Assembly: GCF_003751225.1 (NCBI RefSeq)
Contig: NZ_RJKE01000001.1
Location: 6,634,001 to 6,698,000 of the forward strand
DNA length: 64,000 nt
Reading direction: 5' to 3'
Origin: Actinocorallia herbida
GTDB taxonomy: Bacteria > Actinomycetota > Actinomycetes > Streptosporangiales > Streptosporangiaceae
In this document: piece by piece, positions 1 through 64,000 of the stretch
Layout of the letters: the number at the start of each line of letters is the position of its first letter
Numbering within the stretch: position 1 is the stretch's first letter
Notes under the pieces: model-generated
Told to the model about the DNA's origin: nothing
Database searches by the model: none
The model's input: only the letters and a program-made list of their open reading frames with translations
Translations under genes and position numbers: made by a program

Positions 1-103
1 CGTTGGCGCCCTCCTCCTGCGCGATCCGCGCGACGTGGAAGCCGATCGAGGCGTCGGTGAGGACGCCCGTCACCAGGATGTTCTTGCCGTCGAGGATGCC
101 CAT
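1..103 (-). CDS. fabI: Enoyl-ACP reductase FabI/InhA, N-terminal part only
   Basis: The minus strand opens with ATG at 103 and reads [17 protein letters not shown] before leaving the window after 34 codons. The N-terminal strand, the Rossmann turn with T-D-A-S-I and the following helix ([13 protein letters not shown]) are those of NADH-dependent enoyl-ACP reductases of the FabI/InhA type, which make the final reduction of each fatty-acid elongation cycle. It begins 4 nt after the stop of fabG, so the two form an operon in the same order as mycobacterial mabA-inhA. Catalytic Tyr and Lys lie outside the window. Confidence 0.9.
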
Positions 104-107
104 GGTC

Positions 108-812
108 TCAGTGCCCCATTCCCAGTCCGCCGTCCACCGGAATGACGGCCCCGGTGATGTAGGAGGCCGCGTCGCTGGCGAGGAACCGCACGACCGCGGC
201 GATCTCCTCGGGCTCGGCCTGCCGCTTCAGCGGGATGTTCTGCTTGATCGTCTCTTGGAGCTTCTCGGGGAGCTCCGCGGTCATGTCGGTGTTCACGAAG
301 CCCGGCGCCACCACGTTCGCGGTGATGTTGCGCGAGCCGAGCTCGCGGGCCATCGAGCGGGCCATGCCGACCATGCCGGACTTGGACGCCGCGTAGTTGA
401 CCTGGCCGCCGGAGCCCGCGAGGCCCACGACGGAGGAGATGAAGATGATGCGGCCCTTGCGCATCTTCATCATGCCCTTGACCGCGCGCTTGGCGACGCG
501 GAACGAGCCGGTGAGGTTGGTGTCGATCACCGAGGTGAAGGCGTCCTCGCTCATGAGGGCGACGAGGGTGTCCTTGGTGACGCCCGCGTTGGCGACGACG
601 ACCTCGACGGGGCCCTGTTCGGCCTCGATCTTGGCGAAGGCCGCGTCGACGTCTTCCCAGCTCGTCACGTCGCACTTCACGCCGAACAGGCCCTCCGGGG
701 GCTGGCCCGACCGGTAGGTGACGGCCACCGCGTCGCCCGCGGCCTGCAACTCCCGGGCGATCGCGAGCCCGATGCCGCGGTTGCCGCCGGTGACCAGGAC
801 TGAGCGCGTCAT
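108..812 (-). CDS. fabG: 3-oxoacyl-ACP reductase FabG
   Basis: A 234-residue short-chain dehydrogenase that reduces 3-oxoacyl-ACP with NADPH in fatty-acid elongation. The nucleotide-binding TGGNRGIG motif sits near residue 8, NAG near residue 75, the catalytic Ser in ISSVVGLAG near 127, and Y-A-A-S-K about 13 residues later. The PGFVNTDM and C-terminal [11 protein letters not shown] segments are typical of FabG. Length matches the family. It is followed at once by fabI, which favours FabG over other SDRs. The start at 812 faces tldD divergently across a 172-bp spacer. Confidence 0.93.
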
Positions 813-891
813 GCGCGGAACCTCCAGTTGGGTAGCGAGCGAGGGTCACATGCGCGGCCCAAATTACCGGCCCGCGCCGCCCGTGCCAGGT

Positions 892-919
892 GCGGAGGCC
901 GACAAGATCCGGCCTCCGC
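892..919. other. Perfect 10-bp dyad between divergent fabG and tldD
   Basis: GCGGAGGCCG (892-901) and CGGCCTCCGC (910-919) form a perfect inverted repeat with an 8-nt loop, followed on the plus strand by GTTTGTCCCC. It looks like an intrinsic terminator, but no plus-strand gene lies upstream for it to end. It could equally be an operator or the remnant of a removed gene's terminator. Confidence 0.45.
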
Positions 920-984
920 GTTTGTCCCCTGCCCGCAACGGGTAACCGTGTGCCGCTCACGCCGGTGATCGATAAGTTCGAAGG

Positions 985-2487
985 GTGCATGAAATCGATC
1001 CGGCTTTCACCGCCATTCCGCTGCGGCGCCTGGCCGACGCCGCGCTGACCCGGGCCAGAGAGCTCGGGGCCTCGCACGCCGATTTCCGGCTGGAGCGCAT
1101 CCGCAGCCAGACCCTCAGGTTGAAGGACGCCGTCCTGGAGACGGCCCTGGACGCCGACGACATCGGCCTGTCGGTCCGGGTCGTCAAGGACGGGACCTGG
1201 GGTTTCGCCTCGGGTATCGACCTGACTCCGGAGGCCGCCGTGGCCGTCGCCGAGCAGGCCGTCGCGGTCGCCCAGGTGGCGCGGGCGATCAACCGGGAGC
1301 CCGTGGAGCTCGCCGCCGAACCCGCGCACGGCGAGAAGGTGTGGGTGTCGGCCTACGAGGTCGACCCGTTCACCGTCCCGTCGAGCGAGAAGGCCGAGCT
1401 GCTCGGCGGCTGGTCGCGGGGGCTGCTGGAGGCGGGGGTGGACCATGTGGACGCCTCCCTGCTCCAGGTGAAGGAGAACAAGTTCTTCGCCTCCCTGGAC
1501 GGCACGGTCACCACCCAGCAGCGGGTGCGGGTCCATCCGCAGCTCACCGCGGTGAAGATCGTCGACGGGGCGTTCGACACCATGCGGACGCTGGCCCCGC
1601 CCGTCGGCCGGGGGTACGAGTACCTGACGGGCACCGGCTGGGACTTCGGTGCCGAGCTGGCCCGGATCCCCGAGCTGCTCGCCGAGAAGCTCGCCGCCCC
1701 GACCGTCGACGCCGGGACCTACGACGTGGTCGTGGACCCGTCGAACCTGTGGCTGACGATCCACGAGTCGATCGGCCACGCCACCGAGCTCGACCGCGCG
1801 CTGGGCTATGAGGCCGCCTACGCCGGGACGTCCTTCGCGACGCCCGATCTGCTGGGCGACCTCCAGTACGGCTCGCCCGTCCTGAACGTCACCGGCGACC
1901 GGACGGCCGAGCACGGCCTGTCCACCATCGGCTATGACGACGAGGGCGTGGCCACCCAGCGCTGGGACATCATCACCGGCGGCGTGTTCACCGGCTACCA
2001 GACCGACCGGCGGATCGCCCGCCTCACCGGGCAGGAGCGCAGCAACGGCTGCGCGTTCGCCGACTCCCCCGGCAACACCCCGATCCAGCGGATGGCGAAC
2101 GTGTCGCTGGCCGCCGACGCCTCCCCCGGCGCGCCCTCGACGGACGAGCTGATCTCCCGGGTCGAGGACGGGATCTACATCCTGGGCGACAAGTCCTGGT
2201 CGATCGACATGCAGCGGTACAACTTCCAGTTCACCGGGCAGCGGTTCTTCAAGATCAAGAACGGGAAGCTGGCCGGGCAGGTCCGGGACGTGGCCTACCA
2301 GGCGACCACCACGGACTTCTGGAACTCCATGGAGGCCGTCGGCGGCGAGCAGACCTACGTGCTCGGCGGGGCGTTCAACTGCGGGAAGGGCCAGCCGGGC
2401 CAGGTCGCGCCGGTCAGCCACGGCTGCCCGTCCGCGCTGTTCCGCGGCGTCAACATCCTCAACGCGCTGAAGGAGGCGGGCAAGTGA
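985..2487 (+). CDS. tldD: TldD-type metalloprotease subunit
   Basis: 500 residues, the usual TldD length. TldD/TldE heterodimers are zinc proteases that degrade unfolded peptides and mature some peptide natural products. The zinc motif HESIGH (HExxxH) with the following E-L-D lies near residue 260, and the C-terminal segment G-G-A-F-N-C-G-K-G-Q-P-G-Q is typical of TldD. The GTG at 985 has no good Shine-Dalgarno sequence. A -10-like TAAGTT ends 6 nt before it, so a leaderless transcript starting at the GTG is plausible. The stop overlaps the tldE start (GTGA). Confidence 0.92.
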   Translation: MHEIDPAFTAIPLRRLADAALTRARELGASHADFRLERIRSQTLRLKDAVLETALDADDIGLSVRVVKDGTWGFASGIDLTPEAAVAVAEQAVAVAQVARAINREPVELAAEPAHGEKVWVSAYEVDPFTVPSSEKAELLGGWSRGLLEAGVDHVDASLLQVKENKFFASLDGTVTTQQRVRVHPQLTAVKIVDGAFDTMRTLAPPVGRGYEYLTGTGWDFGAELARIPELLAEKLAAPTVDAGTYDVVVDPSNLWLTIHESIGHATELDRALGYEAAYAGTSFATPDLLGDLQYGSPVLNVTGDRTAEHGLSTIGYDDEGVATQRWDIITGGVFTGYQTDRRIARLTGQERSNGCAFADSPGNTPIQRMANVSLAADASPGAPSTDELISRVEDGIYILGDKSWSIDMQRYNFQFTGQRFFKIKNGKLAGQVRDVAYQATTTDFWNSMEAVGGEQTYVLGGAFNCGKGQPGQVAPVSHGCPSALFRGVNILNALKEAGK

Positions 2488-3830
2488 GGCCCCAGGAAGC
2501 CGTGGAGCGGGCCCTCGCCCTGTCCACCACCACCGACTGCGTCGTCGTCGCCGAGGAGTCCAGCGACGCGAACCTGCGCTGGGCGGGCAACACCCTCACC
2601 ACCAACGGGGTCGGCAGGTCGCGCCGCCTCACCGTCATCGCGATCCAGGACGGCGCCGTCGGCGTGGTGTCCCGGGCGGGTGCCGGACCCGACGACATCG
2701 CCCGGATCGTCAAGGACGCCGAGGAGATCGCGCGGGCCGGGGAGCCCGCCGAGGACGCCGCGCCGCTCCGCACCGGGACGCACGGCGACTGGGACGCCGA
2801 ACCCGTGATCACCGACATCTCGGTCTTCTCCGATTTCGCCCCGGCGCTCGGCGAGCAGTTCGCCAAGGCCGAGGAGGCGGGGAACCGCCTGTACGGGTTC
2901 GCCCACCACGAGATGTCGTCGGTGTTCCTCGGCTCGTCCGCGGGCCTGCGGATGCGGCACGACCAGCCGACGGGCAAGCTGGAGCTGAACGCCAAGAACG
3001 CCGGGAGCTCGGCGTGGGTGGGCGCGGGCACCCGCGACTTCACCGACCTCGACGTCCCGGGCCTCGGCCTCGAACTCGGCCGCCGGCTCTCCTGGGGCGA
3101 GCGCCGCATCGACCTGCCCGCGGGACGGTACGAGACCCTGCTGCCGCCGAGCTCGGTCGCCGACCTGATGATCTACCTGTACTGGACGGCCGGGGCCCGC
3201 GACGCCCACGACGGCCGGACGGTCTTCAGCTCCCACCCCGTCGGGACCGAGCTGTCGAAGCTCCCGCTCCGCCTCTACAGCGACCCGGCGGCGCCCGGCC
3301 TGGAGTGCACCCCGTTCGTGACGGCCCTGGCGTCGGGCTCGAACTCCTCGGTGTTCGACAACGGCCTGGAGCTCGGCTCGACCGACTGGGTCAGGGACGG
3401 GAAGGTCTCCTCGCTGATCTCCACCCGGTACTCGGCGGGCCTCACCGGCGCGCCCGTCACCCCGGAGATCGACAACCTCCTCATGGAGGGCGCGCCCGGC
3501 GGGGCGTCGTTGGAGGACATGGTCGCCCGGACCGAGCGCGGGCTGCTGCTCACCTGCCTCTGGTACATCCGCGAGGTCGACCCGCAGAACCTGCTGCTCA
3601 CCGGCCTCACCCGCGACGGCGTCTACCTGGTGGAGAACGGCGAGGTCGTCGGCGAGGTCAACAACTTCAGGTTCAACGAGAGCCCTGTCGGCCTCCTGTC
3701 CCGGGTCACCGAGACCGGCGCGGCCGTCCCGACCCTGCCGCGCGAGTGGTCGGACTACTTCACCCGTGCCTCGATGCCGCCGCTGCGCGTCGCCGACTAC
3801 AACATGTCGACGGTCAGCAAGGCCTCCTGA
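2484..3830 (+). CDS. tldE: TldE/PmbA-type protease partner subunit
   Basis: 448 residues of the PmbA/TldE family, the non-catalytic partner of TldD that shapes the peptide channel. There is no HExxxH motif, as expected. The segments SSVADLMIYL, the S-G-S-N-S-S region and the C-terminal NNFRFNESPVGLL are family-like. The GTG start at 2484 overlaps the tldD stop, implying translational coupling and equal amounts of both subunits. No lanthipeptide or microcin-type precursor is seen nearby, so a general housekeeping proteolytic role is more likely than a dedicated maturation role. Confidence 0.9.
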   Translation: MRPQEAVERALALSTTTDCVVVAEESSDANLRWAGNTLTTNGVGRSRRLTVIAIQDGAVGVVSRAGAGPDDIARIVKDAEEIARAGEPAEDAAPLRTGTHGDWDAEPVITDISVFSDFAPALGEQFAKAEEAGNRLYGFAHHEMSSVFLGSSAGLRMRHDQPTGKLELNAKNAGSSAWVGAGTRDFTDLDVPGLGLELGRRLSWGERRIDLPAGRYETLLPPSSVADLMIYLYWTAGARDAHDGRTVFSSHPVGTELSKLPLRLYSDPAAPGLECTPFVTALASGSNSSVFDNGLELGSTDWVRDGKVSSLISTRYSAGLTGAPVTPEIDNLLMEGAPGGASLEDMVARTERGLLLTCLWYIREVDPQNLLLTGLTRDGVYLVENGEVVGEVNNFRFNESPVGLLSRVTETGAAVPTLPREWSDYFTRASMPPLRVADYNMSTVSKAS

Positions 3831-3892
3831 GCCGCCCGGCGCCGGGGCCGCCGAGCGCGGTCGGCCGTCCCGGGCCGTGCGGCCGGAGGCGG

Positions 3893-4117
3893 TCAGGGGG
3901 TCTCGTCCGGGTCCTCCAGACGGAAGCCGACCTTCATGGTCACCTGGAAGTGGGCGACTTCGCCTTCTTCCAGGTGACCGCGCACGTTCAGCACCTCGAA
4001 CCAGTCCAGGTGGCGCAGGGTGGAGGAGGCGCGGCGGACCCCGTTGCGGATGGCCGACTCGACGCTCTCGGAAGACGTGCCGACGATCTCTGTGACGCGG
4101 TAGGTACGGTCGGACAT
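3893..4117 (-). CDS. Dodecin-family flavin-storage protein
   Basis: A 74-residue protein reading MSDRTYRVTEIVGTSSES. Dodecins form hollow dodecamers that bind flavins or CoA pairwise. The V-E-S-A-I-R-N-G-V-R-R-A-S helix, the L-D-W-F-E-V strand with the flavin-stacking Trp near residue 39, and the G-x-V-x-H-F-Q-V-T-M-K-V-G-F strand are all dodecin features. A longer open frame extends upstream to 4399, but the homologous region begins at the ATG at 4117. It is convergent with tldE and divergent from the DUF3099 gene. Confidence 0.9.
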   Translation of the reverse strand: MSDRTYRVTEIVGTSSESVESAIRNGVRRASSTLRHLDWFEVLNVRGHLEEGEVAHFQVTMKVGFRLEDPDETP

Positions 4118-4237
4118 GACGATTACCCCCCATTTTCGGCTATCCCTGAGCTTTTCCCCGATGGGGCCTTGCGCACCCTCCACGGCGAAACGGCACCGCG
4201 AATGGCGTCTCGTTTGTACCGGGCATAACGTGGAGGG

Positions 4238-4582
4238 GTGAGGCTTCGCTCCCGCCGGAAGGCACCGGTCTACACCGTCACCGAAGCCCCCCGTCCCCTG
4301 TCGGAGGACGTGGCGGGCCGTGAGAAGCGCTATTTGATCTCCATGGCCGTACGCACGGTGTGCTTCGTGCTCGCGGTCCTGCTCTGGCACCACGTCCACT
4401 GGGTGATCGGCGCCCTGCTCCTGGTCGGCGCGATCGTGCTGCCGTATGTCAGCGTCATCTGGGCCAACGGCGGCCGGACCCCCGAGAAGGCCGTCACTCT
4501 AGAGGACGGAGTGAGCACGCGCCGGATGCTCGAGTCGGGAGATGACGCAGATTCCGGGTATGACGAAGAAATGTCTCCGTGA
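4238..4582 (+). CDS. DUF3099 small membrane protein
   Basis: 114 residues with an N-terminal PLSEDVAGREKRYLISM block, two hydrophobic segments (about residues 36-50 and 55-74) and an acidic tail. This matches actinobacterial DUF3099 proteins, whose function is unknown. The GTG start at 4238 has GGAGG placed unusually close (about 2 nt), so the start is the least certain part. The 6C-like RNA follows directly downstream. Confidence 0.82.
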   Translation: MRLRSRRKAPVYTVTEAPRPLSEDVAGREKRYLISMAVRTVCFVLAVLLWHHVHWVIGALLLVGAIVLPYVSVIWANGGRTPEKAVTLEDGVSTRRMLESGDDADSGYDEEMSP

Positions 4583-4589
4583 CAATCTC

Positions 4590-4621
4590 TTGACTCAACC
4601 CGGGGGGTTTCGGTGTACGAT
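4590..4621 (+). promoter_or_regulatory. Candidate promoter of the 6C-like RNA
   Basis: TTGACT at 4590-4595 resembles a -35 element and TACGAT at 4616-4621 a -10 element. The spacer is 20 nt, longer than normal, so the true -35 may be displaced. Its position just ahead of the structured RNA supports it. Confidence 0.45.
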
Positions 4622-4624
4622 TTG

Positions 4625-4742
4625 TACTCGACGCTCCGGTCCCCCGTCGGGGCGTCCCTTGCCGGTGTTCCGGGCCCCCGTCGGAACACCGATGTGCGGC
4701 GCAGGGAGGGTTGCCCCCGTATCCTCCCTGCGCCGCTTATTC
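4625..4742 (+). ncRNA. 6C-type small RNA (actinobacterial sRNA)
   Basis: Three consecutive hairpins lie between two genes on the plus strand: roughly 4630-4656, 4663-4691 (9-bp perfect stem CGGTGTTCC/GGAACACCG) and 4696-4736 (14-bp perfect stem GCGGCGCAGGGAGG/CCTCCCTGCGCCGC). All three loops expose the same C-rich CCCCCGT. The last is followed by TTATTCATTT and would act as terminator. The 6C RNA family of actinobacteria (mycobacterial B11) is defined by C-rich loops on two stem-loops and pairs with G-rich ribosome-binding sites of target mRNAs. Assignment rests on structure and loop sequence, not on a covariance-model search. Confidence 0.75.
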
Positions 4743-4773
4743 ATTTGCGCAGCTCGGAACCCGTGCGCGCCGG

Positions 4774-4790
4774 GGGCCCGAAGGTCTTAG
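4774..4790. promoter_or_regulatory. Degenerate DosR-like box before the HPF-like gene
   Basis: The core CCGAAGGTC (4778-4786), preceded by GGG and followed shortly by GGTCCC, is the reverse complement of the island motif GGGACCTTCGG with an imperfect right arm. It lies about 90 bp before the HPF-like start. Confidence 0.4.
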
Positions 4791-4873
4791 GTCCCCCTCC
4801 CCCGCGTCTTACGACCCTGGCCCGCCCATGGCGCCGCCCGGGAGGCTGAGATCCGTCCGAGCGAAGGAGGATC

Positions 4874-5161
4874 ATGGGCCCCGTCACCGTCCATCCCGGG
4901 AACCGCATCACCCCCGCGATGGCCGCGCACGCCGAGGCGCGGGTCGCCGAACTGCTCGACGGGCTCGGCGAACCCGTCCTGGACGCCACGGTCCGGCTGT
5001 CGGTGCTGCCCGACCGGGGACTCCCCCGGCCTGCCCGCGCCCGCGTGAGCGTCCGGCTGCGCGGCCGCCGCGTCCGCGCCCACGCCCAGGCGGCCAGCCC
5101 GCACGGCGCCGTGGAACTCATGCGCGCCCGCCTGGCCGAACGGCTCCTCCGCCTCGGTTGA
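4874..5161 (+). CDS. Ribosome hibernation factor (HPF/S30EA)-like protein
   Basis: 95 residues with a GGAGG ribosome-binding site. The pattern of an N-terminal strand, a helix with A-H-A-E-A-R-V-A-E-L-L, a central V-R-L-S-V strand, and a basic segment ending in a long helix (A-V-E-L-M-R-A-R-L-A-E-R-L) is compatible with the single-domain HPF/YfiA fold that silences ribosomes. Similarity is weak and the usual conserved lysine/arginine patches cannot be verified by eye. Membership of the stress island supports the idea, because mycobacterial DosR regulons also include a ribosome-hibernation protein. Confidence 0.5.
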   Translation: MGPVTVHPGNRITPAMAAHAEARVAELLDGLGEPVLDATVRLSVLPDRGLPRPARARVSVRLRGRRVRAHAQAASPHGAVELMRARLAERLLRLG

Positions 5162-5221
5162 GGCCGCCGAGCGGGCTCACGAGCGGAAGCACCGATCACC
5201 GCCGCCGAGCCGCGGCGGAGG

Positions 5222-6070
5222 TCAGGGGATGATGGCGACCGGGCAGTGGGCGTGGTGGAGGACCGCGTGGCCGACCGAGCCGAAGACGAACTGGCCGAGG
5301 GCGCCGCGGTGGTGGGTGCCGAGGACGAGCAGGTCGGCGCGCTCCGAGGCCTTGCTGAGGGCGGCGGCCGGGTGGTCGCCGACGACCTCCTCGGCGACCT
5401 TCACGTCCGGGTTGGCCTCCCGCCAGGGCTCCATCAGCTCCGACAGGGTGTTCGCCGGGTCGACGACGACGGGCGCGGTCTCGGCGTAGGGGGAGAAGAT
5501 CTCTCCGGTGTCCCAGGCGTGCACCGCGCGCAGGACCGCGCCGCGCCGCCGGGCCTCGGCGAACGCGAACCCCAGCGCGGCGGTCTGGTCGATGTCGAAC
5601 GCGACGGCGGCGACGATCTCGCCGCGCGGCCCGTGCCCGTCGCCGTGCACGATCACGACGGGTCCCTTGGCGGTCCCCGCGACCTTGAGGCTGGTCGAGC
5701 CGAGCAGGAGTTCGGCGAACCTCCCCCGGCCCCGCCGGCCCAGCACGAGCAGGTCACCGGGGTTCGCCAGCTCGCGGAGCACCCTCGGGACCTCGCCGAG
5801 GATGTTGTCGGTGGTGACCTCCAGGCCCGAGTGCGTCGAGAGCTGCGCCACCGCCTCGTCCAGGATGCGGCGGGCCTCCACCGAGCGGGCCTCCTCGGCC
5901 TGCGGCGGCGGGACGTCGGGCAGCCCGAACGTCGCCGACGGCTGCACATGGACGACGCGCAGCGGGCGGCGGGACAGCACGGCCTCGTCGGCGGCCCAGC
6001 GGACCGCGACGGCCGCCGCCGGTGATCCGTCCGTCGCCACGATGACCGACCCGGTCGGCTCCTCGCTCAT
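5222..6070 (-). CDS. Tandem universal stress protein (USP 1)
   Basis: 282 residues from the ATG at 6070, forming two UspA domains. The first has VATDGS near the start and the ATP-loop VLGRRGRGRF...LLGST. The second has the same loop as LGTHHRGALGQFVFGSV near the C terminus. Both retain the G-2x-G-9x-G-S/T pattern expected of ATP-binding Usp proteins. A TTG start at 6106 is possible but adds residues with no homology. It lies 147 bp downstream of the DosS-like kinase in the same direction, so co-expression is likely. Confidence 0.9.
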   Translation of the reverse strand: MSEEPTGSVIVATDGSPAAAVAVRWAADEAVLSRRPLRVVHVQPSATFGLPDVPPPQAEEARSVEARRILDEAVAQLSTHSGLEVTTDNILGEVPRVLRELANPGDLLVLGRRGRGRFAELLLGSTSLKVAGTAKGPVVIVHGDGHGPRGEIVAAVAFDIDQTAALGFAFAEARRRGAVLRAVHAWDTGEIFSPYAETAPVVVDPANTLSELMEPWREANPDVKVAEEVVGDHPAAALSKASERADLLVLGTHHRGALGQFVFGSVGHAVLHHAHCPVAIIP

Positions 6071-6217
6071 AACCCGATCGTGCGCCGGACCGCGGTGGCC
6101 CGGCAAGGCCGCGACGGGGCGGCGCGCCGACCTTGGCCGGGCCCTGCCGTCTCCGGGCCGACCCGTGCCCCTTCGTTGAACCGGCCCGGTGTCGGGCTCC
6201 CCGGCGGAGCCGGGTCG

Positions 6218-7930
6218 TCAGTGCAGGGGGACCCGCCAGAACACGACGGTCCCGCCGCCGTCGCGCGGCCGCATCTCCATGGTCCCGCCGAGCGCCTCGG
6301 CCCGCTCCGCCATGTTCCGCAGCCCGCTGCGGCGGCCCCCCTCCGGAATGCCCGACCCGTCGTCCTCCACCCGCAGGATGAGGTCGTCGCGGACGTCGAG
6401 GACCACGTCGACGCGCTGGGCGCCGGAGTGCCGCACCACGTTCGACAGCGCCTCGGTGACGACCGCGAGGAGCTGCTCGCCGGTCTCGGGCTCCACCGAG
6501 GTGTCGAGGAGGCCGTCGAGCCGGATCGAGGGCGCGAAGCCCAGCAGCACCGCGGCGTTGTCGACGACGGTGTGCACCCGGCTGCGCAGGCTCTCGGCGT
6601 CCGGTTCGACCTGGAGCGCGAAGATCGTCGAGCGGATCTGCCGGATCGTCTCGTCGAGGTCGTCGACCGAGCGCTGGATGCGGCGCTGCACGTCGGGCTT
6701 GTCGGCGAGCTTGACCGCGCTCATCAGGGTCATGGCCGTGGCGAACAGCCGCTGGATGACGGTGTCGTGCAGGTCCTTGGCGATCCTGTCGCGGTCCTCC
6801 AGCAGGGACAGCCGCTCCAGGTCGCGGCGGCGCGCGGCCAGCTCCAGCGCGACCGCGGCCTGCGCGGCGAACGCCTCGAGCAGCCGCTGGGTCAGCTCGC
6901 CGAACTGCTGGCCGCCCGGCGCGTTGATCACCGACAGGACGCCGCGGGCCGAGCCGCCGCTGCCCAGCGGAACCTGGAGGGCGGGGCCGATCGCGACGTC
7001 CGGGGAGATCCGCGCGAGGTCGGCGGCGGGTCTCGCGTCGCCCATCAGCCGGGACTCGCCGGTGTCGTAGACGACGGCGCCGAAGGCCTCGTCGAACGGC
7101 ATCCGCAGGTCGGCGACGAGGTCGGCGCCCTGCCCCGCGGCGGCCTCCACCAGGAACTCCCCGGCGACCTCGTCGGCGGTGGCGACCAGGGCGAGGTCGG
7201 CCTCGCAGATCTCCCTGGCCCGGTCGGCGACCAGCCCGACGACCTCCTCGGGCGCGGTGCCCGACAGCAGCGCCGTGGAGATCTCCGTCAGCGCCTGCTG
7301 CCAGCGCTCGCGGCGCCGGGTCTCCTCGTACAGGCGGGCGTTCTCGATCGCGACGCCGGCCGCGGTCGCCAGCGCCGAGACGACGACCTCGTCCTCCTCG
7401 TCGAAGTCGCCGCCGCCGTTCTTCTCGGTCAGGTAGAGGTTGCCGAACACCTCGTCGCGGACCCGGATCGGCACGCCGAGGAACCTGTGCATCGGCGGAT
7501 GCCCCGCGGGGAACCCGACGGACTCGGGGTGCGCCGCGATGTCGTGCATCCGCAGCGGCACCGGCTCCTTGATCAGCAGGCCGAGGATGCCGTGCCCGTG
7601 CGGCCAGTGCCCGATCGCGGCTATCTCCGGGTCGCCGACGCCGATCGTGACGAACTGCACGAGGTGCTCGCCGTCGCTGCTGATCACGCCGAGTGCGCCG
7701 TACCTGGCGTCCACGAGGGTGGCCGCGGCCTCGGTGATCCGGCGCAGCACCGTCTCCAGGTCCAGGTCGCTGCCGATGGAGACGACCGCCTCCAGCAGCG
7801 AGTGGACCCGGTCCCGCGTGGACCGGACGGTCTCCAGCCGGGCCTGGAGCTCGGTCAGCAGGTCGTCCAGCTGGAGCTGGGGCAGGATCAGCCGGGCCCG
7901 GTCCGCCCCGGGCCTGGGTTCCGTTCCCAC
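6218..7930 (-). CDS. DosS/DevS-like GAF sensor histidine kinase
   Basis: 570 residues, close to mycobacterial DosS. Two GAF domains (about 60-195 and 215-365) precede a HisKA_3 dimerisation helix with DRDRIAKDLHDTV, whose His near 387 is the phospho-acceptor. An HATPase domain follows, with EALSNVVRHSG and VEDDGSGIP. GAF-1 contains the G-F-P-A-G-H-P-P-M-x-x-F-L-G-V-P block found in the heme-binding GAF-A of DosS/DosT, so oxygen, NO or CO sensing through heme is likely. GTG at 7930 is chosen for its AGGGGAGG at good spacing; the frame stays open much further upstream. It is divergent from the DosR-like regulator across a shared box. Confidence 0.9.
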   Translation of the reverse strand: MGTEPRPGADRARLILPQLQLDDLLTELQARLETVRSTRDRVHSLLEAVVSIGSDLDLETVLRRITEAAATLVDARYGALGVISSDGEHLVQFVTIGVGDPEIAAIGHWPHGHGILGLLIKEPVPLRMHDIAAHPESVGFPAGHPPMHRFLGVPIRVRDEVFGNLYLTEKNGGGDFDEEDEVVVSALATAAGVAIENARLYEETRRRERWQQALTEISTALLSGTAPEEVVGLVADRAREICEADLALVATADEVAGEFLVEAAAGQGADLVADLRMPFDEAFGAVVYDTGESRLMGDARPAADLARISPDVAIGPALQVPLGSGGSARGVLSVINAPGGQQFGELTQRLLEAFAAQAAVALELAARRRDLERLSLLEDRDRIAKDLHDTVIQRLFATAMTLMSAVKLADKPDVQRRIQRSVDDLDETIRQIRSTIFALQVEPDAESLRSRVHTVVDNAAVLLGFAPSIRLDGLLDTSVEPETGEQLLAVVTEALSNVVRHSGAQRVDVVLDVRDDLILRVEDDGSGIPEGGRRSGLRNMAERAEALGGTMEMRPRDGGGTVVFWRVPLH

Positions 7931-8054
7931 CGCGTGCCTCCCCTTGGCGTTTTCCCTTGGTCGACTGCCTATCCTGCCGGAGTCATGGCGTCCACCGTAA
8001 GCGGGGTGCCGACAGGTCACATCCTCGACACGGCAGGACGAACCGCACCTGACC

Positions 8055-8068
8055 GGGACCTTCGTCCC
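8055..8068. promoter_or_regulatory. DosR-like box between kinase and regulator
   Basis: GGGACCTTCGTCCC has perfect 5-bp arms, GGGAC and GTCCC, separated by CTTC, the same layout as the GGGAC-N4-GTCCC core of the mycobacterial DosR box. It sits between the divergent kinase and regulator genes and suggests autoregulation. Confidence 0.75.
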
Positions 8069-8155
8069 GGGTGAACCTGCCATTCGCGACTTGGCCGGGG
8101 CCGCCCGCCCCGGATACTTTCGTAAGGCACCGCCGCGCCGCTCCGGGAGGACCAG

Positions 8156-8839
8156 ATGAGCACCGACCACCCCGGGGATCAGCCGATCCGCGTCTTCCTG
8201 CTGGACGATCACGAGGTCGTCCGCAAGGGGGTCGCGGCGCTGCTGGAGGCCGAGGGCGACATCGAGATCGTCGGTGAGGCCGCCTCCGCCGCGCAGGCGC
8301 TCGCCCGCATCCCCGCCGCCGCGCCCCACGTGGCCGTCCTCGACGTGCGGCTGCCCGACGGCGACGGCGTCGCGGTGTGCCGGGAGATCCGGGCCGCGCA
8401 CCCGGACGTCAACTGCCTGATGCTCACCTCCTTCTCCGACGAGGACGCCCTGTTCGACGCGGTGATGGCCGGCGCGTCCGGGTACGTCCTCAAGCAGATC
8501 CACGGCTCCGACCTCGTCGGCGCGGTCCGCACCGTCGCGTCCGGCCAGTCGCTGCTCGACCCGCGCTCGACCGGCCAGATGCTCCAGCGGCTGCGCGAGC
8601 GGGAGACCCGCAAGGACCCGCTCGCCGCGCTGTCGGCGCAGGAGCGGCAGATCCTGGAGCTGATCGGCGAGGGGCTGACGAACCGGCAGATCGGCGAGCG
8701 GATGTTCCTCGCCGAGAAGACCGTCAAGAACTACGTCTCGAACCTCTTCGCCAAGCTCGACATGCGCCGCCGCACCCAGGCCGCGGCGTTCGCGGCCCGG
8801 CTCAAGGCCGACGCCGGGCACGAGCACCGCGAGGGCTGA
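8156..8839 (+). CDS. DosR/DevR-like NarL-family response regulator
   Basis: 227 residues. The receiver domain starts IRVFLLDDHEVVRKGV, with the phospho-acceptor Asp in LDVRLPDGDG and the conserved Lys in GYVLKQI. The C-terminal LuxR-type HTH contains LTNRQIGERMFLAEKTVKNYVS, which is nearly the recognition helix of mycobacterial DosR, so a related DNA motif is expected. The ATG follows GGGAGG. It is divergent from its probable kinase, and the GGGACCTTCGNCCC boxes over the island are its likely targets. Confidence 0.92.
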   Translation: MSTDHPGDQPIRVFLLDDHEVVRKGVAALLEAEGDIEIVGEAASAAQALARIPAAAPHVAVLDVRLPDGDGVAVCREIRAAHPDVNCLMLTSFSDEDALFDAVMAGASGYVLKQIHGSDLVGAVRTVASGQSLLDPRSTGQMLQRLRERETRKDPLAALSAQERQILELIGEGLTNRQIGERMFLAEKTVKNYVSNLFAKLDMRRRTQAAAFAARLKADAGHEHREG

Positions 8840-8849
8840 GCCCGATGCG

Positions 8850-8863
8850 GGGACCTTCGCCCC
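8850..8863. promoter_or_regulatory. DosR-like box before first flavin-fold gene
   Basis: GGGACCTTCGCCCC, 36 bp before the ATG at 8899 and just after the regulator's stop codon. Confidence 0.65.
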
Positions 8864-8898
8864 TGGGCTCGCCGCGCGAACCTCGCGAGGATGCGGCC

Positions 8899-9315
8899 AT
8901 GCACGCTGATCCGGCCCCCCTGGAGACCCTCGACGAGGCGACCTGCCGAGTCCTGCTGAAGAGCGTCCCGATCGGCCGCATCGTCTTCACCCACCAGGCG
9001 CTGCCGCGCATCCAGCCCGTCTCCTACGCCCTCGACGGCGACGACGTGGTGATCCGGGTGCCCGGCGGGTCGAAGGTCGCCGCCGCCGCGCAGGACGCCG
9101 TGGTGGCGTTCGAGATCGACGACTACGACGAGCCCAGCCGGACGGGGTGGTCGGTCGTGGTCGTCGGCCGGGCCCGCCGGGAGGACTCCCCCGCGGCCGT
9201 CGCCGCGCTGCGGAGGCTGGGCCTGCGCTCCTGGACGGACGGTCCGGGCGAGGAGTACATCCGGATCGTGCCGGAGATCCTGTCGGGCCGCCGCGTCCGG
9301 GACCTTCGCCCCTGA
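8899..9315 (+). CDS. Pyridoxamine 5'-phosphate oxidase-fold protein 1
   Basis: 138 residues of the small split-barrel flavin- or F420-binding family. The N-terminal segment L-L-K-S-V-P-I-G-R-I-V-F-T, then the I-Q-P-V-S-Y-A-L-D-G-D-D-V-V-I-R strand pair, the G-S-K-V-A-A-A-A turn and VVVVGRAR are typical. Such proteins are common in DosR regulons, but individual substrates are unknown. The ATG at 8899 is in frame with homology; another ATG at 8891 is not. The last codons overlap a second DosR-like box. Confidence 0.8.
   Translation: MHADPAPLETLDEATCRVLLKSVPIGRIVFTHQALPRIQPVSYALDGDDVVIRVPGGSKVAAAAQDAVVAFEIDDYDEPSRTGWSVVVVGRARREDSPAAVAALRRLGLRSWTDGPGEEYIRIVPEILSGRRVRDLRP
9299..9312. promoter_or_regulatory. 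DosR-like box inside the end of a coding region
   Basis: GGGACCTTCGCCCC overlaps the last codons of the preceding gene, ending right before its TGA, and lies 36 bp before the next start at 9349. The same 36-bp distance is seen for the box at 8850, which suggests the pair arose by duplication of gene plus promoter. Confidence 0.6.
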
Positions 9316-9348
9316 CGTCGCGGTGCCCCGGCCGGGAGGATGGGCGCC

Positions 9349-9765
9349 ATGACGGGAGAGCGACGCGCACCGGAGATCCTGGCGCCGGACGAGTGCCTGG
9401 CCCTGCTGGCCACGGTGCCGGTCGGCCGGGTGGCCTTCACCGACCGGGCGCTGCCGGCGATCCAGCCCGTCAACTTCGTGATGGACGGGACCGATGTGGT
9501 GCTGCGCACCGGGCACGGCTCGAAGCTGGCGATCGCGATGCGCCGGGCTGTCGTCGCGTTCGAGGCCGGGGCGTTCGATCCGGTGACGCACGCCGGGTGG
9601 ACGGTGACCGTGCTGGGCGAGTCCCGCACGGTCACCGACCCGGCGGAGCTGGCGCGGCTCGACGCGCTGCCGCTGCGGGTCTGGGCGGGCGGCAGGCGCG
9701 ACCACTACCTCCGGATCACGGGCCGGTACCTCTCGGGCCGACGGCTCCGCGCCGCCGCGGCCTGA
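9349..9765 (+). CDS. Pyridoxamine 5'-phosphate oxidase-fold protein 2
   Basis: 138 residues, clearly paralogous to the preceding protein: VGRVAFTDRALPAIQPVNF aligns with its neighbour's equivalent strand, followed by the same D-G-x-D-V-V-L-R and G-S-K-L-A-I-A turn. The ATG at 9349 is preferred over the in-frame ATG at 9340, because GGGAGG directly abuts the latter but is well spaced from the former. It is convergent with the USP operon 7 bp downstream. Function beyond flavin or deazaflavin binding cannot be stated. Confidence 0.8.
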   Translation: MTGERRAPEILAPDECLALLATVPVGRVAFTDRALPAIQPVNFVMDGTDVVLRTGHGSKLAIAMRRAVVAFEAGAFDPVTHAGWTVTVLGESRTVTDPAELARLDALPLRVWAGGRRDHYLRITGRYLSGRRLRAAAA

Positions 9766-9772
9766 GGCGGCC

Positions 9773-10669
9773 TCACCCGGGCGTCCAGGGGGCGCCGTGC
9801 GGGCTGTGCGCGACGATGACGGGGCAGTGCGCGTGGTGCAGCATCGCCCGCCCCACCGAGCCGAGGACGAGCCCGGGGAACCCTCCCCTGCCCCGGCTGC
9901 CGACCACGAGCACGTCCGCCGAGGCCGACGCCCCGGCCAGGGCGCGGACCGCCCTGCCGCGCACGACCTCGGGGATCACCTCGACGTCCGGGTGGCGGGC
10001 CCGCCAGCCCGCGAGCGCCTCGGCGAGGACGAGCCCCTCCTCCTCGGCGACGAGTTCCGGATCGAACACGACGGGCTGCATCTCGCCGTGCCCGGTGCCC
10101 GCCGGATGGGTCCAGGCGTGCACGGCCCGCAGCCGGGCCCCGCGCGCGGCCGCCTCGGCGAAGGCGAACTCCAGGGCGGGCTGCGCGCTCTCGGCGGTGT
10201 CGACGCCGACGACGACCTCGTTGTGCGTCGGCGGCTCGACGTGCCGGACGACCGCGACGGGGCAGGGCGCGTGCGCGGCGACCTGGCCGGTGACCGAGCC
10301 GAGGAGCAGCCCGGTGAGCTCCCCGTGGCCGCGTCCCCCGACGACGAGCAGCGCGGCCCGCTCCCCCTCGCCGACGAGCGCGGCGGCGGCCCCGCCCGGG
10401 ATCAGCTCGCTCTCGACCCGGACGGTCCTGTCCGTCGCCGTCGCCCGGTCGGCGCCGCGCCGCAGCGCCTGGAGGCAGCCGTCGCGCAGGTCCTGCCGGA
10501 CCGCCTCGGCGCCGGGCGCCGAACTGTGCTCCAGCAGCCGGGAAGGGACCGCGTAGACCAGCCGCAGAGGCAGGTGCCTGCGGGCCGCCTCCGCCGCGGC
10601 CCACTCCACCGCGGCGTAGGCGGGCTCCGAACCGTCGACCCCGGCGACGACGGGCTTGCGCTCACTCAT
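9773..10669 (-). CDS. Tandem universal stress protein (USP 2)
   Basis: 298 residues with two Usp domains: VAGVDGSEPAYAAVEWAA at the start and the ATP loops VVGGRGHGELTGLLLGSVT and VVGSRGRGGFPGLVLGSVG. It is last of three overlapping USP genes transcribed leftward from about 12.3 kb; its ATG overlaps the end of the preceding gene by 8 bp. Confidence 0.9.
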   Translation of the reverse strand: MSERKPVVAGVDGSEPAYAAVEWAAAEAARRHLPLRLVYAVPSRLLEHSSAPGAEAVRQDLRDGCLQALRRGADRATATDRTVRVESELIPGGAAAALVGEGERAALLVVGGRGHGELTGLLLGSVTGQVAAHAPCPVAVVRHVEPPTHNEVVVGVDTAESAQPALEFAFAEAAARGARLRAVHAWTHPAGTGHGEMQPVVFDPELVAEEEGLVLAEALAGWRARHPDVEVIPEVVRGRAVRALAGASASADVLVVGSRGRGGFPGLVLGSVGRAMLHHAHCPVIVAHSPHGAPWTPG

Positions 10670-11486
10670 CGCGGTAGGGCCGGGTGACGGCGACGTTGCA
10701 CGGGGCGAGGTCGAGCACCGCGCCGCTCACCGCGCCGAGCCGCATGTTCGGGTGCGCGGTGTCGCCGCGGTCGCCGACGATGAGCAGCGAAGCGCCCTGC
10801 GCGGCCTCCAGCAGCACCTCGCGCGGCGGCGCGTGCACCAGCCGCACGGTGACGTCGGCGGTCGGGTGCTTGGTGCGCCACGCGCTGATCTCCCGCTGGA
10901 GCCGGGCGCCCGCCTCCCTGCGGAACTCCTCGAGGTCGCCGTCGGCGGGCGGCTCCGCGGCGTGCACCGCGATGAGCTCGCGCCGCCGCAGCGCGGACTC
11001 CTCGAAGGCCAGGGCGAGCGCGGCACCGCCCGCCCGGGACAGGTCGACGCCGACGACCACGGGCCCGTCGGCGGCGGGTTCGCGGACGACCACGACGGGG
11101 CACAGGGCGTACCCGGCGACCTGCCGGGCGACCGAGCCCGACGCCAGGTCGGGGAAGCCGCCCGCGCCGCGCGCGCCGACCACGAGCATCGCCGCGTCGG
11201 TGGCCTCGTGCAGCAGCGTGGCGGCCGCGGGGCCGCGCAGCAGGGCCTTGCGCACCTTCACCCGCGGCGAAGTGGTCTCGGCGATGAGGACGCCCTTGCC
11301 GAGCTCCAGGTCGGCGAACCGCCGGACCGTCTCATAGGAGGCGGCGTGCATCGGGTCGGCGTAGGCCCAGTGCCAGGCGTGGCAGACCACGAGGTCGGTG
11401 CCGCGCAGGGCCGCCGCGCGCGCCGCCCAGCGGATGGCGCGCTCGCTGCTCTCCGATCCGTCGTAGCCGACGACGATCTCGCTCAT
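10662..11486 (-). CDS. Tandem universal stress protein (USP 3)
   Basis: 274 residues from the ATG at 11486, starting MSEIVVGYDGSESSERA. The first ATP loop, VVGARGAGGFPDLASGSVA, is intact. In the second domain the loop is IVGDRGDTAHPNMRLGAVS, where the final Gly-Ser is Gly-Ala, so the second site may bind nucleotide poorly. It overlaps both neighbours (ATGA upstream, 8 bp downstream), forming the middle of a three-gene USP operon. Confidence 0.9.
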   Translation of the reverse strand: MSEIVVGYDGSESSERAIRWAARAAALRGTDLVVCHAWHWAYADPMHAASYETVRRFADLELGKGVLIAETTSPRVKVRKALLRGPAAATLLHEATDAAMLVVGARGAGGFPDLASGSVARQVAGYALCPVVVVREPAADGPVVVGVDLSRAGGAALALAFEESALRRRELIAVHAAEPPADGDLEEFRREAGARLQREISAWRTKHPTADVTVRLVHAPPREVLLEAAQGASLLIVGDRGDTAHPNMRLGAVSGAVLDLAPCNVAVTRPYRDE

Positions 11487-12319
11487 GGCTCTCCTCGGGA
11501 TGTGACGACGGCGACCGGGCAGTCGGCGTGGTGCAGGACGCCGTGCGACACCGAGCCGAGCACCGCGCCCTTGAAGCCGCCGAGCCCGCGCGACCCGACG
11601 ACGAGCAGGTCGGCGTTGCGCGACTCGCCGGTGAGCGCGGCGACGGGGTGCTCGAACGGCATGTCCCCGGTGCATTTGACGTCGGGGAACCGCTCGGCCC
11701 AGGGCTCCACCAGCGCCTCGATGCGCTCCAGGGGCCCCGCGCTGAGGACCGTGAGGTCCGGCGTGTCCCAGGAGTGCACGGCCCGCAGGACGGCCCCGCG
11801 CGCCCGCGCCTCGGTGAAGGCGAGTTCGAGGACGCCGCTGTTGTCGCGCTCCAGGTCGAGGCCCGCGACGACGGCGCCCCGGGTGCCCGAGACGTCGCCG
11901 CGCACGACCACGGCGGGGCAGACGGTCCGGCCGGCGACGCGCAGGCCGGTCGAGCCGAGCAGCAGCCCGGCGAACCTGCCGGTGCCGCGGTGCCCGACGA
12001 CGAGCAGGGAACTGCGGGCCGACAGGTCGATGAGGACGGGCGCGGCGTGCCCGCGCAGCTCCTCGGTGGTCGCGGGGACGCCGGGGAACAGGCCGGTGAC
12101 CGAGGCGCGGGCGGCGGCCAGGATCACCCTGGCGCGTTCGTCGGCGCCGGACTCCCCCTCCGGTATCGCCTCGCCGAACCTGGGCTGCGGCTCACGGACG
12201 TGCACGATGTGCAGGGGCAGCCGCCGCCGGGCCGCCTCCTGTGCGGCCCACCTGACCGCGGTGCCCGCGGCCGGGGACCCGTCGGTCGCCACCGCGACCG
12301 GTCCGGTGTTCGGTTCCAT
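11483..12319 (-). CDS. Tandem universal stress protein (USP 4)
   Basis: 278 residues, first gene of the USP operon. It begins MEPNTGPVAVATDGSPAAG and has two intact ATP loops, VVGHRGTGRFAGLLLGST and VVGSRGLGGFKGAVLGSV. A DosR-like box lies about 90 bp upstream, between this gene and the divergent small ORF at 12479. It resembles USP 1 (5222-6070) more than its operon partners at the N terminus. Confidence 0.9.
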   Translation of the reverse strand: MEPNTGPVAVATDGSPAAGTAVRWAAQEAARRRLPLHIVHVREPQPRFGEAIPEGESGADERARVILAAARASVTGLFPGVPATTEELRGHAAPVLIDLSARSSLLVVGHRGTGRFAGLLLGSTGLRVAGRTVCPAVVVRGDVSGTRGAVVAGLDLERDNSGVLELAFTEARARGAVLRAVHSWDTPDLTVLSAGPLERIEALVEPWAERFPDVKCTGDMPFEHPVAALTGESRNADLLVVGSRGLGGFKGAVLGSVSHGVLHHADCPVAVVTSRGEP

Positions 12320-12406
12320 GACTCCAGTGTCACCCTCCGTGCTCGACCGGTCTCACCCGGGTTCGGGTCTCGGCTCTCGCCCCCGCTGCGAAGGACTTCT
12401 GGTGAG

Positions 12407-12420
12407 GGGACCTTCGCCCC
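12407..12420. promoter_or_regulatory. DosR-like box between USP operon and small ORF
   Basis: GGGACCTTCGCCCC in the divergent spacer; it can serve the leftward USP operon and the rightward 68-residue ORF. Confidence 0.65.
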
Positions 12421-12478
12421 TAAAGGCCCGGGCCGCCCCGGGACGAGACTGGTTCCGGGAACCGAGGCGAGGAGAGAA

Positions 12479-12685
12479 ATGTCCAGTGAGGTCACCAGCG
12501 GGTCGCTACCCCCGGTGAACACGTCACAGCTCGAAGTCCTCATCGGTGATCTGGAGGCGCGCACCGCGCGGATCACCGAGTCGTTGATCGCGGTCGCCGA
12601 GGCGTTCGAGCAGGCGCCGCCCGAGGTCCGGGCCGACGCCATCAGGCTGGCCGCCGAGACCCTGCTGTCGGCCGACCGCCCGTGA
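12479..12685 (+). CDS. Small helical protein of the stress island
   Basis: 68 residues, with a GAGGAGAG ribosome-binding site and ATG at 12479. After a polar N terminus it forms one long amphipathic stretch (L-E-V-L-I-G-D-L-E-A-R-T-A-R-I-T-E-S) followed by a helix rich in Ala, Glu and Arg. No family is recognised. A DosR-like box about 60 bp upstream and a strong terminator just downstream make it a convincing separate transcription unit. A role as a small adaptor or stress-induced regulator is only a guess. Confidence 0.6.
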   Translation: MSSEVTSGSLPPVNTSQLEVLIGDLEARTARITESLIAVAEAFEQAPPEVRADAIRLAAETLLSADRP

Positions 12686-12691
12686 CCGGCC

Positions 12692-12716
12692 GGGGCGCCC
12701 GCGCGGCGGGCGCCCC
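12692..12716. terminator. Bidirectional hairpin terminator
   Basis: GGGGCGCCCGC (12692-12702), a 3-nt loop and GCGGGCGCCCC (12706-12716) form a perfect 11-bp stem between two convergent genes. Confidence 0.65.
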
Positions 12717-12723
12717 ACGGTCT

Positions 12724-13572
12724 TCACGCCTCAGGCGGGTGCACGACCGTCACCGGGCTCAGCGCGTGATGGACCGCTCCTTCGCTGGAGGAGCCGAGCA
12801 GCCGCTTGCGCAGCGACCCGCCCCGGCGCGCGCCGACGACGAGGACCCTCGCCCCCTCGCTCGCGGTGATCAGCTCGGTGACGGGGTCCCCGTCGACGAA
12901 CCTGGGCTGCACCTCCACGCCGGGGAAGTCCTCGGCGCCGGCGCGCACGGCGGCCTCGAACCGCTCCCGCGCGATGTCCCGCAGCCGGTCCTCCTCGACG
13001 AACGGGGCGTCCTTGACCTCCGCGCTCTCGGGGTAGACGCACAGCGCGACGACCCTGGCCGTCCTGGCCTTGGCCTCCTCCAGCGCGGCCCGCAGCACGG
13101 CGGCCGAGAGCGGGGAGCCGTCGAGGCCGACGACGACGGGGCCCGCCGGGTTGTCCTCACCCCGCACGACCGTGATGACGCCGCTGCCGTGCGCGGCGAC
13201 CTGGCTGCCGACGGTGCCGATGAGGGCGCGCCGGAACGCGCCCATCCCGACGCTGCCGACGACCGTCAGCGCGGCGTCGCGGGCCTGGTCGACGAGGTTG
13301 AACGCCGGAGAACCGCTGATCGTCCGGGTCGTGACGGTCAGGCCGGGATGGGTCGAGCGCGCCTTGTCCGCGGCGGCCTCGACGAGTTCGGTCGCGGACT
13401 TCTCCAGGGCGTCCACCGGCATCATGACGAAGCCCGGGTAGACGACCTGCCAGACATGGCAGATCGTCAGCGGCAGCCGCCGCGCCGCGGCCTCCTCGGC
13501 CGCCCAGGCGAGGGCGCGCTCACCTCCCTCCGAACCGTCATAGCCGACGAGGACACCGAGGGACTCGGTCAT
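12724..13572 (-). CDS. Tandem universal stress protein (USP 5)
   Basis: 282 residues from the ATG at 13572 (MTESLGVLVGYDGSEGGERA). The two ATP loops are VVGSVGMGAFRRALIGTVG and VVGARRGGSLRKRLLGSSS. The latter is unusually basic, and the former ends in Gly-Thr. It follows the alcohol dehydrogenase by 5 nt, so the two are co-transcribed, and both may be expressed from the promoter of the upstream cyclic-nucleotide-domain gene. Confidence 0.88.
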   Translation of the reverse strand: MTESLGVLVGYDGSEGGERALAWAAEEAAARRLPLTICHVWQVVYPGFVMMPVDALEKSATELVEAAADKARSTHPGLTVTTRTISGSPAFNLVDQARDAALTVVGSVGMGAFRRALIGTVGSQVAAHGSGVITVVRGEDNPAGPVVVGLDGSPLSAAVLRAALEEAKARTARVVALCVYPESAEVKDAPFVEEDRLRDIARERFEAAVRAGAEDFPGVEVQPRFVDGDPVTELITASEGARVLVVGARRGGSLRKRLLGSSSEGAVHHALSPVTVVHPPEA

Positions 13573-13577
13573 GTGGA

Positions 13578-14651
13578 TCAGGCTCCCTTTCCTTGGAGAC
13601 CGGTGGGGACGATGACGGCCCGGCCCGTCAGCTCGCCTGCGGCGAGCCTGCGGTAGGCGGTCACCGCTTCTTCCAGTGGGAAGGTCGTGACCTCCGGGAC
13701 GAGCAGCCCGCGCGCGGCGAGGTCGAGAACCTCGGCGAGTTCGGGCCGGCTGCCCCAGTAGGTGGACTGCACCGACACCTCGTAGGCCGGCGAGTTGAAC
13801 GTGACGGGCAGGCTGCCTCCGGCGATGCCGACGACGGTGACGTCGCCGAGCATCCGGGCGGCGGCGCCCGCGATGGCGAGGGTCGCGTCGGCCCCGACGA
13901 AGTCGAAGACGGCGTCGGCGCCGCGCCCGTTCGGGGTCGCCTTGCGGATCTCGGCGGCGGTGTCCTTGCCGGAGATCAGCGCCAGGTCGGCGCCGAAGGA
14001 CTCGGCGAGTTTCAGCGCCTCCGGGCGGGTGTCGACGGCGATGACCCGGGCGGACGTGGTGGCCTTGAGGATCTGGACGGCCATGTGGCCGAGGCCGCCG
14101 ACGCCGATGACGACGGCCGTCGCGGTGGGCGTCAGCTTCGGCCAGGACCTGCGGATCGCGTGGTACGGGGTGAGGCCCGCGTCGGTGAGCGGCGCGGCCA
14201 CGACGGGGTCGAGCCCCTCGGGCAGCGGCAGGACGAGCCGCTGCGACGGGACGAGCAGGTAGTCGGCCATGCCGCCGTCGAGGCCGAGGCCGCCGCCTCC
14301 GCCGGGCACGGGCGCCTCGGCGGGCTTCTCGCAGTAGGTCTCGATACCGAGCGCGCAGTGCTCGCAGGTGCCGCAGCCCCAGGGCCCGTAGACCGCGACG
14401 GGCTGTCCCTCCTCCAGGCCGCGGACGCCCTGGCCGAGCGCGTGCACCCATCCGGCGTTCTCGTGGCCGAGGGTGAACGGCGGGTTCCACGGCAGGGCGC
14501 CCGGTTCGAAGTCGTGCATCAGGTGCAGGTCGGAGTGGCACGCTCCAGACCCGCCGATCCGGACCACCACCTCGCCGGGACCCGGCACCGGGTCCGGCAC
14601 CTCCACGAGTTCCGGCTCGGTCTTCCACGCCGTCAGCTTCAATGCGCGCAT
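13578..14651 (-). CDS. Zinc-dependent alcohol dehydrogenase
   Basis: 357 residues of the medium-chain dehydrogenase family, oxidising alcohols or reducing aldehydes with NAD(P). Catalytic zinc ligands appear in GACHSDLH and GHENAGW. The structural zinc cysteines are in CGTCEHCALGIETYC. The Rossmann motif is VIGVGGLGHMAVQ. The ATG at 14651 is chosen because homology starts there (MRALKLTAWK), although the frame extends further. Placement in the stress island between a Usp protein and a cyclic-nucleotide-domain protein suggests redox balancing during oxygen limitation. Confidence 0.9.
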   Translation of the reverse strand: MRALKLTAWKTEPELVEVPDPVPGPGEVVVRIGGSGACHSDLHLMHDFEPGALPWNPPFTLGHENAGWVHALGQGVRGLEEGQPVAVYGPWGCGTCEHCALGIETYCEKPAEAPVPGGGGGLGLDGGMADYLLVPSQRLVLPLPEGLDPVVAAPLTDAGLTPYHAIRRSWPKLTPTATAVVIGVGGLGHMAVQILKATTSARVIAVDTRPEALKLAESFGADLALISGKDTAAEIRKATPNGRGADAVFDFVGADATLAIAGAAARMLGDVTVVGIAGGSLPVTFNSPAYEVSVQSTYWGSRPELAEVLDLAARGLLVPEVTTFPLEEAVTAYRRLAAGELTGRAVIVPTGLQGKGA

Positions 14652-14733
14652 ATCGCCCCCGATTCGTCGCAACGCACCTTGCCCGCGCCCGCGCTTTCGC
14701 GCCGACGCCTTGCCCACGCCTGCACGGCCGCGC

Positions 14734-15204
14734 CTATACGGCCTCCTCGTAGTGGGCCGCGGCGTCGATGAGCCGCAGCCGCGTCGACTGGAGCCTTCCG
14801 AGGATCACCTGGGTGAACCTCCCGTTCAGCTCGGTGCCCAGGCCCGGATTGGCGGCGCAGTGCGTGCGGACGAGCGCCGCGTCGAACTCCAGGGCGGTCA
14901 CCGGCATCGTGGCCACCGCACCGAACCGCCAGGTCCGGGGCGGGAAGAGCCACGACCATCCCAGGATGGAGCCGCGCCCGTAGAACTCCACGGCTATGTG
15001 CCCCTTACCCGGGGTGAGCAGGTCCAATCGGACTTGTCCGGACAGCACCGCCCAGAACCGATCAGCGTTGCCGCCCTCGCGGAAGATCCGCCGCCCCTCG
15101 GGGATGGTGACGGGGGTCGCCGTCGTGGCCAGCACGCTGAGCTGGCCTCCCTGCATCCCGCGGAAGAACTCGTGCCCCGCCAGCAGCTTCGTGTCCACGC
15201 CCAT
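14734..15204 (-). CDS. Stand-alone cyclic-nucleotide-binding domain protein
   Basis: 156 residues covering one Crp-type beta-roll: FREGGNADRFWAVLSGQVRL, then the phosphate-cassette region E-F-Y-G-R-G-S-I-L-G-W-S-W-L-F, and a C helix. The chain ends without a helix-turn-helix, so it is a ligand-binding protein rather than a Crp/Fnr transcription factor. The cassette lacks the classic R-A-A-T; it has R-T-W-R-F-G, so cAMP specificity is unsure. Two DosR-like boxes lie in the divergent spacer upstream. It probably leads the operon continuing into the alcohol dehydrogenase and USP 5. Confidence 0.8.
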   Translation of the reverse strand: MGVDTKLLAGHEFFRGMQGGQLSVLATTATPVTIPEGRRIFREGGNADRFWAVLSGQVRLDLLTPGKGHIAVEFYGRGSILGWSWLFPPRTWRFGAVATMPVTALEFDAALVRTHCAANPGLGTELNGRFTQVILGRLQSTRLRLIDAAAHYEEAV

Positions 15205-15267
15205 GACCGGCCTCCCGGAATTCTCGTGTCTTGCCTCCAGCCCACCAGGGGCGGCCCCTTCCCGTCA

Positions 15268-15281
15268 GGGGCGCACGTCCC
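15268..15281. promoter_or_regulatory. DosR-like box, variant copy
   Basis: GGGGCGCACGTCCC, arms GGGGC/GTCCC, in the spacer between the divergent cyclic-nucleotide-domain and Fe-S genes. Confidence 0.5.
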
Positions 15282-15310
15282 CACGGCCGAGGACGGATCC
15301 GGCCATCGGC

Positions 15311-15324
15311 GGGACCTTCGGCCC
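15311..15324. promoter_or_regulatory. DosR-like box before the Fe-S oxidoreductase gene
   Basis: GGGACCTTCGGCCC, 37 bp before the ATG at 15362. The spacing equals that of the boxes at 8850 and 9299, which supports a real, position-dependent activator site. Confidence 0.7.
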
Positions 15325-15361
15325 TGGAGTGGGTACCGACCCCCGCAGGAAGCTTGACGCG

Positions 15362-16249
15362 ATGGATCGGAGCCGAGGAGGCGGGCCCTTGGCCGGGAGG
15401 TATCGGACGCGCAGCACGGCGCCGCGGAGGTACCGGATCGTGGACCGGTACGCCGAGGCGCCGGGCGAGCTGACACTCGTCCTCGCCCCCGAGGGGTCCG
15501 ACGGCCCGGAAGGGGCGGACGGGACGGACGCGCGAGTGCCCGTCCCGTCGGCCGCGGGCCGCTTCTGGGTGCTGCACACCGCCACGGGGCAGCGGCTGCC
15601 CGCCGCCGACGTGTCCGCCCGGCGGCTGCACTCCGACGGCACGACCGCCGAGAGTTCCCTGGTCGAGGTGCGGGCGCTGCGGCTGCCGTGCGGACCGCGC
15701 ACCTGCCGGATCGGCGAGGTGGTGGGCCTGTCCGGGCCGCGCGGGCTCGGCTGGAACCTGGAGGCCGCCACGGGGCTCGACCTGCTCGTCGTCGGCTGGG
15801 AGCGCGGACTCGGACTGCTGCGCCCCGTCGTCGAGCGCGTCCTCGCCGAGTCGGCGCGGTACCGGGAGCTGCGGGTGTGGGCCGCGGGCGCCGTCTGGTC
15901 GGCGACCGGCACGGCCGCGCCTACCGCGACGGCTCCCTCGGGACGGCTCACGCCGGGCGGGCCGGACGCGCCCGCGCTGCGGTTCGACCCCGCCGCGACC
16001 GTCGCGCTGCTGGCCGGGCCGCTCGCCGAGGCCACCGCGACCGCCGTCGCGCTGCACGCCCAGGGGACGCCCGCCGAGCGCATCCAGATCGCCGCGCACG
16101 AACTCCTGAGCTGCGGCAGCGGCAGGTGCGGCGGCTGCCGGGTGGAGGCCGCGGCGGGCCCGGTCCGGGTCTGCGCCGACGGGCCGGTGCTGCGCTACGA
16201 CCAGCTTCCGGTCAGCGCCCGCCTCCCTCGGCCGACAGCAGCACCATGA
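15362..16249 (+). CDS. [2Fe-2S] electron-transfer subunit, PyrK/HydG-like
   Basis: 295 residues. The C terminus carries the cluster motif LSCGSGRCGGCRV followed by CADGPVLRYDQL, as in dihydroorotate dehydrogenase subunit K and the FAD/NAD-binding gamma subunits of hydrogenase or sulfur reductase. The middle (LDLLVVGWERGLGLLRPVV) corresponds to the NAD-binding lobe. An FAD-binding R-x-Y-S motif is not obvious, so flavin binding is uncertain. No pyrD or hydrogenase gene is adjacent. Within a DosR-like island it may pass electrons from NAD(P)H to an unlinked hydrogenase or reductase. The first 17 residues are probably poorly conserved. Confidence 0.7.
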   Translation: MDRSRGGGPLAGRYRTRSTAPRRYRIVDRYAEAPGELTLVLAPEGSDGPEGADGTDARVPVPSAAGRFWVLHTATGQRLPAADVSARRLHSDGTTAESSLVEVRALRLPCGPRTCRIGEVVGLSGPRGLGWNLEAATGLDLLVVGWERGLGLLRPVVERVLAESARYRELRVWAAGAVWSATGTAAPTATAPSGRLTPGGPDAPALRFDPAATVALLAGPLAEATATAVALHAQGTPAERIQIAAHELLSCGSGRCGGCRVEAAAGPVRVCADGPVLRYDQLPVSARLPRPTAAP

Positions 16250-16649
16250 TCATGAAGGCCAGGAGGCCGGCGAACACCAGCAGCTGGAGCCCGACGATCC
16301 GCGCGTCCTGCGAGAGTCCGGCCCAGGGGCTGTCGGCGGCGAAGACGACGAAGACCGCGGCGAGCGCGCCCACCAGGCAGGCCGCCAGCGAACCGCGCTG
16401 ACGCCGCCGCCACCGCGCCGGGTCTCCCGCCGACCGCGCGCCGCGCAGCCCGGCCCACACCAGCAGCAGGCCGGTGAAGCACCCGGCCGACAGCAGCAGC
16501 GGGAACACCACGAGGGAACTCGCGTCGACCGAGGCGCCGTTCTCGGACTCCCGCAGCGGGTAGTTGAGCAGCACGAAGACGCAGAGGCCGAGGACGAACG
16601 CGCCCGACCCCAGCACCAGCGCGCTCGTGCCCGCCCGCACCCACGTCAC
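16212..16649 (-). CDS. Four-helix hypothetical membrane protein
   Basis: 145 residues with four hydrophobic segments at about 9-30, 46-67, 88-104 and 117-139, separated by short polar loops. No family is recognised. The GTG start at 16649 overlaps the stop of the preceding small ORF (GTGA). Its end overlaps the 3' end of the convergent Fe-S gene by 38 bp. An overlapping frame reads Arg/Ala/Gly-rich and is not credible. Confidence 0.6.
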   Translation of the reverse strand: MTWVRAGTSALVLGSGAFVLGLCVFVLLNYPLRESENGASVDASSLVVFPLLLSAGCFTGLLLVWAGLRGARSAGDPARWRRRQRGSLAACLVGALAAVFVVFAADSPWAGLSQDARIVGLQLLVFAGLLAFMIMVLLSAEGGGR

Positions 16650-16804
16650 TCCGTGTCTGCCCCCTCGGGCGGCGGACTCGGCGCCGCGGCCGGACCCGGC
16701 CGTTCAGGGACGGAGGGGCCTTCCAGCAGCGCCAGGACCTGGTCGATGCGCTCGTCGGTCAGATCGGGCAACGCCCCGTGACCGGAGAGATAACCATCCC
16801 GCAT
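16646..16804 (-). CDS. Small ORF coupled to the membrane protein
   Basis: 52 residues from ATG 16804, with L-P-D-L-T-D-E-R-I-D-Q-V-L-A-L-L-E-G followed by a Pro/Ala-rich acidic tail. It has no recognised family and a poor ribosome-binding site, so the start could lie a few codons upstream. The main support is the 4-bp overlap with the next gene. Confidence 0.4.
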   Translation of the reverse strand: MRDGYLSGHGALPDLTDERIDQVLALLEGPSVPERPGPAAAPSPPPEGADTE

Positions 16805-16971
16805 GACCGACAGTATGTGCACGCCCACCTGCGGTGACGCGGCCGCGACACCGCGCGGGACCGGCGTTTTACCCGGACCTGACGGGTCCGGGGAACGGCG
16901 GTGGCCCGGCGCGCGGACGCCCCGGCGAAGCCGGGCTCCCAAGCGGCCGCGTGGCGGGCCCAGATGTACAA

Positions 16972-17000
16972 GGCCCGGCACACCTTTCGTGTACCGGGCC
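16972..17000 (-). terminator. Hairpin terminator after the secreted-protein gene
   Basis: GGCCCGG-CACAC, a CTTTC loop and GTGT-A-CCGGGCC form an 11-bp stem with one bulge. It lies 15 bp past the stop of the leftward gene at 17015. Confidence 0.6.
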
Positions 17001-17014
17001 GAGGGGTGCGGGTG

Positions 17015-17698
17015 TCAGACCTGGGCCTGACCGAGGATGAGGCGCTTGAGGTACTGCGGGGCGATGAGCGTGCAGTAGTGCTGGCCCCGGAAGTTCTCCG
17101 GGAAGATCGCCCAGGCCCACGGCACGTTGAGGTTGCGCGAGGGGATGTTGAGCTTGCCGTCCCAGCCCTTGAAGGCCGTGGGGAAGTCCCACAGCCAGTC
17201 CGCGCCCGTGAAGGACGGCCAGTCGAAGCCGATGACCACCTTGTTGCGGGGGTAGACGAGGCTCGCCTGCTCCTCGGCGGTCAGGGAGGCGAAGACCTCG
17301 TCGACGGTGCCCGCGTTGACGACCTTGCACTCCTGCTCCGCGCCCGCCGCGTTCGCTCCGTACACCGTCTTGATGTGGTCGGAGGTCTTGGTCTTGCAGC
17401 GGACCTGCTTCGGCTGCGTCTTGGCCGCGTCCTCGTACGTGATGTACGAGCCGATGGTCAAGGGCTGCGCCTGCGGCTTGGACTCCTTGAACGCCTCGAA
17501 GTCGGCGTAGTCCACGTTGGTGATGCTGCCGCCCGCAGCGGTGAAGTTCGCCTCGTTCAACTGCGAGGTCTGCTTCTGGGCGCGGGTGCACAGATCGTCC
17601 ACCCAGCCCGCCGCCGCGGCGGGCGCCGGGACCGTGACGAGGGCCGCGGCCCCCGCCAGTCCCAGGGCGAGGAGGACCCGCCCTGTGCGCTGTCGCAT
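17015..17698 (-). CDS. Secreted protein of unknown function in the catabolic regulon
   Basis: 227 residues from ATG 17698, with AAGGGAG well placed. A signal peptide (MRQRTGRVLLALGLAG, then a hydrophobic core and A-P-A-A-A-A) is followed by a mature domain beginning GWVDDLC. The mature part holds four cysteines and is rich in aromatic residues near the end (GFDWPSFTGADWLW, VPWAWAIFPENFRGQHYC). No family is recognised. A GAAAC-N3-GTTTC operator lies just upstream, in the spacer shared with the maleamate-amidase-like gene, so the protein probably acts outside the cell on the regulon's substrate or helps bind it. Confidence 0.75.
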   Translation of the reverse strand: MRQRTGRVLLALGLAGAAALVTVPAPAAAAGWVDDLCTRAQKQTSQLNEANFTAAGGSITNVDYADFEAFKESKPQAQPLTIGSYITYEDAAKTQPKQVRCKTKTSDHIKTVYGANAAGAEQECKVVNAGTVDEVFASLTAEEQASLVYPRNKVVIGFDWPSFTGADWLWDFPTAFKGWDGKLNIPSRNLNVPWAWAIFPENFRGQHYCTLIAPQYLKRLILGQAQV

Positions 17699-17716
17699 AG
17701 ACAACTCCCTTATCGG

Positions 17717-17741
17717 GAAACAATGTTTCGGCAGAGGATAC
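17717..17741. promoter_or_regulatory. Catabolic operator, copy 1
   Basis: GAAACAATGTTTC (17717-17729), then N7 and GATAC (17737-17741). It lies between the divergent secreted-protein and amidase genes. Confidence 0.75.
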
Positions 17742-17781
17742 AGTTCTCGGCACAGACCGGGAATGGGACGGGAGAGGCGTA

Positions 17782-18411
17782 ATGGATCTGGAACAGGACT
17801 ACGAGGCTGCCGGGTTCGGCGGGAGCCTTCCGTTCGGGAAGCGACCCGCGGTACTCGTGGTGGACATGGTACGGGCGTACCTGGTGCCCGAGTCACCCCT
17901 TTATGCCGGAGTCGAGAAGGCGGTCGAGGCGGCGGCCGAACTCGTCGCCGCCGGACGGGCCGCCGACGTGCCCGTCGTCTTCACGAAGGTCGAATACCTG
18001 CCCGGGGGCACCGACGGCGGGCTGTTCTTCCGGAAGGTCCCGGCGCTGGCCGCGTTCGTGAAGGGCGGGGAATACGGGGCGTTCGTGCCCGAACTCGTCC
18101 CGGCGGAGGGCGACGTCGTCGTCACCAAGCAGTACGCGAGCGCGTTCTTCGGCACCAGCCTCGCCGCCACGCTCACCGCGCTCGGCGTCGACTCCCTGCT
18201 CATCTGCGGGCTGTCGACCAGCGGTTGCGTGCGCGCCACCGGCGTCGACGCGCTCCAGCACGGGTTCGTCCCCTACGTCGTCGCCGACGCCTGCGGCGAC
18301 CGCGACCCCCGCCCCCATGAGGCCGCCCTGTTCGACCTGAAGCACAAGTACGCCGAGGTCGTCTCGATCGGCGAGGCGGTGGAGCTGCTCCAGGGCCTCC
18401 CGACCGCCTAG
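17782..18411 (+). CDS. Isochorismatase-family amidase, maleamate/N-carbamoylsarcosine type
   Basis: 209 residues of the cysteine-hydrolase family. The triad is visible: Asp in VLVVDMVRAY, Lys in VVTKQYASAFFGTSL, and the nucleophile Cys in GLSTSGCVRATGVDA. The S-A-F-F-G-T and S-T-S-G-C-V-R-A-T signatures place it with N-carbamoylsarcosine amidase and maleamate amidohydrolase (NicF) rather than true isochorismatases or nicotinamidases. A likely reaction is hydrolysis of a maleamate-type half amide to the dicarboxylate. ATG follows GGGAGAGG. It ends 4 bp into the convergent MmgE/PrpD gene. Confidence 0.82.
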   Translation: MDLEQDYEAAGFGGSLPFGKRPAVLVVDMVRAYLVPESPLYAGVEKAVEAAAELVAAGRAADVPVVFTKVEYLPGGTDGGLFFRKVPALAAFVKGGEYGAFVPELVPAEGDVVVTKQYASAFFGTSLAATLTALGVDSLLICGLSTSGCVRATGVDALQHGFVPYVVADACGDRDPRPHEAALFDLKHKYAEVVSIGEAVELLQGLPTA

Positions 18412-19700
18412 CCTTGCTCCTCTTCCAGCGCCCGCAGGACCGGGCGCAGGGACGGCAGCGCCGCCAGATCGGCCAGCAGGTCGGCGGCGCGGCCGAGCCC
18501 CGCCTTGGCCCGGACCAGCCCGTCGAGCCCCGGATCGGCCGGACCTCCGGACGGCCTGGGCACGAACCCCTCGTGCCGGGTGCCGTCGGCCAGCCGGAGG
18601 GTGACCCGCGCGGGCTGCTCGGCCACCGACCGCGCGGCGTCCCCCGGCCCCGGCTTGGCGGTGACCCGCGCGGCCAGCGCCCGGATGTCCGGCCTGCGCA
18701 CGTCGATGTCGTGCGCCGGGTCCGCCTTGCCGTCCAGCAGGACCGCGGCGACGTTCCAGGCGAGACTGTGCCGCGCCTCGTGCGGGGTGCTCGGCGCCCG
18801 CCCGGTGACCAGGGGCAGCGCCACGGGGTGCAGCTCGACCTCCACCGAGACGATCGGGACCGCCGGCAGCCCGCGCCGGACCAGCGCGGCCGCGTCGAGG
18901 GCCGCGTGCACCATCCGGCAGGCGGCGTACGGCTTCACCGCGACCTGCTCGATCTCCCAGACCTCGCCGAGGCCCTCGGTGACCGCCGCGGCGTCGGGCA
19001 CCTCCCCGAGCAGCGCCCGGTACAGCCCGAAATCTCCGTCCAGCACATCGCGCGGACCCGTGAGGCCCGCCTCGGCCAGACGCGCGGCGATGACGCCCGA
19101 CTGGGCGGCGAACCCCGGATGCGCCTGCTCGACCGTCCCGCCCCGCGCACGCTCCACCCGGCCGCCCGCCTGGCTCCCGGCGATGCCGAGGGCGTGCCGG
19201 GTCGTCTCGGGATCGAGCGCGTACAGGCGCGCGGCGGTGAGCGCCGCGCCGAACACCCCGCACGCCGAGGTGGCGTGCAGGCCGCGCCGGTGGAACTCGG
19301 GCGGCACCGCCGCGCCGAGGCGGCACAGCAGCTCCATGCCCGCACCCGCCGCGGCGACGATCTCCGCGCCGGACGCCGACACCTCCTCCCCCACCGCGAA
19401 CGCCACCGGCAGCACGACCGCGGTCGGATGGACGAGCCCGGATCCGTGCACAGGATCGCGGCCGAGCGCGTGCACCAGGACCCCGTTGACGAACGCCGCG
19501 GCGGGCGCCGAGACCCGGGCGGGGCCGGGCAGGACCGTCGCCTCCGGCGGTCCGCCGAGCGCCCGCGCGACGGTCAGCGCGGGCTGCCCCTCGCCGGCCC
19601 GCGCCGCCGCGACGGCGCAGCCCAGCCCGTCGACGAGGAGCCGGGTGACGATCTCGGGCGGCGGCTTGGGCGCCCACTCCGCGAACGCACGGGAGATCAC
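18408..19700 (-). CDS. MmgE/PrpD-family protein 1
   Basis: 430 residues of the family containing 2-methylcitrate dehydratase, cis-aconitate decarboxylase and iminodisuccinate epimerase. Typical segments are AAFVNGVLVHALGRD, H-P-T-A-V-V-L-P-V-A, and the C-terminal VKPYAACRMVHAALDA. The usual H-A-L-D-F-D-D motif reads H-A-L-G-R-D-P here, so the active site differs from the second paralogue at 40543. GTG 19700 is preferred because GGAGG lies 6 nt upstream. It faces the acyl-CoA ligase across an operator. Substrate is unknown; a branched C4-C6 di- or tricarboxylate is the family's theme. Confidence 0.78.
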   Translation of the reverse strand: MISRAFAEWAPKPPPEIVTRLLVDGLGCAVAAARAGEGQPALTVARALGGPPEATVLPGPARVSAPAAAFVNGVLVHALGRDPVHGSGLVHPTAVVLPVAFAVGEEVSASGAEIVAAAGAGMELLCRLGAAVPPEFHRRGLHATSACGVFGAALTAARLYALDPETTRHALGIAGSQAGGRVERARGGTVEQAHPGFAAQSGVIAARLAEAGLTGPRDVLDGDFGLYRALLGEVPDAAAVTEGLGEVWEIEQVAVKPYAACRMVHAALDAAALVRRGLPAVPIVSVEVELHPVALPLVTGRAPSTPHEARHSLAWNVAAVLLDGKADPAHDIDVRRPDIRALAARVTAKPGPGDAARSVAEQPARVTLRLADGTRHEGFVPRPSGGPADPGLDGLVRAKAGLGRAADLLADLAALPSLRPVLRALEEEQG

Positions 19701-19801
19701 GTGGTCCTCCGCCGTGCAACGCCGTTCCGATGTGATCTCACAGCGCCCCCTGACCGCTTGACGGGGCCGCCTCGCGGCGACCATGCTTACTCGCTAAGAA
19801 T

Positions 19802-19826
19802 GAAACACTGTTTCTCGATACGAAAC
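19802..19826. promoter_or_regulatory. Catabolic operator, copy 2
   Basis: GAAACACTGTTTC (19802-19814), N7, then GAAAC (19822-19826): all three half-sites are perfect. It sits between the divergent MmgE/PrpD and ligase genes. Confidence 0.8.
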
Positions 19827-19872
19827 AACCTCGTCCGGGAAACATGCCGAACGGAAACATGCGGAGGACCGG

Positions 19873-21348
19873 GTGCAGCTGTCGATCGCCGGCGGGATCA
19901 GGGAGTTCGGTGTCAGCGCCGCGAACTCGGTGGCCGTCATCGACGGCGAGAGGAGACTTCGTTTCCGAGAGGTGCACGAGCGTTCCAGCCGGCTCGGCCA
20001 GGACCTCCTCGCCGCCGGACTCGCCCCCGGCGACCGCGTCGCGGTCCTCCTCGGCAACCGCGCCGAATGGATCGAGATCGCGGCGGGCCTCGCCAAGGCC
20101 GGACTCGTCATGGTCCCGCTCGGCACCCGCTCCACGGCCGCGGAGAACGCCTACATCCTGGAGCACTCCGAGGCGCGGGCCCTCATCGCCGACGCCCCGC
20201 TCCTCGGCGGCGTCACCACGCCGCCGCCCGTCGTCCGGCTCATCGGCGACGGCTACGAGGAGGCGCTCGCCGGGGCGTCCGCCGACGACCCGCTGGTGGC
20301 GGTGAGCGAACGCGACCCCTTCACGATCGTCTACACCTCGGGCACCACCGGACGGCCCAAGGGCGTCCTCATCAGCCACCGCTCCCGCGCGCTCACCTTC
20401 TACTGCTCGGCCCTCGAATGGGGCCTCGGCCCCGGCCGGACCAGCCTCGCCGTCGCGCCCATGTACCACGGCGCCGGATTCGCCTTCGGCTACACGCCGG
20501 TCTTCGCGGGCGGCACCGTCTCCATGCTGGGCGCGCCGGGACCCGAGGCGCTACTGGCGGGCCTCGCCGAAAGCCGCGCGCAGAGCGTGTTCCTCGTGCC
20601 GACCCACGCCCACCAGCTCCGCGCCTCCGGGCTCGTCGGCGACTACGACCTGTCGGCGCTCGACACCATCTACTTCAACGCCGCCGCGCTGCCGACCACG
20701 CTCAAGGACTGGGTCCTCGAGGCGTTCCCCGGCGTCGGCGTGCACGAGCTGTACGGGTCGACCGAAGGCGGGATCGTCACCGACTGCCGCCCCGCGTACG
20801 CGCGGACCAAGCCCGGGTCGGTCGGCCCCGGCTGGTTCATGACCGAACTGAAGCTCCTCGACGACGCCGACGTCGAAGTGGGCGTGGGCGAGCCGGGCGA
20901 GCTGTGCTCCCGCTCCCCCTTCCTCATGAACGGCTACCTCAAGGACGACGCGGCCACCGCCGCCGCCATGACCGCCGACGGCTTCTACCGGTCCGGCGAC
21001 ATCGCCGTCCGCGACGACGACGGCTTCGTCACCATCGTCGACCGGAAGAAGGACATGATCATCTCCGGTGGCGTGAACATCGCGCCCCGCGAGGTCGAAG
21101 AGGTCGTCAACGCCTTCCCCGGGGTCGCCGAGACCGCCGTCGTGGGCCTGCCCGACGAGCGGTGGGGCGAGTCCGTCACCGCCTTCGTCGTCGCCCTGCC
21201 CGGCGCCTCCCCCGACGCCGACGAGATAGTCGCGCACTGCCGGACCGTCCTGGCCGGGCCCAAGGTGCCCCGCCGGGTCGAGTTCCTCAGCGTCCTGCCG
21301 CGCAACGCGGCAGGAAAGATCCTCAAGCGCGAGCTGCGAAAGGACTGA
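19873..21348 (+). CDS. Acyl-CoA ligase (AMP-binding, class I adenylate-forming)
   Basis: 491 residues. P-loop IVYTSGTTGRPKGV, the A5 motif YGSTEGG, the hinge and C-domain YRSGDIAVRDDDGFVTIVD-R-K, and the catalytic Lys in AAGKILKRELRKD are present, so the enzyme should be active in making an acyl-CoA from a carboxylic acid, ATP and CoA. GTG 19873 has GGAGG 5 nt upstream. The bicupin gene follows 7 bp later. The acid substrate cannot be read from sequence. Confidence 0.9.
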   Translation: MQLSIAGGIREFGVSAANSVAVIDGERRLRFREVHERSSRLGQDLLAAGLAPGDRVAVLLGNRAEWIEIAAGLAKAGLVMVPLGTRSTAAENAYILEHSEARALIADAPLLGGVTTPPPVVRLIGDGYEEALAGASADDPLVAVSERDPFTIVYTSGTTGRPKGVLISHRSRALTFYCSALEWGLGPGRTSLAVAPMYHGAGFAFGYTPVFAGGTVSMLGAPGPEALLAGLAESRAQSVFLVPTHAHQLRASGLVGDYDLSALDTIYFNAAALPTTLKDWVLEAFPGVGVHELYGSTEGGIVTDCRPAYARTKPGSVGPGWFMTELKLLDDADVEVGVGEPGELCSRSPFLMNGYLKDDAATAAAMTADGFYRSGDIAVRDDDGFVTIVDRKKDMIISGGVNIAPREVEEVVNAFPGVAETAVVGLPDERWGESVTAFVVALPGASPDADEIVAHCRTVLAGPKVPRRVEFLSVLPRNAAGKILKRELRKD

Positions 21349-21355
21349 ACCGATC

Positions 21356-22600
21356 ATGCGGCCTCATGTCGAACTGATCCAGGAGAACGACTACGTCTGG
21401 CACGGCGCCGAGCTGCCCGGCGGCGAGGGCCGGGCCAGCGAGCGCCGGCTCTCGGTCGACGAGGAAGACGGCTCCTGCTCCCTGCGCGTCGACTTCCACA
21501 CCCGGTGGGGGCGCGGCCCCGGCGTCCACCACGCCAACACCGAGTTCCACGTCCTCGAAGGGTCCATGACCTACGGCGGACGCGAATACGGCAAGGGCGC
21601 CTACCTGTACGTCCCCAAGGGCGTCCCGGCCGAGTCGCTCGTCTTCGCCGAGGGCAGCAAGGTGCTGCACTACCGCGAGTACGGCGACGCCGGCTTCGAC
21701 GCGGGCGCCGCCAAGCGCTGGGACGACGCCCGTGAAGAGGTCATCGTCCTCGACACCGAGGCGATGCAGTGGGACGCGGTGCCGAACGCGGGCCCCATGC
21801 CCGGCCTGTTCATCAAGTACCTGCACGTCGACCCCGTCACCGGGTTCTACACGCGGCTCGTGCACGCCCAGGAGGGCTGGACCGACCACCGGCTCGCCCA
21901 CCACCCGTGCTACGAGGAGGCGTACACCACCCAGGGCCACATGGAGTACAACTTCGGCACCCTGGACCTCGGCACCTACTTCTTCCGCCCCGCCCGCGTG
22001 AAGCACGGCCACTTCACCACCCAGGAGGGCGGCGCCACCTGGCTGCTGCGCTCCGACGGCGAGCTCATGAACTGGTACACCCAGAGCGAGTGGCTGCGCT
22101 GGGGCGGCGAGGCCGTCAACTACTCGCCCGAAGGCGGCCGGATGGCCTGGTCGGCGTCCTCGCACGACCTCGGCCCGTCCAAGCGCTCCGAGAAGGACTT
22201 CGAGGAGCTGCGCGCCTCCGTCGCCTACCAGGCCTCGGTCGGCGAGGTCGACGCCCCGTTCTTCCCGCACGGCACCGGCACCGACAAGTCCCTCATCGCC
22301 ATCGCCAAGGCCCTCGACGCCGCCGCCCTCCAGGGCGGCCACGACACCCACGGCCACGCGCACTCGCACGACCACGACCACGACCACGCGCACTCCCACG
22401 ACGAGGTCGAGATCCCCGCCCTCTCGTTCGGCCCCGCCCCCTCCACCCTGGAGCACGCCGACGAGCGCACCGACCACCTCAGCCACAATTGGGGCGCCGG
22501 CCGCGCCTGGAAGCAGGGCGACCCCATCCCCGCCCCCATCCTCTCCACCCTCCCCGTCCGCTCCCGCTCCACCGGACGCTGGGACGGCGAGGGCATGTAG
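21356..22600 (+). CDS. Bicupin with His-rich metal-binding linker
   Basis: 414 residues with two cupin barrels. The first (about 40-110) has GVHHANTEFHVLEGSM and a KGVPAES loop; the second (about 175-235) has HHPCYEEAYTTQGHM and RPARVKHGHF. Each supplies His/Glu/His ligands of the type that hold Fe, Mn or Ni, and the layout recalls DUF4437-like or dioxygenase-type bicupins. A stretch near residues 325-350 is almost only His, Asp, Gly and Ala (HDHDHDHAHSHD), as in metal-storage loops of urease and hydrogenase chaperones. It is co-transcribed with the ligase and ended by a strong terminator. The reaction is unknown; ring cleavage or C-C lysis is plausible. Confidence 0.7.
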   Translation: MRPHVELIQENDYVWHGAELPGGEGRASERRLSVDEEDGSCSLRVDFHTRWGRGPGVHHANTEFHVLEGSMTYGGREYGKGAYLYVPKGVPAESLVFAEGSKVLHYREYGDAGFDAGAAKRWDDAREEVIVLDTEAMQWDAVPNAGPMPGLFIKYLHVDPVTGFYTRLVHAQEGWTDHRLAHHPCYEEAYTTQGHMEYNFGTLDLGTYFFRPARVKHGHFTTQEGGATWLLRSDGELMNWYTQSEWLRWGGEAVNYSPEGGRMAWSASSHDLGPSKRSEKDFEELRASVAYQASVGEVDAPFFPHGTGTDKSLIAIAKALDAAALQGGHDTHGHAHSHDHDHDHAHSHDEVEIPALSFGPAPSTLEHADERTDHLSHNWGAGRAWKQGDPIPAPILSTLPVRSRSTGRWDGEGM

Positions 22601-22619
22601 CCACATTTCCCTCCCCCAC

Positions 22620-22655
22620 GGGAAGGCCCCGGCGCTCGACCGCCGGGGCCTTCCC
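22620..22655 (+). terminator. Strong intrinsic terminator after the bicupin gene
   Basis: GGGAAGGCCCCGGCG (22620-22634), a CTCGAC loop and CGCCGGGGCCTTCCC (22641-22655) make a perfect 15-bp stem, followed by CTTTCC. Confidence 0.85.
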
Positions 22656-22678
22656 CTTTCCCCGGCACGGCCGATGGA

Positions 22679-22957
22679 TCAGATCCAGGCGACACGCGTT
22701 ACGACGACCCGGTACTCGTCGATCTCCGGGTGATCGATGATCACGTGGATGGCGAAACCGCGTCCGTTGCCGAATGCACGTGTGCGCATGGCGGCACCCG
22801 CCGGGTTGTCCGGGTTGAACTGATCTCCGCTCCACGGCGCAAGCTCCAGGACCGTTCTGAGCTTCAGGTAGGCGCTGAGCGCTGCGGCGGAAGATCCCCG
22901 AGATCCGCCAGAACCTCGTCGGTCTCTTCGACCCCGTGGATCAAGAGTCCGCTTCAA
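22679..22957 (-). pseudogene. RelE-like toxin gene, apparently frameshifted
   Basis: The C-terminal two-thirds (ALSAYLKLRTVLELAPWSGD, P-D-N-P-A-G-A-A-M-R-T-R-A-F-G, then alternating strands ending R-V-A-W-I) looks like an actinomycete RelE/ParE-fold protein. In this frame the N terminus is an implausible Arg/Gly run from a TTG codon. The +1 frame upstream reads GVEETDEVLADLGDLP, which would join naturally to the C-terminal part. A single-base shift near 22878-22890 is therefore likely. It overlaps the DUF6247 stop by 4 bp, so the intact ancestor was a two-gene module. Confidence 0.55.
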
Positions 22958-23268
22958 GGTCGGAGAGACGACGCCTGATCATGTCGGGCGTCGGTTGTGG
23001 CGACCGGCTCGCCGCGGAGCAGCGCCTCAGACGCGCGGAGCGCGGACCTGTGGGCCTGCGGGTCGACCGACGACACCGCGATGCGCCACCAGGCCTCGAT
23101 GAACTCGTGAACGGGCGCCAGGTCGAGGTGATCTGCGGCGCGGTTCATCGCACGCCGCAGGCCCGCATCGAACTCCCCGAGATCCTCAGGGAGCAGTGCG
23201 GCCCTGATCGACTTCAGGTCCTTCTCCGGAGGACGAGAAGCGCAGGGCTCCGAGGCAGCCGCGGTCAT
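22954..23268 (-). CDS. DUF6247-family protein, antitoxin-like partner
   Basis: 104 residues with the S-I-R-A-A-L-L-P-E-D-L-G-E-F-D core, LDLAPVHEFIEAWWRIA and an H-R-S-A-L-R-A-S-E-A-L-L-R-G ending, as in actinomycete DUF6247 proteins commonly found next to RelE-like genes. ATG is at 23268. The gene overlaps the damaged toxin-like gene by 4 bp. An antitoxin role is inferred from arrangement alone. Confidence 0.65.
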   Translation of the reverse strand: MTAAASEPCASRPPEKDLKSIRAALLPEDLGEFDAGLRRAMNRAADHLDLAPVHEFIEAWWRIAVSSVDPQAHRSALRASEALLRGEPVATTDARHDQASSLRP

Positions 23269-23403
23269 GCCCCGAGTCTATGCCGCCGACCGCACCGGGG
23301 CAGGTCCTCCTCCGAACTCCGATCCCGACGAACCTTTCAGGGTGTTCACGGCTTCCCGGACGGCGCGTCCCAGCGGACTCGGCGAAACTCGCCGAAGCCG
23401 CGT

Positions 23404-23706
23404 TCAGATGTGGCGGTGGCCCAGGGCGCGGAGAATGTCGGCGAGCCAGACGAGGTGGTAGGGGATGGCGTCGTCGGGGTTCTCCAGGAGATTCCTGATG
23501 TGGTCCCAGGACTCGGAGAGGTCGCCGAGGGTGAGGTCCCCGGTGGCCGGTGGGTCGGCGACGTCGTAGATCGCGTCGAAAGGAATCGACCAGAAGTAGC
23601 CGACGTCCAACTCGACCGCGTCACCGCCGTTCGCCGCCTCGATCCGGCGCAACAGCAGATCGAGCGCCGCACGGAGGCTGCTGAGGGAGACCGGCTGGTC
23701 TGACAT
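23404..23706 (-). CDS. Small acidic hypothetical protein
   Basis: 100 residues from ATG 23706, acidic, with an N-terminal helix (LSSLRAALDLLLRRIEAA), a central V-E-L-D-V-G-Y-F-W-S-I-P segment and D-L-S-E-S-W-D-H-I. It resembles small cytosolic proteins scattered in actinomycete accessory regions, possibly immunity-type. No function can be assigned. Confidence 0.6.
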   Translation of the reverse strand: MSDQPVSLSSLRAALDLLLRRIEAANGGDAVELDVGYFWSIPFDAIYDVADPPATGDLTLGDLSESWDHIRNLLENPDDAIPYHLVWLADILRALGHRHI

Positions 23707-23927
23707 CAGCCCATGGTGGCAGGCTCGTTCCGTTCTGTCCTCATGAGTGCGGGGGCAGGGCGGTGCTTCGGGGCCAGGCCGCGCCGGGGGAAAGGAAGAG
23801 GGCCGGGAATCGTCCCGGCCCATTCTTGTCGCGGTGGCGGCCTCGTCTGGGGGCGAGGGACATGTGGAGCAGGGCGCAGGCGAGGGGGACGGCGGCGGCT
23901 GCGAGGAGGCTCCCGCCAGGGCGAAGG

Positions 23928-24080
23928 TCATATGCGGGACTCGAGTTCGGCCTGCTCGCGGAGTTGGACGCGGAGGGCGTCGAGGTCGTCCTCGATGAGG
24001 GTGGTGTGGAGGTCGGCCTCGAGTTCGGCGACGGTCAGGGTGCGGCGGCGGGTCGCGCCGACGAGGCCGCCCTCTCCCGA
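23928..24080 (-). pseudogene. Remnant of a small minus-strand gene
   Basis: The minus strand reads TRRRTLTVAELEADLHTTL and continues to a stop at 23928, with nearly every third codon position G or C and a sensible helical composition. This frame has no start codon before it runs into the divergent XRE gene. It resembles short antitoxin-type ORFs (T-V-A-E-L-E-A-E-L) often found next to XRE regulators. The rest of the 397-bp gap (23707-24103) shows no other convincing gene. Confidence 0.3.
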
Positions 24081-24103
24081 ACCTGTACGGAGGTGTACGA
24101 GCG

Positions 24104-24670
24104 ATGAGCGGCAGCCGCCTGACGCCCCGCCTGTTCCTCGCCCGCGAGCTCCGGCGGGCCCGAGAGGCGAAGGGCCTCACCCCCGAAGCGCTGGGCAGAC
24201 CGCTGTTCGTCTCGGAAAGCCTCGTCCGCTCCTGGGAGAAGGGCCGCCGCCTCCCGAATCCCGACACCCTCGCCCTGGCCGAGAACGTCCTCGGCACCGG
24301 CGGCATCCTCACCCGCCTCCTCACCGACGTCATCGACGCCGCGGTCCCCATCGAATGGTTCGGCCGCTGGATGGAGATCGAGGAAAGCGCGTCGTCCTTC
24401 TGGTCCTTCGAGCCACTGCTCATCCCGGGGCTCCTCCAGACTCCCGACTACGCGCGAATCGTCCTCCGCAGCGGGAACCACCCCGCCGACCTCGACGAGA
24501 TGGTCGAGGCTCGCGTGAGACGGCGACAACCGCTGTTGGAACTAGCCCGCGCTCCGCGTTCCGTTCTGGCCCGTGACAGCAAGCATCCCCAGAACGGCCA
24601 CCTGACCCTCGCCCCGGCCGCGAGCCGTTCCCTCCTCAACGCGGTGCGCAAAGGTCTGCTCGACGGATAG
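24104..24670 (+). CDS. Chimeric XRE regulator joined to a DUF397 tail
   Basis: 188 residues. The N-terminal helix-turn-helix (about 10-65, LARELRRAREAKGLTPEALG) and the following P-I-E-W-F-G-R-W-M-E-I-E-E-S-A segment belong to XRE/DUF5753 proteins, normally about 280 residues. DUF5753 breaks off near residue 155. The last 35 residues (A-R-D-S-K-H-P then LTLAPAASRSLLNAVRKGL) match the end of DUF397, usually encoded by the adjacent small gene. The simplest reading is an in-frame deletion that fused the two genes. It may still bind DNA, but ligand or partner sensing is probably lost. Confidence 0.72.
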   Translation: MSGSRLTPRLFLARELRRAREAKGLTPEALGRPLFVSESLVRSWEKGRRLPNPDTLALAENVLGTGGILTRLLTDVIDAAVPIEWFGRWMEIEESASSFWSFEPLLIPGLLQTPDYARIVLRSGNHPADLDEMVEARVRRRQPLLELARAPRSVLARDSKHPQNGHLTLAPAASRSLLNAVRKGLLDG

Positions 24671-24801
24671 CCGTCCCCCACTGAGGGGGTACCCGGTGCG
24701 AAGCCGGATCGCCTTCGCCTCGTCCCTTCCTGCGACCCGGGCCCGTCCGCGACGGCCGGGCCTTCAGGTCGTTCCGCCTTGAGGGGAGGCGGAACAGGTG
24801 C

Positions 24802-25437
24802 TCACCTCAGGCGGGGGTCGATGGTCTGGAGCCAGTGGGTGAGGTGGGTGTCCTGGTCGTCGGGGGTGCCGATTTCGGAGGGGTCGGCGGCGGCCAGCAG
24901 GTCGAGGAAGTCGTCGGAGGAGACGGGGCTTCCCGGGCGGAGGATCACGACGAGGTGGCGGGTGTCGGGGAGGGACGGGCGGCAGCGGTGGACGTCGCGG
25001 CGGGCGCCGTTGACCAGGAGGCGGAGGTCCTGCCTGGCGGCGGCTCGGCAGAGCTGCTGGAAGGCGCCGAAGAGGTCGTCGCCGAGGGCCAGGATCGTGG
25101 GACGGTGCCGGAAGCCGGATTCCAGCTGGAAGGTCACCGTCCACGGATCGCTTCCGGTCACCGTCACCTCGGCGTTCTTGAGGGCGCCGCCGTGCAGGAC
25201 GGTGATGGGGACCGGCATTCCTGCGACGAGGGGACCCCACCGATTGCCCCCGTCCGGATATCTCAGGAAGCGCGTCCGGCACACGTCGCATCCCCAGCGC
25301 TCGAGTTCGCCGTGGAAGCAGCCCGCGGAGACGTATCCGGGCGGCGGGACGACGATCGCCGGGTAGCTCTGGAAGAACAGCCGCTTGACCCGCCCGTCTT
25401 CGCACACGGGGCACGGCACGCCGTCCTCCCAGCCCAT
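24802..25437 (-). CDS. Hypothetical protein with N-terminal zinc ribbon
   Basis: 211 residues. CPVCEDG near residue 9 and CDVCRTRF near residue 50 form a C-x2-C...C-x2-C knuckle. The remainder is alpha/beta (LLVNGARRDVHRCRPSL, HLVVILRPGSPVSS) with no known catalytic motif. A promoter-like motif shared with the WD40 gene lies about 120 bp upstream. Confidence 0.6.
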   Translation of the reverse strand: MGWEDGVPCPVCEDGRVKRLFFQSYPAIVVPPPGYVSAGCFHGELERWGCDVCRTRFLRYPDGGNRWGPLVAGMPVPITVLHGGALKNAEVTVTGSDPWTVTFQLESGFRHRPTILALGDDLFGAFQQLCRAAARQDLRLLVNGARRDVHRCRPSLPDTRHLVVILRPGSPVSSDDFLDLLAAADPSEIGTPDDQDTHLTHWLQTIDPRLR

Positions 25438-25555
25438 CGCGGGCTCCTCTCAGGGGATGCGCCGAGGCGCCGCGAGCGCTCGAATGATCCCGAGATCAGG
25501 GCCGCCACGGGATCGCCGTGCCGTCCCGCGCGACAGGGGCGAGGCGCGTACCCCC

Positions 25556-25589
25556 ACGCTAGGGATCCGGCCTCCCGCCCGGCAGGGCC
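25556..25589 (-). promoter_or_regulatory. Shared promoter-like motif, copy A
   Basis: On the minus strand GGGCCCTGCCGGGCGGG is followed, after a variable stretch, by CCCTAGCGT. The same two blocks with similar spacing recur at 28953-28988 ahead of the WD40 gene. It is probably a -35/-10 pair for one sigma factor or a regulator site. Confidence 0.45.
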
Positions 25590-25621
25590 CGGTGTCCCCG
25601 GGCTTCCGGGACGCGTCCGGG

Positions 25622-26059
25622 TCAGCGGGTGGGGCGGAGGGCGGCGAGGGCCTGGCCGAAGAACTCCTCGACGACGGAGCGGTGGGCCGGGCGGGCGTCG
25701 GACCAGCGGGTGCGACCGGAGTCGGTGAGCTGGACGGAGATGGCGCGGCGGTCCTCGCTGCACATCGAGCGCTCCACCAGGCCCTCCTTCTCCAGGCGGG
25801 CGACGGCGCGCGACAGGGCGCTCTGGGTGAGGTGGACGGCCTCGCCGAGCTCCTGCATCTTCATGCACACGTCGGCGCGCTCGGCCAGCCGGTCGAGGAT
25901 CTCGAACTCGCTCATGCCCACGCCGTAGCCCTCGTGGAGCACCTTGTCGAGGCGGCAGGAGGCGCCGGAGACGCGGCGGGCCATCTCACGCCACTCCGCG
26001 ACGGGCTCGGCGACGGGCTCCGCCGCTGCTTCTGCAACCGGTTCCACTACCTCGCTCAC
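25622..26059 (-). CDS. MarR-family transcriptional regulator
   Basis: 145 residues with a winged helix: S-E-F-E-I-L-D-R-L, HLTQSALSRAVARLEKEGLV, and the wing CSEDRRAISVQLTDSG. The acidic Ala/Glu/Val-rich N terminus is unusual. It is divergent from an MFS exporter with AT-rich dyads between them, the classic arrangement for a MarR repressor released by the pump's substrate. Confidence 0.88.
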   Translation of the reverse strand: MSEVVEPVAEAAAEPVAEPVAEWREMARRVSGASCRLDKVLHEGYGVGMSEFEILDRLAERADVCMKMQELGEAVHLTQSALSRAVARLEKEGLVERSMCSEDRRAISVQLTDSGRTRWSDARPAHRSVVEEFFGQALAALRPTR

Positions 26060-26102
26060 GCCGCGACCATACCATGCGCCAGAATCTTATGCAAACACAT
26101 TA

Positions 26103-26116
26103 AATGCTTGCGCATT
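26103..26116. promoter_or_regulatory. Candidate MarR operator
   Basis: AATGCTTGCGCATT (arms AATGC/GCATT). Related ATGCAAAC and AATGCGCGCGCAT copies flank it between 26088 and 26131, in an otherwise GC-rich spacer. Confidence 0.55.
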
Positions 26117-26144
26117 CAATGCGCGCGCATGTAGTTTCCTCGGC

Positions 26145-27620
26145 ATGAGCGCTACCGACGCCGTGCACCGCACGGCCGTGCCCGACTCCTCCGATGACTC
26201 CCCTCGGCTCACCCCGCGCCTGTGGGGCGTGCTGCTCGTCCTGTCCACGGTCCTGTTCCTGGACGGGCTCGACACCTCGATGGTCGGCGTCACGCTGCCC
26301 GCCATCCAGGCCGACCTGGGCATGTCCACCTCAGCGCTCCAATGGATCGTCAGCGCCTACGTCCTGGGCTACGGCGGCCTGCTCCTGCTCGGCGGACGCA
26401 CCGCCGATCTCCTCGGCCGCCGCCGCGTGCTGCTCGTCGCGCTCGCCGTGTTCGCCGCCGCGTCACTGCTCAGCGTCTTCACCGACAGCGGCACCGTGCT
26501 CATCGCCACCCGCTTCATCAAGGGGCTGGCCGCCGCGTTCACCGCGCCCGCAGGCCTGTCGATCCTCACCACGACCTTCGCCGAAGGCCCGGTGCGCAAC
26601 AAGGCGCTGGGCATCTACACCGTCTTCGGCGCCAGCGGGTTCTCCTCCGGCCTGATCCTGGGCGGCGTCCTGTCCACCCTCGACTGGCGCGCGGTGTTCC
26701 TGCTGCCGGCCCCGATCGCGCTGATCGCCTTGGTGGCCGGCTGGAAGCTGATCCCGCGCTCCGCCGAGCGCGCCGAGGGCGGCCACGATCTGCTCGGCGC
26801 CGTCACCGCCACCGCCGCGCTGCTCCTGTTGGTGTTCACCCTGGTCAGCGCGCCAGAGGCGGGCTGGCTCTCGGTCCGCACGCTCGGCTCGTTCGCCCTG
26901 GTGGTCGCGCTGGCGGTCGCGTTCGTGGTCACCGAACGCCGGGTGCGCCACCCGCTGGTGCCGCTGTCGATCTTCCGCAACGGCCTGCTGGTCCGCGCGA
27001 ACCTCACCGCGATGACGGTCTTCGGCTCCTACGCCGCCTTCCAGTTCCTCGCCGCCCTCTACCTCCAGACGGTGCTGGGCTGGTCGGCGCTGGAGATGGC
27101 GCTGGCGCTACTGCCCGCGGGCCTGATCGTGGCGCTGTCCGGGCCGGTCATGGGCCGGCTCATCACCCGGTACGGCCCGACGCGCCTGGTGCCGCTCGGC
27201 ATGGTCGCCTTCGTGCTGGCCTACACGCTGTTCCTGCGGGCCGGCGCCGAGCCCGACCTCGGCACCGTCATCCTGCCCACGGCGGTGCTCCTGGGCTTCG
27301 GCTTCGCCCTGGCGTTCAGCTCGCTCAACGCCCAGGCCACCACCGGTGTCCCGGACGACGAGCAGGGCCTGGCCTCCGGCCTGGTGCAGACCTCCTTCCA
27401 GATCGGCGGCGCGGTGGTGCTGGCCGTGACCAGCGCGGTCGTCTCGCGCACTCCGATCGAGCCCCACGTGCTGCCCTCCAGCTTCCGTCCGGCGCTGCTG
27501 TTCGTCATCGCCGCGGTGGTGCTGGGACTGACGGCGGCGCTCAGCGCCTGGCTCAGGTCCCCGGCGCCCCGCGCCGAGGCCGAGCCAGAGCGGGTCCGGG
27601 AGCTGGAGTTGGTCCCATGA
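26145..27620 (+). CDS. MFS drug exporter, DHA2 (EmrB/QacA) type
   Basis: 491 residues with 14 predicted membrane segments. LDGLDTSMVGVTLPAIQADL in the first helix region and the loop-2 motif GGRTADLLGRRRVLL are DHA2 hallmarks. The ATG at 26145 is chosen over upstream codons because it follows the operator region. It probably uses the proton gradient to expel an antibiotic or other lipophilic compound sensed by the divergent MarR. Confidence 0.88.
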   Translation: MSATDAVHRTAVPDSSDDSPRLTPRLWGVLLVLSTVLFLDGLDTSMVGVTLPAIQADLGMSTSALQWIVSAYVLGYGGLLLLGGRTADLLGRRRVLLVALAVFAAASLLSVFTDSGTVLIATRFIKGLAAAFTAPAGLSILTTTFAEGPVRNKALGIYTVFGASGFSSGLILGGVLSTLDWRAVFLLPAPIALIALVAGWKLIPRSAERAEGGHDLLGAVTATAALLLLVFTLVSAPEAGWLSVRTLGSFALVVALAVAFVVTERRVRHPLVPLSIFRNGLLVRANLTAMTVFGSYAAFQFLAALYLQTVLGWSALEMALALLPAGLIVALSGPVMGRLITRYGPTRLVPLGMVAFVLAYTLFLRAGAEPDLGTVILPTAVLLGFGFALAFSSLNAQATTGVPDDEQGLASGLVQTSFQIGGAVVLAVTSAVVSRTPIEPHVLPSSFRPALLFVIAAVVLGLTAALSAWLRSPAPRAEAEPERVRELELVP

Positions 27621-27788
27621 GCCGATGAGCCGCGCCCTCGCGGGGGCCGTTCCACGCGGACGGCTCCCCGCCGGCCGTCTGCCGGCAGCGCGGGAAGGCG
27701 TCCGAGCGCTTCAGGATGCGCGTCGTCGCCGGAAGGCAGGAGATCCTCCTTCCCCGGAGGCAGGACCGGCGGTCGTCCTTCCCTGACG

Positions 27789-27868
27789 CTGGTCAGCTGG
27801 TCGGCTGGTCGGCTGGTCGGCTGGTCGGCTGGTCGGCTGGTCGGCTGGTCGGCTGGTCGGCTGGTCAT
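27789..27868. repeat. Ten tandem copies of octamer CTGGTCGG
   Basis: Unit CTGGTCGG repeated ten times without gaps over 80 bp. The first (CTGGTCAG) and last (CTGGTCAT) copies differ in the last two bases. The stop codon of the WD40 gene lies inside the last unit (27865-27867). Because 8 is not a multiple of 3, unit gain or loss would not shift the coding frame of the gene but would alter its 3' untranslated region. Confidence 0.95.
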
Positions 27869-28899
27869 GGTCGCCAGAGGGTGGCCGTGCCGTCGTGGGA
27901 GGTGGTGGCCAGGCGGGTTCCGTCGGGGCTGAAGGCGACGGCCCTGACGGTGTCGGTGTGGGGTTCGAGCAGGGCTCCGGCGGGGGCGCCCGTCTCGGTG
28001 TTCCAGAGGCGGAGCCGACCCTTGGCGAAGCCGGTGGCGAGGGTCCTCCCGTCGGGCGTGAGGGCCACCGACGCGGGATCGTCGCCGGTCTCGATGGAGC
28101 GGACTTCGCGCAGGTTCGAGGCGGGATCGAGGAGGACGACATCGGTGGCGGTGGCGACGGCGAGGGTCTCGCCGTCCAGGGCGAGCGACATCGCCGCGAC
28201 GTCGGAGGAGCCCTTCCAGGTGGCGAGGGGGCCGAACCCGGGGTCTGCCGGGACCGCGAGACGGCGCGGGTCCGCGGTGTTCCACAGAAGGACGCCGTCC
28301 GGAGTCGCGGTGGCGAGAGTCCTGCCGTCCGGGCGGAACCCCACCTCGATCAGGGGGCTCGCGTGGTGGAGGGCCCAGCCGGAGTCCGTTCCGCTCGCCG
28401 GATCCCAGACACGCGCGTTGGTGTCCTCATCGCCGGTGATGAGGGTTCCGCCGTCCGGGCTGAACGCCAGGGAGACGACGGCGCGGGACCAGGCGGCGCT
28501 CAGCTCGCCGGTCCGGGCGCGCCGGGCGACGTCCCACAACTCGACGTCGTAACCCTCTCCCCTGGCGATGGCGAGCGTCGCGCCGTCCGGGCTGAACTCG
28601 ACGGCGAAGACCGTACCCCCCAGGGTGATCGGCGCGCCGTTCGCCTTTCCCGTGACCGCGTCCCACAGGAGAACCGTTCCGTCCCACCCGCCGGTCGCCA
28701 GCAGCCCGCTGTCGGGGCTGAAGGCCGTGCACGAGACGTTGCCGGTGTGCCCGGCGAGCGCGTTCACCCGCACCGGCGTCCGCTCCCATCGTGGGCTCTC
28801 GTCACCGGACCAGGGAGCGTCGCAGCCCGTCACGGCGGACAGTCCCGCCGCGCCCAGGCCGAGCAGGACGGAACGGCGGGAGACGACGGGCGGACGCAT
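27865..28899 (-). CDS. Tat-exported lipoprotein with WD40 beta-propeller
   Basis: 344 residues from ATG 28899. The N terminus VSRRSVLLGLGAAG is a twin-arginine signal ending in lipobox V-T-G-C (Cys near 26), so the folded propeller should be exported and lipid-anchored outside the membrane. At least six WD-like blades follow, e.g. CTAFSPDSGLLATGGWDGTV, FSPDGATLAIA and FSPDGTRLATTSHDGTATLW at the end. It is likely a protein-interaction scaffold. No kinase domain is attached, unlike many actinomycete WD40 proteins. Confidence 0.82.
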   Translation of the reverse strand: MRPPVVSRRSVLLGLGAAGLSAVTGCDAPWSGDESPRWERTPVRVNALAGHTGNVSCTAFSPDSGLLATGGWDGTVLLWDAVTGKANGAPITLGGTVFAVEFSPDGATLAIARGEGYDVELWDVARRARTGELSAAWSRAVVSLAFSPDGGTLITGDEDTNARVWDPASGTDSGWALHHASPLIEVGFRPDGRTLATATPDGVLLWNTADPRRLAVPADPGFGPLATWKGSSDVAAMSLALDGETLAVATATDVVLLDPASNLREVRSIETGDDPASVALTPDGRTLATGFAKGRLRLWNTETGAPAGALLEPHTDTVRAVAFSPDGTRLATTSHDGTATLWRP

Positions 28900-28952
28900 C
28901 GGACCTCGCAGTGCGGACACAAGCGCCGGGCGGGCGCCAAGACATGCTTCCG

Positions 28953-28988
28953 ACGCTAGGGAGCGGGGGCACCCGCCCGGCAGGGCCC
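28953..28988 (-). promoter_or_regulatory. Shared promoter-like motif, copy B
   Basis: The minus strand has GGGCCCTGCCGGGCGGG, then TCCCTAGCGTC about 17 nt on, about 55 bp before the WD40 start. Compare copy A at 25556. Confidence 0.45.
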
Positions 28989-29038
28989 ACGGTCCCATGG
29001 CCTCCGGGACCGGACCCGGGGCCCGGTCCCTGCGCGGT

Positions 29039-30499
29039 TCAGGACGCGTGTCCCGTCGGGAGGACGGACGGTCTCCCCTCCGGCTGCTCCGGAGCTCCCG
29101 TGCGCCCTCCTTCTGCGGGCGGTGCCTCGCGGCGGCCCGGCAGGAACAGCGCGGGGATCACCGCAAGGGCCAGCAGCGCCACCGCGAACCAGTAGGCGTG
29201 CCGGAAGTCCGCCGGACCGGCCGCGGCGACCTCCCCGCCGGCCCGCGAGGCCAGCAGCACCGACATGAGGGCGGTGCCCGAGGCCGAGCCGACCTGCATG
29301 ACGATGGAGAGCGTGGTGCTGCCCGAGGGCATGTCGGCCGGGGCGAGCCCGCGGACGGCCGTGGTGTTCGTCGGCATGAGCACCATCCCCACGCCGACGC
29401 CCATCAGCATGAGGGCCGCGCACAGGCCGGGATAGGGGGTCTCCGGCCCCAGCCGGACGGCGAAGAGGGCGAGCCCCGAGGCGGCGATGAGCGCGCCCGA
29501 GGCGATGAGCAGCCGGGGCGAGACCCGGTCGACCAGGCGCGTGGCGACCTGCATGGACAGGCCCACCGCGAGCGCCAGCGGGATGCCCAGGAGGCCGGCC
29601 TGCGTCGCGCTCAGCCCGCGCGCGCTCTGGAAGTACATCGGGGCCAGCAGCATCGAGCCGAAGTAGGCGCAGGGGAAGAGCGTCACCGTCGCCATGCCGG
29701 CCGCGTAGGTGCGGTCTCGGAAGAGGTCGAGGCGCAGAAGCGGATGCCGGGCCGTGAGCGCTCGGACCGTGAACAGCGCGACGAGCACGATGCCCGCCGC
29801 CGTCGGCAGCAGCGCGAGCGGCCGGGTGAAGTCGCCGCCGGAGCCGCCCTCGGCGAGGCCGAAGATGAGCAGGGCCAACCCCGGCGAGAGGCTGAGCAGG
29901 CCCGGCACGTCCAGCGGCGGCCGGTCGGGCCGCGCGGTGTCGCGCGGCAGCAGGCGCAGGCCCAGCACGAAGGCCAGCACGCCGACCGGCAGGTTCACCA
30001 GGAAGATCCAGCGCCACGACGCGGCGTCGATGAGCCAGCCGCCGAGCACCGGGCCGGTGGCCGGCCCGAGCAGCACCGGCAGTCCGAGCACCGCCATCAC
30101 CCGGCCCATCCGCGCCGGGTCGGCCAGCCGCATGGCCATGGCCATCCCGACGGGCACGAGCAGGCCGCCGCCCAGCCCCTGCACGACCCGCAGCGCGACG
30201 AGCGCGGGCACCGACGGCGCCAGGGCGGCCAGCCCGGAGCCGCACGCGAACAGGACGATCGCGGTCAGGTAGACGCGGCGGGCGCCGAACCGGGCCATGA
30301 CCCACGACGTCAGCGGCACCGCGGCCGACAGGGCCAGCGTGTACCCGGTGGCGATCCACTGGACGTCCTGGACGGGCGCGTCGAACGCCTCGGCCAGCGG
30401 GAACATCGCGACGTTGACGATGGTCACGTCGAGCACGGCCATGATCGAGCCGATGACGACGACGGTGAGCAGCCCGCCCAGGCCGCGCCGGTCAGCCAC
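29039..30499 (-). CDS. MFS exporter, DHA2 type, second copy
   Basis: 486 residues with 14 hydrophobic segments. Signature parts are MAVLDVTIVNVAMFPLAEAF, WIATGYTLALSAAVPLTSW and the GPATGPVLGGWL motif C of antiporters. The GTG start at 30499 overlaps the reductase stop by 8 bp, so the two form an operon divergent from the TetR gene. Together they resemble a redox-stress or quinone-resistance module. Confidence 0.88.
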   Translation of the reverse strand: MADRRGLGGLLTVVVIGSIMAVLDVTIVNVAMFPLAEAFDAPVQDVQWIATGYTLALSAAVPLTSWVMARFGARRVYLTAIVLFACGSGLAALAPSVPALVALRVVQGLGGGLLVPVGMAMAMRLADPARMGRVMAVLGLPVLLGPATGPVLGGWLIDAASWRWIFLVNLPVGVLAFVLGLRLLPRDTARPDRPPLDVPGLLSLSPGLALLIFGLAEGGSGGDFTRPLALLPTAAGIVLVALFTVRALTARHPLLRLDLFRDRTYAAGMATVTLFPCAYFGSMLLAPMYFQSARGLSATQAGLLGIPLALAVGLSMQVATRLVDRVSPRLLIASGALIAASGLALFAVRLGPETPYPGLCAALMLMGVGVGMVLMPTNTTAVRGLAPADMPSGSTTLSIVMQVGSASGTALMSVLLASRAGGEVAAAGPADFRHAYWFAVALLALAVIPALFLPGRREAPPAEGGRTGAPEQPEGRPSVLPTGHAS

Positions 30500-31112
30500 C
30501 GTACGGCCGCTCGGCGCGGGCGGTCCGCAGCGCGCGGCCCCACCAGACGAGCTGGTCGGCCATGCCCTTGGCCGCGCCCTCGCAGATCTGGGCGTCCTTC
30601 GGGAGACCGTCGGGGCCTAGCCCGGACCAGGGACCGTGCAGACTGACGGAGTCGCGCACGGTCACCGCGTGCAGTTCGGCGAAGACCAGGCGCAGCTGCT
30701 CCACGGCGCGCAGCCCGCCGCTGAGGCCCCCGTAGGAGACGAAGCCGACGGGCTTGGCCTGCCATTCGCCGTGGAACCTGTCGATGAGGTTCTTCAGCGC
30801 GGCCGGGAAGCTGTGGTTGTACTCGGGCGTCACCACGACGAACGCCTCTGCGGCCGCCAGCCGGGCGCGGACGGCGGCGAGCGCGCCGCGGGTCTCCTCG
30901 GGGTGCTCGGGCAGCCCGTCCCAGCCGGGCATGGCGGCCGGCAGGTCGAGGTCGGCGACGTCGATGACGTCCAGGGCGAGGTCGGTGCGGGCGCCGACGT
31001 GCTCGGTGAACCAGGCGGCGACGGACGGGCCGGAGCGCCCGCCGCGGGCGCTGCCGACGATGACGACGGTGCGGAGCACGGCGTCCGCGCCTGGCCCGGT
31101 GGTCTCGGGCAT
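30492..31112 (-). CDS. NADPH-dependent FMN reductase (flavodoxin fold)
   Basis: 206 residues from ATG 31112. The phosphate loop VGSARGGRSGPSVAAWF, the P-E-Y-N-H-S-F-P-A-A-L-K-N-L-I-D motif and FVSYGGLSGGLRA are those of NADPH:FMN or quinone reductases. It probably detoxifies quinones or nitro compounds by two-electron reduction. It is first gene of the operon controlled by the divergent TetR. Confidence 0.88.
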   Translation of the reverse strand: MPETTGPGADAVLRTVVIVGSARGGRSGPSVAAWFTEHVGARTDLALDVIDVADLDLPAAMPGWDGLPEHPEETRGALAAVRARLAAAEAFVVVTPEYNHSFPAALKNLIDRFHGEWQAKPVGFVSYGGLSGGLRAVEQLRLVFAELHAVTVRDSVSLHGPWSGLGPDGLPKDAQICEGAAKGMADQLVWWGRALRTARAERPYGG

Positions 31113-31165
31113 GGAGGGTCCCCCTCGGTTCTCGGGTGGGCCTCGGCGGCCCACGTCATAAAAGT

Positions 31166-31200
31166 ACAATGTTCATTGCAGAAAATGCAATGGCTATTGT
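31166..31200. promoter_or_regulatory. TetR operator between divergent genes
   Basis: ACAATGTTCATTGCA (31166-31180) and TGCAATGGCTATTGT (31186-31200) are inverted arms matching at 11 of 15 positions around GAAAA. It is AT-rich against its surroundings and covers the likely promoters. Confidence 0.7.
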
Positions 31201-31239
31201 AGTTAGCGACGCGCACCGAGGATGGGAGACGATGCCGGG

Positions 31240-31902
31240 ATGAGCACGGGAGAGACGCAGGCGCCGCGCCGGGGCCGGGCGGCGAAGGCCGAGGCGATGA
31301 TGAACGCGGCGTGCGAGGTCTTCGGGCGGGACGGCTACACCCGCGCGGGCATGGAGGCGATCGCCGCCGAGGCGGGGGTCTCCACGCGCACGGTCTACAA
31401 CCACTTCGCGGGCGGCAAGGCCGAGCTGTTCGGCGCGGTCATGGCCTGGAGCTCGGCCCGCGTCCGGGACGAGCAGCTCGCGCTGCTGCACCGCTACCTC
31501 GACCCCGAGCGCCCGCCCCGCCCCGCGGACCTGGAGCGCGATCTGATCCTCCTCGCCCGCTCCTGGACCGCCCTGATGACGCGCTTCCCCGCGCACTTCG
31601 CCATGGTCCGCCAGATCCAGGCGGAGATCGGGCACATCCCCGCCGAGGTCCGCGAGACCTGGCAGGACGAAGGCCCCCGCACCGTCGTGCGCGAGTCCTC
31701 CCGGGTCTTCGCCGCGCTGGCCGGCCACGGCCTGCTCGACGCGCACGGCGACCCGGCCCGCACCGCCCGCCACTTCGCCCTGCTCACCTCGGGCGAGCTC
31801 TCCCAGCTCACCTTCTGGGGCTCCGCCCCCCTCCCCGAAGCCGAGGCCGCAGAGGTCATCACCGCCGGCGTCCGCGCCTTCCTGCGCGCCTACGCTCCTT
31901 GA
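31240..31902 (+). CDS. TetR-family regulator
   Basis: 220 residues. The HTH is A-C-E-V-F-G-R-D-G-Y-T-R-A-G-M-E-A-I-A with GVSTRTVYNHFAGGKAELF. The larger C-terminal domain fits the TetR_C_7/AefR-like type. ATG 31240 is preferred to the in-frame ATG at 31222, whose GAGG abuts the start codon. It likely represses the divergent reductase-exporter operon through the dyad at 31166-31200. Confidence 0.88.
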   Translation: MSTGETQAPRRGRAAKAEAMMNAACEVFGRDGYTRAGMEAIAAEAGVSTRTVYNHFAGGKAELFGAVMAWSSARVRDEQLALLHRYLDPERPPRPADLERDLILLARSWTALMTRFPAHFAMVRQIQAEIGHIPAEVRETWQDEGPRTVVRESSRVFAALAGHGLLDAHGDPARTARHFALLTSGELSQLTFWGSAPLPEAEAAEVITAGVRAFLRAYAP

Positions 31903-31959
31903 CCCGCGCCCCGGCATCGCGCCGGGCGCTCCGGATGGGACCGAACCGGGAGAGGGCGG

Positions 31960-32316
31960 TCAGGCCGGTTGCCAGAGCTCGATGCGGTTGCCCTCGGGGT
32001 CGGTGACCCAGCCGAACCGGCCGACGCCCTCCATGTCCTGGGTTTCGGCGGCGACGTCGGCGCCCTTGGCGCGCAGCTGGGTGAGCATCGCGTCGAGGTC
32101 GCGGACCCGGAAGTTGAGCATGCTCCCCTGGGTGCGGGACCCGAAGTAGTCGGTGTCGGACGCGAACGCCGCGAACACCGTCGGCCCGGCCTCCTGACGC
32201 CACAGGCCGGATCGCTCGTCGGCGTCCAGGCCCAGGCAGTCGCGGTACCAGGCGCTCAGGGTCTCCGGATCGGCGGCCCGCAGGAAGTATCCACCGATTC
32301 CCAGCACACGTTCCAT
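31960..32316 (-). CDS. VOC/glyoxalase-family protein
   Basis: 118 residues made of two beta-alpha-beta-beta-beta units: G-G-Y-F-L-R-A-A-D-P-E-T-L-S-A-W-Y and the C-terminal WVTDPEGNRIELWQPA, whose Glu is a usual metal ligand. Probably a small lyase or a resistance-type binding protein; the substrate is not evident. ATG 32316 starts the homologous region although the frame extends further upstream. Confidence 0.8.
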   Translation of the reverse strand: MERVLGIGGYFLRAADPETLSAWYRDCLGLDADERSGLWRQEAGPTVFAAFASDTDYFGSRTQGSMLNFRVRDLDAMLTQLRAKGADVAAETQDMEGVGRFGWVTDPEGNRIELWQPA

Positions 32317-32363
32317 ACCGCCATCCTGCCAGGACCCCCGAAGGAGACGGTGCGGAAGAAGGG

Positions 32364-32394
32364 GAGGCCCCGATCCCGGTGGGATCGGGGCCTC
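32364..32394 (-). terminator. Terminator of the surface-protein operon
   Basis: GAGGCCCCGATCCC, a GGT loop and GGGATCGGGGCCTC: perfect 14-bp stem, 24 bp past the stop of the LPQTG protein gene. Confidence 0.8.
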
Positions 32395-32417
32395 GTTTCC
32401 TGAGAGCGGAGGAGCCG

Positions 32418-33047
32418 TCAGGAGTCGGCGGAGGTGCGGCGGCGCGGGAGGAGGAACAGGAGCGCGGCGCCGCCGATGACGAGGGCGGAGGCGGCGAGGG
32501 CGAAGGTGGGGATGCCGTCGGGGCTGCCGGTCTGCGGGAGGGTGCCGTCGCCGGTCCCCGTACCAGTGCCGGTCCCCGTACCGGTGCCGGTGCCGGTGCC
32601 GGTCCCCGTGCCGTTGCCCGTCCCCGTGCCGGAGCCGCCGCCGAAGGTCAGGGAGACCTTGGTGATGATCTGGCTCGGGTTCATCAGGCTGGTGACCCCG
32701 ATGATGCAGGTGCCGGCGACGGTGCAGTCCTTGCCGCCGACCGACTTCACCAGAGTGATCTTGTTGCCCTTGGCGGGCGCGACCCACTTGCCGCTCGCGT
32801 CGGCCTTGCCGAGCAGCGAACCGCTGAGGTTGCAGTCGTTCGGGCCCTTCACCGCGGTGAGGCACTGGCCGACGGCGACCGAGGCGAGGTTGGGCTCGAG
32901 GCCGGTGAGTGAGTTGATGGTGATGACCTCGCCGACCGCGAGGCCCGTCGTTTTGCTCATGCTCAACTGCGCCGCGGCGGCGGAGGCGCTCGGCGCGAAG
33001 AGGAGCACGGCCGCGCCGGTGAGCGCGGCGAGCTTGCTGATCTTCAT
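32418..33047 (-). CDS. Sortase-anchored LPQTG surface protein, neocarzinostatin-like domain
   Basis: 209 residues. A signal peptide (MKISKLAALTGAAVLLFAP) precedes an Ig-like domain (T-T-G-L-A-V-G-E-V-I-T-I-N-S-L, two disulfide-type Cys pairs) of the neocarzinostatin type, with which the two upstream operon members share the pattern. A Gly-Thr repeat of about 30 residues forms a spacer. Then LPQTG, a hydrophobic helix and R-R-R give a standard cell-wall sorting signal, so the sortase at 38946 probably anchors it. It is the last gene of the operon, coupled to its neighbour by an ATGA overlap. Confidence 0.85.
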   Translation of the reverse strand: MKISKLAALTGAAVLLFAPSASAAAAQLSMSKTTGLAVGEVITINSLTGLEPNLASVAVGQCLTAVKGPNDCNLSGSLLGKADASGKWVAPAKGNKITLVKSVGGKDCTVAGTCIIGVTSLMNPSQIITKVSLTFGGGSGTGTGNGTGTGTGTGTGTGTGTGTGTGDGTLPQTGSPDGIPTFALAASALVIGGAALLFLLPRRRTSADS

Positions 33048-33634
33048 TTGATCCTCCTGAGTGACTGGTTCCTGGCGGCGACGACGGTGACGGCCACGAG
33101 CGCGAGGAACGTGACCGCCCACAAGAGGACCGAGGGCCCGGCGACGCCGTCCGGGTCTGATTCGGCAGCGTCAGACGCGCCTGGCAGCGCCGCCTCGGTG
33201 GGGGTGAACGTGGCGCCCTCGAACATGAGCGGCACCTTCACGATGTTGGCCTTGTAGACGCTCGACGGCACCTGGTCGGGGATCGGCCCGGCGCCGATGA
33301 CGCACTGCTGCTTGAGGCAGTCGAAGTCCTTGAACTGCGTGTGCAGCTCAAGGGTGATCTTCTCGAGGTTTCCCTTGGCGTCGGCGGTGACGAACTTGGC
33401 CCCGTGGTCGAGGTCGCAGTGGTCGAGGCCGTTGGTGTAGTTCTCGATGCAGGGGCCGACGGCGATCCCCTGGAGGCCCGGCTTGAAGCCGCTGCCCTCC
33501 ACGGTGATGGTCTGGCCCTCGGTGAGGCCCTCGGTCGCGCTGACCGTCAGCTTGGCGCCCTCCGCCGCGGCGGCGGGTCCGGTCAGGGGCAGCGCCAGCG
33601 CGGCCACGAGCGCGAGGAGCGGAATGCTTCTCAT
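33044..33634 (-). CDS. Membrane-anchored neocarzinostatin-like protein
   Basis: 196 residues: signal peptide (MRSIPLLALVAALALPL), an Ig-like domain starting L-T-V-S-A-T-E-G-L-T-E-G-Q-T-I-T-V with E-G-S-G-F-K-P and four Cys, a Pro/Ala linker, and a C-terminal transmembrane helix (SVLLWAVTFLALVAVTVV) with a short basic tail. No sortase motif is seen, so it stays in the membrane. It overlaps both neighbours by 4 bp. Confidence 0.78.
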   Translation of the reverse strand: MRSIPLLALVAALALPLTGPAAAAEGAKLTVSATEGLTEGQTITVEGSGFKPGLQGIAVGPCIENYTNGLDHCDLDHGAKFVTADAKGNLEKITLELHTQFKDFDCLKQQCVIGAGPIPDQVPSSVYKANIVKVPLMFEGATFTPTEAALPGASDAAESDPDGVAGPSVLLWAVTFLALVAVTVVAARNQSLRRIK

Positions 33635-35292
33635 GATCGTCCTTGGTCCAGGCTCTCGGTGAGCTCTTCTTCGGTCGGCGCGACGAGTTCGGCGTCGACA
33701 CGGCCCTTCTTGAGCAGGTGCGTGCGCGCGCCGAGCCCCGCGGCGAGTGGCACCGGCGGTTCGGCGAGCACCACGACCGCGCCCTTGGCGGCGAGGCCGG
33801 ACAGCACGGGGCCGAGCGACGGCGCGCAGTACTGGGCGTCGACGAGCAGGACCCGCGGCTCGCGCAGCAGCGCCTCGGCGAGGCCCAGCAGGAGGCCCGC
33901 CATCCCGTCGAGCCCCGCGACGGGTTCGTCGCGCCGCTCGGCGAGCGCCGGGAACACCTCGAGGACCTGACGGGCCCGCCACGGCTCGGTCGCGTCGGCG
34001 AGCCGTTCGGCGACGGTCCGCCCGTCCCCGTCGGCGACGACCGGGGCCCGGTGGGCGAGCCCGAGGTCGACCCGCCGGGCGGCGGGCAGCCGGGTCAGGT
34101 CGGCCCCGTCGGAGAGCAGCCTGCCGCCTCCGGCCGGGACGGTCCCGGCGACGAGTCCGAGGATCGAGCGGGAGCCCTTGCCGTAGAAGGCGAGGACGTC
34201 GCCGGGCCGGGCGGCGAGGCTGATGCCGTCGATCGCGCGGTCCCGGTCGCTGAGCCGCCACATCAGCAGGGGCGGCCCGTCCTGCTCGGCGGGCGGGGTG
34301 AGGCGCAGTTCGAGCAGGGCGAGCGCGAGGATCGGCAGGGCGCAGAGCGTCAGCGCGGTGCCCGATCCGGCGAACGTCCGCAGCAGCGGGTCGGCGCCGT
34401 AGGCGAGCAGGCCGCCGAGCAGCGCGAACGACGCGGTGAGCGCGGCGCCGCGGCCCGCGGTCTGCCGGTCGAGCACGGCGAGCGCCGCGATGGACGCGCC
34501 GAAGGCGACCGCGACGCCCACGCCGAGGAGCGGCGCGTTCGGGCCCGTCGCGGTGAGCACGAGGCCGCCCGCGGCGAGGATGAGCAGGGACGCGATGTCG
34601 CCGATCGCGCGGCCGAGGGGGTAGGCCAGGGCGCAGCCGACGGCGACGGCGGCGAGCAGCGCCACCATCTGGTCGGTGCCGAAGAGCTCGAAGCGGAACA
34701 TCCACAGCCGCAGGGCGGGCAGGATGACCGCGCCGAGCGCCCAGCCGACCGCCGCGTAGGCGGGCAGCATCCGCCGCACCGGCCGCGAGTCCGACGGCGC
34801 GGGCGGCGCCCCCGGCACGAAGATCCCGGCGACGAGGGCGAGCGCCCCGGCGACGCCGAGACCGTTGAGCGGGTCGGTGGCGAACACCGCGGCGATGACC
34901 ACCGCGAAGGCGACGCCGACGAGGCCCGCGTGGCCCGCCCGCCGGCCGGGCCCGCCGCGGGTGAGCGCGAGGAGCGTCGGCGCGCAGGCCGCGACGACCA
35001 TGACGAAGGTGGCGAAGACCGGGATCTCCGGCACGACGGCCATGAGCAGCAGCGAGAGCCCCGGCACCAGCGCGACCGTGTGCCGGAACCCGGCGCGGTG
35101 CTTGGCCTTGAGCAGGAGCGGCGCGAGCGCCATGCCGAGGAGCAGGCCCGTGGCGGCCATGTAGCCGACGACCTGGCCGGGGATGCCGACCTCGGTGCCG
35201 AGGCCGTCGCCGAGCAGGACGAGCGAGGCCAGGCCGAGCGGGGCGACGGCCGCCGAGCCGACGAGCCGGGAGCGGCGATCAGCGCGGCTCAT
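33631..35292 (-). CDS. Polytopic membrane protein fused to a degenerate ABC ATPase
   Basis: 553 residues. The first 330 or so form about 11-12 hydrophobic helices. The C-terminal 210 look like an ABC ATPase of the LivF type, but the Walker A is FYGKGSRSILGLVAG rather than G-x-x-G-x-G-K-S/T, the signature is L-D-G-M-A-G, and the Walker B ends VLLVDAQ without the catalytic Glu. ATP hydrolysis is therefore doubtful. It may use nucleotide binding as a switch, or be a scaffold for the surface complex. It overlaps both neighbours (14 bp and 4 bp). Confidence 0.7.
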   Translation of the reverse strand: MSRADRRSRLVGSAAVAPLGLASLVLLGDGLGTEVGIPGQVVGYMAATGLLLGMALAPLLLKAKHRAGFRHTVALVPGLSLLLMAVVPEIPVFATFVMVVAACAPTLLALTRGGPGRRAGHAGLVGVAFAVVIAAVFATDPLNGLGVAGALALVAGIFVPGAPPAPSDSRPVRRMLPAYAAVGWALGAVILPALRLWMFRFELFGTDQMVALLAAVAVGCALAYPLGRAIGDIASLLILAAGGLVLTATGPNAPLLGVGVAVAFGASIAALAVLDRQTAGRGAALTASFALLGGLLAYGADPLLRTFAGSGTALTLCALPILALALLELRLTPPAEQDGPPLLMWRLSDRDRAIDGISLAARPGDVLAFYGKGSRSILGLVAGTVPAGGGRLLSDGADLTRLPAARRVDLGLAHRAPVVADGDGRTVAERLADATEPWRARQVLEVFPALAERRDEPVAGLDGMAGLLLGLAEALLREPRVLLVDAQYCAPSLGPVLSGLAAKGAVVVLAEPPVPLAAGLGARTHLLKKGRVDAELVAPTEEELTESLDQGRS

Positions 35293-36400
35293 CGGGGCCT
35301 CCTTCGGGGGTCGAGGGGTACGAGAGGTCGTCGGGCGGCGGGAGCGGCGCGGTGGCGTCGTCGACCGCGAGGAACCTGTCGAGTGCCGCGGGGTCGAGCA
35401 GCGGCGGCCCGTCCAGGTAGGTGAGCAGGGAGGCGCGGTCGATCACGAGGGTGTCGCCGGTGCCCGGTCTCGCGGTGCCGTCGAGGTGGGCGAGCAGCGC
35501 CGCCCGCTCGAGATGGCGCGGGGCCGCCGGAGCCGAGGCCGGGGGCGGCGAGGCGGAAGCGGCCCCGCGGGTCTGGGGGCGTCTGCGGCGGATCGCGGCG
35601 CGCACCCCGGCGATCAGGGCGAGCAGCGCGAGCAGGTTCAGGCCGAAGAGCAGGTAGGGGTAGGTGGTGAAGGAGACCTGGAAGTCGGTCTGCCCGGCGA
35701 ACCTGCCGCCGACGACGAAGTCGCCGTAGGAGGCGGGCGGCAGCTCGATCGGCACCCGGAAGGTGGCGGTCGCGCCGGGCTCGATCGTGCCGGTGGGCGG
35801 CGCGGTGAGCGGCATGTCCGCCTTCTTGTCCGCGCCCCAGCCGACGACGAGGGGCGCGTCCTTCACCGGATCCGGCGCGTTGTTGCGGACGGTCAGCACG
35901 AGCGTCCTGCGGGTCTTCCAGCCGAACAGCTCGCTCCACGACCCGCCGCCGCGCAGCTGCGCGTCGACGAGGTCGATCCGGACGGGCTGGGCGTCCTTGA
36001 CCACCGCGGACGTCGGATGCCCGAGCACGGTGAAGGGGACGTCGACGATCATCCGGTCGGCCTTGGCGGGGGTGGCCATCCGGATCACGCAGGGGCAGTC
36101 CACCGGGGGCGCCCCGATGGTGAGGCCGCCGGTGACGACCCCGTCGGGGCCGACCGGGGCGGTGACCGCGCCGGCCGCGTCGCAGTCGACGGAGCCGTTG
36201 ACCGCGAGGCGTCCGCACACCGAGAGGTGCACCGACGTCCCGGCGGGCCAGCCCGCTCCCGTCACCTGGACGATCGTGCCGGGCGCGCCCTCGCCCGGCG
36301 ACGCGCTGCCGCCGGGATCGGCCGAGGCCGGAACGGCCCAGCAGGTCAGCAGCGTCAGGACGCTCGCGGCCAGCGCGGCGAGCAGGCGGGGCCCGGTCAT
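35279..36400 (-). CDS. Exported surface-complex protein with Ig-like domain and one TM helix
   Basis: 373 residues. Signal peptide MTGPRLLAALAASVLTLL, a Cys-rich neocarzinostatin-like domain (G-T-I-V-Q-V-T-G-A-G-W), an A-rich beta domain of the NEW3/CARDB type (LVLTVRNNAPDPVKDAPLVV), then a helix near 260 (YLLFGLNLLALLALIAGV) with an R-R-R-R-stop and a cytoplasmic Pro/Ala-rich acidic tail. Coupled by ATGA to the DUF916 gene upstream. Likely part of one membrane-surface assembly with its operon mates. Confidence 0.7.
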   Translation of the reverse strand: MTGPRLLAALAASVLTLLTCWAVPASADPGGSASPGEGAPGTIVQVTGAGWPAGTSVHLSVCGRLAVNGSVDCDAAGAVTAPVGPDGVVTGGLTIGAPPVDCPCVIRMATPAKADRMIVDVPFTVLGHPTSAVVKDAQPVRIDLVDAQLRGGGSWSELFGWKTRRTLVLTVRNNAPDPVKDAPLVVGWGADKKADMPLTAPPTGTIEPGATATFRVPIELPPASYGDFVVGGRFAGQTDFQVSFTTYPYLLFGLNLLALLALIAGVRAAIRRRRPQTRGAASASPPPASAPAAPRHLERAALLAHLDGTARPGTGDTLVIDRASLLTYLDGPPLLDPAALDRFLAVDDATAPLPPPDDLSYPSTPEGGPDEPR

Positions 36401-37365
36401 GCTCTTCTCCGAGCGGTGAGGCGGCGGCGCAGCCGGACGAGCAGGAGGGCTGCGAGCGCCAGGACGGTGACGGCGAGGACGGTCTGCCAGGGCAGGGTGG
36501 AGTAACCGGTGCGGGCGACGGACTGGACGCCCGTGCGGGTCGACAGCTCGGCCGTGACCGTCACCTTGTCGGCCGGGGGCGCGCCCGCCCACGGCAGTTC
36601 CAGGTCGAGTTTCTGGCCGGGCAGCAGTTCGGGGAGCGCCCGCTCGGAGAAGTCGCGCAGCACGCGCCCGAACAGGCCGGTCGCCTTGACGTGGATCGAC
36701 GGGGTGAGCCGCACGTTGCCGACGTTGGCGATCGTGTACTTGATGACGGTCCCCTTCGGGCCGCCCCAGGGCAGTTCCGGCTTCGTGTTCTCCACCCGCA
36801 GCCCGTCGATCCGGACACCGGGCACGAGGGTGCCGCTGACCCGCAGGTAGACGCGGGCTCCGACGGCGCGGCGCAGCCCGATGTTGGCACCGCCCGCGTT
36901 CTCGGCCCGCTCGATCGCCTTGTTGGCCACGACGACGCCCCCGATGTGCTCGCCGGGGGTGGCGTTGTCGGGGATCGTCACGGTGAAGGGGACGTCGACG
37001 GCTTCGCCGGCCGGGACGTTGATCTCGTCGCCGCCGACCTTCGTCCACAGGCCGACGCCCGCCTGCGCCTCTTCGGGGGTGCGCAGGGCGAAGGCGCCGT
37101 CTCGCGGGGTGTTGTACCCGTCCGCCGGATACACCTGGAACGTCATCTTCTTCGCGGTGTGGTTCCAGACCCGGACGGTGTCGCGGATGACGTCGCCGGG
37201 GCGGCCTTCCAGGGAGAAGTACAGCCGGGGCGTCAGGGTCTTGCTGGTGGTCGCGGGGCCGACCGCCCAGGCGCCGTTTCCGGTCGGGGCGGGCTCGGCG
37301 TGCGCGGGAGCTCCCGGGAGCAGCGCGGCGCACAGGCCGAGGAGGGCGGCGATCACGCGTTTCAT
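36397..37365 (-). CDS. DUF916/WxL-partner-type surface protein
   Basis: 322 residues: signal peptide, then the DUF916-like domain (Y-F-S-L-E-G-R-P-G-D-V-I-R-D-T-V-R-V-W-N-H-T, V-P-F-T-V-T-I-P-D-N-A-T-P-G-E-H-I-G-G), a second beta domain, and a C-terminal helix (TVLALAALLLVRLRRRL). In Firmicutes DUF916 proteins attach WxL proteins to the wall. The upstream gene here encodes a WxL-like protein, which is consistent. First gene of the tightly overlapped part of the operon. Confidence 0.75.
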   Translation of the reverse strand: MKRVIAALLGLCAALLPGAPAHAEPAPTGNGAWAVGPATTSKTLTPRLYFSLEGRPGDVIRDTVRVWNHTAKKMTFQVYPADGYNTPRDGAFALRTPEEAQAGVGLWTKVGGDEINVPAGEAVDVPFTVTIPDNATPGEHIGGVVVANKAIERAENAGGANIGLRRAVGARVYLRVSGTLVPGVRIDGLRVENTKPELPWGGPKGTVIKYTIANVGNVRLTPSIHVKATGLFGRVLRDFSERALPELLPGQKLDLELPWAGAPPADKVTVTAELSTRTGVQSVARTGYSTLPWQTVLAVTVLALAALLLVRLRRRLTARRRA

Positions 37366-37390
37366 GGGGTCACTCCCTTCTGTGGCTCGA

Positions 37391-37422
37391 CCCCGCCAGG
37401 CGGGCGCGTTCGCCCGGCGGGG
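37391..37422 (-). terminator. Hairpin between WxL-like gene and DUF916 operon
   Basis: CCCCGC...CGGGCG, a CGTT loop and CGCCCG-GCGGGG, with a 4-nt internal bulge. It may attenuate read-through so that the first gene is made in excess. Confidence 0.5.
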
Positions 37423-37461
37423 AGTCTCGGGGGGCAGGGGGTCAGGGGGTCCGGCTTCGGG

Positions 37462-38772
37462 TCAGGAAAGGGTCAGCGTGAGGATCGCGTCGTACTCGCC
37501 CGCCGCCGTCGCGGCCGGGACGTTCAGGGACAGGTCGGCGCCCGCCTCGTAGGTGCCGCCGATCGGTCCCGCGGTGCTGTCGGCGGTGGAGCAGAGCAGA
37601 GCTCCGCCTTCGCCGAGCGCGCCCGGGCTGCCGGCGACGACCGGGGTCGACCCGGCCTGGGCGGCGCAGCGCGGGGTCCAGGTGAGGTTGCCCGCGGCGA
37701 TGCTCGCGCCGGCCTGGCCCGTGAAGTCGGTGAGGGTGCCGATGAGGGTCCAGCCGGTGGAGGCGCCGCGCGCGTCGGCGATGGTGACGGCGCGCAGAGC
37801 TCCGGTCGCGGTCTTGTTGGTGCCGTCGAGGGTGACCGGGGTCAGCACGACCTCGCCCTGCTCCTTGGCGAGGGTGAGCGGCCCGCCGGTGACGGTCACG
37901 TTGACGTCCTGGGTGGTGCACTGGTCGGGTTCCTTGCCCGCGCAAGGGTCGACGGGCACCTCGGCGCTCTTCACCTGGATCGCGACGTACTTGGCGGTGC
38001 GGTCCCGGACGACCTTCAGCTTGTAGCCGCCGTCGGCGGTGCCCGCGGCGACGGTGGCGGAGCCGAGGAGGTCGCCCGCGTCGTCGATGGAGGCGGTCAC
38101 GTCGGTGAGGCGCTCGCCCGTGCAGTCCTTGCCCTGGGCGTCGCACAGGTGGACCTCGACGGGGCCCTTCTTCCAGCCGGAGCCCTTCAGTGTGATCGGC
38201 GTGCCGGGCGCGACGGTGACGGGGTCGGCGAGCAGGGTCACCGGGGCGCTCTGGCCGCGGACCTTCAGGCTGTAGATGACGGCCGTCTTCTTCGGCGCGC
38301 AGTTGATGTCGACACTGAGGCCGAAGGACGTGGCGGTGATGACGAGCTTGCCCGGCTTGAACTTCACGGTGCCGCCCGCGGAGAGCGGCACGTCGGCCGA
38401 CACCTCGCCGATGGGCAGCTTCTGGCCCTTGCGGACCGGGCCTTTGTGCTGCCCGCCCGTCATGTCGTAGGAGCCGGTCTGCGAGCCGGACGCCAGCAGC
38501 TTGACGGACGTGCTCCACCTCTCGATGTCAAGGGGGGCCACGGCTGGCAGCGGAGAGAAGTCCGCCTCTATCCTTGCGGTGTCACCGACCCCGGCCGGCG
38601 ACGGCGGACCACTCGCCTTGATCTCCGCGACATAGGTGAACGTGTCGTTGAAGATCTTGCACTGGTAGGTGACGGTCCCGTCGGTCGCGATGGCGGGCTC
38701 GCCCGCGACCGCGGCCGCCGCCACCGCTGTCGCCCCGGCCATGACGGCCCGCAGCGCGGCCTGTCTCTTCAT
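37462..38772 (-). CDS. Secreted multidomain protein, DUF6801-like with WxL-like C terminus
   Basis: 436 residues from ATG 38772. After a signal peptide comes a Cys-containing beta domain (Y-Q-C-K-I-F to D-I-N-C-A-P) resembling DUF6801, then an Ig-like segment (PGTPITLKGSGWKKG with C-D-A-Q-G-K-D-C), and a C-terminal region with N-L-T-W-T-P-R-C and an ending A-G-E-Y-D-A-I-L-T-L-T-L reminiscent of WxL domains. Probably displayed on the wall through the DUF916 protein. A catabolic-type operator lies just upstream, in the spacer with the sortase gene. Confidence 0.6.
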   Translation of the reverse strand: MKRQAALRAVMAGATAVAAAAVAGEPAIATDGTVTYQCKIFNDTFTYVAEIKASGPPSPAGVGDTARIEADFSPLPAVAPLDIERWSTSVKLLASGSQTGSYDMTGGQHKGPVRKGQKLPIGEVSADVPLSAGGTVKFKPGKLVITATSFGLSVDINCAPKKTAVIYSLKVRGQSAPVTLLADPVTVAPGTPITLKGSGWKKGPVEVHLCDAQGKDCTGERLTDVTASIDDAGDLLGSATVAAGTADGGYKLKVVRDRTAKYVAIQVKSAEVPVDPCAGKEPDQCTTQDVNVTVTGGPLTLAKEQGEVVLTPVTLDGTNKTATGALRAVTIADARGASTGWTLIGTLTDFTGQAGASIAAGNLTWTPRCAAQAGSTPVVAGSPGALGEGGALLCSTADSTAGPIGGTYEAGADLSLNVPAATAAGEYDAILTLTLS

Positions 38773-38791
38773 CACGGCAATGGGCTCCGTT

Positions 38792-38816
38792 GTTTCGCTG
38801 GGGGAAACGAAGTTTC
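38792..38816. promoter_or_regulatory. Catabolic operator, copy 3, at the surface operon
   Basis: GTTTC (38792-38796), N7, then GAAACGAAGTTTC (38804-38816): three perfect half-sites with the same 3- and 7-bp spacings, in mirrored order. A further GAACC-like half (GCGAACC) follows near 38830. Confidence 0.75.
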
Positions 38817-38945
38817 GCAAGTGCGCCCTAGCGAACCGCTGTCAAGGGATCGGTGTCAAGGCCGGACCCCAAGGCGAAACGCAAACGTTTCATTCAACGG
38901 ATCGCCGTTTCCCATTCGGGGGACATCCGGCTACCGTCCCTCGAC

Positions 38946-39602
38946 ATGCGCACCGTCGTACGCCTGGTCGCAGAGCTCTGCGTCACCGCCGGCCTCATCC
39001 TCGCCCTCTTCGTCGCGCACCTCGTCTGGGGCACCGACGACTACACGCGCAGAGCCCAGAAGGGACTCAACGACGACCTCGACGCGCTGTGGCGCAAGCA
39101 GACGACCGTCGCCGCCGCGCAGCAGCCGGGGAAGCCCAAGCTCGTGGCGGCCGCGCCCGACCGCGGCGACGCCTTCGCCGTGCTGCGGATCCCCCGTTTC
39201 CAGGACTGGCGGTACGCCGCCGTCGAGGGCGTCACCAACGCCGACCTCGCCAAGGGCCCCGGGCACTACCCGGGCACGCCCATGCCGGGCGAGAAGGGGA
39301 ACAGCGTCTTCTCCGGCCACCGCACCACCTACGGGGCGCCGTTCAACCGGCTCGGCGAGCTGGTGCCGGGCGACCAGGTCCTCATCGACACCGCGACCAA
39401 GACCTACGTGTACCGGGTGACGGGGTCGAAGATCGTGCTGCCGAGCGACCTGTCGGTGATCGCGCCGGTCCCGGGCAAGCCCGGCGCGAAGCCGTCCAAG
39501 GCCTATCTGACGATGACGACCTGCCACCCGAAGTACTCGGCGGCCTACCGGCTCGTCATCTTCGCCGAGCTCGCGCGCACCGAACCCCGCGCGTCCGCCT
39601 GA
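38946..39602 (+). CDS. Class E sortase
   Basis: 218 residues: an N-terminal membrane anchor (VVRLVAELCVTAGLILALFV), a linker, and the sortase barrel with the His in GNSVFSGHRTTYG, the Cys in LTMTTCHPKYSAAYRL and an Arg 8 residues later. Class E enzymes are the housekeeping sortases of high-GC actinobacteria and usually cut L-A-x-T-G; the only candidate substrate in the window has LPQTG. ATG 38946 starts at the anchor; upstream codons read Arg-rich. It is divergent from the surface operon and shares its operator. Confidence 0.88.
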   Translation: MRTVVRLVAELCVTAGLILALFVAHLVWGTDDYTRRAQKGLNDDLDALWRKQTTVAAAQQPGKPKLVAAAPDRGDAFAVLRIPRFQDWRYAAVEGVTNADLAKGPGHYPGTPMPGEKGNSVFSGHRTTYGAPFNRLGELVPGDQVLIDTATKTYVYRVTGSKIVLPSDLSVIAPVPGKPGAKPSKAYLTMTTCHPKYSAAYRLVIFAELARTEPRASA

Positions 39603-39674
39603 GGAAACCGAGGCGAGACCGCCCCGAAACCCCTAGGAGACCCCACTCACCTTCCGCAACGTGTTCCCCACCGT

Positions 39675-39687
39675 GTAACGTCGTTTC
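39675..39687. promoter_or_regulatory. Catabolic operator, copy 4
   Basis: GTAACGTCGTTTC (one mismatch in the left arm), followed after N7 by GGTCC. It lies 62 bp before the cyclase-family start. Confidence 0.6.
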
Positions 39688-39749
39688 CATTCGCGGTCCG
39701 GGACGCCCCCGGCGTCCGCCCCACCCCGCCGATAAGGAGCCGACCGACA

Positions 39750-40550
39750 GTGCTGTGGAACGACCTGGCCGGCGCCACGGTCCTCGACCTGGCTCAGCCG
39801 ATGAAGACGGGGATGCCCCAGTCCCCCAACCATCCCCCGTTCCGCATGCTGCTGGAACGCCGTCACGGCGACATGGTCCGGGCCGACGGCGGCTCCGCCG
39901 CCAACGAGATCATCATCACCGGCGGGCACGTCGGCACGCATGTCGACGCGCTGGCCCATGTCTCCCAAGACGGCCTCGTGCACGGCGGCACCCCCGCGGT
40001 GGCCGACCACCGGGGCTTCACCGAGGGCGGCATCGACTCCTTCACCCCGTATGTCGGCCGCGGCGTCCTCCTCGACGTCGCCGCCGTGCACGGGGTGCCG
40101 GTACTGCCCGCGGGCTACGAGGTCACCGTCGACGACCTGGAGCGGGCCGCGACCGGCCTGGAGATCCACCCGGGCGACGTGGTGCTCATCGGCACCGGCT
40201 GGTCCCGGCACTGGGACGAACCCGAGCGGTTCATCGGCGCCCGCGACGGCGTCCCCGGACCCGGGGCGGCCGCGGGCAAGTGGCTCGCCGGGCTCGGCGT
40301 GCGCGCCGCGGGCGGCGAGACCATCGCCTTCGAGCACCTCGCGCCCGGCAAGGGCCACGCCCTGCTGCCGGTGCACCGCATCCTGCTGGTCGAGGCGGGC
40401 ATCAACATCATCGAGACGATGCGGCTGCTGCCGCTGCTGGAGTCGGGCGCCCGCGAGTTCCTGCTGGTGCTGAACCCGCTGCCGATCGTCGGCGCGACCG
40501 GCGCCCCCGTCCGTCCGCTCGCGGTGCTCCCGGCGGTGGCCGGTGCCTGA
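39750..40550 (+). CDS. Cyclase-family metal-dependent amide/lactam hydrolase
   Basis: 266 residues. The metal motif GGHVGTHVDALAHVSQDG contains H-x-G-T-H-x-D-x3-H, and FEHLAPG is the second catalytic patch. The family includes kynurenine formamidase and isatin hydrolase, which open N-formyl or cyclic amide bonds with Mn or Zn. In this gene set it could open a lactam or imide ring to give the half amide used by the amidase at 17782. GTG 39750 with GGAG upstream. It overlaps the next gene by 8 bp. Confidence 0.8.
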   Translation: MLWNDLAGATVLDLAQPMKTGMPQSPNHPPFRMLLERRHGDMVRADGGSAANEIIITGGHVGTHVDALAHVSQDGLVHGGTPAVADHRGFTEGGIDSFTPYVGRGVLLDVAAVHGVPVLPAGYEVTVDDLERAATGLEIHPGDVVLIGTGWSRHWDEPERFIGARDGVPGPGAAAGKWLAGLGVRAAGGETIAFEHLAPGKGHALLPVHRILLVEAGINIIETMRLLPLLESGAREFLLVLNPLPIVGATGAPVRPLAVLPAVAGA

Positions 40551-41964
40551 GGCTCCGCGGACCCACGTGCAGGCGCTCGCCGAGTTCGCGGCGGCCTGCC
40601 GCGACGAGGGCGTCCCCGCCGAGGTCGCCCGGGACGTCTCCGAACGCATCCTCGACGTCGTGGGCAACTGCCTCGCCGGCCGTGCCGAGGAAACGGCGGA
40701 AACGGACCCGGGAAACGCCGTCCTCCGCACCGTTTCCCGCTGGGGAACGGGCGGCGCGTCCGAGGTGCTCGGCACCGGCGCGGTCCTGCCAGCGCCCAAC
40801 GCCGCCCTCGTGAACGGCACCTACGCGCACGCGCTGGACTTCGACGACACCCACCTGCCGTCGGTGCTGCACCCGAGCGCGTCGGTCGTGCCCGCGGCCC
40901 TCGCCGTCGCGCAGGAGGTCGGCGCGAGCGGCCGGGACCTGCTGGCCGCCGTCGCGGCGGGCATCGAGATCACCGACCGGCTCGGCATGGCCTCCTACGA
41001 CAAGGGCATCCGCAACTCGGTCTTCTTCGAGCGCGGCCAGCACGCCACGTCGATCTGCGGCACCCTCGGCGCCGCCGCCGCGGCGGCCCTCCTCTACGGA
41101 CTGGACGCCGGCGGCGTCGCCGACGCCGTCGGGATCGCCGCGAGCATGGGCTCGGGCGTCCTGGAGGCCAACCGGACGGGCGGCACGGTCAAGCGGATCC
41201 ACTGCGGCTGGGCGGCCCACGGGGGCGTCGCCGCCGCGGGGTTCGCCGCGGCCGGGGTGACCGGCCCGCCGACCGTCATCGAAGGCAGGTTCGGGTTCTT
41301 CCAGGCGTGGCTGAGCGGCCAGTACGAGGCCGCCGCACTCCTCGAAGGGCTGGGCGAGCGCTGGGAGACCACGCGCACGGTCTACAAGCCCTACCCGACC
41401 AACCACTTCACCCACCCGGCGATCGACTGCGCCCTCGCGCTGCGCGCGCAGGGCCTCGACCCCGCCGACATCACCGCGATCGAGGCGGGCTTCCCCGCAC
41501 CGACGCTCCGCACCGTCGCCGAGCCGCCCGAGGACAAGGCACGGCCGCGTTCGCCCTACCACGGCAAGTTCTCCGGCCCGTTCACCGTCGCGACCGCGCT
41601 GCTCGGCGGAGGCGGTCTCGGCGTCTACCTCGACGACTTCGCCGAGGGCGCGCACGAGGACCCGGCTCGGCTCGCGCTGGCCGCCAAGGTCACGTGCTTC
41701 GCCGACGAGCGGGCCAGCGAGATCTTCCCCAACGCCTTCGCGGCGGTCCTGCGGGTCACCACCCGCGGCGGCGCGGTGCTCGAGCACCGGGTCGACTCCT
41801 CGCGCGGCGGGCCGGGCCACCCCCTGCCCGCGGCGGACCTGCGCGTGAAGTTCCTGCTCAACGCCGCCCGCGCGGTCGGCGAACCCGCGGCCGAGGCGCT
41901 CGCCGCGGCGGTCACCGGGCTCGGCGGCACCCCGCGCGTCGGCCCCCTCACCTCCGGAGACTGA
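40543..41964 (+). CDS. MmgE/PrpD-family protein 2
   Basis: 473 residues with the complete family motif LVNGTYAHALDFDDTHLPSV, a Lys-rich G-T-V-K-R-I-H-C-G-W-A-A-H-G-G segment and V-Y-K-P-Y-P-T-N-H-F-T-H-P. These residues form the active site in methylcitrate dehydratase and cis-aconitate decarboxylase, so this copy looks catalytically intact, unlike the copy at 18408. It probably dehydrates, isomerises or decarboxylates a branched dicarboxylate. GTG start overlaps the cyclase gene. Confidence 0.83.
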   Translation: MPEAPRTHVQALAEFAAACRDEGVPAEVARDVSERILDVVGNCLAGRAEETAETDPGNAVLRTVSRWGTGGASEVLGTGAVLPAPNAALVNGTYAHALDFDDTHLPSVLHPSASVVPAALAVAQEVGASGRDLLAAVAAGIEITDRLGMASYDKGIRNSVFFERGQHATSICGTLGAAAAAALLYGLDAGGVADAVGIAASMGSGVLEANRTGGTVKRIHCGWAAHGGVAAAGFAAAGVTGPPTVIEGRFGFFQAWLSGQYEAAALLEGLGERWETTRTVYKPYPTNHFTHPAIDCALALRAQGLDPADITAIEAGFPAPTLRTVAEPPEDKARPRSPYHGKFSGPFTVATALLGGGGLGVYLDDFAEGAHEDPARLALAAKVTCFADERASEIFPNAFAAVLRVTTRGGAVLEHRVDSSRGGPGHPLPAADLRVKFLLNAARAVGEPAAEALAAAVTGLGGTPRVGPLTSGD

Positions 41965-41966
41965 CC

Positions 41967-42674
41967 ATGGGACCACATCCGTACGGCTGGTGGATCGTCC
42001 TGCACATCGTGCTGTTCGTGTTCTGGCTCGGCGGCGACCTCGGGGTGTACTACTCCAGCAGGTTCGTGCTCAAGCCCGAGCTCGCCCCGGCGTCCCGGGC
42101 GACGGCGCTGAACATCATGAGCGGCCTCGACCTCGGGCCGAAGATCACGCTCGTGCTGTTCCTGCCGTCCGGCGTCACCCTGATGGCGATGGACCCGCAC
42201 GGCGCGAACATCGGCGGCCACGAGATCTTCGTCTGGCCGCTGGTCGTGCTCACCTGGCTCTTCGCGTTCGGCTGGCTCGCCGCGACGATCGTCGACCACC
42301 GGACGCACGGGAGATTCCCGTGGGTGCGCAGGACCGACTGGACGATCCGGATCACGCTGATCCTCGCCCTGTTCGGCACCGCCGCCTACACGTTCTTCGC
42401 CGCTGAGCCGTTCGGCGTCACGACCGAGCCGAAGTGGCTGGCGGGCAAGGTGTTCTTCTACGCGCTGGCGATCGCCTGCGGCCTGGGCATCCGGCTGACG
42501 CTGCGGCCGTTCGGCCCGGCGTTCGGGGCGCTCATGCAGCACGGCAGCACCCCGGAGACCGAGTCGGCGCTGAAGCGCTCGATCGACGGCTGCCTGCCCT
42601 ATGTGTTCGGGATCTGGGGCAGCGTGCTCGTCGCTGCGGTGCTCGGCGTGCTCAAGCCGGGCGCCAACCTCTGA
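41967..42674 (+). CDS. DUF2269-like integral membrane protein
   Basis: 235 residues with about six hydrophobic segments. The first helix has WWIVLHIVLFVFWLGGDLGV, and paired His residues (HIV, IVDHRTHG) recall membrane proteins of the DUF2269/CopD group that may bind heme or metal. It starts 2 nt after the MmgE/PrpD stop and ends the operon before a hairpin. A role in electron transfer or uptake for the pathway is a guess. Confidence 0.6.
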   Translation: MGPHPYGWWIVLHIVLFVFWLGGDLGVYYSSRFVLKPELAPASRATALNIMSGLDLGPKITLVLFLPSGVTLMAMDPHGANIGGHEIFVWPLVVLTWLFAFGWLAATIVDHRTHGRFPWVRRTDWTIRITLILALFGTAAYTFFAAEPFGVTTEPKWLAGKVFFYALAIACGLGIRLTLRPFGPAFGALMQHGSTPETESALKRSIDGCLPYVFGIWGSVLVAAVLGVLKPGANL

Positions 42675-42692
42675 CCGGTGCGCGGAACCGGA

Positions 42693-42727
42693 GGCGCGGC
42701 GGCGCGGGAACTCCCGCCCGCCGCGCC
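42693..42727. terminator. GC-rich hairpin between convergent genes
   Basis: GGCGCGGCGGCGCGGG and CCCGCCCGCCGCGCC pair with one mismatch around an AACT loop, between the DUF2269-like gene and the IclR gene. Confidence 0.55.
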
Positions 42728-42746
42728 GCGGCACGGCAGGTGCGGC

Positions 42747-43556
42747 TCAGTGCTCGGGGAAGCCCAGCTGGGCCGAGACCCGGGAGGCCGCGGCGATGAG
42801 GATCGGCGCGTACTCCCGCATGTGGCCCTTGAAGCGGGTGGCGGGGCCGGAGACGCTGAGGACGGCCAGGACCCGCCCGTCGTGGTCGAAGACCGGGGCG
42901 GCGATGGAGCCGGCGCCCTCCTGGCGCTCACCGAGCGAGGTCGCGTAGCCGCGCCTGCGGATGTTGGCGAGCTCGGCGCGCAGCAGCTCCTCGTCGATGA
43001 TGGTCTTGTCGGTGAGCGCGTTCAGCGGGTGGCGCGAGAGGTACCCGGCGACCTCGGCCTCGTCGAGGAAGGCGAGGAACGCCTTGGAGGAGCTGCCCGC
43101 GTGCAGGGGGTAGGGGATGCCGAGGCTGACCTCCATCCGCAGCTCCTGGTTGGGCACCGCCTGGTCGACGTACATCCGGGTGTCGCCGCGGCGCACCGAG
43201 AGCGTCGCGGTCTCGCCGGTCTGCCGCGACAGGAGCCGCAGCTCGGGCCCGACCATCGCGCGCAGGTCCATCCGCGCCATGTAGGCGCGGCCCAGCGAGA
43301 TGGCGGCGTGGCCGAGCGCGTACCGGCGGGTCACCGGGTCGACGGTGATGAGCTCCTTGCTGCGCAGGGCGGTGAGGATGCGGTGGACCGCGGCCTTGGT
43401 GAGGCCCAGCTCCGTCGCGATCTCGGTGACCCCAAGGTCGGGCCGGGTGCTGCGCCCGAAGAGCAGCAGCACGTCCATCGCCCGCTCCACGGCGGCGATG
43501 GAGCGGCTCTGGCCGCTTTCGGGCTCCTCGCCGGTCTTAGACGCGGTCCTCGGCAC
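42747..43556 (-). CDS. IclR-family regulator, likely master regulator of the catabolic genes
   Basis: 269 residues. The N-terminal winged helix has VTEIATELGLTKAAVHRILTAL; the ligand-binding domain has G-S-S-S-K-A-F-L-A-F and the C-terminal G-A-G-S-I-A-A-P-V-F-D-H-D-G segment of IclR proteins. IclR regulators such as PobR and PcaU control aromatic catabolism and bind three-part sites (a palindrome plus a third repeat), the same design as the operators here. The GTG start follows GAGGAGG. Operators lie on both sides of its promoter region, opposite the flavin reductase gene. Confidence 0.85.
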   Translation of the reverse strand: MPRTASKTGEEPESGQSRSIAAVERAMDVLLLFGRSTRPDLGVTEIATELGLTKAAVHRILTALRSKELITVDPVTRRYALGHAAISLGRAYMARMDLRAMVGPELRLLSRQTGETATLSVRRGDTRMYVDQAVPNQELRMEVSLGIPYPLHAGSSSKAFLAFLDEAEVAGYLSRHPLNALTDKTIIDEELLRAELANIRRRGYATSLGERQEGAGSIAAPVFDHDGRVLAVLSVSGPATRFKGHMREYAPILIAAASRVSAQLGFPEH

Positions 43557-43605
43557 GGTTCAACTCCTCCTCAGAAGATCCGACGGAGGCAGTGTAGGCC
43601 AGAAC

Positions 43606-43622
43606 GTTTCCTTATGGGAAAC
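43606..43622. promoter_or_regulatory. Catabolic operator, copy 5a, at the IclR promoter
   Basis: GTTTC-N7-GAAAC (43606-43610, 43618-43622), with another GAAAC at 43630. These half-sites are about 50 bp upstream of the IclR start, suggesting autorepression. Confidence 0.6.
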
Positions 43623-43671
43623 GTCACGGGAAACGCGTTGACACCCACTCGCCAGCGTTGTTACCTTCTGC

Positions 43672-43696
43672 GGGACAGTGTTTCCATAAGCGAAAC
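43672..43696. promoter_or_regulatory. Catabolic operator, copy 5b, at the monooxygenase promoter
   Basis: GGGACAGTGTTTC (left arm with two changes), N7, GAAAC (43692-43696), 14 bp before the GTG of the flavin reductase fusion. Confidence 0.65.
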
Positions 43697-43709
43697 GAGG
43701 GGGGCTCAG

Positions 43710-44933
43710 GTGGCGGTCGACGCCGAGACCTTCAGATCCGTGCTCGGCCAGTGGCCCACCGGCGTGGTCCTGGTGACCACGACGGCCGGTGAGACCTGGC
43801 ACGGCATGACGGCCAGCTCGTTCTCCAGCGTGAGCCTCGATCCGCCGCTCGTCCTGGTGTGCCTGGACAAGGGCCTGTACAGCCATCGGCTCATCTCCGA
43901 GAGCGGGCTGTTCGGCATCAGCATCCTCGGCCGCGACCAGGCGCACCTCGGGCAGGCGTTCGCCGGGCGGGCCGCCCCGCAGGAGCGGTTCGCGGGCCAC
44001 GACTGGGCGACCGCCGTCACCGGCGCGCCCGTGCTGGCCAACGCGCTGGGCTGGCTGGACTGCCGGGTGGCGCACGCCTACGCGGGCGGCGACCACACCA
44101 TCTTCGTCGGCGAGGTGCTGGCCGCCGAGACGCCGCGCACGACGGGCCCGCTGCTCTTCCACTCCCGGTCGTGGGGCCAGCTCGCCGACCCGCTGCCCGC
44201 CGAGATCGGCCTCGCCGACACCGGCCTGGCCGCGGCGCTGGAACGGCGCGGGCTCCCGTCGGCGAAGCTGCTGCGGGCCGTCCGCGAGGCGGGCCTGCGC
44301 ACCAGGGTCGGCCCGGCCGACCCCGACACCTCCGCGGCCTCCGCGCTGGTGGACGGCGCGGTCCTCACCGACGACCTGGACGCCTCCGCCGTGCTCCCCG
44401 ACGCCGCGACCGTCGAGTTCCTGTTCCGGGACGCCGACGGCGCGGGCCGGCTGGTGAGCGCCGCGCGGGCCAAGGGCGCCCAGTCCGTCGGCCGCGTCCA
44501 GGACGCCTTCGCCCCGGACCGCCGTGACACCGCGGTCGAGGCGGTGGCCGCGCTCGTCGCCGCGGGCTGCGACGAGATCGCCCTCGACGAGGGCGGCGAA
44601 CCCGCCTCACCGCTGAACCTCCGCGAACTGCTCCGCGACGCCGTCACCGTGGCAGGTGACGTGCCCGTGCGGGTGCGGCTCGCCGAACACGCCGGGCTCG
44701 GCCTGGCCAACGCGCTCACCGCCATGAAAAGCGGAGTGCGCCACTTCGACGTCACTCTCGGCGGACTCGACGACGGCCTGTGCGCCATCGACGTGCTCTT
44801 CCTCGCGACCCGGTTGGACGTGGCGAGCGCCGCCGACCGGGAAGCCCTGGTCGCGGCAGCGGCCGAACTGGAGACGGCGTGCGGGTCACCCCTGCCCGGC
44901 CGTACCTATCGACTCGGAAGGACCTCCTCATGA
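43710..44933 (+). CDS. Flavin reductase fused to an HMGL-like TIM-barrel domain
   Basis: 407 residues. Residues 1-160 are a flavin reductase of the HpaC/HsaB split-barrel type (FRSVLGQWPTGVVLVTT, G-M-T-A-S-S-F-S-S-V-S-L-D-P-P-L-V). After a linker, about 250-400 resemble the C-terminal half of an HMG-CoA-lyase/isopropylmalate-synthase barrel (L-A-E-H-A-G-L-G-L-A-N-A-L-T-A-M-K-S-G-V with G-G-L-D-D-G). The H-x-H metal motif is not seen, so the second domain may be non-catalytic. GTG 43710. It overlaps the monooxygenase gene by 4 bp and should supply it with reduced flavin. Confidence 0.72.
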   Translation: MAVDAETFRSVLGQWPTGVVLVTTTAGETWHGMTASSFSSVSLDPPLVLVCLDKGLYSHRLISESGLFGISILGRDQAHLGQAFAGRAAPQERFAGHDWATAVTGAPVLANALGWLDCRVAHAYAGGDHTIFVGEVLAAETPRTTGPLLFHSRSWGQLADPLPAEIGLADTGLAAALERRGLPSAKLLRAVREAGLRTRVGPADPDTSAASALVDGAVLTDDLDASAVLPDAATVEFLFRDADGAGRLVSAARAKGAQSVGRVQDAFAPDRRDTAVEAVAALVAAGCDEIALDEGGEPASPLNLRELLRDAVTVAGDVPVRVRLAEHAGLGLANALTAMKSGVRHFDVTLGGLDDGLCAIDVLFLATRLDVASAADREALVAAAAELETACGSPLPGRTYRLGRTSS

Positions 44934-46198
44934 CACTCATCGCCGAAAGGCTGCTCACCACTCTCACCGAGGCCGAGAAGGCCCGGATGGAGAAGGTGGA
45001 GAGCGTGCTGCCCGCGCTGCGCGAGGCCGCGGCGAAGGCCGACGAGACGGGCGAGTTCCCGATCGGCCACATCGCGCTCATGCGCGAGGCGGGCATCCTC
45101 GGGCTCATCGTGCCCGAAGAGTTCGGCGGGCTCGGCGGCGGCCTGCGCGACCTCGCCGGGGCCACCTTCACGCTCGGCTCGGCCTGCCCGTCGACGGCGC
45201 TGGCCTACTTCTTCCACAACACCAGCGCGTCGCGCGGCCTGCTCCCGCTGGAGGCCATCGAGGCCGGGCTGTTCTCCGAAGAGGAGAACCCGGTCGTCGA
45301 GGCGTTCGCCAAGAAGGTCCTCACCCTGATGGCGGGCGGCACCTGGCTGGCGAACTTCGCCAGCGAGGAGGTCAAGAGCTCCAGCGCCAACATCGCCATC
45401 GCCACCACGGCCGAGCCGGTCGAGGGCGGCTGGAAGCTGAACGGCGTGAAGTCGTTCGGCTGCGCCACCGGCGTCGCCGACATCTACCTGGTGACGGCGA
45501 AGATCGCGGGCACCACCGACGCGAACGGCCTGTCGCTGTTCCTGGTCAAGCGCGAGTCCCCCGGCGTCGCCTCCCGCGACAAGTGGAACGGCCTGGGCAT
45601 GCGCGCGTCGGCCAACGACGGCATCACCCTCACCGACGTGTTCGTCGCCGCGGAGGACGCGCTGACCGTCCCCGGCTCGTTCGTGAAGATGCTCCAGATG
45701 AGCCGCGGCAGCTTCGTCGGCAACCAGCTCGCGATCATGGCGAACTACCTCGGCGCGGCCCAGGGCGTCTACGACTACGCGCTGGAGCGGCTGACCAGCA
45801 AGCGCTTCGCCGACTCCGGCAAGTCCATCGCCAGCTCCCCCATGCACCAGGTGATCATCGGCGAGATGACCGAGCGCCTGGAGACCGCCTACCACTGGCT
45901 GCGCCGCCAGCTGGAGCTGGAGACCTCCGAGCCGCCGCTGCTGCCCAAGGCCGACGTGTACCGTCAGTGGCGCATGGCCAAGGGCAGCATCTCCGAGGCC
46001 TGCTTCGATGTCGTCGTCGGCGCGTTCAAGGCCTGCGGCACCTCCGCCGCCACCATGGACGGCGTGATCGGCCGCGGCCTGCGCGACCTGTCGATGGCGC
46101 TGGTCATGACGTTCCCGCCCGAGCGGGGCAGGCTGGAGGCCGCTTCGATGATCACCGACGACCGCGAGAACGAGCTGTTCGCGAGCGTGAACAAGTGA
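44930..46198 (+). CDS. Acyl-CoA-dehydrogenase-fold flavin-dependent monooxygenase
   Basis: 422 residues with the acyl-CoA dehydrogenase fold: GILGLIVPEEFGGLGGG, G-W-K-L-N-G-V-K-S-F-G-C-A-T-G and a C-terminal helical bundle. The catalytic Glu of true dehydrogenases is not evident, and a flavin reductase gene is directly coupled, so a two-component monooxygenase like HsaA, DszC or HpaB is the better reading. It would hydroxylate an aromatic, heterocyclic or sulfur-bearing intermediate using FMNH2 or FADH2 and O2. Confidence 0.75.
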   Translation: MTLIAERLLTTLTEAEKARMEKVESVLPALREAAAKADETGEFPIGHIALMREAGILGLIVPEEFGGLGGGLRDLAGATFTLGSACPSTALAYFFHNTSASRGLLPLEAIEAGLFSEEENPVVEAFAKKVLTLMAGGTWLANFASEEVKSSSANIAIATTAEPVEGGWKLNGVKSFGCATGVADIYLVTAKIAGTTDANGLSLFLVKRESPGVASRDKWNGLGMRASANDGITLTDVFVAAEDALTVPGSFVKMLQMSRGSFVGNQLAIMANYLGAAQGVYDYALERLTSKRFADSGKSIASSPMHQVIIGEMTERLETAYHWLRRQLELETSEPPLLPKADVYRQWRMAKGSISEACFDVVVGAFKACGTSAATMDGVIGRGLRDLSMALVMTFPPERGRLEAASMITDDRENELFASVNK

Positions 46199-47652
46199 CC
46201 CCGGCCCCCCTGCGCGACCTCGTCGCCGGACGGTGGCGGGACGCCGAGGTCGAACTCGCCCTCGTCCGGGAGAACCCGCTCACCGGTGAGGCGCTGGGCC
46301 CCGCCCTCGCCACCTCCCCCGCGCGGGTGGAGGAGGCCCTGGCGGCGGCCGACGCCGTCCAGGACGCCTGGGCCGCGACCACGCCCGAGGAGCGCGCGAG
46401 CGCCCTGGAGGCCGTCGCCGCCGCGCTGGAGCCGCGCGTCGCGGAGATCGCGGCGCTGGAGTCCTTCGCGACCGGCGTCCCGATCCGGCAGACCCTGCCG
46501 CTCGGCATGATCATCACCGGCTCGTTCCTGCTCGCCGCGGGCCAGCTCCGCGAAGGCTGGCTGACCCGCGGCCTCCGGCGTGAGGACGGCCGCGAGACCG
46601 AGGTGCTGCTGCTGCCGTGGGGGCCGGCGCTGTGCCTGACCCCGTGGAACGCGCCCGCGCCGATGGGCGCGCACAAGGTCGCCAACGCGCTCGCCGCCGG
46701 CTGCCCCGCGATCCTCAAGGCCAGCGAGTTCGTGCCCTACGGCAGCCAGCTCATGGCCGAGGTCATCGACGGCGCCCTGCGTGCGGCGGGCGTCCCGGAC
46801 GGGGTGTTCCAGTTCGTCCAGGGCGACGCCTCGGTCGGCGGGAGGCTCACCCTCGACCCGCGGATCCGCGCGGTGTCGTTCACCGGCGGCGCCAAGGGCG
46901 GCGCCGCGGTGGCCGCGGCGTGCGGCGCGGGCGTGAAGCCGGTCCAGCTGGAGCTGGGCGGCAACAACCCGCTCATCATCCTGCCCGGCACCGACACCGC
47001 GACCGCCGCCCGCGCGGCGGTCGACCTGCTGACCACCCTGAACGGCCAGTGGTGCCGCGCGCTGGGCAGGCTCATCGTCCCGGCCGACGACCACGACGCG
47101 ATCGTGTCCGCCGTGCTCGACCGGCTGGCGACGCTCAAGCCGGGCGACCCGCTGGACGAGGCGACGGACTTCGGGCCGCTCGTCCACTCCGCGCACCGCG
47201 GCACCGTCGAGGCCCAACGCGCGGCGCTCGGCGGCACCGTGCACACCGCGCTCAAGGTGGCCGAAGAAGGCAACTTCCTGTCTCCCGCGCTCGTCACCGG
47301 GGTGCCCGCCGACCAGGCCGTGGAGGAGATCTTCGGCCCGGTCGCGACGGTCCACGCCTACGGGACGGTCGAGGAGGCCCTCGCCCTCGCCAACGGCACC
47401 TCCTACGGGCTCGAGGCCTACGTGTTCGGGCCCGACGAGGAGGCCGCCCTGGCCGTCGCGCGGAAGGTCCGGGCGGGCGAGGTGAAGGTGAACGGCTCGA
47501 GCATCATGAGCCTCCACCTGTTCGCCCCGCGCCCCGCCTGGGGCCGGTCGGGCCTGGGCGAGGAGGGCACCGCCGAGACGCTGCGGTTCTTCACCAACCC
47601 CCGGGTCGTCGGCGCCGAGGGCGGCTTCGCGCTGCACTCCCGGGAGGCGTGA
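46195..47652 (+). CDS. Aldehyde dehydrogenase 1
   Basis: 485 residues. Cofactor segment LTPWNAPAPMGAHKVANAL, the general base Glu in LELGGNNP and the nucleophile Cys in LNGQWCRALGRL are all present, so the enzyme should oxidise an aldehyde with NAD(P). The N-terminal third is divergent from betaine-aldehyde types. GTG 46195 overlaps the upstream stop (GTGA), which makes it co-translated with the monooxygenase. Confidence 0.85.
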   Translation: MTPAPLRDLVAGRWRDAEVELALVRENPLTGEALGPALATSPARVEEALAAADAVQDAWAATTPEERASALEAVAAALEPRVAEIAALESFATGVPIRQTLPLGMIITGSFLLAAGQLREGWLTRGLRREDGRETEVLLLPWGPALCLTPWNAPAPMGAHKVANALAAGCPAILKASEFVPYGSQLMAEVIDGALRAAGVPDGVFQFVQGDASVGGRLTLDPRIRAVSFTGGAKGGAAVAAACGAGVKPVQLELGGNNPLIILPGTDTATAARAAVDLLTTLNGQWCRALGRLIVPADDHDAIVSAVLDRLATLKPGDPLDEATDFGPLVHSAHRGTVEAQRAALGGTVHTALKVAEEGNFLSPALVTGVPADQAVEEIFGPVATVHAYGTVEEALALANGTSYGLEAYVFGPDEEAALAVARKVRAGEVKVNGSSIMSLHLFAPRPAWGRSGLGEEGTAETLRFFTNPRVVGAEGGFALHSREA

Positions 47653-48779
47653 TGCGCGTCGTCGTCGCCGGGGCGGGGCCCGTCGGGCTCACCGCCGCCG
47701 TCGGGCTGGCCCGCCGCGGGTTCGCGGTGACCGTCCTGGAGGCGGGGCCGGATCTCGCGGGCGAGTCCCGCGCCTCCACCTACCACCCGCCGACGCTGGA
47801 GATGCTCGCCGACCTCGGCGCGCTCGACCGGCTGATGGCGCGCGGCCTGGTGTCGCACACGTTCCAGTACCGGGAGCGGCGCGGCGGCGTCGTCGCGGAG
47901 CTCGATCTGCGCCTGCTCGCCGACGACACCCCGTACCCGTACCGGGTGCAGTGCGAGCAGAGCAAGCTCACCCCGATCCTCCTGGACCTGCTCCGCGAGG
48001 AAGGCGGCGAGGTCGTCTTCGACGCCCCCGTCGTCGACGTCGCGCAGGATGCCGAGACGGCGACGGCGATCACCGCCGACGGCACCCGGTACACCGGCGA
48101 CTGGCTCATCGGGGCCGACGGAGCCGGCTCGCGCGTCCGCAAGGCGCTGAACGTCCCCTTCGAGGGGATCACCTACCCCGAGCGGTTCCTCGTCGCCTCC
48201 ACAGAGGAGGACCTCGAGGCGCTCATCCCGGGCATCGCCGCGGTGAACTACGTGTTCGACCCGGAGGAGTGGCTGGTCCTGCTCCGCACGCCGGACCACT
48301 GGCGGGTGCTGTTCCCCACGCCCGAGGACACCCCGGACGAGATGGAGCTGGCCCGGCTGCCCGAGCGGCTGCGGGGCGTCGCCGACACCGAGTGGAAGGT
48401 CGCCCACTCGACCCTCTACCGGGTCCACCAGCGCGTCGCCGCCGACTTCCGGACCGGCCGCGCCGTCCTCATCGGCGACGCCGCCCACGTCAACAACCCC
48501 CTGGGCGGCATGGGCCTCAACAGCGGCGTCCACGACGCGGTCGCGGTCTCCGCCGCCCTCGGCGACGTGTCGGCCCTGGACGCCGCGTGCGCGAAGCGCC
48601 GCGACGTGGCCCGGTCGTACGTGCAGAAGATCACCCACTCCAACTGGGAGCAGCTGCGCAATCCCGAGGCCCACAAGGCGGGCCTCCGGGAGCTCGCGGC
48701 CGACCCCGTGCGCGCCCGCGCCCACCTGCTGCGCACCTCCATGATCGCCTCCCTGCGCCCTGTCGGAGGCGCGGTATGA
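47652..48779 (+). CDS. FAD-dependent aromatic hydroxylase (PHBH-like)
   Basis: 375 residues of the group A flavoprotein monooxygenases. The dinucleotide motif is VVVAGAGPVGLTAAVGLARRG, cut here at G-x-G-x-x-G; the second is D-W-L-I-G-A-D-G-A-G-S-R-V-R, and the FAD ribityl motif is VLIGDAAHVNNPLGGMGLN. It hydroxylates a phenolic or related ring with NAD(P)H and O2. It is shorter than most phenol hydroxylases and lacks the thioredoxin-like C terminus. It starts at the TGATG junction with the aldehyde dehydrogenase. Confidence 0.85.
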   Translation: MRVVVAGAGPVGLTAAVGLARRGFAVTVLEAGPDLAGESRASTYHPPTLEMLADLGALDRLMARGLVSHTFQYRERRGGVVAELDLRLLADDTPYPYRVQCEQSKLTPILLDLLREEGGEVVFDAPVVDVAQDAETATAITADGTRYTGDWLIGADGAGSRVRKALNVPFEGITYPERFLVASTEEDLEALIPGIAAVNYVFDPEEWLVLLRTPDHWRVLFPTPEDTPDEMELARLPERLRGVADTEWKVAHSTLYRVHQRVAADFRTGRAVLIGDAAHVNNPLGGMGLNSGVHDAVAVSAALGDVSALDAACAKRRDVARSYVQKITHSNWEQLRNPEAHKAGLRELAADPVRARAHLLRTSMIASLRPVGGAV

Positions 48780-48795
48780 CCGACCGGAGGAAGCG

Positions 48796-50205
48796 GTGAG
48801 CGGCTCGATCGCGGTCGAGAATCCGGGGCGGATCGGCGAGGTCGTCGGGGAGGTCCCCGTCGCGACGGCCGCGCAGGTCGACACCGCGGTGCGGGCGGCG
48901 GGCGCGGCGCAGCGCGCGTTCGGCGGGCTGCCGGTCGCCGAGCGGATCGCGGTGCTGGAACGGGTCGCGGGGTCCCTGGAGGACGACGAGGCGCTCGCCG
49001 AGCTGCTGGCGCGGGAGAGCGGGAAGCCGCTCGGCGACTGCCGCGGGGAGATCCGGTTCGCCGGCGTCTACCTGCGGTGGGCGGCCTCTCGCGCGGCCGG
49101 GGTGCTGGCCGACGCGCACACCGACGACGCGTCCGGGCGGCTGCTGCTGCGGCGGCGGCCGTTCGGGGTGGTCGGCGCGATCACCCCGTGGAACGCGCCG
49201 ATCATCCTCACCCTGCTCAAGGTCGGGCCCGCTCTCGCGGCGGGCAACACGATCGTGGTGAAGCCCTCTCCCCTGGCCCCGCTGGCGATCGCGCGGATCC
49301 TCGCGCGGTTCCCCGACGGGCTGGTGCACGTCGTGCACGGCGAGGCCGAGGCGGGCGCGGCGCTGGTCTCCCACCCGCTCGTCCGCAAGGTCGCGTTCAC
49401 CGGCGGCGAGGCCGCGGGCCGCGCCATCGGGGCGCTCGCCGGGAAGGCCATCACCCCCGCGGTGCTGGAGCTCGGCGGCAACGACCCCGCGGTCTTCCTG
49501 GCCGACGCCGACCTCTCCGACGCGGCGATGGACCGGCTCGTCATGGGGTCGTTCCAGAGCGCCGGGCAGGTCTGCATGGCCGCCAAGCGGCTCTACGTGC
49601 CCGAGGCCCGGTTCGCCGAATTCCGGGACGCGTACGTGGCGGCCGCGGCCCGGGTCGTCGTCCTCGGCGACGCGCTCGCGCCGGACACCACGGTCGGCCC
49701 CGTCATCAGCGCGGGCGCGGCGGAAAGGCTGCGGGCGCTCGCGGCGCTCGGCGAGCCCGTCCCGCTCGGACGGGTCGCGGTGGACCTCGCGCGCGGCCAC
49801 TACGTCCGCCCGACCCTGCTCACCGGACTCGACGACGCCTCCCCCGTCGTCGCCGACGAGCAGTTCGGGCCCGTGGTGCCGGTCCTGACCTACCGGGAAG
49901 AAGAGGACGTGCTCGCGCGGGCGAACGCGGGCGAGCTCGGCCTCGGCGCCTCGGTCTGGTCGGCCGACGAGGACCGCGCGTTCGCGTTCGCCCGGCGCTT
50001 CGAGGCGGGCTTCACCTTCGTCAACACCCACGGCCGGACCGGCATGGCGCTGCGCGCCCCCTTCGGCGGCGTCAAGCGCTCCGGCTTCGGCCGCGAGTAC
50101 GGCGAGGAGGGCATCACCGAGTACACCCAGACCTGCGCCGTCCACCTCCCCGCCGCGTTCCGCGCGGGCGGCGCCGGCATGGGCGCGGCGGCCTACCCGG
50201 CCTGA
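48796..50205 (+). CDS. Aldehyde dehydrogenase 2
   Basis: 469 residues, GTG 48796 with GGAGG 5 nt upstream. Motifs: ITPWNAPIILTLLKVGPALA, LELGGNDPAVF with the general base, and the nucleophile in SAGQVCMAAKRL. It is not a near copy of the enzyme at 46195 and probably acts on a different intermediate. It is the last gene of the 43710-50205 operon, ended by a long hairpin. Confidence 0.87.
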   Translation: MSGSIAVENPGRIGEVVGEVPVATAAQVDTAVRAAGAAQRAFGGLPVAERIAVLERVAGSLEDDEALAELLARESGKPLGDCRGEIRFAGVYLRWAASRAAGVLADAHTDDASGRLLLRRRPFGVVGAITPWNAPIILTLLKVGPALAAGNTIVVKPSPLAPLAIARILARFPDGLVHVVHGEAEAGAALVSHPLVRKVAFTGGEAAGRAIGALAGKAITPAVLELGGNDPAVFLADADLSDAAMDRLVMGSFQSAGQVCMAAKRLYVPEARFAEFRDAYVAAAARVVVLGDALAPDTTVGPVISAGAAERLRALAALGEPVPLGRVAVDLARGHYVRPTLLTGLDDASPVVADEQFGPVVPVLTYREEEDVLARANAGELGLGASVWSADEDRAFAFARRFEAGFTFVNTHGRTGMALRAPFGGVKRSGFGREYGEEGITEYTQTCAVHLPAAFRAGGAGMGAAAYPA

Positions 50206-50253
50206 CCCGCCCCCGAAGACCGATCCGTCCGAACGCGCCCGGACGGTGAGGAA

Positions 50254-50293
50254 GTCCGGTGCGTCCTCCGCCCCCGCGGAGGACGCACCGGAC
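50254..50293 (+). terminator. Long perfect hairpin between convergent genes
   Basis: GTCCGGTGCGTCCTCCGC (50254-50271), a CCCC loop and its exact complement (50276-50293) give an 18-bp stem, serving the convergent dehydrogenase and P450 genes. Confidence 0.85.
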
Positions 50294-50342
50294 ACCACTG
50301 CCCCGGGCCGGCGGCCTCATCGCCCCCGGGGCCTCCCCGTTC

Positions 50343-51581
50343 CTAGGCGCGGGTGAGGGTGACGGGAAGGTGCTTGAAACCCCTGAGGGCCAAGGCGGGG
50401 GCTCGGACCGGGGAGCCGGCCGGTTGCAGGGACCGGTAGGCGGGGCTGTAGAGGCGCTCCAGGACCACCTGGGCCTCCACCCGGGCCAGATGCGCGCCCA
50501 GGCAGAAGTGGACGCCTGAGGCGAATGAGAGGTGTGCGGGGGCCTCGCGGCGGACGTCCAGGGAGTCGGGATCGTCGGCGATCGCCGGGTCGTGGTTGGC
50601 GGCGCCGATGACGGTGACGACGACCTCCCCGGGGCGCATCCTGGTCCCGGCGAAGTCCGTCTCCTCCAGGACCGCGCGCAGGTCGATCTGGACGGGCGAG
50701 TCGAACCGCAGGAACTCCTCGACGGCCGATGGGACGAGCCCGGGATCCGCGCGCAGGGCCGCCTCCTGTTCCGGGTGGGCGAACAGGGCGGAAACGGCGT
50801 TTCCCAGCAGGTTCGTCGTGGTGACGAACCCCGCGGTGAACAGCAGCAGCGCCGTGGAGATCATCTCGTCGCGGGTGAGGCGCTCCCCCTCGGGCGCGGT
50901 CGCCAGCCGGGAGAGGAGGTCGTCGCCGGGGTCGGCGCCCTTGGCCTCCAGCAGCTCCCCGAAGTAGTCGCCGAGCTCCTCCCTGGCCCGCATCGCCTCC
51001 CGGAAGCCGTCCATGCCTTCGTCGGGCTCCATCATCGCGAGCATCCGGCGGACCCGGCCGGTGAACGGCTCGCGGTTCCCCTCCGGCACCCCGAGGAGGT
51101 CGGAGATGACGTTGACGGGCAGGGGCAGCGCCAGCCCTTCGAGGAAGTCCGCGCCGGGCCGCTCGGCCAGCCCTGCGAGCAGTTCGTCGGCGCGGCGCGC
51201 GATCTGCGGGCGCAGCTCCTCCACGTGCCGGTTGGTGAAGGCGGCGCTCACCGCGCGGCGCAGCCTGGTGTGCTCGGGCGGGTTGGTGATGAGCATGGTC
51301 CTGCCGTAGCGCTGGCGGGCCTTGCGGACCTCTTCCCCGATCTCGGCGGCCATCCCGAAGCCCAGCTGCTCCTCACCCTTGCCGAAGGCGCGGTGCCGCA
51401 GCGCCGCGTCGCAGTCGGCGAACCGCGACAGCACCAGGGCGCCGTCGCCGGAGCGGAGGACGGGCGCGGCCTCCCGCAGCCGCTTGTAGGCCGGGTAGGG
51501 GTCGTCGGGCGGCGCGGTGAACACGCTCTTGAACAGTTCGTCGGCGGCGGTATCGGTGACCGGCCCTGCCTGCGTCGTCAT
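50343..51581 (-). CDS. Cytochrome P450
   Basis: 412 residues, typical of soluble bacterial P450s. The oxygen-activating I helix is LLFTAGFVTTTNLLGNAV, the K-helix E-x-x-R is in VEEFLRFDSP, and the heme loop is SFASGVHFCLGAHLARVE with the axial Cys. A half operator GTTTC (51591-51595) lies 10 bp before the start, so it may belong to the regulon. No ferredoxin gene is adjacent. Confidence 0.92.
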   Translation of the reverse strand: MTTQAGPVTDTAADELFKSVFTAPPDDPYPAYKRLREAAPVLRSGDGALVLSRFADCDAALRHRAFGKGEEQLGFGMAAEIGEEVRKARQRYGRTMLITNPPEHTRLRRAVSAAFTNRHVEELRPQIARRADELLAGLAERPGADFLEGLALPLPVNVISDLLGVPEGNREPFTGRVRRMLAMMEPDEGMDGFREAMRAREELGDYFGELLEAKGADPGDDLLSRLATAPEGERLTRDEMISTALLLFTAGFVTTTNLLGNAVSALFAHPEQEAALRADPGLVPSAVEEFLRFDSPVQIDLRAVLEETDFAGTRMRPGEVVVTVIGAANHDPAIADDPDSLDVRREAPAHLSFASGVHFCLGAHLARVEAQVVLERLYSPAYRSLQPAGSPVRAPALALRGFKHLPVTLTRA

Positions 51582-51738
51582 GACTCCAGCGTTTCCATCC
51601 GATCACACGGAGTCAACTAAGCGGAGCCCACCTCGCGTCCAAGGCTCTCGCGTCGCCCTGACCCCATCGTTACCGAACCGCGCTCCCGGCCCGGGTTGAC
51701 CACCGGGTCACCCCAGGCGCTAATGAGACGGCATAACG

Positions 51739-51763
51739 GCAACATCGTTTCGCACATCGGAAC
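51739..51763. promoter_or_regulatory. Catabolic operator, copy 6
   Basis: GCAACATCGTTTC (one mismatch), N7, GGAAC (51759-51763), 17 bp before the secreted esterase start. Confidence 0.65.
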
Positions 51764-51779
51764 AATGGGAGTGTGTTTC

Positions 51780-52742
51780 ATGCGCCTGGCCGCCCTCCTC
51801 TCCTCGGCCGCCCTCGCCGCGGCCGTCCTGGTGCCCGCGTCCTCCGCCTCGGCGGTCGCGGTGACCCGGGTCCAGACGAACGTCGACATCAGCTGCGCCT
51901 TCACCACGATCAACCAGCCCGCGGACTGGTACCTGCCGGCGGGGACGCCGAAGGGCCTCGTGTGGCTCCAGCACGGCTTCTCCCGCTCCAAGAACGCCGT
52001 GGCCGACCTCGCGGGCAAGTACGCCGCCCAGGGCTACGTCGCGTTCGCCCCCAGCCTGCCCGCCGCCAACCTCTTCGGCTGCACGCTCCAGAACCTCGGG
52101 AACAACACCGACTTCATGGCGAACGTCGGCAAGCTCTTCGCCCAGGCGTCGAGCTCCGGCGGCCAGCTCGCCAAGAGCTTCGCCAAGGCCAAGGCGTCGG
52201 CGAACCGGCCCGAGCTGGCGCTGCCGGCCAAGCTGGTCTTCTCCGGCCACTCCGCGGGCGGCGAGGCGGTCACCTACGTGGCGAACCGCCTGCGCACCGA
52301 CCACCCCTCGACCTTCGCGAACCTCCGCGGGCTGGTCCTGCTCGACCCGGTGAACGCCGCGATCGGCTCGAACCTCAAGACCGGCCTCCAGGGCCTCAAC
52401 ACCACCGCCAAGCCCCTCCTCACCGTCTCCGGCGCCGACGGCCTGTGCAACAGCTCCGGCTCCGGCACCGACCTCGTCCAGGCCGAGCTGGACCGGCCGT
52501 TCGTCGGCGCCCGGCTGACCACCGGCGGCCACGTCGACGCCGAGGGCGCCAGCACCGACGCGATCGGCACCCTGGCCTGCGGCACCTCCGACCCCGCCAA
52601 CGTCGCGATCCTCCAGAGCCTCGCCGTCACCTGGCTCGTCGACCAGTTCGAGGGCACCACCACCGCCGCGTACTACCCGGGCGGCTCCTACTACGACGCC
52701 AAGATCGCCTCCGGGGAGCTCCAGACGCTCGCCGGGTCCTGA
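51780..52742 (+). CDS. Secreted alpha/beta-hydrolase (esterase, chlorophyllase-like fold)
   Basis: 320 residues from ATG 51780 (GGGAG 8 nt upstream). A signal peptide of about 27 residues ends at A-S-A. Then come VWLQHGFSRSKNAVADL, the nucleophile elbow FSGHSAGGEAV, LLTVSGADG with the acid and GGHVDAEG with the likely His. This organisation is shared by PET-hydrolase and chlorophyllase relatives. Being extracellular and operator-controlled, it may release the regulon's substrate by cutting an ester, for example a phytyl-type or lipid ester. Confidence 0.75.
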   Translation: MRLAALLSSAALAAAVLVPASSASAVAVTRVQTNVDISCAFTTINQPADWYLPAGTPKGLVWLQHGFSRSKNAVADLAGKYAAQGYVAFAPSLPAANLFGCTLQNLGNNTDFMANVGKLFAQASSSGGQLAKSFAKAKASANRPELALPAKLVFSGHSAGGEAVTYVANRLRTDHPSTFANLRGLVLLDPVNAAIGSNLKTGLQGLNTTAKPLLTVSGADGLCNSSGSGTDLVQAELDRPFVGARLTTGGHVDAEGASTDAIGTLACGTSDPANVAILQSLAVTWLVDQFEGTTTAAYYPGGSYYDAKIASGELQTLAGS

Positions 52743-52758
52743 CCCGCGCCGGACACGC

Positions 52759-52793
52759 GAAGGCCGCCGCGGTGAAGCACCGCGGCGGCCTTC
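52759..52793. terminator. Bidirectional terminator
   Basis: GAAGGCCGCCGCGGTG, an AAG loop and CACCGCGGCGGCCTTC: perfect 16-bp stem between convergent genes. Confidence 0.85.
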
Positions 52794-52820
52794 CGCCTTG
52801 CCCGGACCGGGCCGGGCCCG

Positions 52821-53096
52821 TCAGAAGTCGACGGTCGCGCGCGAGGCGAGGCGCGGCCGGAGCCATCCGGCGACCTCGAGGTGCGACGGGTGCTCCTGGT
52901 ATCCCTTGAGCCCTTCCAGATCGGCGTGCTCGGTGAGCAGGACGAGGTCCCAGGAGACCGCGGCCCGCACCACGTCGACGCCGACCGTGAGCTTCTGGAT
53001 CTGCGGGACGCCGGGTACGAGTCCCTCCAGCAGCTCCTTCGCTTCGGCCGCGTCGGCGGGGTCGGTGAACTTCATCAGGACGACATGGGTCAGCAC
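52821..53096 (-). CDS. Dabb-family (stress-responsive alpha/beta barrel) protein
   Basis: 91 residues starting at GTG 53096 (M-L-T-H-V-V-L-M-K-F), with GGAGAG suitably spaced. T-H-V-V-L-M-K-F-T-D, the central V-D-V-V-R and the L-K-G-Y-Q-E-H-P-S-H-L-E-V motif are those of Dabb dimeric ferredoxin-like proteins, including small cyclases and isomerases that handle reactive intermediates. It is divergent from the tandem nitrilase and shares the operator at 53155, so it is probably part of the pathway. Confidence 0.85.
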   Translation of the reverse strand: MLTHVVLMKFTDPADAAEAKELLEGLVPGVPQIQKLTVGVDVVRAAVSWDLVLLTEHADLEGLKGYQEHPSHLEVAGWLRPRLASRATVDF

Positions 53097-53154
53097 GGCG
53101 GCTCTCCGCTCTCCGGAATCTCTTCCCATCGGGTGGCGCTGATTGTATGTTTTG

Positions 53155-53179
53155 GAAACAGCGTTTCGCTAGAGGAACC
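53155..53179. promoter_or_regulatory. Catabolic operator, copy 7
   Basis: GAAACAGCGTTTC (53155-53167), N7, GAACC (53175-53179), just before the AGGAGG of the nitrilase gene. Confidence 0.8.
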
Positions 53180-53192
53180 AGGAGGCCTCAAG

Positions 53193-54818
53193 ATGTCGGT
53201 CAAGTTGCGGGTCGCAGCTGTCCAGTTCGCCGCGGGCGAAGACGTGGAGGCCAACCTCGCGGCCTGTCTGCGCATGATCGACGCCGCAGCCGCCGAGGGC
53301 GCGGAACTCATCGTGCTACCGGAGTTTTGCAATCATTTGTCCTGGTATGAAAGCCGAGTTACGGCTCACCGTAAAGCCTGCACTCTGGACGGCCCGTTCC
53401 TCCGGGCGATCGCCGAGCGCGCGGCCCGCCACGGCGCGTACGTCAAGCTCAACGTGACCTTGGCCCGCGAAGGCGGCCGGACCACCGCCACCAGCCTCCT
53501 TTACAGCCCCCGGGGAGAGCTCCTCGGCCAGTCGGACAAGCTCACCCTCATGGGCGCCGAGGGCGACCACCTCAACCCGGGCGAGGCCCCCGGCCCGATC
53601 GTCGCGACGCCCGTCGGCCGCATCGGACTGTACGCCTGCATGGAGGGCGTGACCGCCGACGTCACCCGCGACCTCGCCGTCCGCGGCGCGCAGCTCCTGC
53701 TGAACAGCCTGAACTCCTTCGCCACCGACGAGGCGAGCCTGCACATCCCGGTGCGCGCGGCCGAGAACAAGGTGTGGGTCGTCGCCGCCAACAAGGTCGG
53801 CTCCCTGCTCCCCGAGGCGCACCTGCCCGCGATCGCCGAGAAGCTGGGCGTCCCGGAGGAGTGGCTGCACGGCGCGGGCGAGAGCCAGATCGTCGCGCCC
53901 GACGGCACCGTGGTGGCCAGGGCGCCGCGCACCGGCGAGGCCGTGGCCGTCGCCGACATCGACGTCTCCGCCGCCGACCTCAAGGTCCGCGGCGACGGCA
54001 CCGACATCCTCGCCCGCCGCCGCCCCGAGCTGTACGGGCCGATCGCCTCCGCGCCCGTCGCGCGCACCGCCGCGCCCGGGGCCGACGCGGCCAAGGTCGC
54101 CGTCGTCGCCTCCGCCGACCCGCTCGCGGGCGCGGCCGAGGCCGCCGCCGCGGGCGCCGAGCTGATCGTGCTCCCCGAACTCGCCTTCGGGGACACCGAG
54201 CGGGCCGAGGTCGTCGCGATCCTCGGCAAGGCGCTGTCCGGCACCTCCGCCCACGCCGTCACCAGCGCGCGGGACGGCGACGCCCATGTCGGCCTCGTGG
54301 TCTCCGCCGAAGGCGAGGCCGGAGCCCAGCTCCAGCTGCACGCCGGCGCCCGCACCCCGTGGGCGACCCGGCTCGGCGCCGCCGTCGAGATCTTCACCCT
54401 GCCGTTCGGCCGCCTCGCCGTGGTCGTCGGCGACGACGCGGTGACCGTCGAGACGTTCCGGCTCGCCGCGATCGCCGACGCCGACGTGGTGGCCGTGCCG
54501 CGCGCCGCGGGCGAGGCCTGGGAAACGGCGCTCGGCCTGCCCGAGAGGGCCGCGGAGAACCGGTTGAACATCGTTTCCACCTGGGCCGAAGGCGGCCAGG
54601 TCCTCGACCTCACCGGCGACTTCACCCTCTGGACGGCCTGGGAGGGCCCGTTCACGGGACGCATCAGCCACCCGATCGTCACCGAGGCGGGCCCGGGCGT
54701 CACCTACGCGGTCGTGCACCCCGCGCAGGCCGTCAACCGGTTCGTCTCCAAGAACACCGACCTGGTGAACGGCAGGGCCTGGCAGGCTCTGGCCGGCCTC
54801 ACCGAAACCGCGCCGTAA
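53193..54818 (+). CDS. Tandem nitrilase-superfamily amidohydrolase
   Basis: 541 residues, two carbon-nitrogen hydrolase domains in one chain; single-domain enzymes have about 270-350. Domain 1 (about 1-280) has the catalytic Glu in LIVLPEFC, Lys in SDKLTLMG and a Cys in GLYACMEGV. Domain 2 (about 300-530) keeps VLPELAFGD, but the nucleophile position reads VVVGDDAVTVE, with no Cys, so it is likely structural. The enzyme should hydrolyse an amide, nitrile or N-carbamoyl bond. ATG 53193 follows AGGAGG. It stands between two operators. Confidence 0.8.
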   Translation: MSVKLRVAAVQFAAGEDVEANLAACLRMIDAAAAEGAELIVLPEFCNHLSWYESRVTAHRKACTLDGPFLRAIAERAARHGAYVKLNVTLAREGGRTTATSLLYSPRGELLGQSDKLTLMGAEGDHLNPGEAPGPIVATPVGRIGLYACMEGVTADVTRDLAVRGAQLLLNSLNSFATDEASLHIPVRAAENKVWVVAANKVGSLLPEAHLPAIAEKLGVPEEWLHGAGESQIVAPDGTVVARAPRTGEAVAVADIDVSAADLKVRGDGTDILARRRPELYGPIASAPVARTAAPGADAAKVAVVASADPLAGAAEAAAAGAELIVLPELAFGDTERAEVVAILGKALSGTSAHAVTSARDGDAHVGLVVSAEGEAGAQLQLHAGARTPWATRLGAAVEIFTLPFGRLAVVVGDDAVTVETFRLAAIADADVVAVPRAAGEAWETALGLPERAAENRLNIVSTWAEGGQVLDLTGDFTLWTAWEGPFTGRISHPIVTEAGPGVTYAVVHPAQAVNRFVSKNTDLVNGRAWQALAGLTETAP

Positions 54819-54859
54819 CAGCGGGAACGTTGACAGCCCACGCCCGCACCCCAAGAATG

Positions 54860-54884
54860 GAAACAGTGTTTCCCCTAGCGAACC
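54860..54884. promoter_or_regulatory. Catabolic operator, copy 8, of the chlorophyll-breakdown-like operon
   Basis: GAAACAGTGTTTC (54860-54872), N7, GAACC (54880-54884), 32 bp before the first gene. Confidence 0.8.
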
Positions 54885-54915
54885 AAACCCCTCCGAACCA
54901 GGACGGACGAACCCG

Positions 54916-55719
54916 ATGAGCGAGACCATCCAGTCCGTCGAGCAGATGCTCGACAGCCGGCCCGTCACCGACGTGACGGTCACGTTCGAGCGCTACCAGG
55001 CCCTGCTACTGGAGCTCAAGGCCAAGATCGACGCGCGCTTCGAGACCACGCGGGACCCGTCGACCCTCGAGCTCGAGTCGTACGGCACCTACCCCGAGGG
55101 TCCCGGCGGACGCGTCTCGGCCTACTCCGGCCCCGAGATCGACTGGATGGTGCACTCCTGGCTCGGCAACCCCGCCGCCAGCTTCGCCAACCTCCACCTG
55201 ACGGTCTGGCTCGGCCCGCACATCCGCGTCCCCCACCTCGGCATCGCCCTCCTGGTGTGGCCCGAGGGCTGGTTCTACGTCGACTCCGTGCCGCGCGTCT
55301 CCCTCGTCATCGACGGCGAGTACTACGACAAGTACTACGCGCCCGTCAACGAGCCGTGGCTGAAGTTCAAGGACGACAACCCCGAGTTCACCTGGTTCAC
55401 CAGCCCCGCCGCGTTCATCCGCACCAGCCTGTCCCCCACCGCCCAGTGTTACTCCTTCCCGCTGTCGGAGGACAACCTCCAGGCCGTCGAGAAGTGGGCG
55501 CGCGAGCACGTCGACCGCTGGCTCGCCTGGGTCGACGAGGCCGAGGAGGTGCCGGAGGAGGAGCGCGCGGCCCTGCGCGAGACCGACCTGACGATCCGCC
55601 GGAACATCGCCGAGCGCGACCCCGCCAACTCCATGGGCGTCCGCTTCTTCGGCGAGGAGCTCACCGAGAAGCTCGTCCGCGCCCTGTGGGGCGGCGACCG
55701 GGAACTGCCCCGCCCGTGA
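54916..55719 (+). CDS. Red chlorophyll catabolite reductase (RCCR)-like protein 1
   Basis: 267 residues, first gene of an eight-gene overlapping operon. The block from E-Y-Y-D-K-Y-Y through the S-P-A-A-F-I-R-T-S-L-S-P-T-A motif matches the plant RCCR pattern of a Y-Y region followed by S-P-S-L-F-V-R-S-A-F-S-P-T-A, and the upstream F-A-N-L-H-L-T-V-W strand and D-S-V-P-R-V-S-L correspond to its central sheet. RCCR belongs to the ferredoxin-dependent bilin reductase superfamily and reduces a linear tetrapyrrole. Membership is judged from motif pattern, not an alignment score. The reductant, probably a ferredoxin, is not encoded in the operon. Confidence 0.65.
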   Translation: MSETIQSVEQMLDSRPVTDVTVTFERYQALLLELKAKIDARFETTRDPSTLELESYGTYPEGPGGRVSAYSGPEIDWMVHSWLGNPAASFANLHLTVWLGPHIRVPHLGIALLVWPEGWFYVDSVPRVSLVIDGEYYDKYYAPVNEPWLKFKDDNPEFTWFTSPAAFIRTSLSPTAQCYSFPLSEDNLQAVEKWAREHVDRWLAWVDEAEEVPEEERAALRETDLTIRRNIAERDPANSMGVRFFGEELTEKLVRALWGGDRELPRP

Positions 55720-56657
55720 GCACCCTCATCAGGTCCCTCTGGACGGCGGCCCGCACCCACGGCGAGTCGCCCTTCGACACCGCGCACCTCAAGGTCTACT
55801 ACCCGGCGGTCGCCGAGGGCACCGACACCGAGCGGCTGACGGGCGTCTTCCCGCCCGCGCCCGGCAGGTTCCCCGTCGTCGTCATCATCTCCGGCGTCAA
55901 CGTCGCCCAGGACTCCTACCGGACCTGGGCCGTCGACATCGCCAAGGCCGGCTACGTCGTCGTCACCTTCGACCGGGTCGCCGAACTGTTCGGCGGCCAG
56001 GTCGGGCTGACCCCCGGCGTCGACCTCGACGCCGCCAAGCCCGGCGTCTACGGCACCCGGCCGACCTGCCCGGCCGTCCCCGCCATCCTCGACGCGCTCG
56101 CCGGGATCGACCTGCTCAAGGACTCGATCGACCTCGACCGGGTCGCGCTCGGCGGCCACTCGGCGGGCGGCACCGTCGCCCTCCAGTCCGCCCGCTTCTT
56201 CCCCGGCGTCAAGGCCGTGTTCGGCTACGGCACGCACACCATGGTCGCCACCATGCTCGGCTGGCCCGCGGGGACCGTGCTGCCCGCCCAGGTCGACACG
56301 CCGGTCTTCCTCGCCGTCGGCGACCGCGACGGCGTCATCCTCGGCAGCAGCGACCGCTACGGGCAGGACGGCAGCGCCGACCCCGTCAGCCGGACCTTCA
56401 CCGAGGCGCTCCCCGGCACCGGCCACCTCCTGGCCGTCCTGAACGGGGCCAACCACTTCGCGGTCGCCGACCCCGTCGATCCGACCGCCGCGCGGGCCTT
56501 CCTCGACCTGGAGCCCTCAAGGGAACCGGCCGAGAGCAGGAGCGACTACCTGGAGGTGCTCACCGCCTTCCTGGACGCCCTGCTCCGGGACGACCCAGAA
56601 CCGATGGAGCGAGTGCGGAAGAACCCGCCGGGCTCCGTAGAACTGCTGGAGCGATAG
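55716..56657 (+). CDS. Chlorophyllase/dienelactone-hydrolase-like enzyme
   Basis: 313 residues, GTG 55716 overlapping the previous stop. Strand P-V-V-V-I-I-S-G-V-N-V with SYRTWAVDIAKAGYVVV, nucleophile elbow LGGHSAGGTVALQ (chlorophyllases have G-H-S-R-G-G), acid in VGDRDG and His in GANHFAV complete an alpha/beta-hydrolase triad. No signal peptide. In context it may remove an ester side chain, such as phytol or methyl, from a tetrapyrrole-like molecule; a general esterase cannot be excluded. Confidence 0.7.
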   Translation: MSTLIRSLWTAARTHGESPFDTAHLKVYYPAVAEGTDTERLTGVFPPAPGRFPVVVIISGVNVAQDSYRTWAVDIAKAGYVVVTFDRVAELFGGQVGLTPGVDLDAAKPGVYGTRPTCPAVPAILDALAGIDLLKDSIDLDRVALGGHSAGGTVALQSARFFPGVKAVFGYGTHTMVATMLGWPAGTVLPAQVDTPVFLAVGDRDGVILGSSDRYGQDGSADPVSRTFTEALPGTGHLLAVLNGANHFAVADPVDPTAARAFLDLEPSREPAESRSDYLEVLTAFLDALLRDDPEPMERVRKNPPGSVELLER

Positions 56658-57857
56658 ATGCTGAAGAACTTCTGGTACGCGGTCGAGTTCTCGCACGAGA
56701 TCACGACGAAGCCCAAGAAGATCACCTGCCTCGGCCAGGACTTCGTGGTCTACCGGACGTCGAAGGGGCAGGTCGTCTGCCTGTCCGACCTGTGCGCCCA
56801 CCGCGGCGCGGCCCTGTCGGGCGGCTGGACCAAGGGCGACTGCGTGGTCTGCCCCTACCACGGCTGGGAGTTCGAGCCGGGCGGCGAGTGCACCAAGATC
56901 CCGGCCAACCTCGAAGGCCGCGGTATCCCGAAGAAGGCCCGCGTCGACTCCTACCCGACCGAGGAGCGGTACGGGCTCGTCTGGGCGTTCCTCGGCGACC
57001 TGCCCGAGGAGGAGCGCCCGCCGATCCCGGTGTGGCCGGAGTTCGACGATCTGAAGAAGAACGGCGGCCGGTGGAAGCCGGTCTACGGGGAGTACCTCTG
57101 GAACTCCAACTACGAGCGCATCCTTGAGAACGGCTGCGACATCTCCCACACCCCGTTCGTCCACGCGGGCGCGTTCGGCAACCCCGAGCGTCCGGAGGTG
57201 GAGGAGTACGAGGTGAACATGCCGGACGAGTGGTCGGCGTTCGCGACCGTCCGGCTCTACCCGCCCCGGCCCAAGGGCCTGTGGGGCAAGATCACCGGCG
57301 GCAACAACAAGAAGCTCGAGGACCGTCCGCCGGTCGAGACCAGCGCGGGCTGGATGCTGCCCAACATGATCAAGCTGCACGTGCGGCTGCCCATGGGCAA
57401 CATCATCATCTACGACAGCAACGTGCCGATCAGCGAGACCCAGACCCTGGTGAAGTTCGTCGCGCTGCGCGACTTCTTCACCGCGGACTGGGCCGACGCC
57501 AACGCGCTCAAGCGCATCTACCGGATCTTCGAGCAGGACGCGCCGGTCGTCGACGGCACCCGTCCCGAGCTGCTGCCCGCCGACCTCGCGGCCGAGCTGC
57601 ACGTGAAGTCCGACCTCATCGCCGTGCACTACCGGCGGCGCCGCCAGGAGCTGGCCGACAAGGGCTGGCTGCTCGGCGACGAGGACCGCATCGTGGGCGA
57701 CGTGCCGCGCCGCGAGGCGACCGTCATCGCCTCGCCCGCCCGCAAGAACAACCCCGCGCTCGCCCGTGCCTGGGTGCACAAGGCCCGCGGCGAACACCCC
57801 CGAGTCGACGAGTCCATCCTCGCCGGCGACGCCGAAGCCAAGGAAGGGCAGTCATGA
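56658..57857 (+). CDS. Rieske-type oxygenase, pheophorbide a oxygenase-like
   Basis: 399 residues. The [2Fe-2S] ligands are in LCAHRGAALSGG and CPYHGWEF (C-x-H, then C-x2-H). The mononuclear iron site is NGCDISHTPFVHAG (D-x2-H-x4-H). The N-terminal opening L-K-N-F-W-Y-A-V-E-F and single-component length fit the PaO/vanillate-demethylase/CMO group. In plants PaO opens the chlorin ring and its product goes to RCCR; here RCCR-like genes flank this gene directly. No predicted C-terminal TM helices are seen, unlike plant PaO, so the protein should be soluble. Confidence 0.78.
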   Translation: MLKNFWYAVEFSHEITTKPKKITCLGQDFVVYRTSKGQVVCLSDLCAHRGAALSGGWTKGDCVVCPYHGWEFEPGGECTKIPANLEGRGIPKKARVDSYPTEERYGLVWAFLGDLPEEERPPIPVWPEFDDLKKNGGRWKPVYGEYLWNSNYERILENGCDISHTPFVHAGAFGNPERPEVEEYEVNMPDEWSAFATVRLYPPRPKGLWGKITGGNNKKLEDRPPVETSAGWMLPNMIKLHVRLPMGNIIIYDSNVPISETQTLVKFVALRDFFTADWADANALKRIYRIFEQDAPVVDGTRPELLPADLAAELHVKSDLIAVHYRRRRQELADKGWLLGDEDRIVGDVPRREATVIASPARKNNPALARAWVHKARGEHPRVDESILAGDAEAKEGQS

Positions 57858-58579
57858 CCTCTCTCCCGAAGGGTCTGTTCGACCGGACCCTCGCCAAGAT
57901 CGAAGAGATCGACGACCTCAAGCTCGTGCTCGGCGAGGACCTGTCCGGCTCGTTCGGGCCCGAGCCCGTCGGCAGGCTCGAGGTGCGGACCGGCACGAAG
58001 CTGGCGAAGGTCGTCTCGATCGGGCTCGTCGTGCCGCAGATCGGCATGGACAGCCACATGATCTTCGCGTTCCTGCCGGGCGGGTCGCCGATCCCGCACT
58101 TCACGCTGGACTCGGTCGAGGCGGGCGGGCAGCTCGCCTTCCACCTCGACCTCGTGCCGCGCGCCGACCTCGCCTCCCACCTGGGCTACCTGGACGCCGC
58201 GTTCGAGCCGCTGACCCCGGCGTTCGACCGGTCGAGGGAGCTCTTCGGGGCCTCGCGCGCCGCGATCGGGCCGCGCCAGTACGCGATGATGTCGCCCTGG
58301 ATGCTGGTGCACCGCGCCGACGCCGAGCAGTTCGAGCAGGTCGACGCGTTCGTCGACGACTACTTCGGCCACTGGAAGGGCCTGGTCGAGAACGGCCTGC
58401 CCAAGGACGTCCTCGCGACCCTCCACGACACCGACCTCGCCGCCCGCGACGCGCTCAACCGCTCCTACCTGTTCAGCCCCGAGGTCGACCCGGTGTGGGC
58501 GAACGTCACCCGGCTCGTCGGCGCGGAGGCGTCGGCCCGGCTGCGGGCGCACCTCATGAGCAACGAGGTCGATCTGTGA
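57854..58579 (+). CDS. RCCR-like protein 2
   Basis: 241 residues, ATG 57854 overlapping the Rieske stop by 4 bp. The segment S-H-M-I-F-A-F, I-P-H-F-T-L-D-S-V, then FHLDLVPRADLASHLGYL aligns in pattern with the RCCR stretch L-L-D-L-x-P-R-K-D-L-x-x-H-P-x-Y and is closer to plant RCCR at this point than protein 1 is. A later SPWMLVHRADAEQF segment fits the family's S-P-S-L-F-V-R region. The two RCCR-like chains may form a heteromer or act in successive reductions. Confidence 0.65.
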   Translation: MTSLPKGLFDRTLAKIEEIDDLKLVLGEDLSGSFGPEPVGRLEVRTGTKLAKVVSIGLVVPQIGMDSHMIFAFLPGGSPIPHFTLDSVEAGGQLAFHLDLVPRADLASHLGYLDAAFEPLTPAFDRSRELFGASRAAIGPRQYAMMSPWMLVHRADAEQFEQVDAFVDDYFGHWKGLVENGLPKDVLATLHDTDLAARDALNRSYLFSPEVDPVWANVTRLVGAEASARLRAHLMSNEVDL

Positions 58580-59499
58580 GCGAACCCAGCGAGTGGCAGA
58601 CCCGCATCGCCGGCGAGTGGCACGGCCGGCCGTCGCTGTTCGACGGCCAGGGCGTGTGGTGCGGGTACGAGGACATTCGCCGCTCCTCGGTGTTCGAGGA
58701 CGGCAAGACCATGTACTACATGGACGGCGGCCTCGAAGGCGGCGGGAAGCTCGCCGGGCAGTTCCGGCTCGGCGCGCCCTTCGCGTTCGGCGTCATCGAC
58801 TCCGACGCCGACCGGGTCTACACCGGCCCGGACTTCTACGGCACCGGCCAGCCTTACGGCGGCTTCGTCGACGCCCACTACTACGGGCCCGGCTGGCAGG
58901 TCGACCTCAACACCTGGAACCACAACCTGCCCGACGGCGAGACCCAGGTGTACTCCTCGGTGCTCTACCAGGGCTGGACCGTCGTCGGCTGCTTCAACGG
59001 CGTGTACAAGCGCCCGTCGTCGCCCGACTACGACATCCCGGGGCACCTCGCCGCCGAGACCCGCAACGGGCCCGTCCCGTTCATCCTGCCGACCAAGCAG
59101 ACCGGCGGGTACACGGGCGTGTGCGAGCTGTGGGGCGCCGACCAGAAGCTCATCGGCGACGTCACCGTCACCCTGGAGCTGGAACCGATCGACCTGCTGC
59201 GCACCCGCGCGCACGTCACCTGGTCCGGCGCGATCGAGCGGTCCTACACCGTCGAGCAGCGGCGTGACGGCACGAAGATGTTCTACGAGGGCCCCGACGC
59301 GTGGGGCAACTCGCAGGCCTTCGGCCGGGCCAACTTCCCCAGCGTGCACTTCACCGACGTCACCAAGATCAAGGGCCGCGAGTTCATGATCGACGCGACG
59401 CCGGGGATGAGCGCGGGCGAGACCCTCGCCGTCAACTACGAGGTGTTCGAGGGCAACCGCCTGTCCGGCGTCATCCACGGGGTGCTGACATGGCGGTAG
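58576..59499 (+). CDS. Unrecognised beta-rich protein of the operon
   Basis: 307 residues, GTG 58576 overlapping the previous stop. Rich in Gly, Tyr and Trp with repeated short strands (G-E-W-H-G-R-P-S-L-F, YYGPGWQVDLNTWNH, E-G-P-D-A-W-G-N-S-Q-A), and no catalytic motif. The opening W-x-G followed by many strands recalls lipocalin/calycin folds such as bilin lyases or carotenoid-hydratase-like proteins, but this is only a resemblance. Such a barrel could carry the hydrophobic substrate between enzymes. Confidence 0.5.
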   Translation: MSEPSEWQTRIAGEWHGRPSLFDGQGVWCGYEDIRRSSVFEDGKTMYYMDGGLEGGGKLAGQFRLGAPFAFGVIDSDADRVYTGPDFYGTGQPYGGFVDAHYYGPGWQVDLNTWNHNLPDGETQVYSSVLYQGWTVVGCFNGVYKRPSSPDYDIPGHLAAETRNGPVPFILPTKQTGGYTGVCELWGADQKLIGDVTVTLELEPIDLLRTRAHVTWSGAIERSYTVEQRRDGTKMFYEGPDAWGNSQAFGRANFPSVHFTDVTKIKGREFMIDATPGMSAGETLAVNYEVFEGNRLSGVIHGVLTWR

Positions 59500-60242
59500 T
59501 CGTCGTCACCGGAGGCACCCGCGGCATCGGCTTCGGCATGGCCAAGGAGCTCATCGCGCGCGGCGCGACCGTCGTCATCTGCGGCCGCTCCGGCGTGGAC
59601 GAGGCGGCGGCCGAACTCGGCGCGACCGGGGTCGTGTGCGACATGACCGACCGCGCCCAGGTCGAGGCGCTGTGGGAGAAGGCCGCCGCACTCGGCCCGG
59701 TCGCGCACTGGGTCAACAACGCGGGCGTCACCACCTCCCGCAAGCACCTCGCCGACCTGCCCGTCGCCGAACTGGAGACCGTCGTCTCGGCGAACCTCCT
59801 CGGCGTCATGAACGGCAGCGCCGTCGCGGTGAGGCACATGCTGGCGCAGGGCTCGGGCACCGTGTGGAACATGGAGGGCTTCGGCAGCGACGGCCGCACG
59901 ATGCCCAACCTGACCGCCTACGGAGCCACCAAGCGCGCGGTGACCTACGTGACCGACAGCCTCGCCAAGGAGCTGAAGGGCACCCCGGTCAAGGCCGCGC
60001 ACCTGTCGCCCGGCATGGTCCTGACGGACCTGCTCACCCACGACTACGCGCCCGAGGAACTGGAGAAGACCAAGAAGATCTTCAACATCCTCGCCGACAA
60101 GGTCGAGACCGTCACGCCGTTCCTCGCCGAGGGCATCCTCAAGGGCGTCAAGAACGGCGGCCGGGTCGCGTGGCTGACCGGCGGCAAGATCGCCTTCCGG
60201 TTCGCCACGGCGGGCTTCCGCAAGCGGGACCTCTTCTCGTGA
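59490..60242 (+). CDS. Short-chain dehydrogenase resembling chlorophyll b reductase (NYC1/NOL)
   Basis: 250 residues. NAD(P) motif TGGTRGIGFGMAKEL, V-N-N-A-G-V, and Y-G-A-T-K. The C-terminal half is distinctive: W-N-M-E-G-F-G-S-D-G, SPGMVLTDLL, K-I-F-N-I-L-A-D-K-V-E-T-V, and a tail A-F-R-F-A-T-A-G-F-R-K-R-D-L-F. Plant NYC1/NOL share F-N-M-D-G-A-G-S-x-G, the SPGMVLTDLL motif, M-F-N-I-x-x-x-x-x-E-T-V and a T-A-W-x-R-R-x-R-W-F-type tail. They reduce the C7 formyl group of chlorophyll b. ATG 59490 gives a 10-bp overlap with the previous gene. Confidence 0.75.
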   Translation: MAVVVVTGGTRGIGFGMAKELIARGATVVICGRSGVDEAAAELGATGVVCDMTDRAQVEALWEKAAALGPVAHWVNNAGVTTSRKHLADLPVAELETVVSANLLGVMNGSAVAVRHMLAQGSGTVWNMEGFGSDGRTMPNLTAYGATKRAVTYVTDSLAKELKGTPVKAAHLSPGMVLTDLLTHDYAPEELEKTKKIFNILADKVETVTPFLAEGILKGVKNGGRVAWLTGGKIAFRFATAGFRKRDLFS

Positions 60243-60835
60243 GCGGCATGGACTACCCCGTCGTCCTGGCGATGGAGGACTTCGTCCCGGTGGCGCTCAC
60301 CGTCACCGGGGTGCTGCTCCTCTCCAAGGTCGACGACCTCGACACCCGCCTGGTCCGGACCGCGGCACTGCTGCTCGGGCTGGGCGGGTTCGCCAAGTGC
60401 GGCTGGAAGCTCCTCATCGCCTCGACCGACATCGACCTGTGGGTGATGCCGCTCCTGCTGTTCCCGCTGCTGTCGGCGGGCTTCCTCACCCTCGTCAAGG
60501 CGCTGGAGCCGCGGCTGCCCATCGCCGCCGCGGCCGGGCTCTGGATGGCCGCGCTCGGCACGTCGTTCGCCATCGGCGACACCCTGCCGATGCTCATCCT
60601 GACCATCGGCGTCAGCACCGCCGTCGCGGTGTACCTCTTCCGGCGGCACAAGCTGTTCCTGCTGTGGATCGCCGGGCAGTACGCGCTCGGCCCCCTCGGC
60701 GGCCAAGAGCACCAGACCATCGCCCTCCAGTGGATCGAGCAGTCGATCAACACCGCGTCCCAGGCCGTGTTCGCCTTCGCCGCCTGGCGCGTGCTCACCC
60801 TCCAAGAGCGAAAGAGACAGGAGACCCCGGCATGA
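60239..60835 (+). CDS. Six-helix hypothetical membrane protein
   Basis: 198 residues, GTG 60239 overlapping the SDR stop. About six hydrophobic segments (for example FVPVALTVTGVLLLSKV, LWVMPLLLFPLLSAGFL, LPMLILTIGVSTAVAVYLF) with short loops and a basic C terminus. No transporter motif or family is recognised. Tight coupling implies a role in the pathway, such as membrane docking or uptake. Confidence 0.6.
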   Translation: MSGMDYPVVLAMEDFVPVALTVTGVLLLSKVDDLDTRLVRTAALLLGLGGFAKCGWKLLIASTDIDLWVMPLLLFPLLSAGFLTLVKALEPRLPIAAAAGLWMAALGTSFAIGDTLPMLILTIGVSTAVAVYLFRRHKLFLLWIAGQYALGPLGGQEHQTIALQWIEQSINTASQAVFAFAAWRVLTLQERKRQETPA

Positions 60836-61575
60836 CCGACGCGCTGGGCTGGCGCCGCAAGTTCGGCGTCATCGCGCCCTCGACCAACACCATCGTCGAG
60901 CCCGACTTCTACCGGATGGGCGTCCCGGGCGTCACGTCCCACTTCTCCCGGATCCACATCCGCGACCAGAACATGGCCGGCGACGAGGGCATGGAGCGCC
61001 TCCTCGACCAGATCCGCGACGAGATCGGCGCGTCCTGCGAGCGGGTCATGACCTGCGAGCCGGACTACATGGTCATGGGCATGTCCGCCGAGACGTTCTG
61101 GGGCGGCGTCGAGGGCAACCGCCAGTTCGTCAAGCAGATCCACGACCTCACCGGCCTCCAGGTCGCGACCGGCGCGGAGGCCTGCGAGCGGGCCCTGAAG
61201 CTGTACGGGGCGCGGCGCATCGGCGTCGTCACCCCCTACCAGCCCGTCGGCGACGCCAACGTGCGGACGTTCTTCTCCGAGCTGGGCTTCGAGGTCGACA
61301 AGATCATCGGCCTCAAGTGCCCGACCGCGGTGTCGATCGCGCACGTCACCGAGGACGAGCTGCGCGCGGCCATCCAGGAACTCGCCTCCGGCGACGTCGA
61401 CGCCGTCATCCAGTGCGGCACCAACCTCTCCATGGTCGGCCTCGCAGACGAGGCCGAGCGCTGGCTCGGCCTTCCCGTCATCGCCATCAACGCCGCCACC
61501 TGGTGGATGGCGCTGCGCGAGAACGGCATCGAAGACCGCGTCGAAGGCGCCGGCCGCCTCCTGCGCGAGCACTGA
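60832..61575 (+). CDS. Asp/Glu-racemase-superfamily enzyme, arylmalonate decarboxylase/maleate isomerase type
   Basis: 247 residues, ATG 60832 overlapping the previous stop. WRRKFGVIAPSTNTIVEPDF and the R-I-G-V-V-T-P-Y segment define the family. Maleate isomerases use two Cys residues. Here the first site reads VMGMSAETFWGG with no Cys, while the second keeps it in VIQCGTNLSM. A single second-site Cys is the arrangement of arylmalonate decarboxylase, so the reaction could be decarboxylation or a one-base isomerisation. It closes the operon. Confidence 0.75.
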   Translation: MTDALGWRRKFGVIAPSTNTIVEPDFYRMGVPGVTSHFSRIHIRDQNMAGDEGMERLLDQIRDEIGASCERVMTCEPDYMVMGMSAETFWGGVEGNRQFVKQIHDLTGLQVATGAEACERALKLYGARRIGVVTPYQPVGDANVRTFFSELGFEVDKIIGLKCPTAVSIAHVTEDELRAAIQELASGDVDAVIQCGTNLSMVGLADEAERWLGLPVIAINAATWWMALRENGIEDRVEGAGRLLREH

Positions 61576-61614
61576 CGCACCCGCACGCCCCGCACAGGCG
61601 CGCACCCGAAGACC

Positions 61615-61653
61615 GGCGGTGGGCTCCTCCACGCCCCCCGGAGGCCCACCGCC
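61615..61653. terminator. Hairpin ending the operon
   Basis: GGCGGTGGGCTCC and GGAGGCCCACCGCC pair with one bulged G around a C-rich loop, between the convergent operon end and Maf-like gene. Confidence 0.65.
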
Positions 61654-61656
61654 CCT

Positions 61657-62247
61657 CTATCTGCTCCAGAGCTCCGTGTGGTCGATCCCCAGCTCTCGCA
61701 GCAGCCCCCCGAGGAGCACGACCGACAGCCCCAGCACGTTGTTGCTGTCGCCGTCCATCCCCTCCACGAACCACGCCCCGATCCCGTCGATGGTGAACGC
61801 CCCCGCGACGGCCGACGGCTCCCCCGACGCCACGTACGCGCGGATCTCCGCCTCCGTGGGCTCCGCGAACCTGACGACGGTCGAACCCACCGCCGTGGCC
61901 TCCCTCCCCGTGGCCCCGTCGATCACACAGTGCCCGGTGCGCAGCACCCCGCTCTTCCCCCGCCTCTCCAACCACCACCCCACAGCCTCCTCATCGCTCT
62001 TCGGCTTCCCCAGCCCCCTCCCCTCGAACTCCAGCAACGAGTCGCACCCGATCACCACGGCGTCCCCCACCTCCTTCACCACGGCCCGCGCCTTGCTCAC
62101 CGCCAGCACCTCGACCAGCTCCGCCACACTCCCCGCCTCCACCCCATCCTCATCCACCCCACTGACGAAAACCTCGACCCCCACCCCGGCCCTCTCCAAA
62201 ATCCCCCGCCGCGTCTTCGACGCCGACCCCAGAACCACCCTGCGCAT
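61657..62247 (-). CDS. Maf-like nucleotide pyrophosphatase
   Basis: 196 residues from ATG 62247 with GAGGAG upstream. The N-terminal VLGSASKTRRGILERAGV is the Maf signature (L-x-S-x-S-x-x-R); A-V-V-I-G-C-D-S-L-L holds the conserved Asp, followed by K-P-K-S-D-E-E-A and TAVGSTVVRFAEPTEAEI. Maf proteins hydrolyse non-canonical or methylated nucleoside triphosphates. Gly-Val-rich stretches and a high GTG/GGG codon content set it slightly apart from its neighbours. Confidence 0.87.
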   Translation of the reverse strand: MRRVVLGSASKTRRGILERAGVGVEVFVSGVDEDGVEAGSVAELVEVLAVSKARAVVKEVGDAVVIGCDSLLEFEGRGLGKPKSDEEAVGWWLERRGKSGVLRTGHCVIDGATGREATAVGSTVVRFAEPTEAEIRAYVASGEPSAVAGAFTIDGIGAWFVEGMDGDSNNVLGLSVVLLGGLLRELGIDHTELWSR

Positions 62248-62434
62248 CCCCGCTCCTCTTCTCGTCCACTGGTCCCCCGAGCATTCCATCGCCGAGGCAC
62301 GCCGCTGACCTCGGCCGGTCCCCGCGGCGGCGAAATTCTCCCGGTGAACGCCCGACATCAGTGCAATCCAAACTCCGGCGCTGAATAATGGATCATTCGG
62401 GGCGCTTGGGACGGTCGGCACTGCGGAGGGCTCT

Positions 62435-64000
62435 TTGAGCGGTCGTCACGCACTCCTCATCGGGGTGCCCACCTATGGAGCCGGGCTCTTCAGCCCCCTC
62501 ACCGGCACCGTCGAGGCCGACCTGGACCGCATGGCCGGCGCGCTCGAAGAGTCCGACTACCAGGTGACCTTCTGCGCACCCGGCCGCGACGGATGCGTGC
62601 AGCCGACCCGCGGCGCCGTACAGAACGCCCTGCTCAACGCCTGCCGCGACGCCCCCGAAGACGGCGTCCTGTTGATCTACTTCACCGGGCACGGCGTCAT
62701 GCTCGACGGAAAGAGCTTCCTCGTACCGTCCGACGTCTACCCCGACGTGGACGACGAGGGCACGCCCGACGAAGGCAGCCTCATCCCCCTCGTCCCCCGC
62801 GCGCTGGAGAGGTGCCGCGCCAAGCTCGTCGTCCTCATCGTGGACGCCTGCCGCGACACCCCCGGAGAGTCCGGCCCGATCTCCGTCGGCGGCCAGCTCC
62901 GCTACCCGCCCGACGGGGCCTTCGCCCTCGTCACCAGCTGCAAGCCAGGCGAGACCAGCGGCTACGACGAGTCCGGCAGCTACTTCACCCAGACCCTCTC
63001 GGAGATCCTGGCCCGCCGGAACTCCGCCCGCACCCTCCCCGAGGTCTTCGCCGAGACCGGCCAGCAGCTCGCCCGGCGCATGGCGCACACCGACTCCCCC
63101 ACCCAGACCGCCCAGATCACCTGGGCCGAGCCGGACCGCGCCCGCGATCTGCCCGTCTGCGAGGGCGACCAGATCAGCACCGCCTGGCGCCGCGCCATCG
63201 AGAGCACCCCGTTGTGGAACCGCGCCGTCTGCTCGGACGCCGACACCGCACGGGTCCGCGAAGCCGTCATCCGGGTCGTCGAGACCTGCGCCGACGACTG
63301 CATGCGCGCGACCGACGTCCTCGCCAAGAGGGCGCACCTGGCCGACCCGTGGTCCTCCCACGGCTACCCCACCCGCATCCTCGACGCCCTCGACCTCTGC
63401 CTCGCCGGCGACGCCCGCCTCACCGCCCGCGAGATCGGCCTCCTCGTCGCGGTCCCCTTCCTGCGCGAGGCCGTCATGGCCGCGGGCGTCCGGGAGGCCG
63501 CCGCGATCGGCCCCACCGACTTCGAACGACACTTCTCCGAGGGCCTGCGCGACGACCTCGAACTCACCCACGCCATGCACGAGCACGTCTGCCGCCGCGC
63601 CGAGGGACTCGTCCGCCGCGGCCGCGCCGACGCCCGCGACGCCCTCGCCATGTGGCTCGTCCACCGCTGGCTCGTCGCCCGCCCCCGCCTCTGGGACGGC
63701 CCGGCCGCCCAGGAGGTGAGCGGACGGCTCGCCACCGCGCTGCCGGACGCGCGCGGCACCGCCGGGCTGACGGCCCGCGAACTCGCCGACGTGGCGAGGG
63801 TGCTCATGCACGCGGTCGGCACCGGCGCCGACGACCAGCGGCTCACCGAACGGCTCGCCGGGCACGACTTCACCTCGCAGCGCCGGTCCCTGGCCGTCCT
63901 GCTCGCCCTCGCCGGCACCATGGCCCTCGACACCCGGCGCATGCCCACCGTCGTCGTCGACCACCTCGGCATCGGCGACGAACTCCAGATCAGCGCCCTG
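62435..64000 (+). CDS. Caspase-family (peptidase C14) conflict-system protein, 3' end outside window
   Basis: The plus strand is open from a TTG at 62435 (GGAGGG 4 nt upstream) to the window edge, 522 codons, all with GC-rich third positions. Residues 1-240 form a caspase-like domain: R-H-A-L-L-I-G-V-P-T-Y-G, the catalytic His in LLIYFTGHGVML and Cys in VLIVDACRD. From about 255 a helical, Cys-containing region begins (W-N-R-A-V-C-S-D, then L-A-D-P-W-S-S-H-G-Y-P-T-R-I-L), seen in actinomycete effector-associated caspases. It probably cleaves a partner protein when a sensor is triggered, as in antiphage or toxin-like systems. Confidence 0.82.
   Translation, partial: MSGRHALLIGVPTYGAGLFSPLTGTVEADLDRMAGALEESDYQVTFCAPGRDGCVQPTRGAVQNALLNACRDAPEDGVLLIYFTGHGVMLDGKSFLVPSDVYPDVDDEGTPDEGSLIPLVPRALERCRAKLVVLIVDACRDTPGESGPISVGGQLRYPPDGAFALVTSCKPGETSGYDESGSYFTQTLSEILARRNSARTLPEVFAETGQQLARRMAHTDSPTQTAQITWAEPDRARDLPVCEGDQISTAWRRAIESTPLWNRAVCSDADTARVREAVIRVVETCADDCMRATDVLAKRAHLADPWSSHGYPTRILDALDLCLAGDARLTAREIGLLVAVPFLREAVMAAGVREAAAIGPTDFERHFSEGLRDDLELTHAMHEHVCRRAEGLVRRGRADARDALAMWLVHRWLVARPRLWDGPAAQEVSGRLATALPDARGTAGLTARELADVARVLMHAVGTGADDQRLTERLAGHDFTSQRRSLAVLLALAGTMALDTRRMPTVVVDHLGIGDELQISAL

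Follow-up and report, generated by a model that had tools for sequence, protein, structure and literature searches.

The window analysed here, a stretch of 64,000 nucleotides from the soil-type actinomycete Actinocorallia herbida, carries eight genes, A to H, all on the forward strand between positions 54916 and 61575, in agreement with the preliminary description of this DNA, which had placed an eight-gene set at 54860-61575. Gene A (54916-55719) encodes a protein of 267 aa from the red chlorophyll catabolite (RCC) reductase (RCCR) family assigned through PF06405, B (55716-56657) a 313 aa alpha/beta hydrolase with the motif GHSAGG assigned through a DLH match, C (56658-57857) a 399 aa Rieske non-heme iron oxygenase of the VanA type, and D (57854-58579) a second, divergent protein of 241 aa from the superfamily of RCCR and the ferredoxin-dependent bilin reductases (FDBRs). 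These are followed by E (58576-59499; 307 aa), a predicted double beta-barrel protein, F (59490-60242; 250 aa), a short-chain dehydrogenase/reductase (SDR), G (60239-60835; 198 aa), a small membrane protein, and H (60832-61575; 247 aa), an enzyme of the Amdase/Asp-Glu racemase type. The junctions measure -4 (A-B), 0 (B-C), -4 (C-D and D-E), -10 (E-F) and -4 bases (F-G and G-H), and such values of -10 to 0 suggest translational coupling of the eight genes. Genes A to F and H were found together in 72 of 80 loci, and in the same order on one strand in 71 of the 80, a co-occurrence that is beyond chance. The gene set is larger than eight genes, with the A-H operon as its core, and a nitrilase-superfamily gene, N, stands upstream of the ordered A-H set in 70/80 loci.

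Residues 29-257 of A match PF06405 at 60.1 bits against a cut-off of 24.9 (E 2.6e-16), with almost the full length of the model aligned (positions 4-251 of 253), and a profile built from 25 A proteins retrieved chloroplastic RCCR from the PDB (3agb, 6.6e-18) as well as a plastid ferredoxin bilin reductase (6qwq, 1.4e-9). The RCCR-like character claimed earlier for A is thus supported well beyond chance. E154 and D291 of AtRCCR have functional roles; the numbering used here was set by the F/V difference between 3aga and 3agb, which we take to be F218V. In 87 of 88 A proteins the acidic residue of plant RCCR E154 (FDBR Asp-99) is absent and Ala stands in its place (A111 in the window), which suggests that the chemistry of A may differ from that of RCCR. 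D235, present in 88/88 A proteins, aligns with the retained Asp of the RCCR D291 region in a register uncertain by one, because the MAFFT alignment sets D235 against the neighbouring Asp. A is a putative ferredoxin-dependent reductase, and a further difference from plant RCCR is its location in a bacterial catabolic operon beside a second reductase-like protein, D.

For D, also described at first as RCCR-like, membership of the RCCR/FDBR superfamily stood (hhalign profile-profile comparison of A and D, probability 98%, E 1.5e-13), while the relationship to RCCR proved remote, as the window protein scored 15.9 bits against PF06405, under the cut-off of 24.9. Among 27 D-family members, 14 matched PF06405 at E<=0.1 (best 3.4e-6) and three matched PF05996, the FDBR family, at the same threshold; the PDB profile matches of D, all weak, were to RCCR (0.0012), phytochromobilin synthase (0.0048) and PebA (0.017). 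Neither window protein reached PF05996, with A at 24.7 bits against a cut-off of 31 and D without a match, and in this both differ from the FDBRs PebA, PebB, HY2 and PcyA. D nevertheless resembles these enzymes in that D86 and D212, invariant in 86/86 D proteins, are the equivalents of Asp-99 and Asp-219 of GtPEBB by alignments with RCCR and HY2 and a joint MAFFT alignment, and D clusters with GtPEBB and HY2 in a tree of 41 sequences (UFBoot 97). This Asp pair is reported as essential in GtPEBB (PMC6755814), and RCCR and CPO are presented in PMC13193486 as the two other known FDBR-fold families, both tetrapyrrole-binding.

The beta-rich nature proposed for E was confirmed by a confident structural model, in which the protein is predicted to form a double antiparallel barrel; the best fold matches were DUF3598 (2o62), BFA1 (a chloroplast protein), nitrobindins and CpeS, and two matches, to a Nostoc protein and to BFA1, were full-length. 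Identity to the DUF3598, BFA1 and CpeS barrels is only 8-10%, and neither a Pfam scan of 23 E members (for DUF3598 or related barrel families) nor a profile search against PDB sequences gave a match at E<=1. Fatty-acid-binding proteins, luciferases and an anti-sigma factor share this fold, which is therefore not proof of a tetrapyrrole ligand. The S/U- and T-type bilin lyases are described as lipocalin-like barrels (PMC10254012), and on its modelled fold E is a candidate tetrapyrrole binder or carrier.

Gene G, proposed to encode a membrane protein, has three hydrophobic segments in a simple hydropathy scan, in keeping with that proposal; it had no family match and is present in 51/80 loci. 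The Asp/Glu-racemase fold predicted for H was borne out by a match to Amdase (PF17645) at 75.3 bits against a cut-off of 25.9, with PDB profile matches to maleate isomerase (1.8e-17) and arylmalonate decarboxylase (1.6e-11). S85 and Y136 are invariant in 79 H proteins. A C-terminal Cys is catalytic in arylmalonate decarboxylase; the corresponding C195 occurs in 76/79 H proteins and is Val in three deep-lineage copies (L007, L107 and L110), which suggests that a Cys-dependent mechanism for H may not be universal.

Linked genes extend upstream of A. N (53193..54818, forward strand) encodes a carbon-nitrogen hydrolase of 541 aa with one recognised domain (CN_hydrolase, 144.8 bits against 23.2) and is present in 78/80 loci; it is preceded by a small Dabb (stress-responsive A/B barrel) protein on the reverse strand (52821..53129; 66.8 bits against 25), which has matches in 50/80 loci, also in L007, L106 and L108, and is linked in several lineages. 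Six further genes lie on the forward strand: aldehyde dehydrogenase 1 (48796..50205; NCBIfam ALDH models at up to 310 bits, under their cut-offs; a match in 70/80 loci), an FAD-dependent monooxygenase (47640..48779; FAD_binding_3, 168 bits in ORF 46617-48779), aldehyde dehydrogenase 2 (46234..47652; Aldedh, 342.5 bits in ORF 45583-47652), an acyl-CoA-dehydrogenase-fold flavoprotein (44780..46198; PF08028 52.1 and PF02770 51.1 bits; matches in 52/80 loci; FadE16, HsaA and DszC models matched, all under their cut-offs), an HsaB/HpaC-like flavin reductase (43692..44933; Flavin_Reduct, 151.8 bits; HsaB model 125.8 bits, under a cut-off of 230) with a C-terminal HMGL-like stretch (35.1 bits, partial profile), and a conserved protein with no Pfam match (41907..42674, start probably near 41967), which has matches in 7 of the loci examined at up to 69% identity, including L109 at 33%. 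The flavoprotein may be an FMNH2-dependent monooxygenase that works with the flavin reductase. An IclR-family regulator (42747..43556, reverse strand; IclR_C 154.9, HTH_IclR 43.7 bits) is divergent from the operon and has matches in 37/80 loci at a median identity of 79%. On the forward strand there follow an MmgE/PrpD-family (de)hydratase (40543..41964; PF03972 204.8, PF19305 107.6 bits), with relatives of 49-51% identity in the L085, L089 and L109 clusters, and a Cyclase-family (PF04199) hydrolase (39750..40550; 95.8 bits against 23.1), to judge from family members a possible amide or lactam hydrolase, with relatives beside A-C-D-E in L085 (56% identity) and L089 (54%). A cytochrome P450 gene also lies near the operon.

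The gene set is common to several groups of actinobacteria, and its distribution is patchy. Of 250 family genomes, 15 carry A, and these same 15 carry D (co-inherited, 15/15); 13 of them also hold E, and two E fragments lie elsewhere. The set is carried by 11 of 296 class genomes, six of them from a small-genome family, by 3/198 genomes from the class of G308 (of which one matched weakly) and by 3/396 phylum genomes, and clusters are retained in genomes of 1.4-1.7 Mb. Distant lineages again show A, C and E or D, in varying subsets, alongside hydrolases of the amide/lactam type, lyases and CoA transferases. Relatives have HyuAB, a CoA transferase and C-C lyases; the terminal-pathway genes differ between lineages and only some lie within the window. 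In L116/L117, genes for a LIV-type ABC transporter are found no more than about 5 kb from H, and in L107 the neighbour of H encodes a Peripla_BP_6 protein.

The preliminary description had proposed a route by which a heterotroph consumes plant or algal tetrapyrroles or a related linear tetrapyrrole. A conserved operon with two RCCR/FDBR proteins and a barrel protein whose fold is shared by bilin lyases does suggest consumption of a linear tetrapyrrole by hosts without chlorophyll, whereas the plant enzyme set, in the form proposed, was not supported. The reading that we favour, with some reserve, is that A-H form the core of a catabolic operon which would import an external linear or ring-opened tetrapyrrole, most plausibly chlorophyll-derived, and degrade it for carbon and nitrogen under IclR control. 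Beyond the observed gene content, conservation and co-occurrence, the superfamily of A and D, the conserved catalytic residues and the predicted fold of E, we infer the regulation, every reaction, the reaction order and the substrate. The adjacent IclR protein would probably control the operon, and E would hold or ferry the hydrophobic pigment while D and A, supplied with electrons by ferredoxin, reduce double bonds of the bridges or end rings. Side groups would be removed or altered by B (as an esterase), F and C, and bridge cleavage and aldehyde oxidation would fall to the flavin monooxygenase pair, the FAD monooxygenase and the aldehyde dehydrogenases. Lactam or imide rings would be opened by N and further C-N/lactam hydrolases, namely Cyclase here and HyuAB or isochorismatase in some relatives; H may act on an intermediate as a decarboxylase or isomerase, and the PrpD-family enzyme would pass branched diacids to central metabolism, aided in some relatives by lyases of the PEP-mutase/ICL, CitE or HMG-CoA-lyase type and a CoA transferase. 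The genes beyond A-H would point to full catabolism and not to detoxification.

Aromatic and steroid catabolism commonly involves Rieske, SDR, ALDH and monooxygenase genes of the kinds seen here, which counts against a tetrapyrrole substrate. Staygreen (Mg-dechelatase) gave no match in 17 carriers, in a search whose controls gave none either. An unlikely, though still sizeable, alternative is that the operon degrades an N-heterocycle or aromatic natural product other than a tetrapyrrole, with the RCCR/FDBR fold and the E barrel recruited for another flat, hydrophobic ligand; the flavin reductase and flavoprotein, FAD monooxygenase, two ALDHs, VanA-type Rieske protein and IclR regulator would all fit, A has lost one conserved acid, and the fold of E accommodates many ligand types. 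Against this, two different proteins of the RCCR/FDBR superfamily are co-inherited in 15/15 carriers, D keeps both FDBR acids, and the full-length fold matches of E are the Nostoc protein and BFA1.

Catabolism of heme-derived bilins (biliverdin, bilirubin), from the host's own heme oxygenase or from soil, we regard as improbable. FDBR relatives act on biliverdin, and a PF01126 heme oxygenase occurs in 9/15 carriers, including the window genome, where it lies 4.7 Mb from the operon; however, none was found among the operon genes scanned, which thus lack this partner of FDBRs, and PF01126, the only family searched for, was not found in 6/15 carriers (two of the small-genome family, G308, G350 and the L085 and L089 genomes), so biliverdin from a PF01126 enzyme is not a general source. 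B and H would also have no obvious role in biliverdin breakdown. The pre-PcyA FDBRs of heterotrophic bacteria are comparable as FDBR-superfamily enzymes encoded in conserved clusters of non-photosynthetic bacteria, but the clusters described in PMC10151467 contain genes for heme oxygenase, Fe-S, V4R and globin proteins, and no such gene was recognised among the operon genes scanned in the present analysis.

The operon had originally been read as a set of plant chlorophyll-breakdown enzyme types, and a bacterial counterpart of that route, in which orthologues of chlorophyll b reductase, chlorophyllase, PaO and RCCR would act in the order known from plants, is now very unlikely. The RCCR-like A speaks for it, but B, supposedly chlorophyllase-like, matched Chlorophyllase (PF07224) over residues 38-84 only and at 25.0 bits, near but under the cut-off of 26, whereas dienelactone hydrolase (DLH) passed at 31 against 21; GHSxGG is present in 79/79 B proteins. 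PaO has a C-terminal CxxC and a membrane anchor. C matched Rieske (82 bits) and VanA_C (98.4 bits), the latter in 21/21 members, and the PaO domain PF08417 was found in 0/21 at E<=1, so that by Pfam domain C is not of the PaO type; the Rieske motif is present in 79/82 and the mononuclear iron motif in 82/82 C proteins, and the window protein has its sole CxxC at 62, inside the Rieske motif, none at the C-terminus, and no hydrophobic or membrane segment in a simple scan. PF08417 occurred in one of 17 carrier genomes, outside this operon, and in 2/14 controls. F matched adh_short at 130.4 bits, and its conserved C-terminus (SPGMVxTDLL...FNILADxVETVTPWLA) may resemble that of NYC1/NOL; the proposed signature SPGMVLTDLL is present in the window protein, but the exact SPGMVLTD is confined to it among 78 F proteins (SPGM[VT] in 70/78), and a PDB profile search with F returned no chlorophyll-named chain among the best 60 of 208 matches. 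The likeness to the plant PaO/phyllobilin pathway thus lies in a Rieske oxygenase, an RCCR-type reductase, an alpha/beta hydrolase and an SDR occurring together, and the differences in the Rieske type and in extra hydrolases and lyases, which would serve full catabolism instead of catabolite storage. A biosynthetic role in pigment or antibiotic production can practically be dismissed: many host genera are known antibiotic producers, and the P450 and Dabb genes are nearby, but the IclR, ALDH and PrpD genes here, the HyuAB, CoA transferase and C-C lyase genes in relatives and the retention in small genomes oppose it, and no PKS or NRPS was found among the window genes scanned beside the operon.

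Very large amounts of chlorophyll disappear every year, and we know of no gene set by which bacteria are established to consume chlorophyll or the bilins that remain of it. A 2009 study (PMC2716323) reports RCCR from land plants and, among cyanobacteria, only from Nostoc and Anabaena, a gap that it left open. As two relatives of RCCR, the plant enzyme that renders degraded chlorophyll harmless, and many ring-breaking enzymes occur here in one conserved set, the operon probably lets its carriers feed on pigments such as chlorophyll remains. We tentatively propose, as a possibility, that actinobacteria living as heterotrophs in soil and water mineralise chlorophyll (pheophorbide or phyllobilins) via ring-opened bilins and substituted maleimides or maleates to central metabolites, that their RCCR-family reductases predate the plant enzyme or arose in parallel with it, and that such bacteria may be where plants and a few cyanobacteria acquired RCCR. 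Since cultured actinomycetes carry a conserved operon that encodes two RCCR/FDBR-type proteins together with a bilin-lyase-like barrel, both pigment mineralisation and the origin of plant RCCR become testable.

All eight genes of the preliminary description are present on the forward strand at 54916-61575, with successive genes (A to H) either overlapping by 4 or 10 bases or directly abutting, and with the start of the short-chain dehydrogenase gene F at 59490, in a genome represented by a single contig of 9.8 Mb. The operon extends beyond these eight genes, as A is preceded by gene N, specifying a nitrilase-superfamily hydrolase, and by a forward-strand set encoding a flavin reductase that carries an HMGL-like tail, a flavoprotein of acyl-CoA dehydrogenase fold, two aldehyde dehydrogenases and an FAD monooxygenase; genes for a hydrolase of the PF04199 family and for a PrpD protein lie farther upstream on the same strand, while an IclR regulator is encoded divergently from the upstream set. 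A cytochrome P450 gene (50343-51581, reverse strand) lies outside the conserved set, a relative being present in just 1 of 80 related loci. The reverse-strand gene directly downstream of the operon (61657-62421) presumably encodes a Maf-type nucleotide pyrophosphatase, and it is followed by a forward-strand gene crossing the window edge (62438-64000), the product of which combines a caspase (Peptidase_C14) domain with iHD-CE/HD-CE domains and resembles effector-type or defence-related proteins. Elsewhere, 27868-28998 (reverse strand) encodes an actinomycete WD40-repeat protein (137 bits), and the region 33631-39602, upstream of the operon, carries a sortase gene (38853-39602), a surface-protein-like gene with a weak, sub-threshold WxL match and other unassigned genes.

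Protein A is a member of the red chlorophyll catabolite reductase (RCCR) family, as it matches RCC_reductase across residues 29-257 with 60.1 bits (cut-off 24.9), while its score against Fe_bilin_red (24.7 bits) is under the cut-off of 31. A single-sequence search of the PDB with A retrieved the chloroplastic RCCR 3agb of Arabidopsis (7.5e-11), an enzyme with E154 and D291 as functional residues; a profile of 25 A family rows matched 3agb at 6.6e-18 and also retrieved 6qwq, a plastid bilin reductase (1.4e-9). The preliminary description was right in seeing two RCCR-like proteins; D is a remote relative within the RCCR/FDBR superfamily, the window protein scoring 15.9 bits against PF06405, but aligning with A in hhalign at a probability of 98%. 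PF06405 was matched by 14 of 27 D members at E<=0.1 and PF05996 by 3 of 27, and the D profile found RCCR (0.0012), phytochromobilin synthase (0.0048) and PebA (0.017) in the PDB. Genome searches with either profile cross over to the other protein: among the 15 A-bearing genomes of the window's family, low-scoring hits of the A profile include D in 9, and the D profile catches A in 10 of 15. RCCR/FDBR-like paralogues outside the cluster were observed in small genomes (L008:12129-13007, L009:2-643 and L118:9496-10413), the D-like paralogue of L008 being located among genes that by eye resemble clpX, clpP and tig.

The bilin reductase GtPEBB reportedly requires Asp-99 and Asp-219 (PMC6755814); by our count these correspond to positions 101 and 221 in the chain of 6qwq, and alignments place A111 and D235 of A, and D86 and D212 of D, at the equivalent positions. 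D86 and D212 are each found in 86 of 86 D family rows, and in the A family A111 is found in 87 of 88, D235 in 88 of 88 and H107 in 85 of 88, indicating that D retains the acid pair and A its second acid only. Phylogenetic analysis of A and D together with RCCR, GtPEBB and HY2 (41 rows, 233 columns) gave the A clade a UFBoot value of 98 and the grouping of FDBR with D one of 97, with RCCR placed at the junction; no conclusion is based on this tree, as its three reference rows are incomplete, its branches are long, and the grouping of D with FDBR conflicts with the better match of D to PF06405 than to PF05996.

B is an alpha/beta hydrolase with a GHSxGG motif in 79 of 79 sequences, which passes the DLH cut-off and misses that of Chlorophyllase by one bit, so that its identification as a chlorophyllase was rejected; its PDB matches are weak and chiefly to polyester hydrolases. 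C carries the Rieske motif in 79 of 82 sequences and the iron motif in 82 of 82, and has SxtDIOX, SxtT, NdmA, NdmB, the Rieske protein 7qwt and DdmC as its closest PDB relatives; VanA_C was matched by 21 of 21 family members and PaO by 0 of 21, so that the suggested PaO type was rejected on Pfam evidence. Elsewhere in the genome of a genus-mate (G001; L119:5233-6300, forward strand), a gene of Rieske appearance matches the PaO domain (28.5 bits, cut-off 27), with neighbours that by eye resemble IclR and acyl-CoA dehydrogenase genes. The short-chain dehydrogenase F has a conserved C-terminus, SPGMVxTDLL...FNILADxVETVTPWLA...WLT, which may resemble that of NYC1/NOL. The preliminary description was right about E, the protein that it called beta-rich and that proved to be a barrel, its bilin-lyase-like fold being judged from the structural matches listed; a second E-like protein (28% identity) encoded near E at L089:14530-15432 (reverse strand) suggests a broader, unnamed barrel family. 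H passes Amdase, with S85, Y136, G196, T197 and N198 invariant in 79 sequences and C195 present in 76; arylmalonate-decarboxylase chemistry, favoured at first, is no longer so since C195 is Val in the three deep-lineage copies. In 16 of the 80 loci, all from Nocardia (e.g. L062, L065 and L070), a second H paralogue (53-59% identity) is located 0.3-2.7 kb from the first.

Scanning GTDB genome contigs gave 228 pattern matches and 111 confirmed relatives, of which the best 80 were kept. These derive from Actinomadura, Actinoplanes, Catellatospora, Nonomuraea, Streptosporangium, Nocardia, Micromonospora, Dactylosporangium, three Streptomyces and others, and include three MAGs labelled Acidimicrobiaceae, Acidimicrobiales and Actinomycetota. 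By tblastn, A was detected in 80 loci, C and D in 79 each, E, N and F in 78 each, B in 76, H in 75, ALDH in 70 and G in 51. Genes A to F and H are all present in 72 of the 80 loci; in 71 they keep this order along a single strand, and in 70 N is also located upstream. Where G was detected, it lies beyond H in 5 loci. Departures comprise an inverted N (L015), inverted C and E (L029), the absence of B (L042 and L045) or of E (L072), the absence of H and N from the 5.7 kb locus L053, and the absence of H from the three MAG loci, of which L085 additionally lacks B and F. At L080:9618-10924 in Actinoplanes couchii A is intact with short remnants only of N and C, representing either a decayed operon copy or A retained alone. 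Proteins were taken where stop-free and within 45 aa of the length of the window's protein, which retained 80 A, 79 D, 77 C, 77 E, 76 B, 76 F, 75 H, 71 N, 67 ALDH and 50 G sequences; alignments A3 to A7 hold 25, 27, 23, 18 and 21 chosen rows. The residue counts (88 rows for A, 86 for D and 79 for H) combine the window protein, the proteins retained in this way and 7, 6 and 3 deep-lineage copies, respectively, exclude genome G737 (loci L116 and L117), and are not independent, owing to near relatives among the 80 loci (e.g. L011, Actinocorallia populi).

A and D are confined to one set of 15 among 250 genomes from the window's family, and 13 members of this set also have E; C-terminal fragments of E in two genomes devoid of both A and D (G566:C1:3652552-3652956 and G644:C233:34106-34450) are probably the remains of a lost operon. 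The trait is uncommon, being found in 3 of 396 genomes at phylum level, in 11 of 296 genomes at class level, 6 of the 11 belonging to one small-genome family, and in 3 of 198 genomes, one match being weak, of the class of genome G308, presumably Acidimicrobiia. In the small-genome family (1.0-1.7 Mb, 60-100% complete) the A profile matched 6 of 6 genomes, four with three or four matches each, among them one at E <1e-100, and two with a single, more distant paralogue. A plasmid or phage origin of the operon was rejected, as A had no match in plasmids or phages and none of 8 pattern matches in viral contigs was confirmed.

Four loci of the small-genome family (L007, L106, L107 and L108) hold up to two A and up to two D genes, accompanied by varying subsets of C, E, B, F, G, H, ALDH, Dabb, HMGL, isochorismatase, PEP-mutase/ICL-like, CoA-transferase, acyl-CoA-dehydrogenase-like, MFS and TauE genes. 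A, C and E are clustered at each of L085, L089, L109 and L110, and D joins them everywhere but at L109, in which no D was recognised; the accompanying genes comprise varying subsets of PrpD, Cyclase, HyuA/HyuB, CoA transferase, IclR, N, HMGL, CitE and PEP-mutase-like genes. L117, from another family (G737), contains N, FlavRed, ACAD-like, ALDH2, ALDH, A, C, D, E, F, G and H without B, and has LIV-type ABC transporter genes at some 5 kb or less from H. A Neocarzinostatin-family protein (60.4 bits), which may possibly bind a flat hydrophobic ligand, is encoded adjoining LIV-type ABC transporter genes near the A-C-D-E-F-G-H cluster of G737 (L116:16184-16816, reverse strand). As possible pigment-uptake parts, the sortase and the secreted proteins of the window and L117 were compared: a sortase is present in both (40% identity), and the secreted proteins barely match.

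No published account of the operon or of an actinobacterial RCCR was found in open-licence PMC literature. The earlier observation of plant-type enzymes is partly confirmed and its interpretation partly supported, the substrate class being plausible, PaO for C and chlorophyllase for B not being supported, and chlorophyll b reductase being a putative identity for F. Mg-dechelatase (Staygreen) was matched in 0 of 17 carriers, but in none of the control genomes either. The presence of B and F in the conserved set, together with the absence of PF01126, the one heme oxygenase family searched, from 6 of 15 carriers, makes chlorophyll-derived bilins the best-fitting input, though this could equally be an algal bilin. 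On chemical reasoning, the amide/lactam hydrolases and C-C lyases would fit the lactam or maleimide ends and the branched diacids of such pigments. Tetrapyrroles are reportedly the substrates of those families known to have the RCCR/FDBR fold (PMC13193486), and this, in combination with the bilin-reductase acid pair in D and the bilin-lyase-like fold of E, makes a linear tetrapyrrole the most likely substrate of the pathway that this operon would encode.
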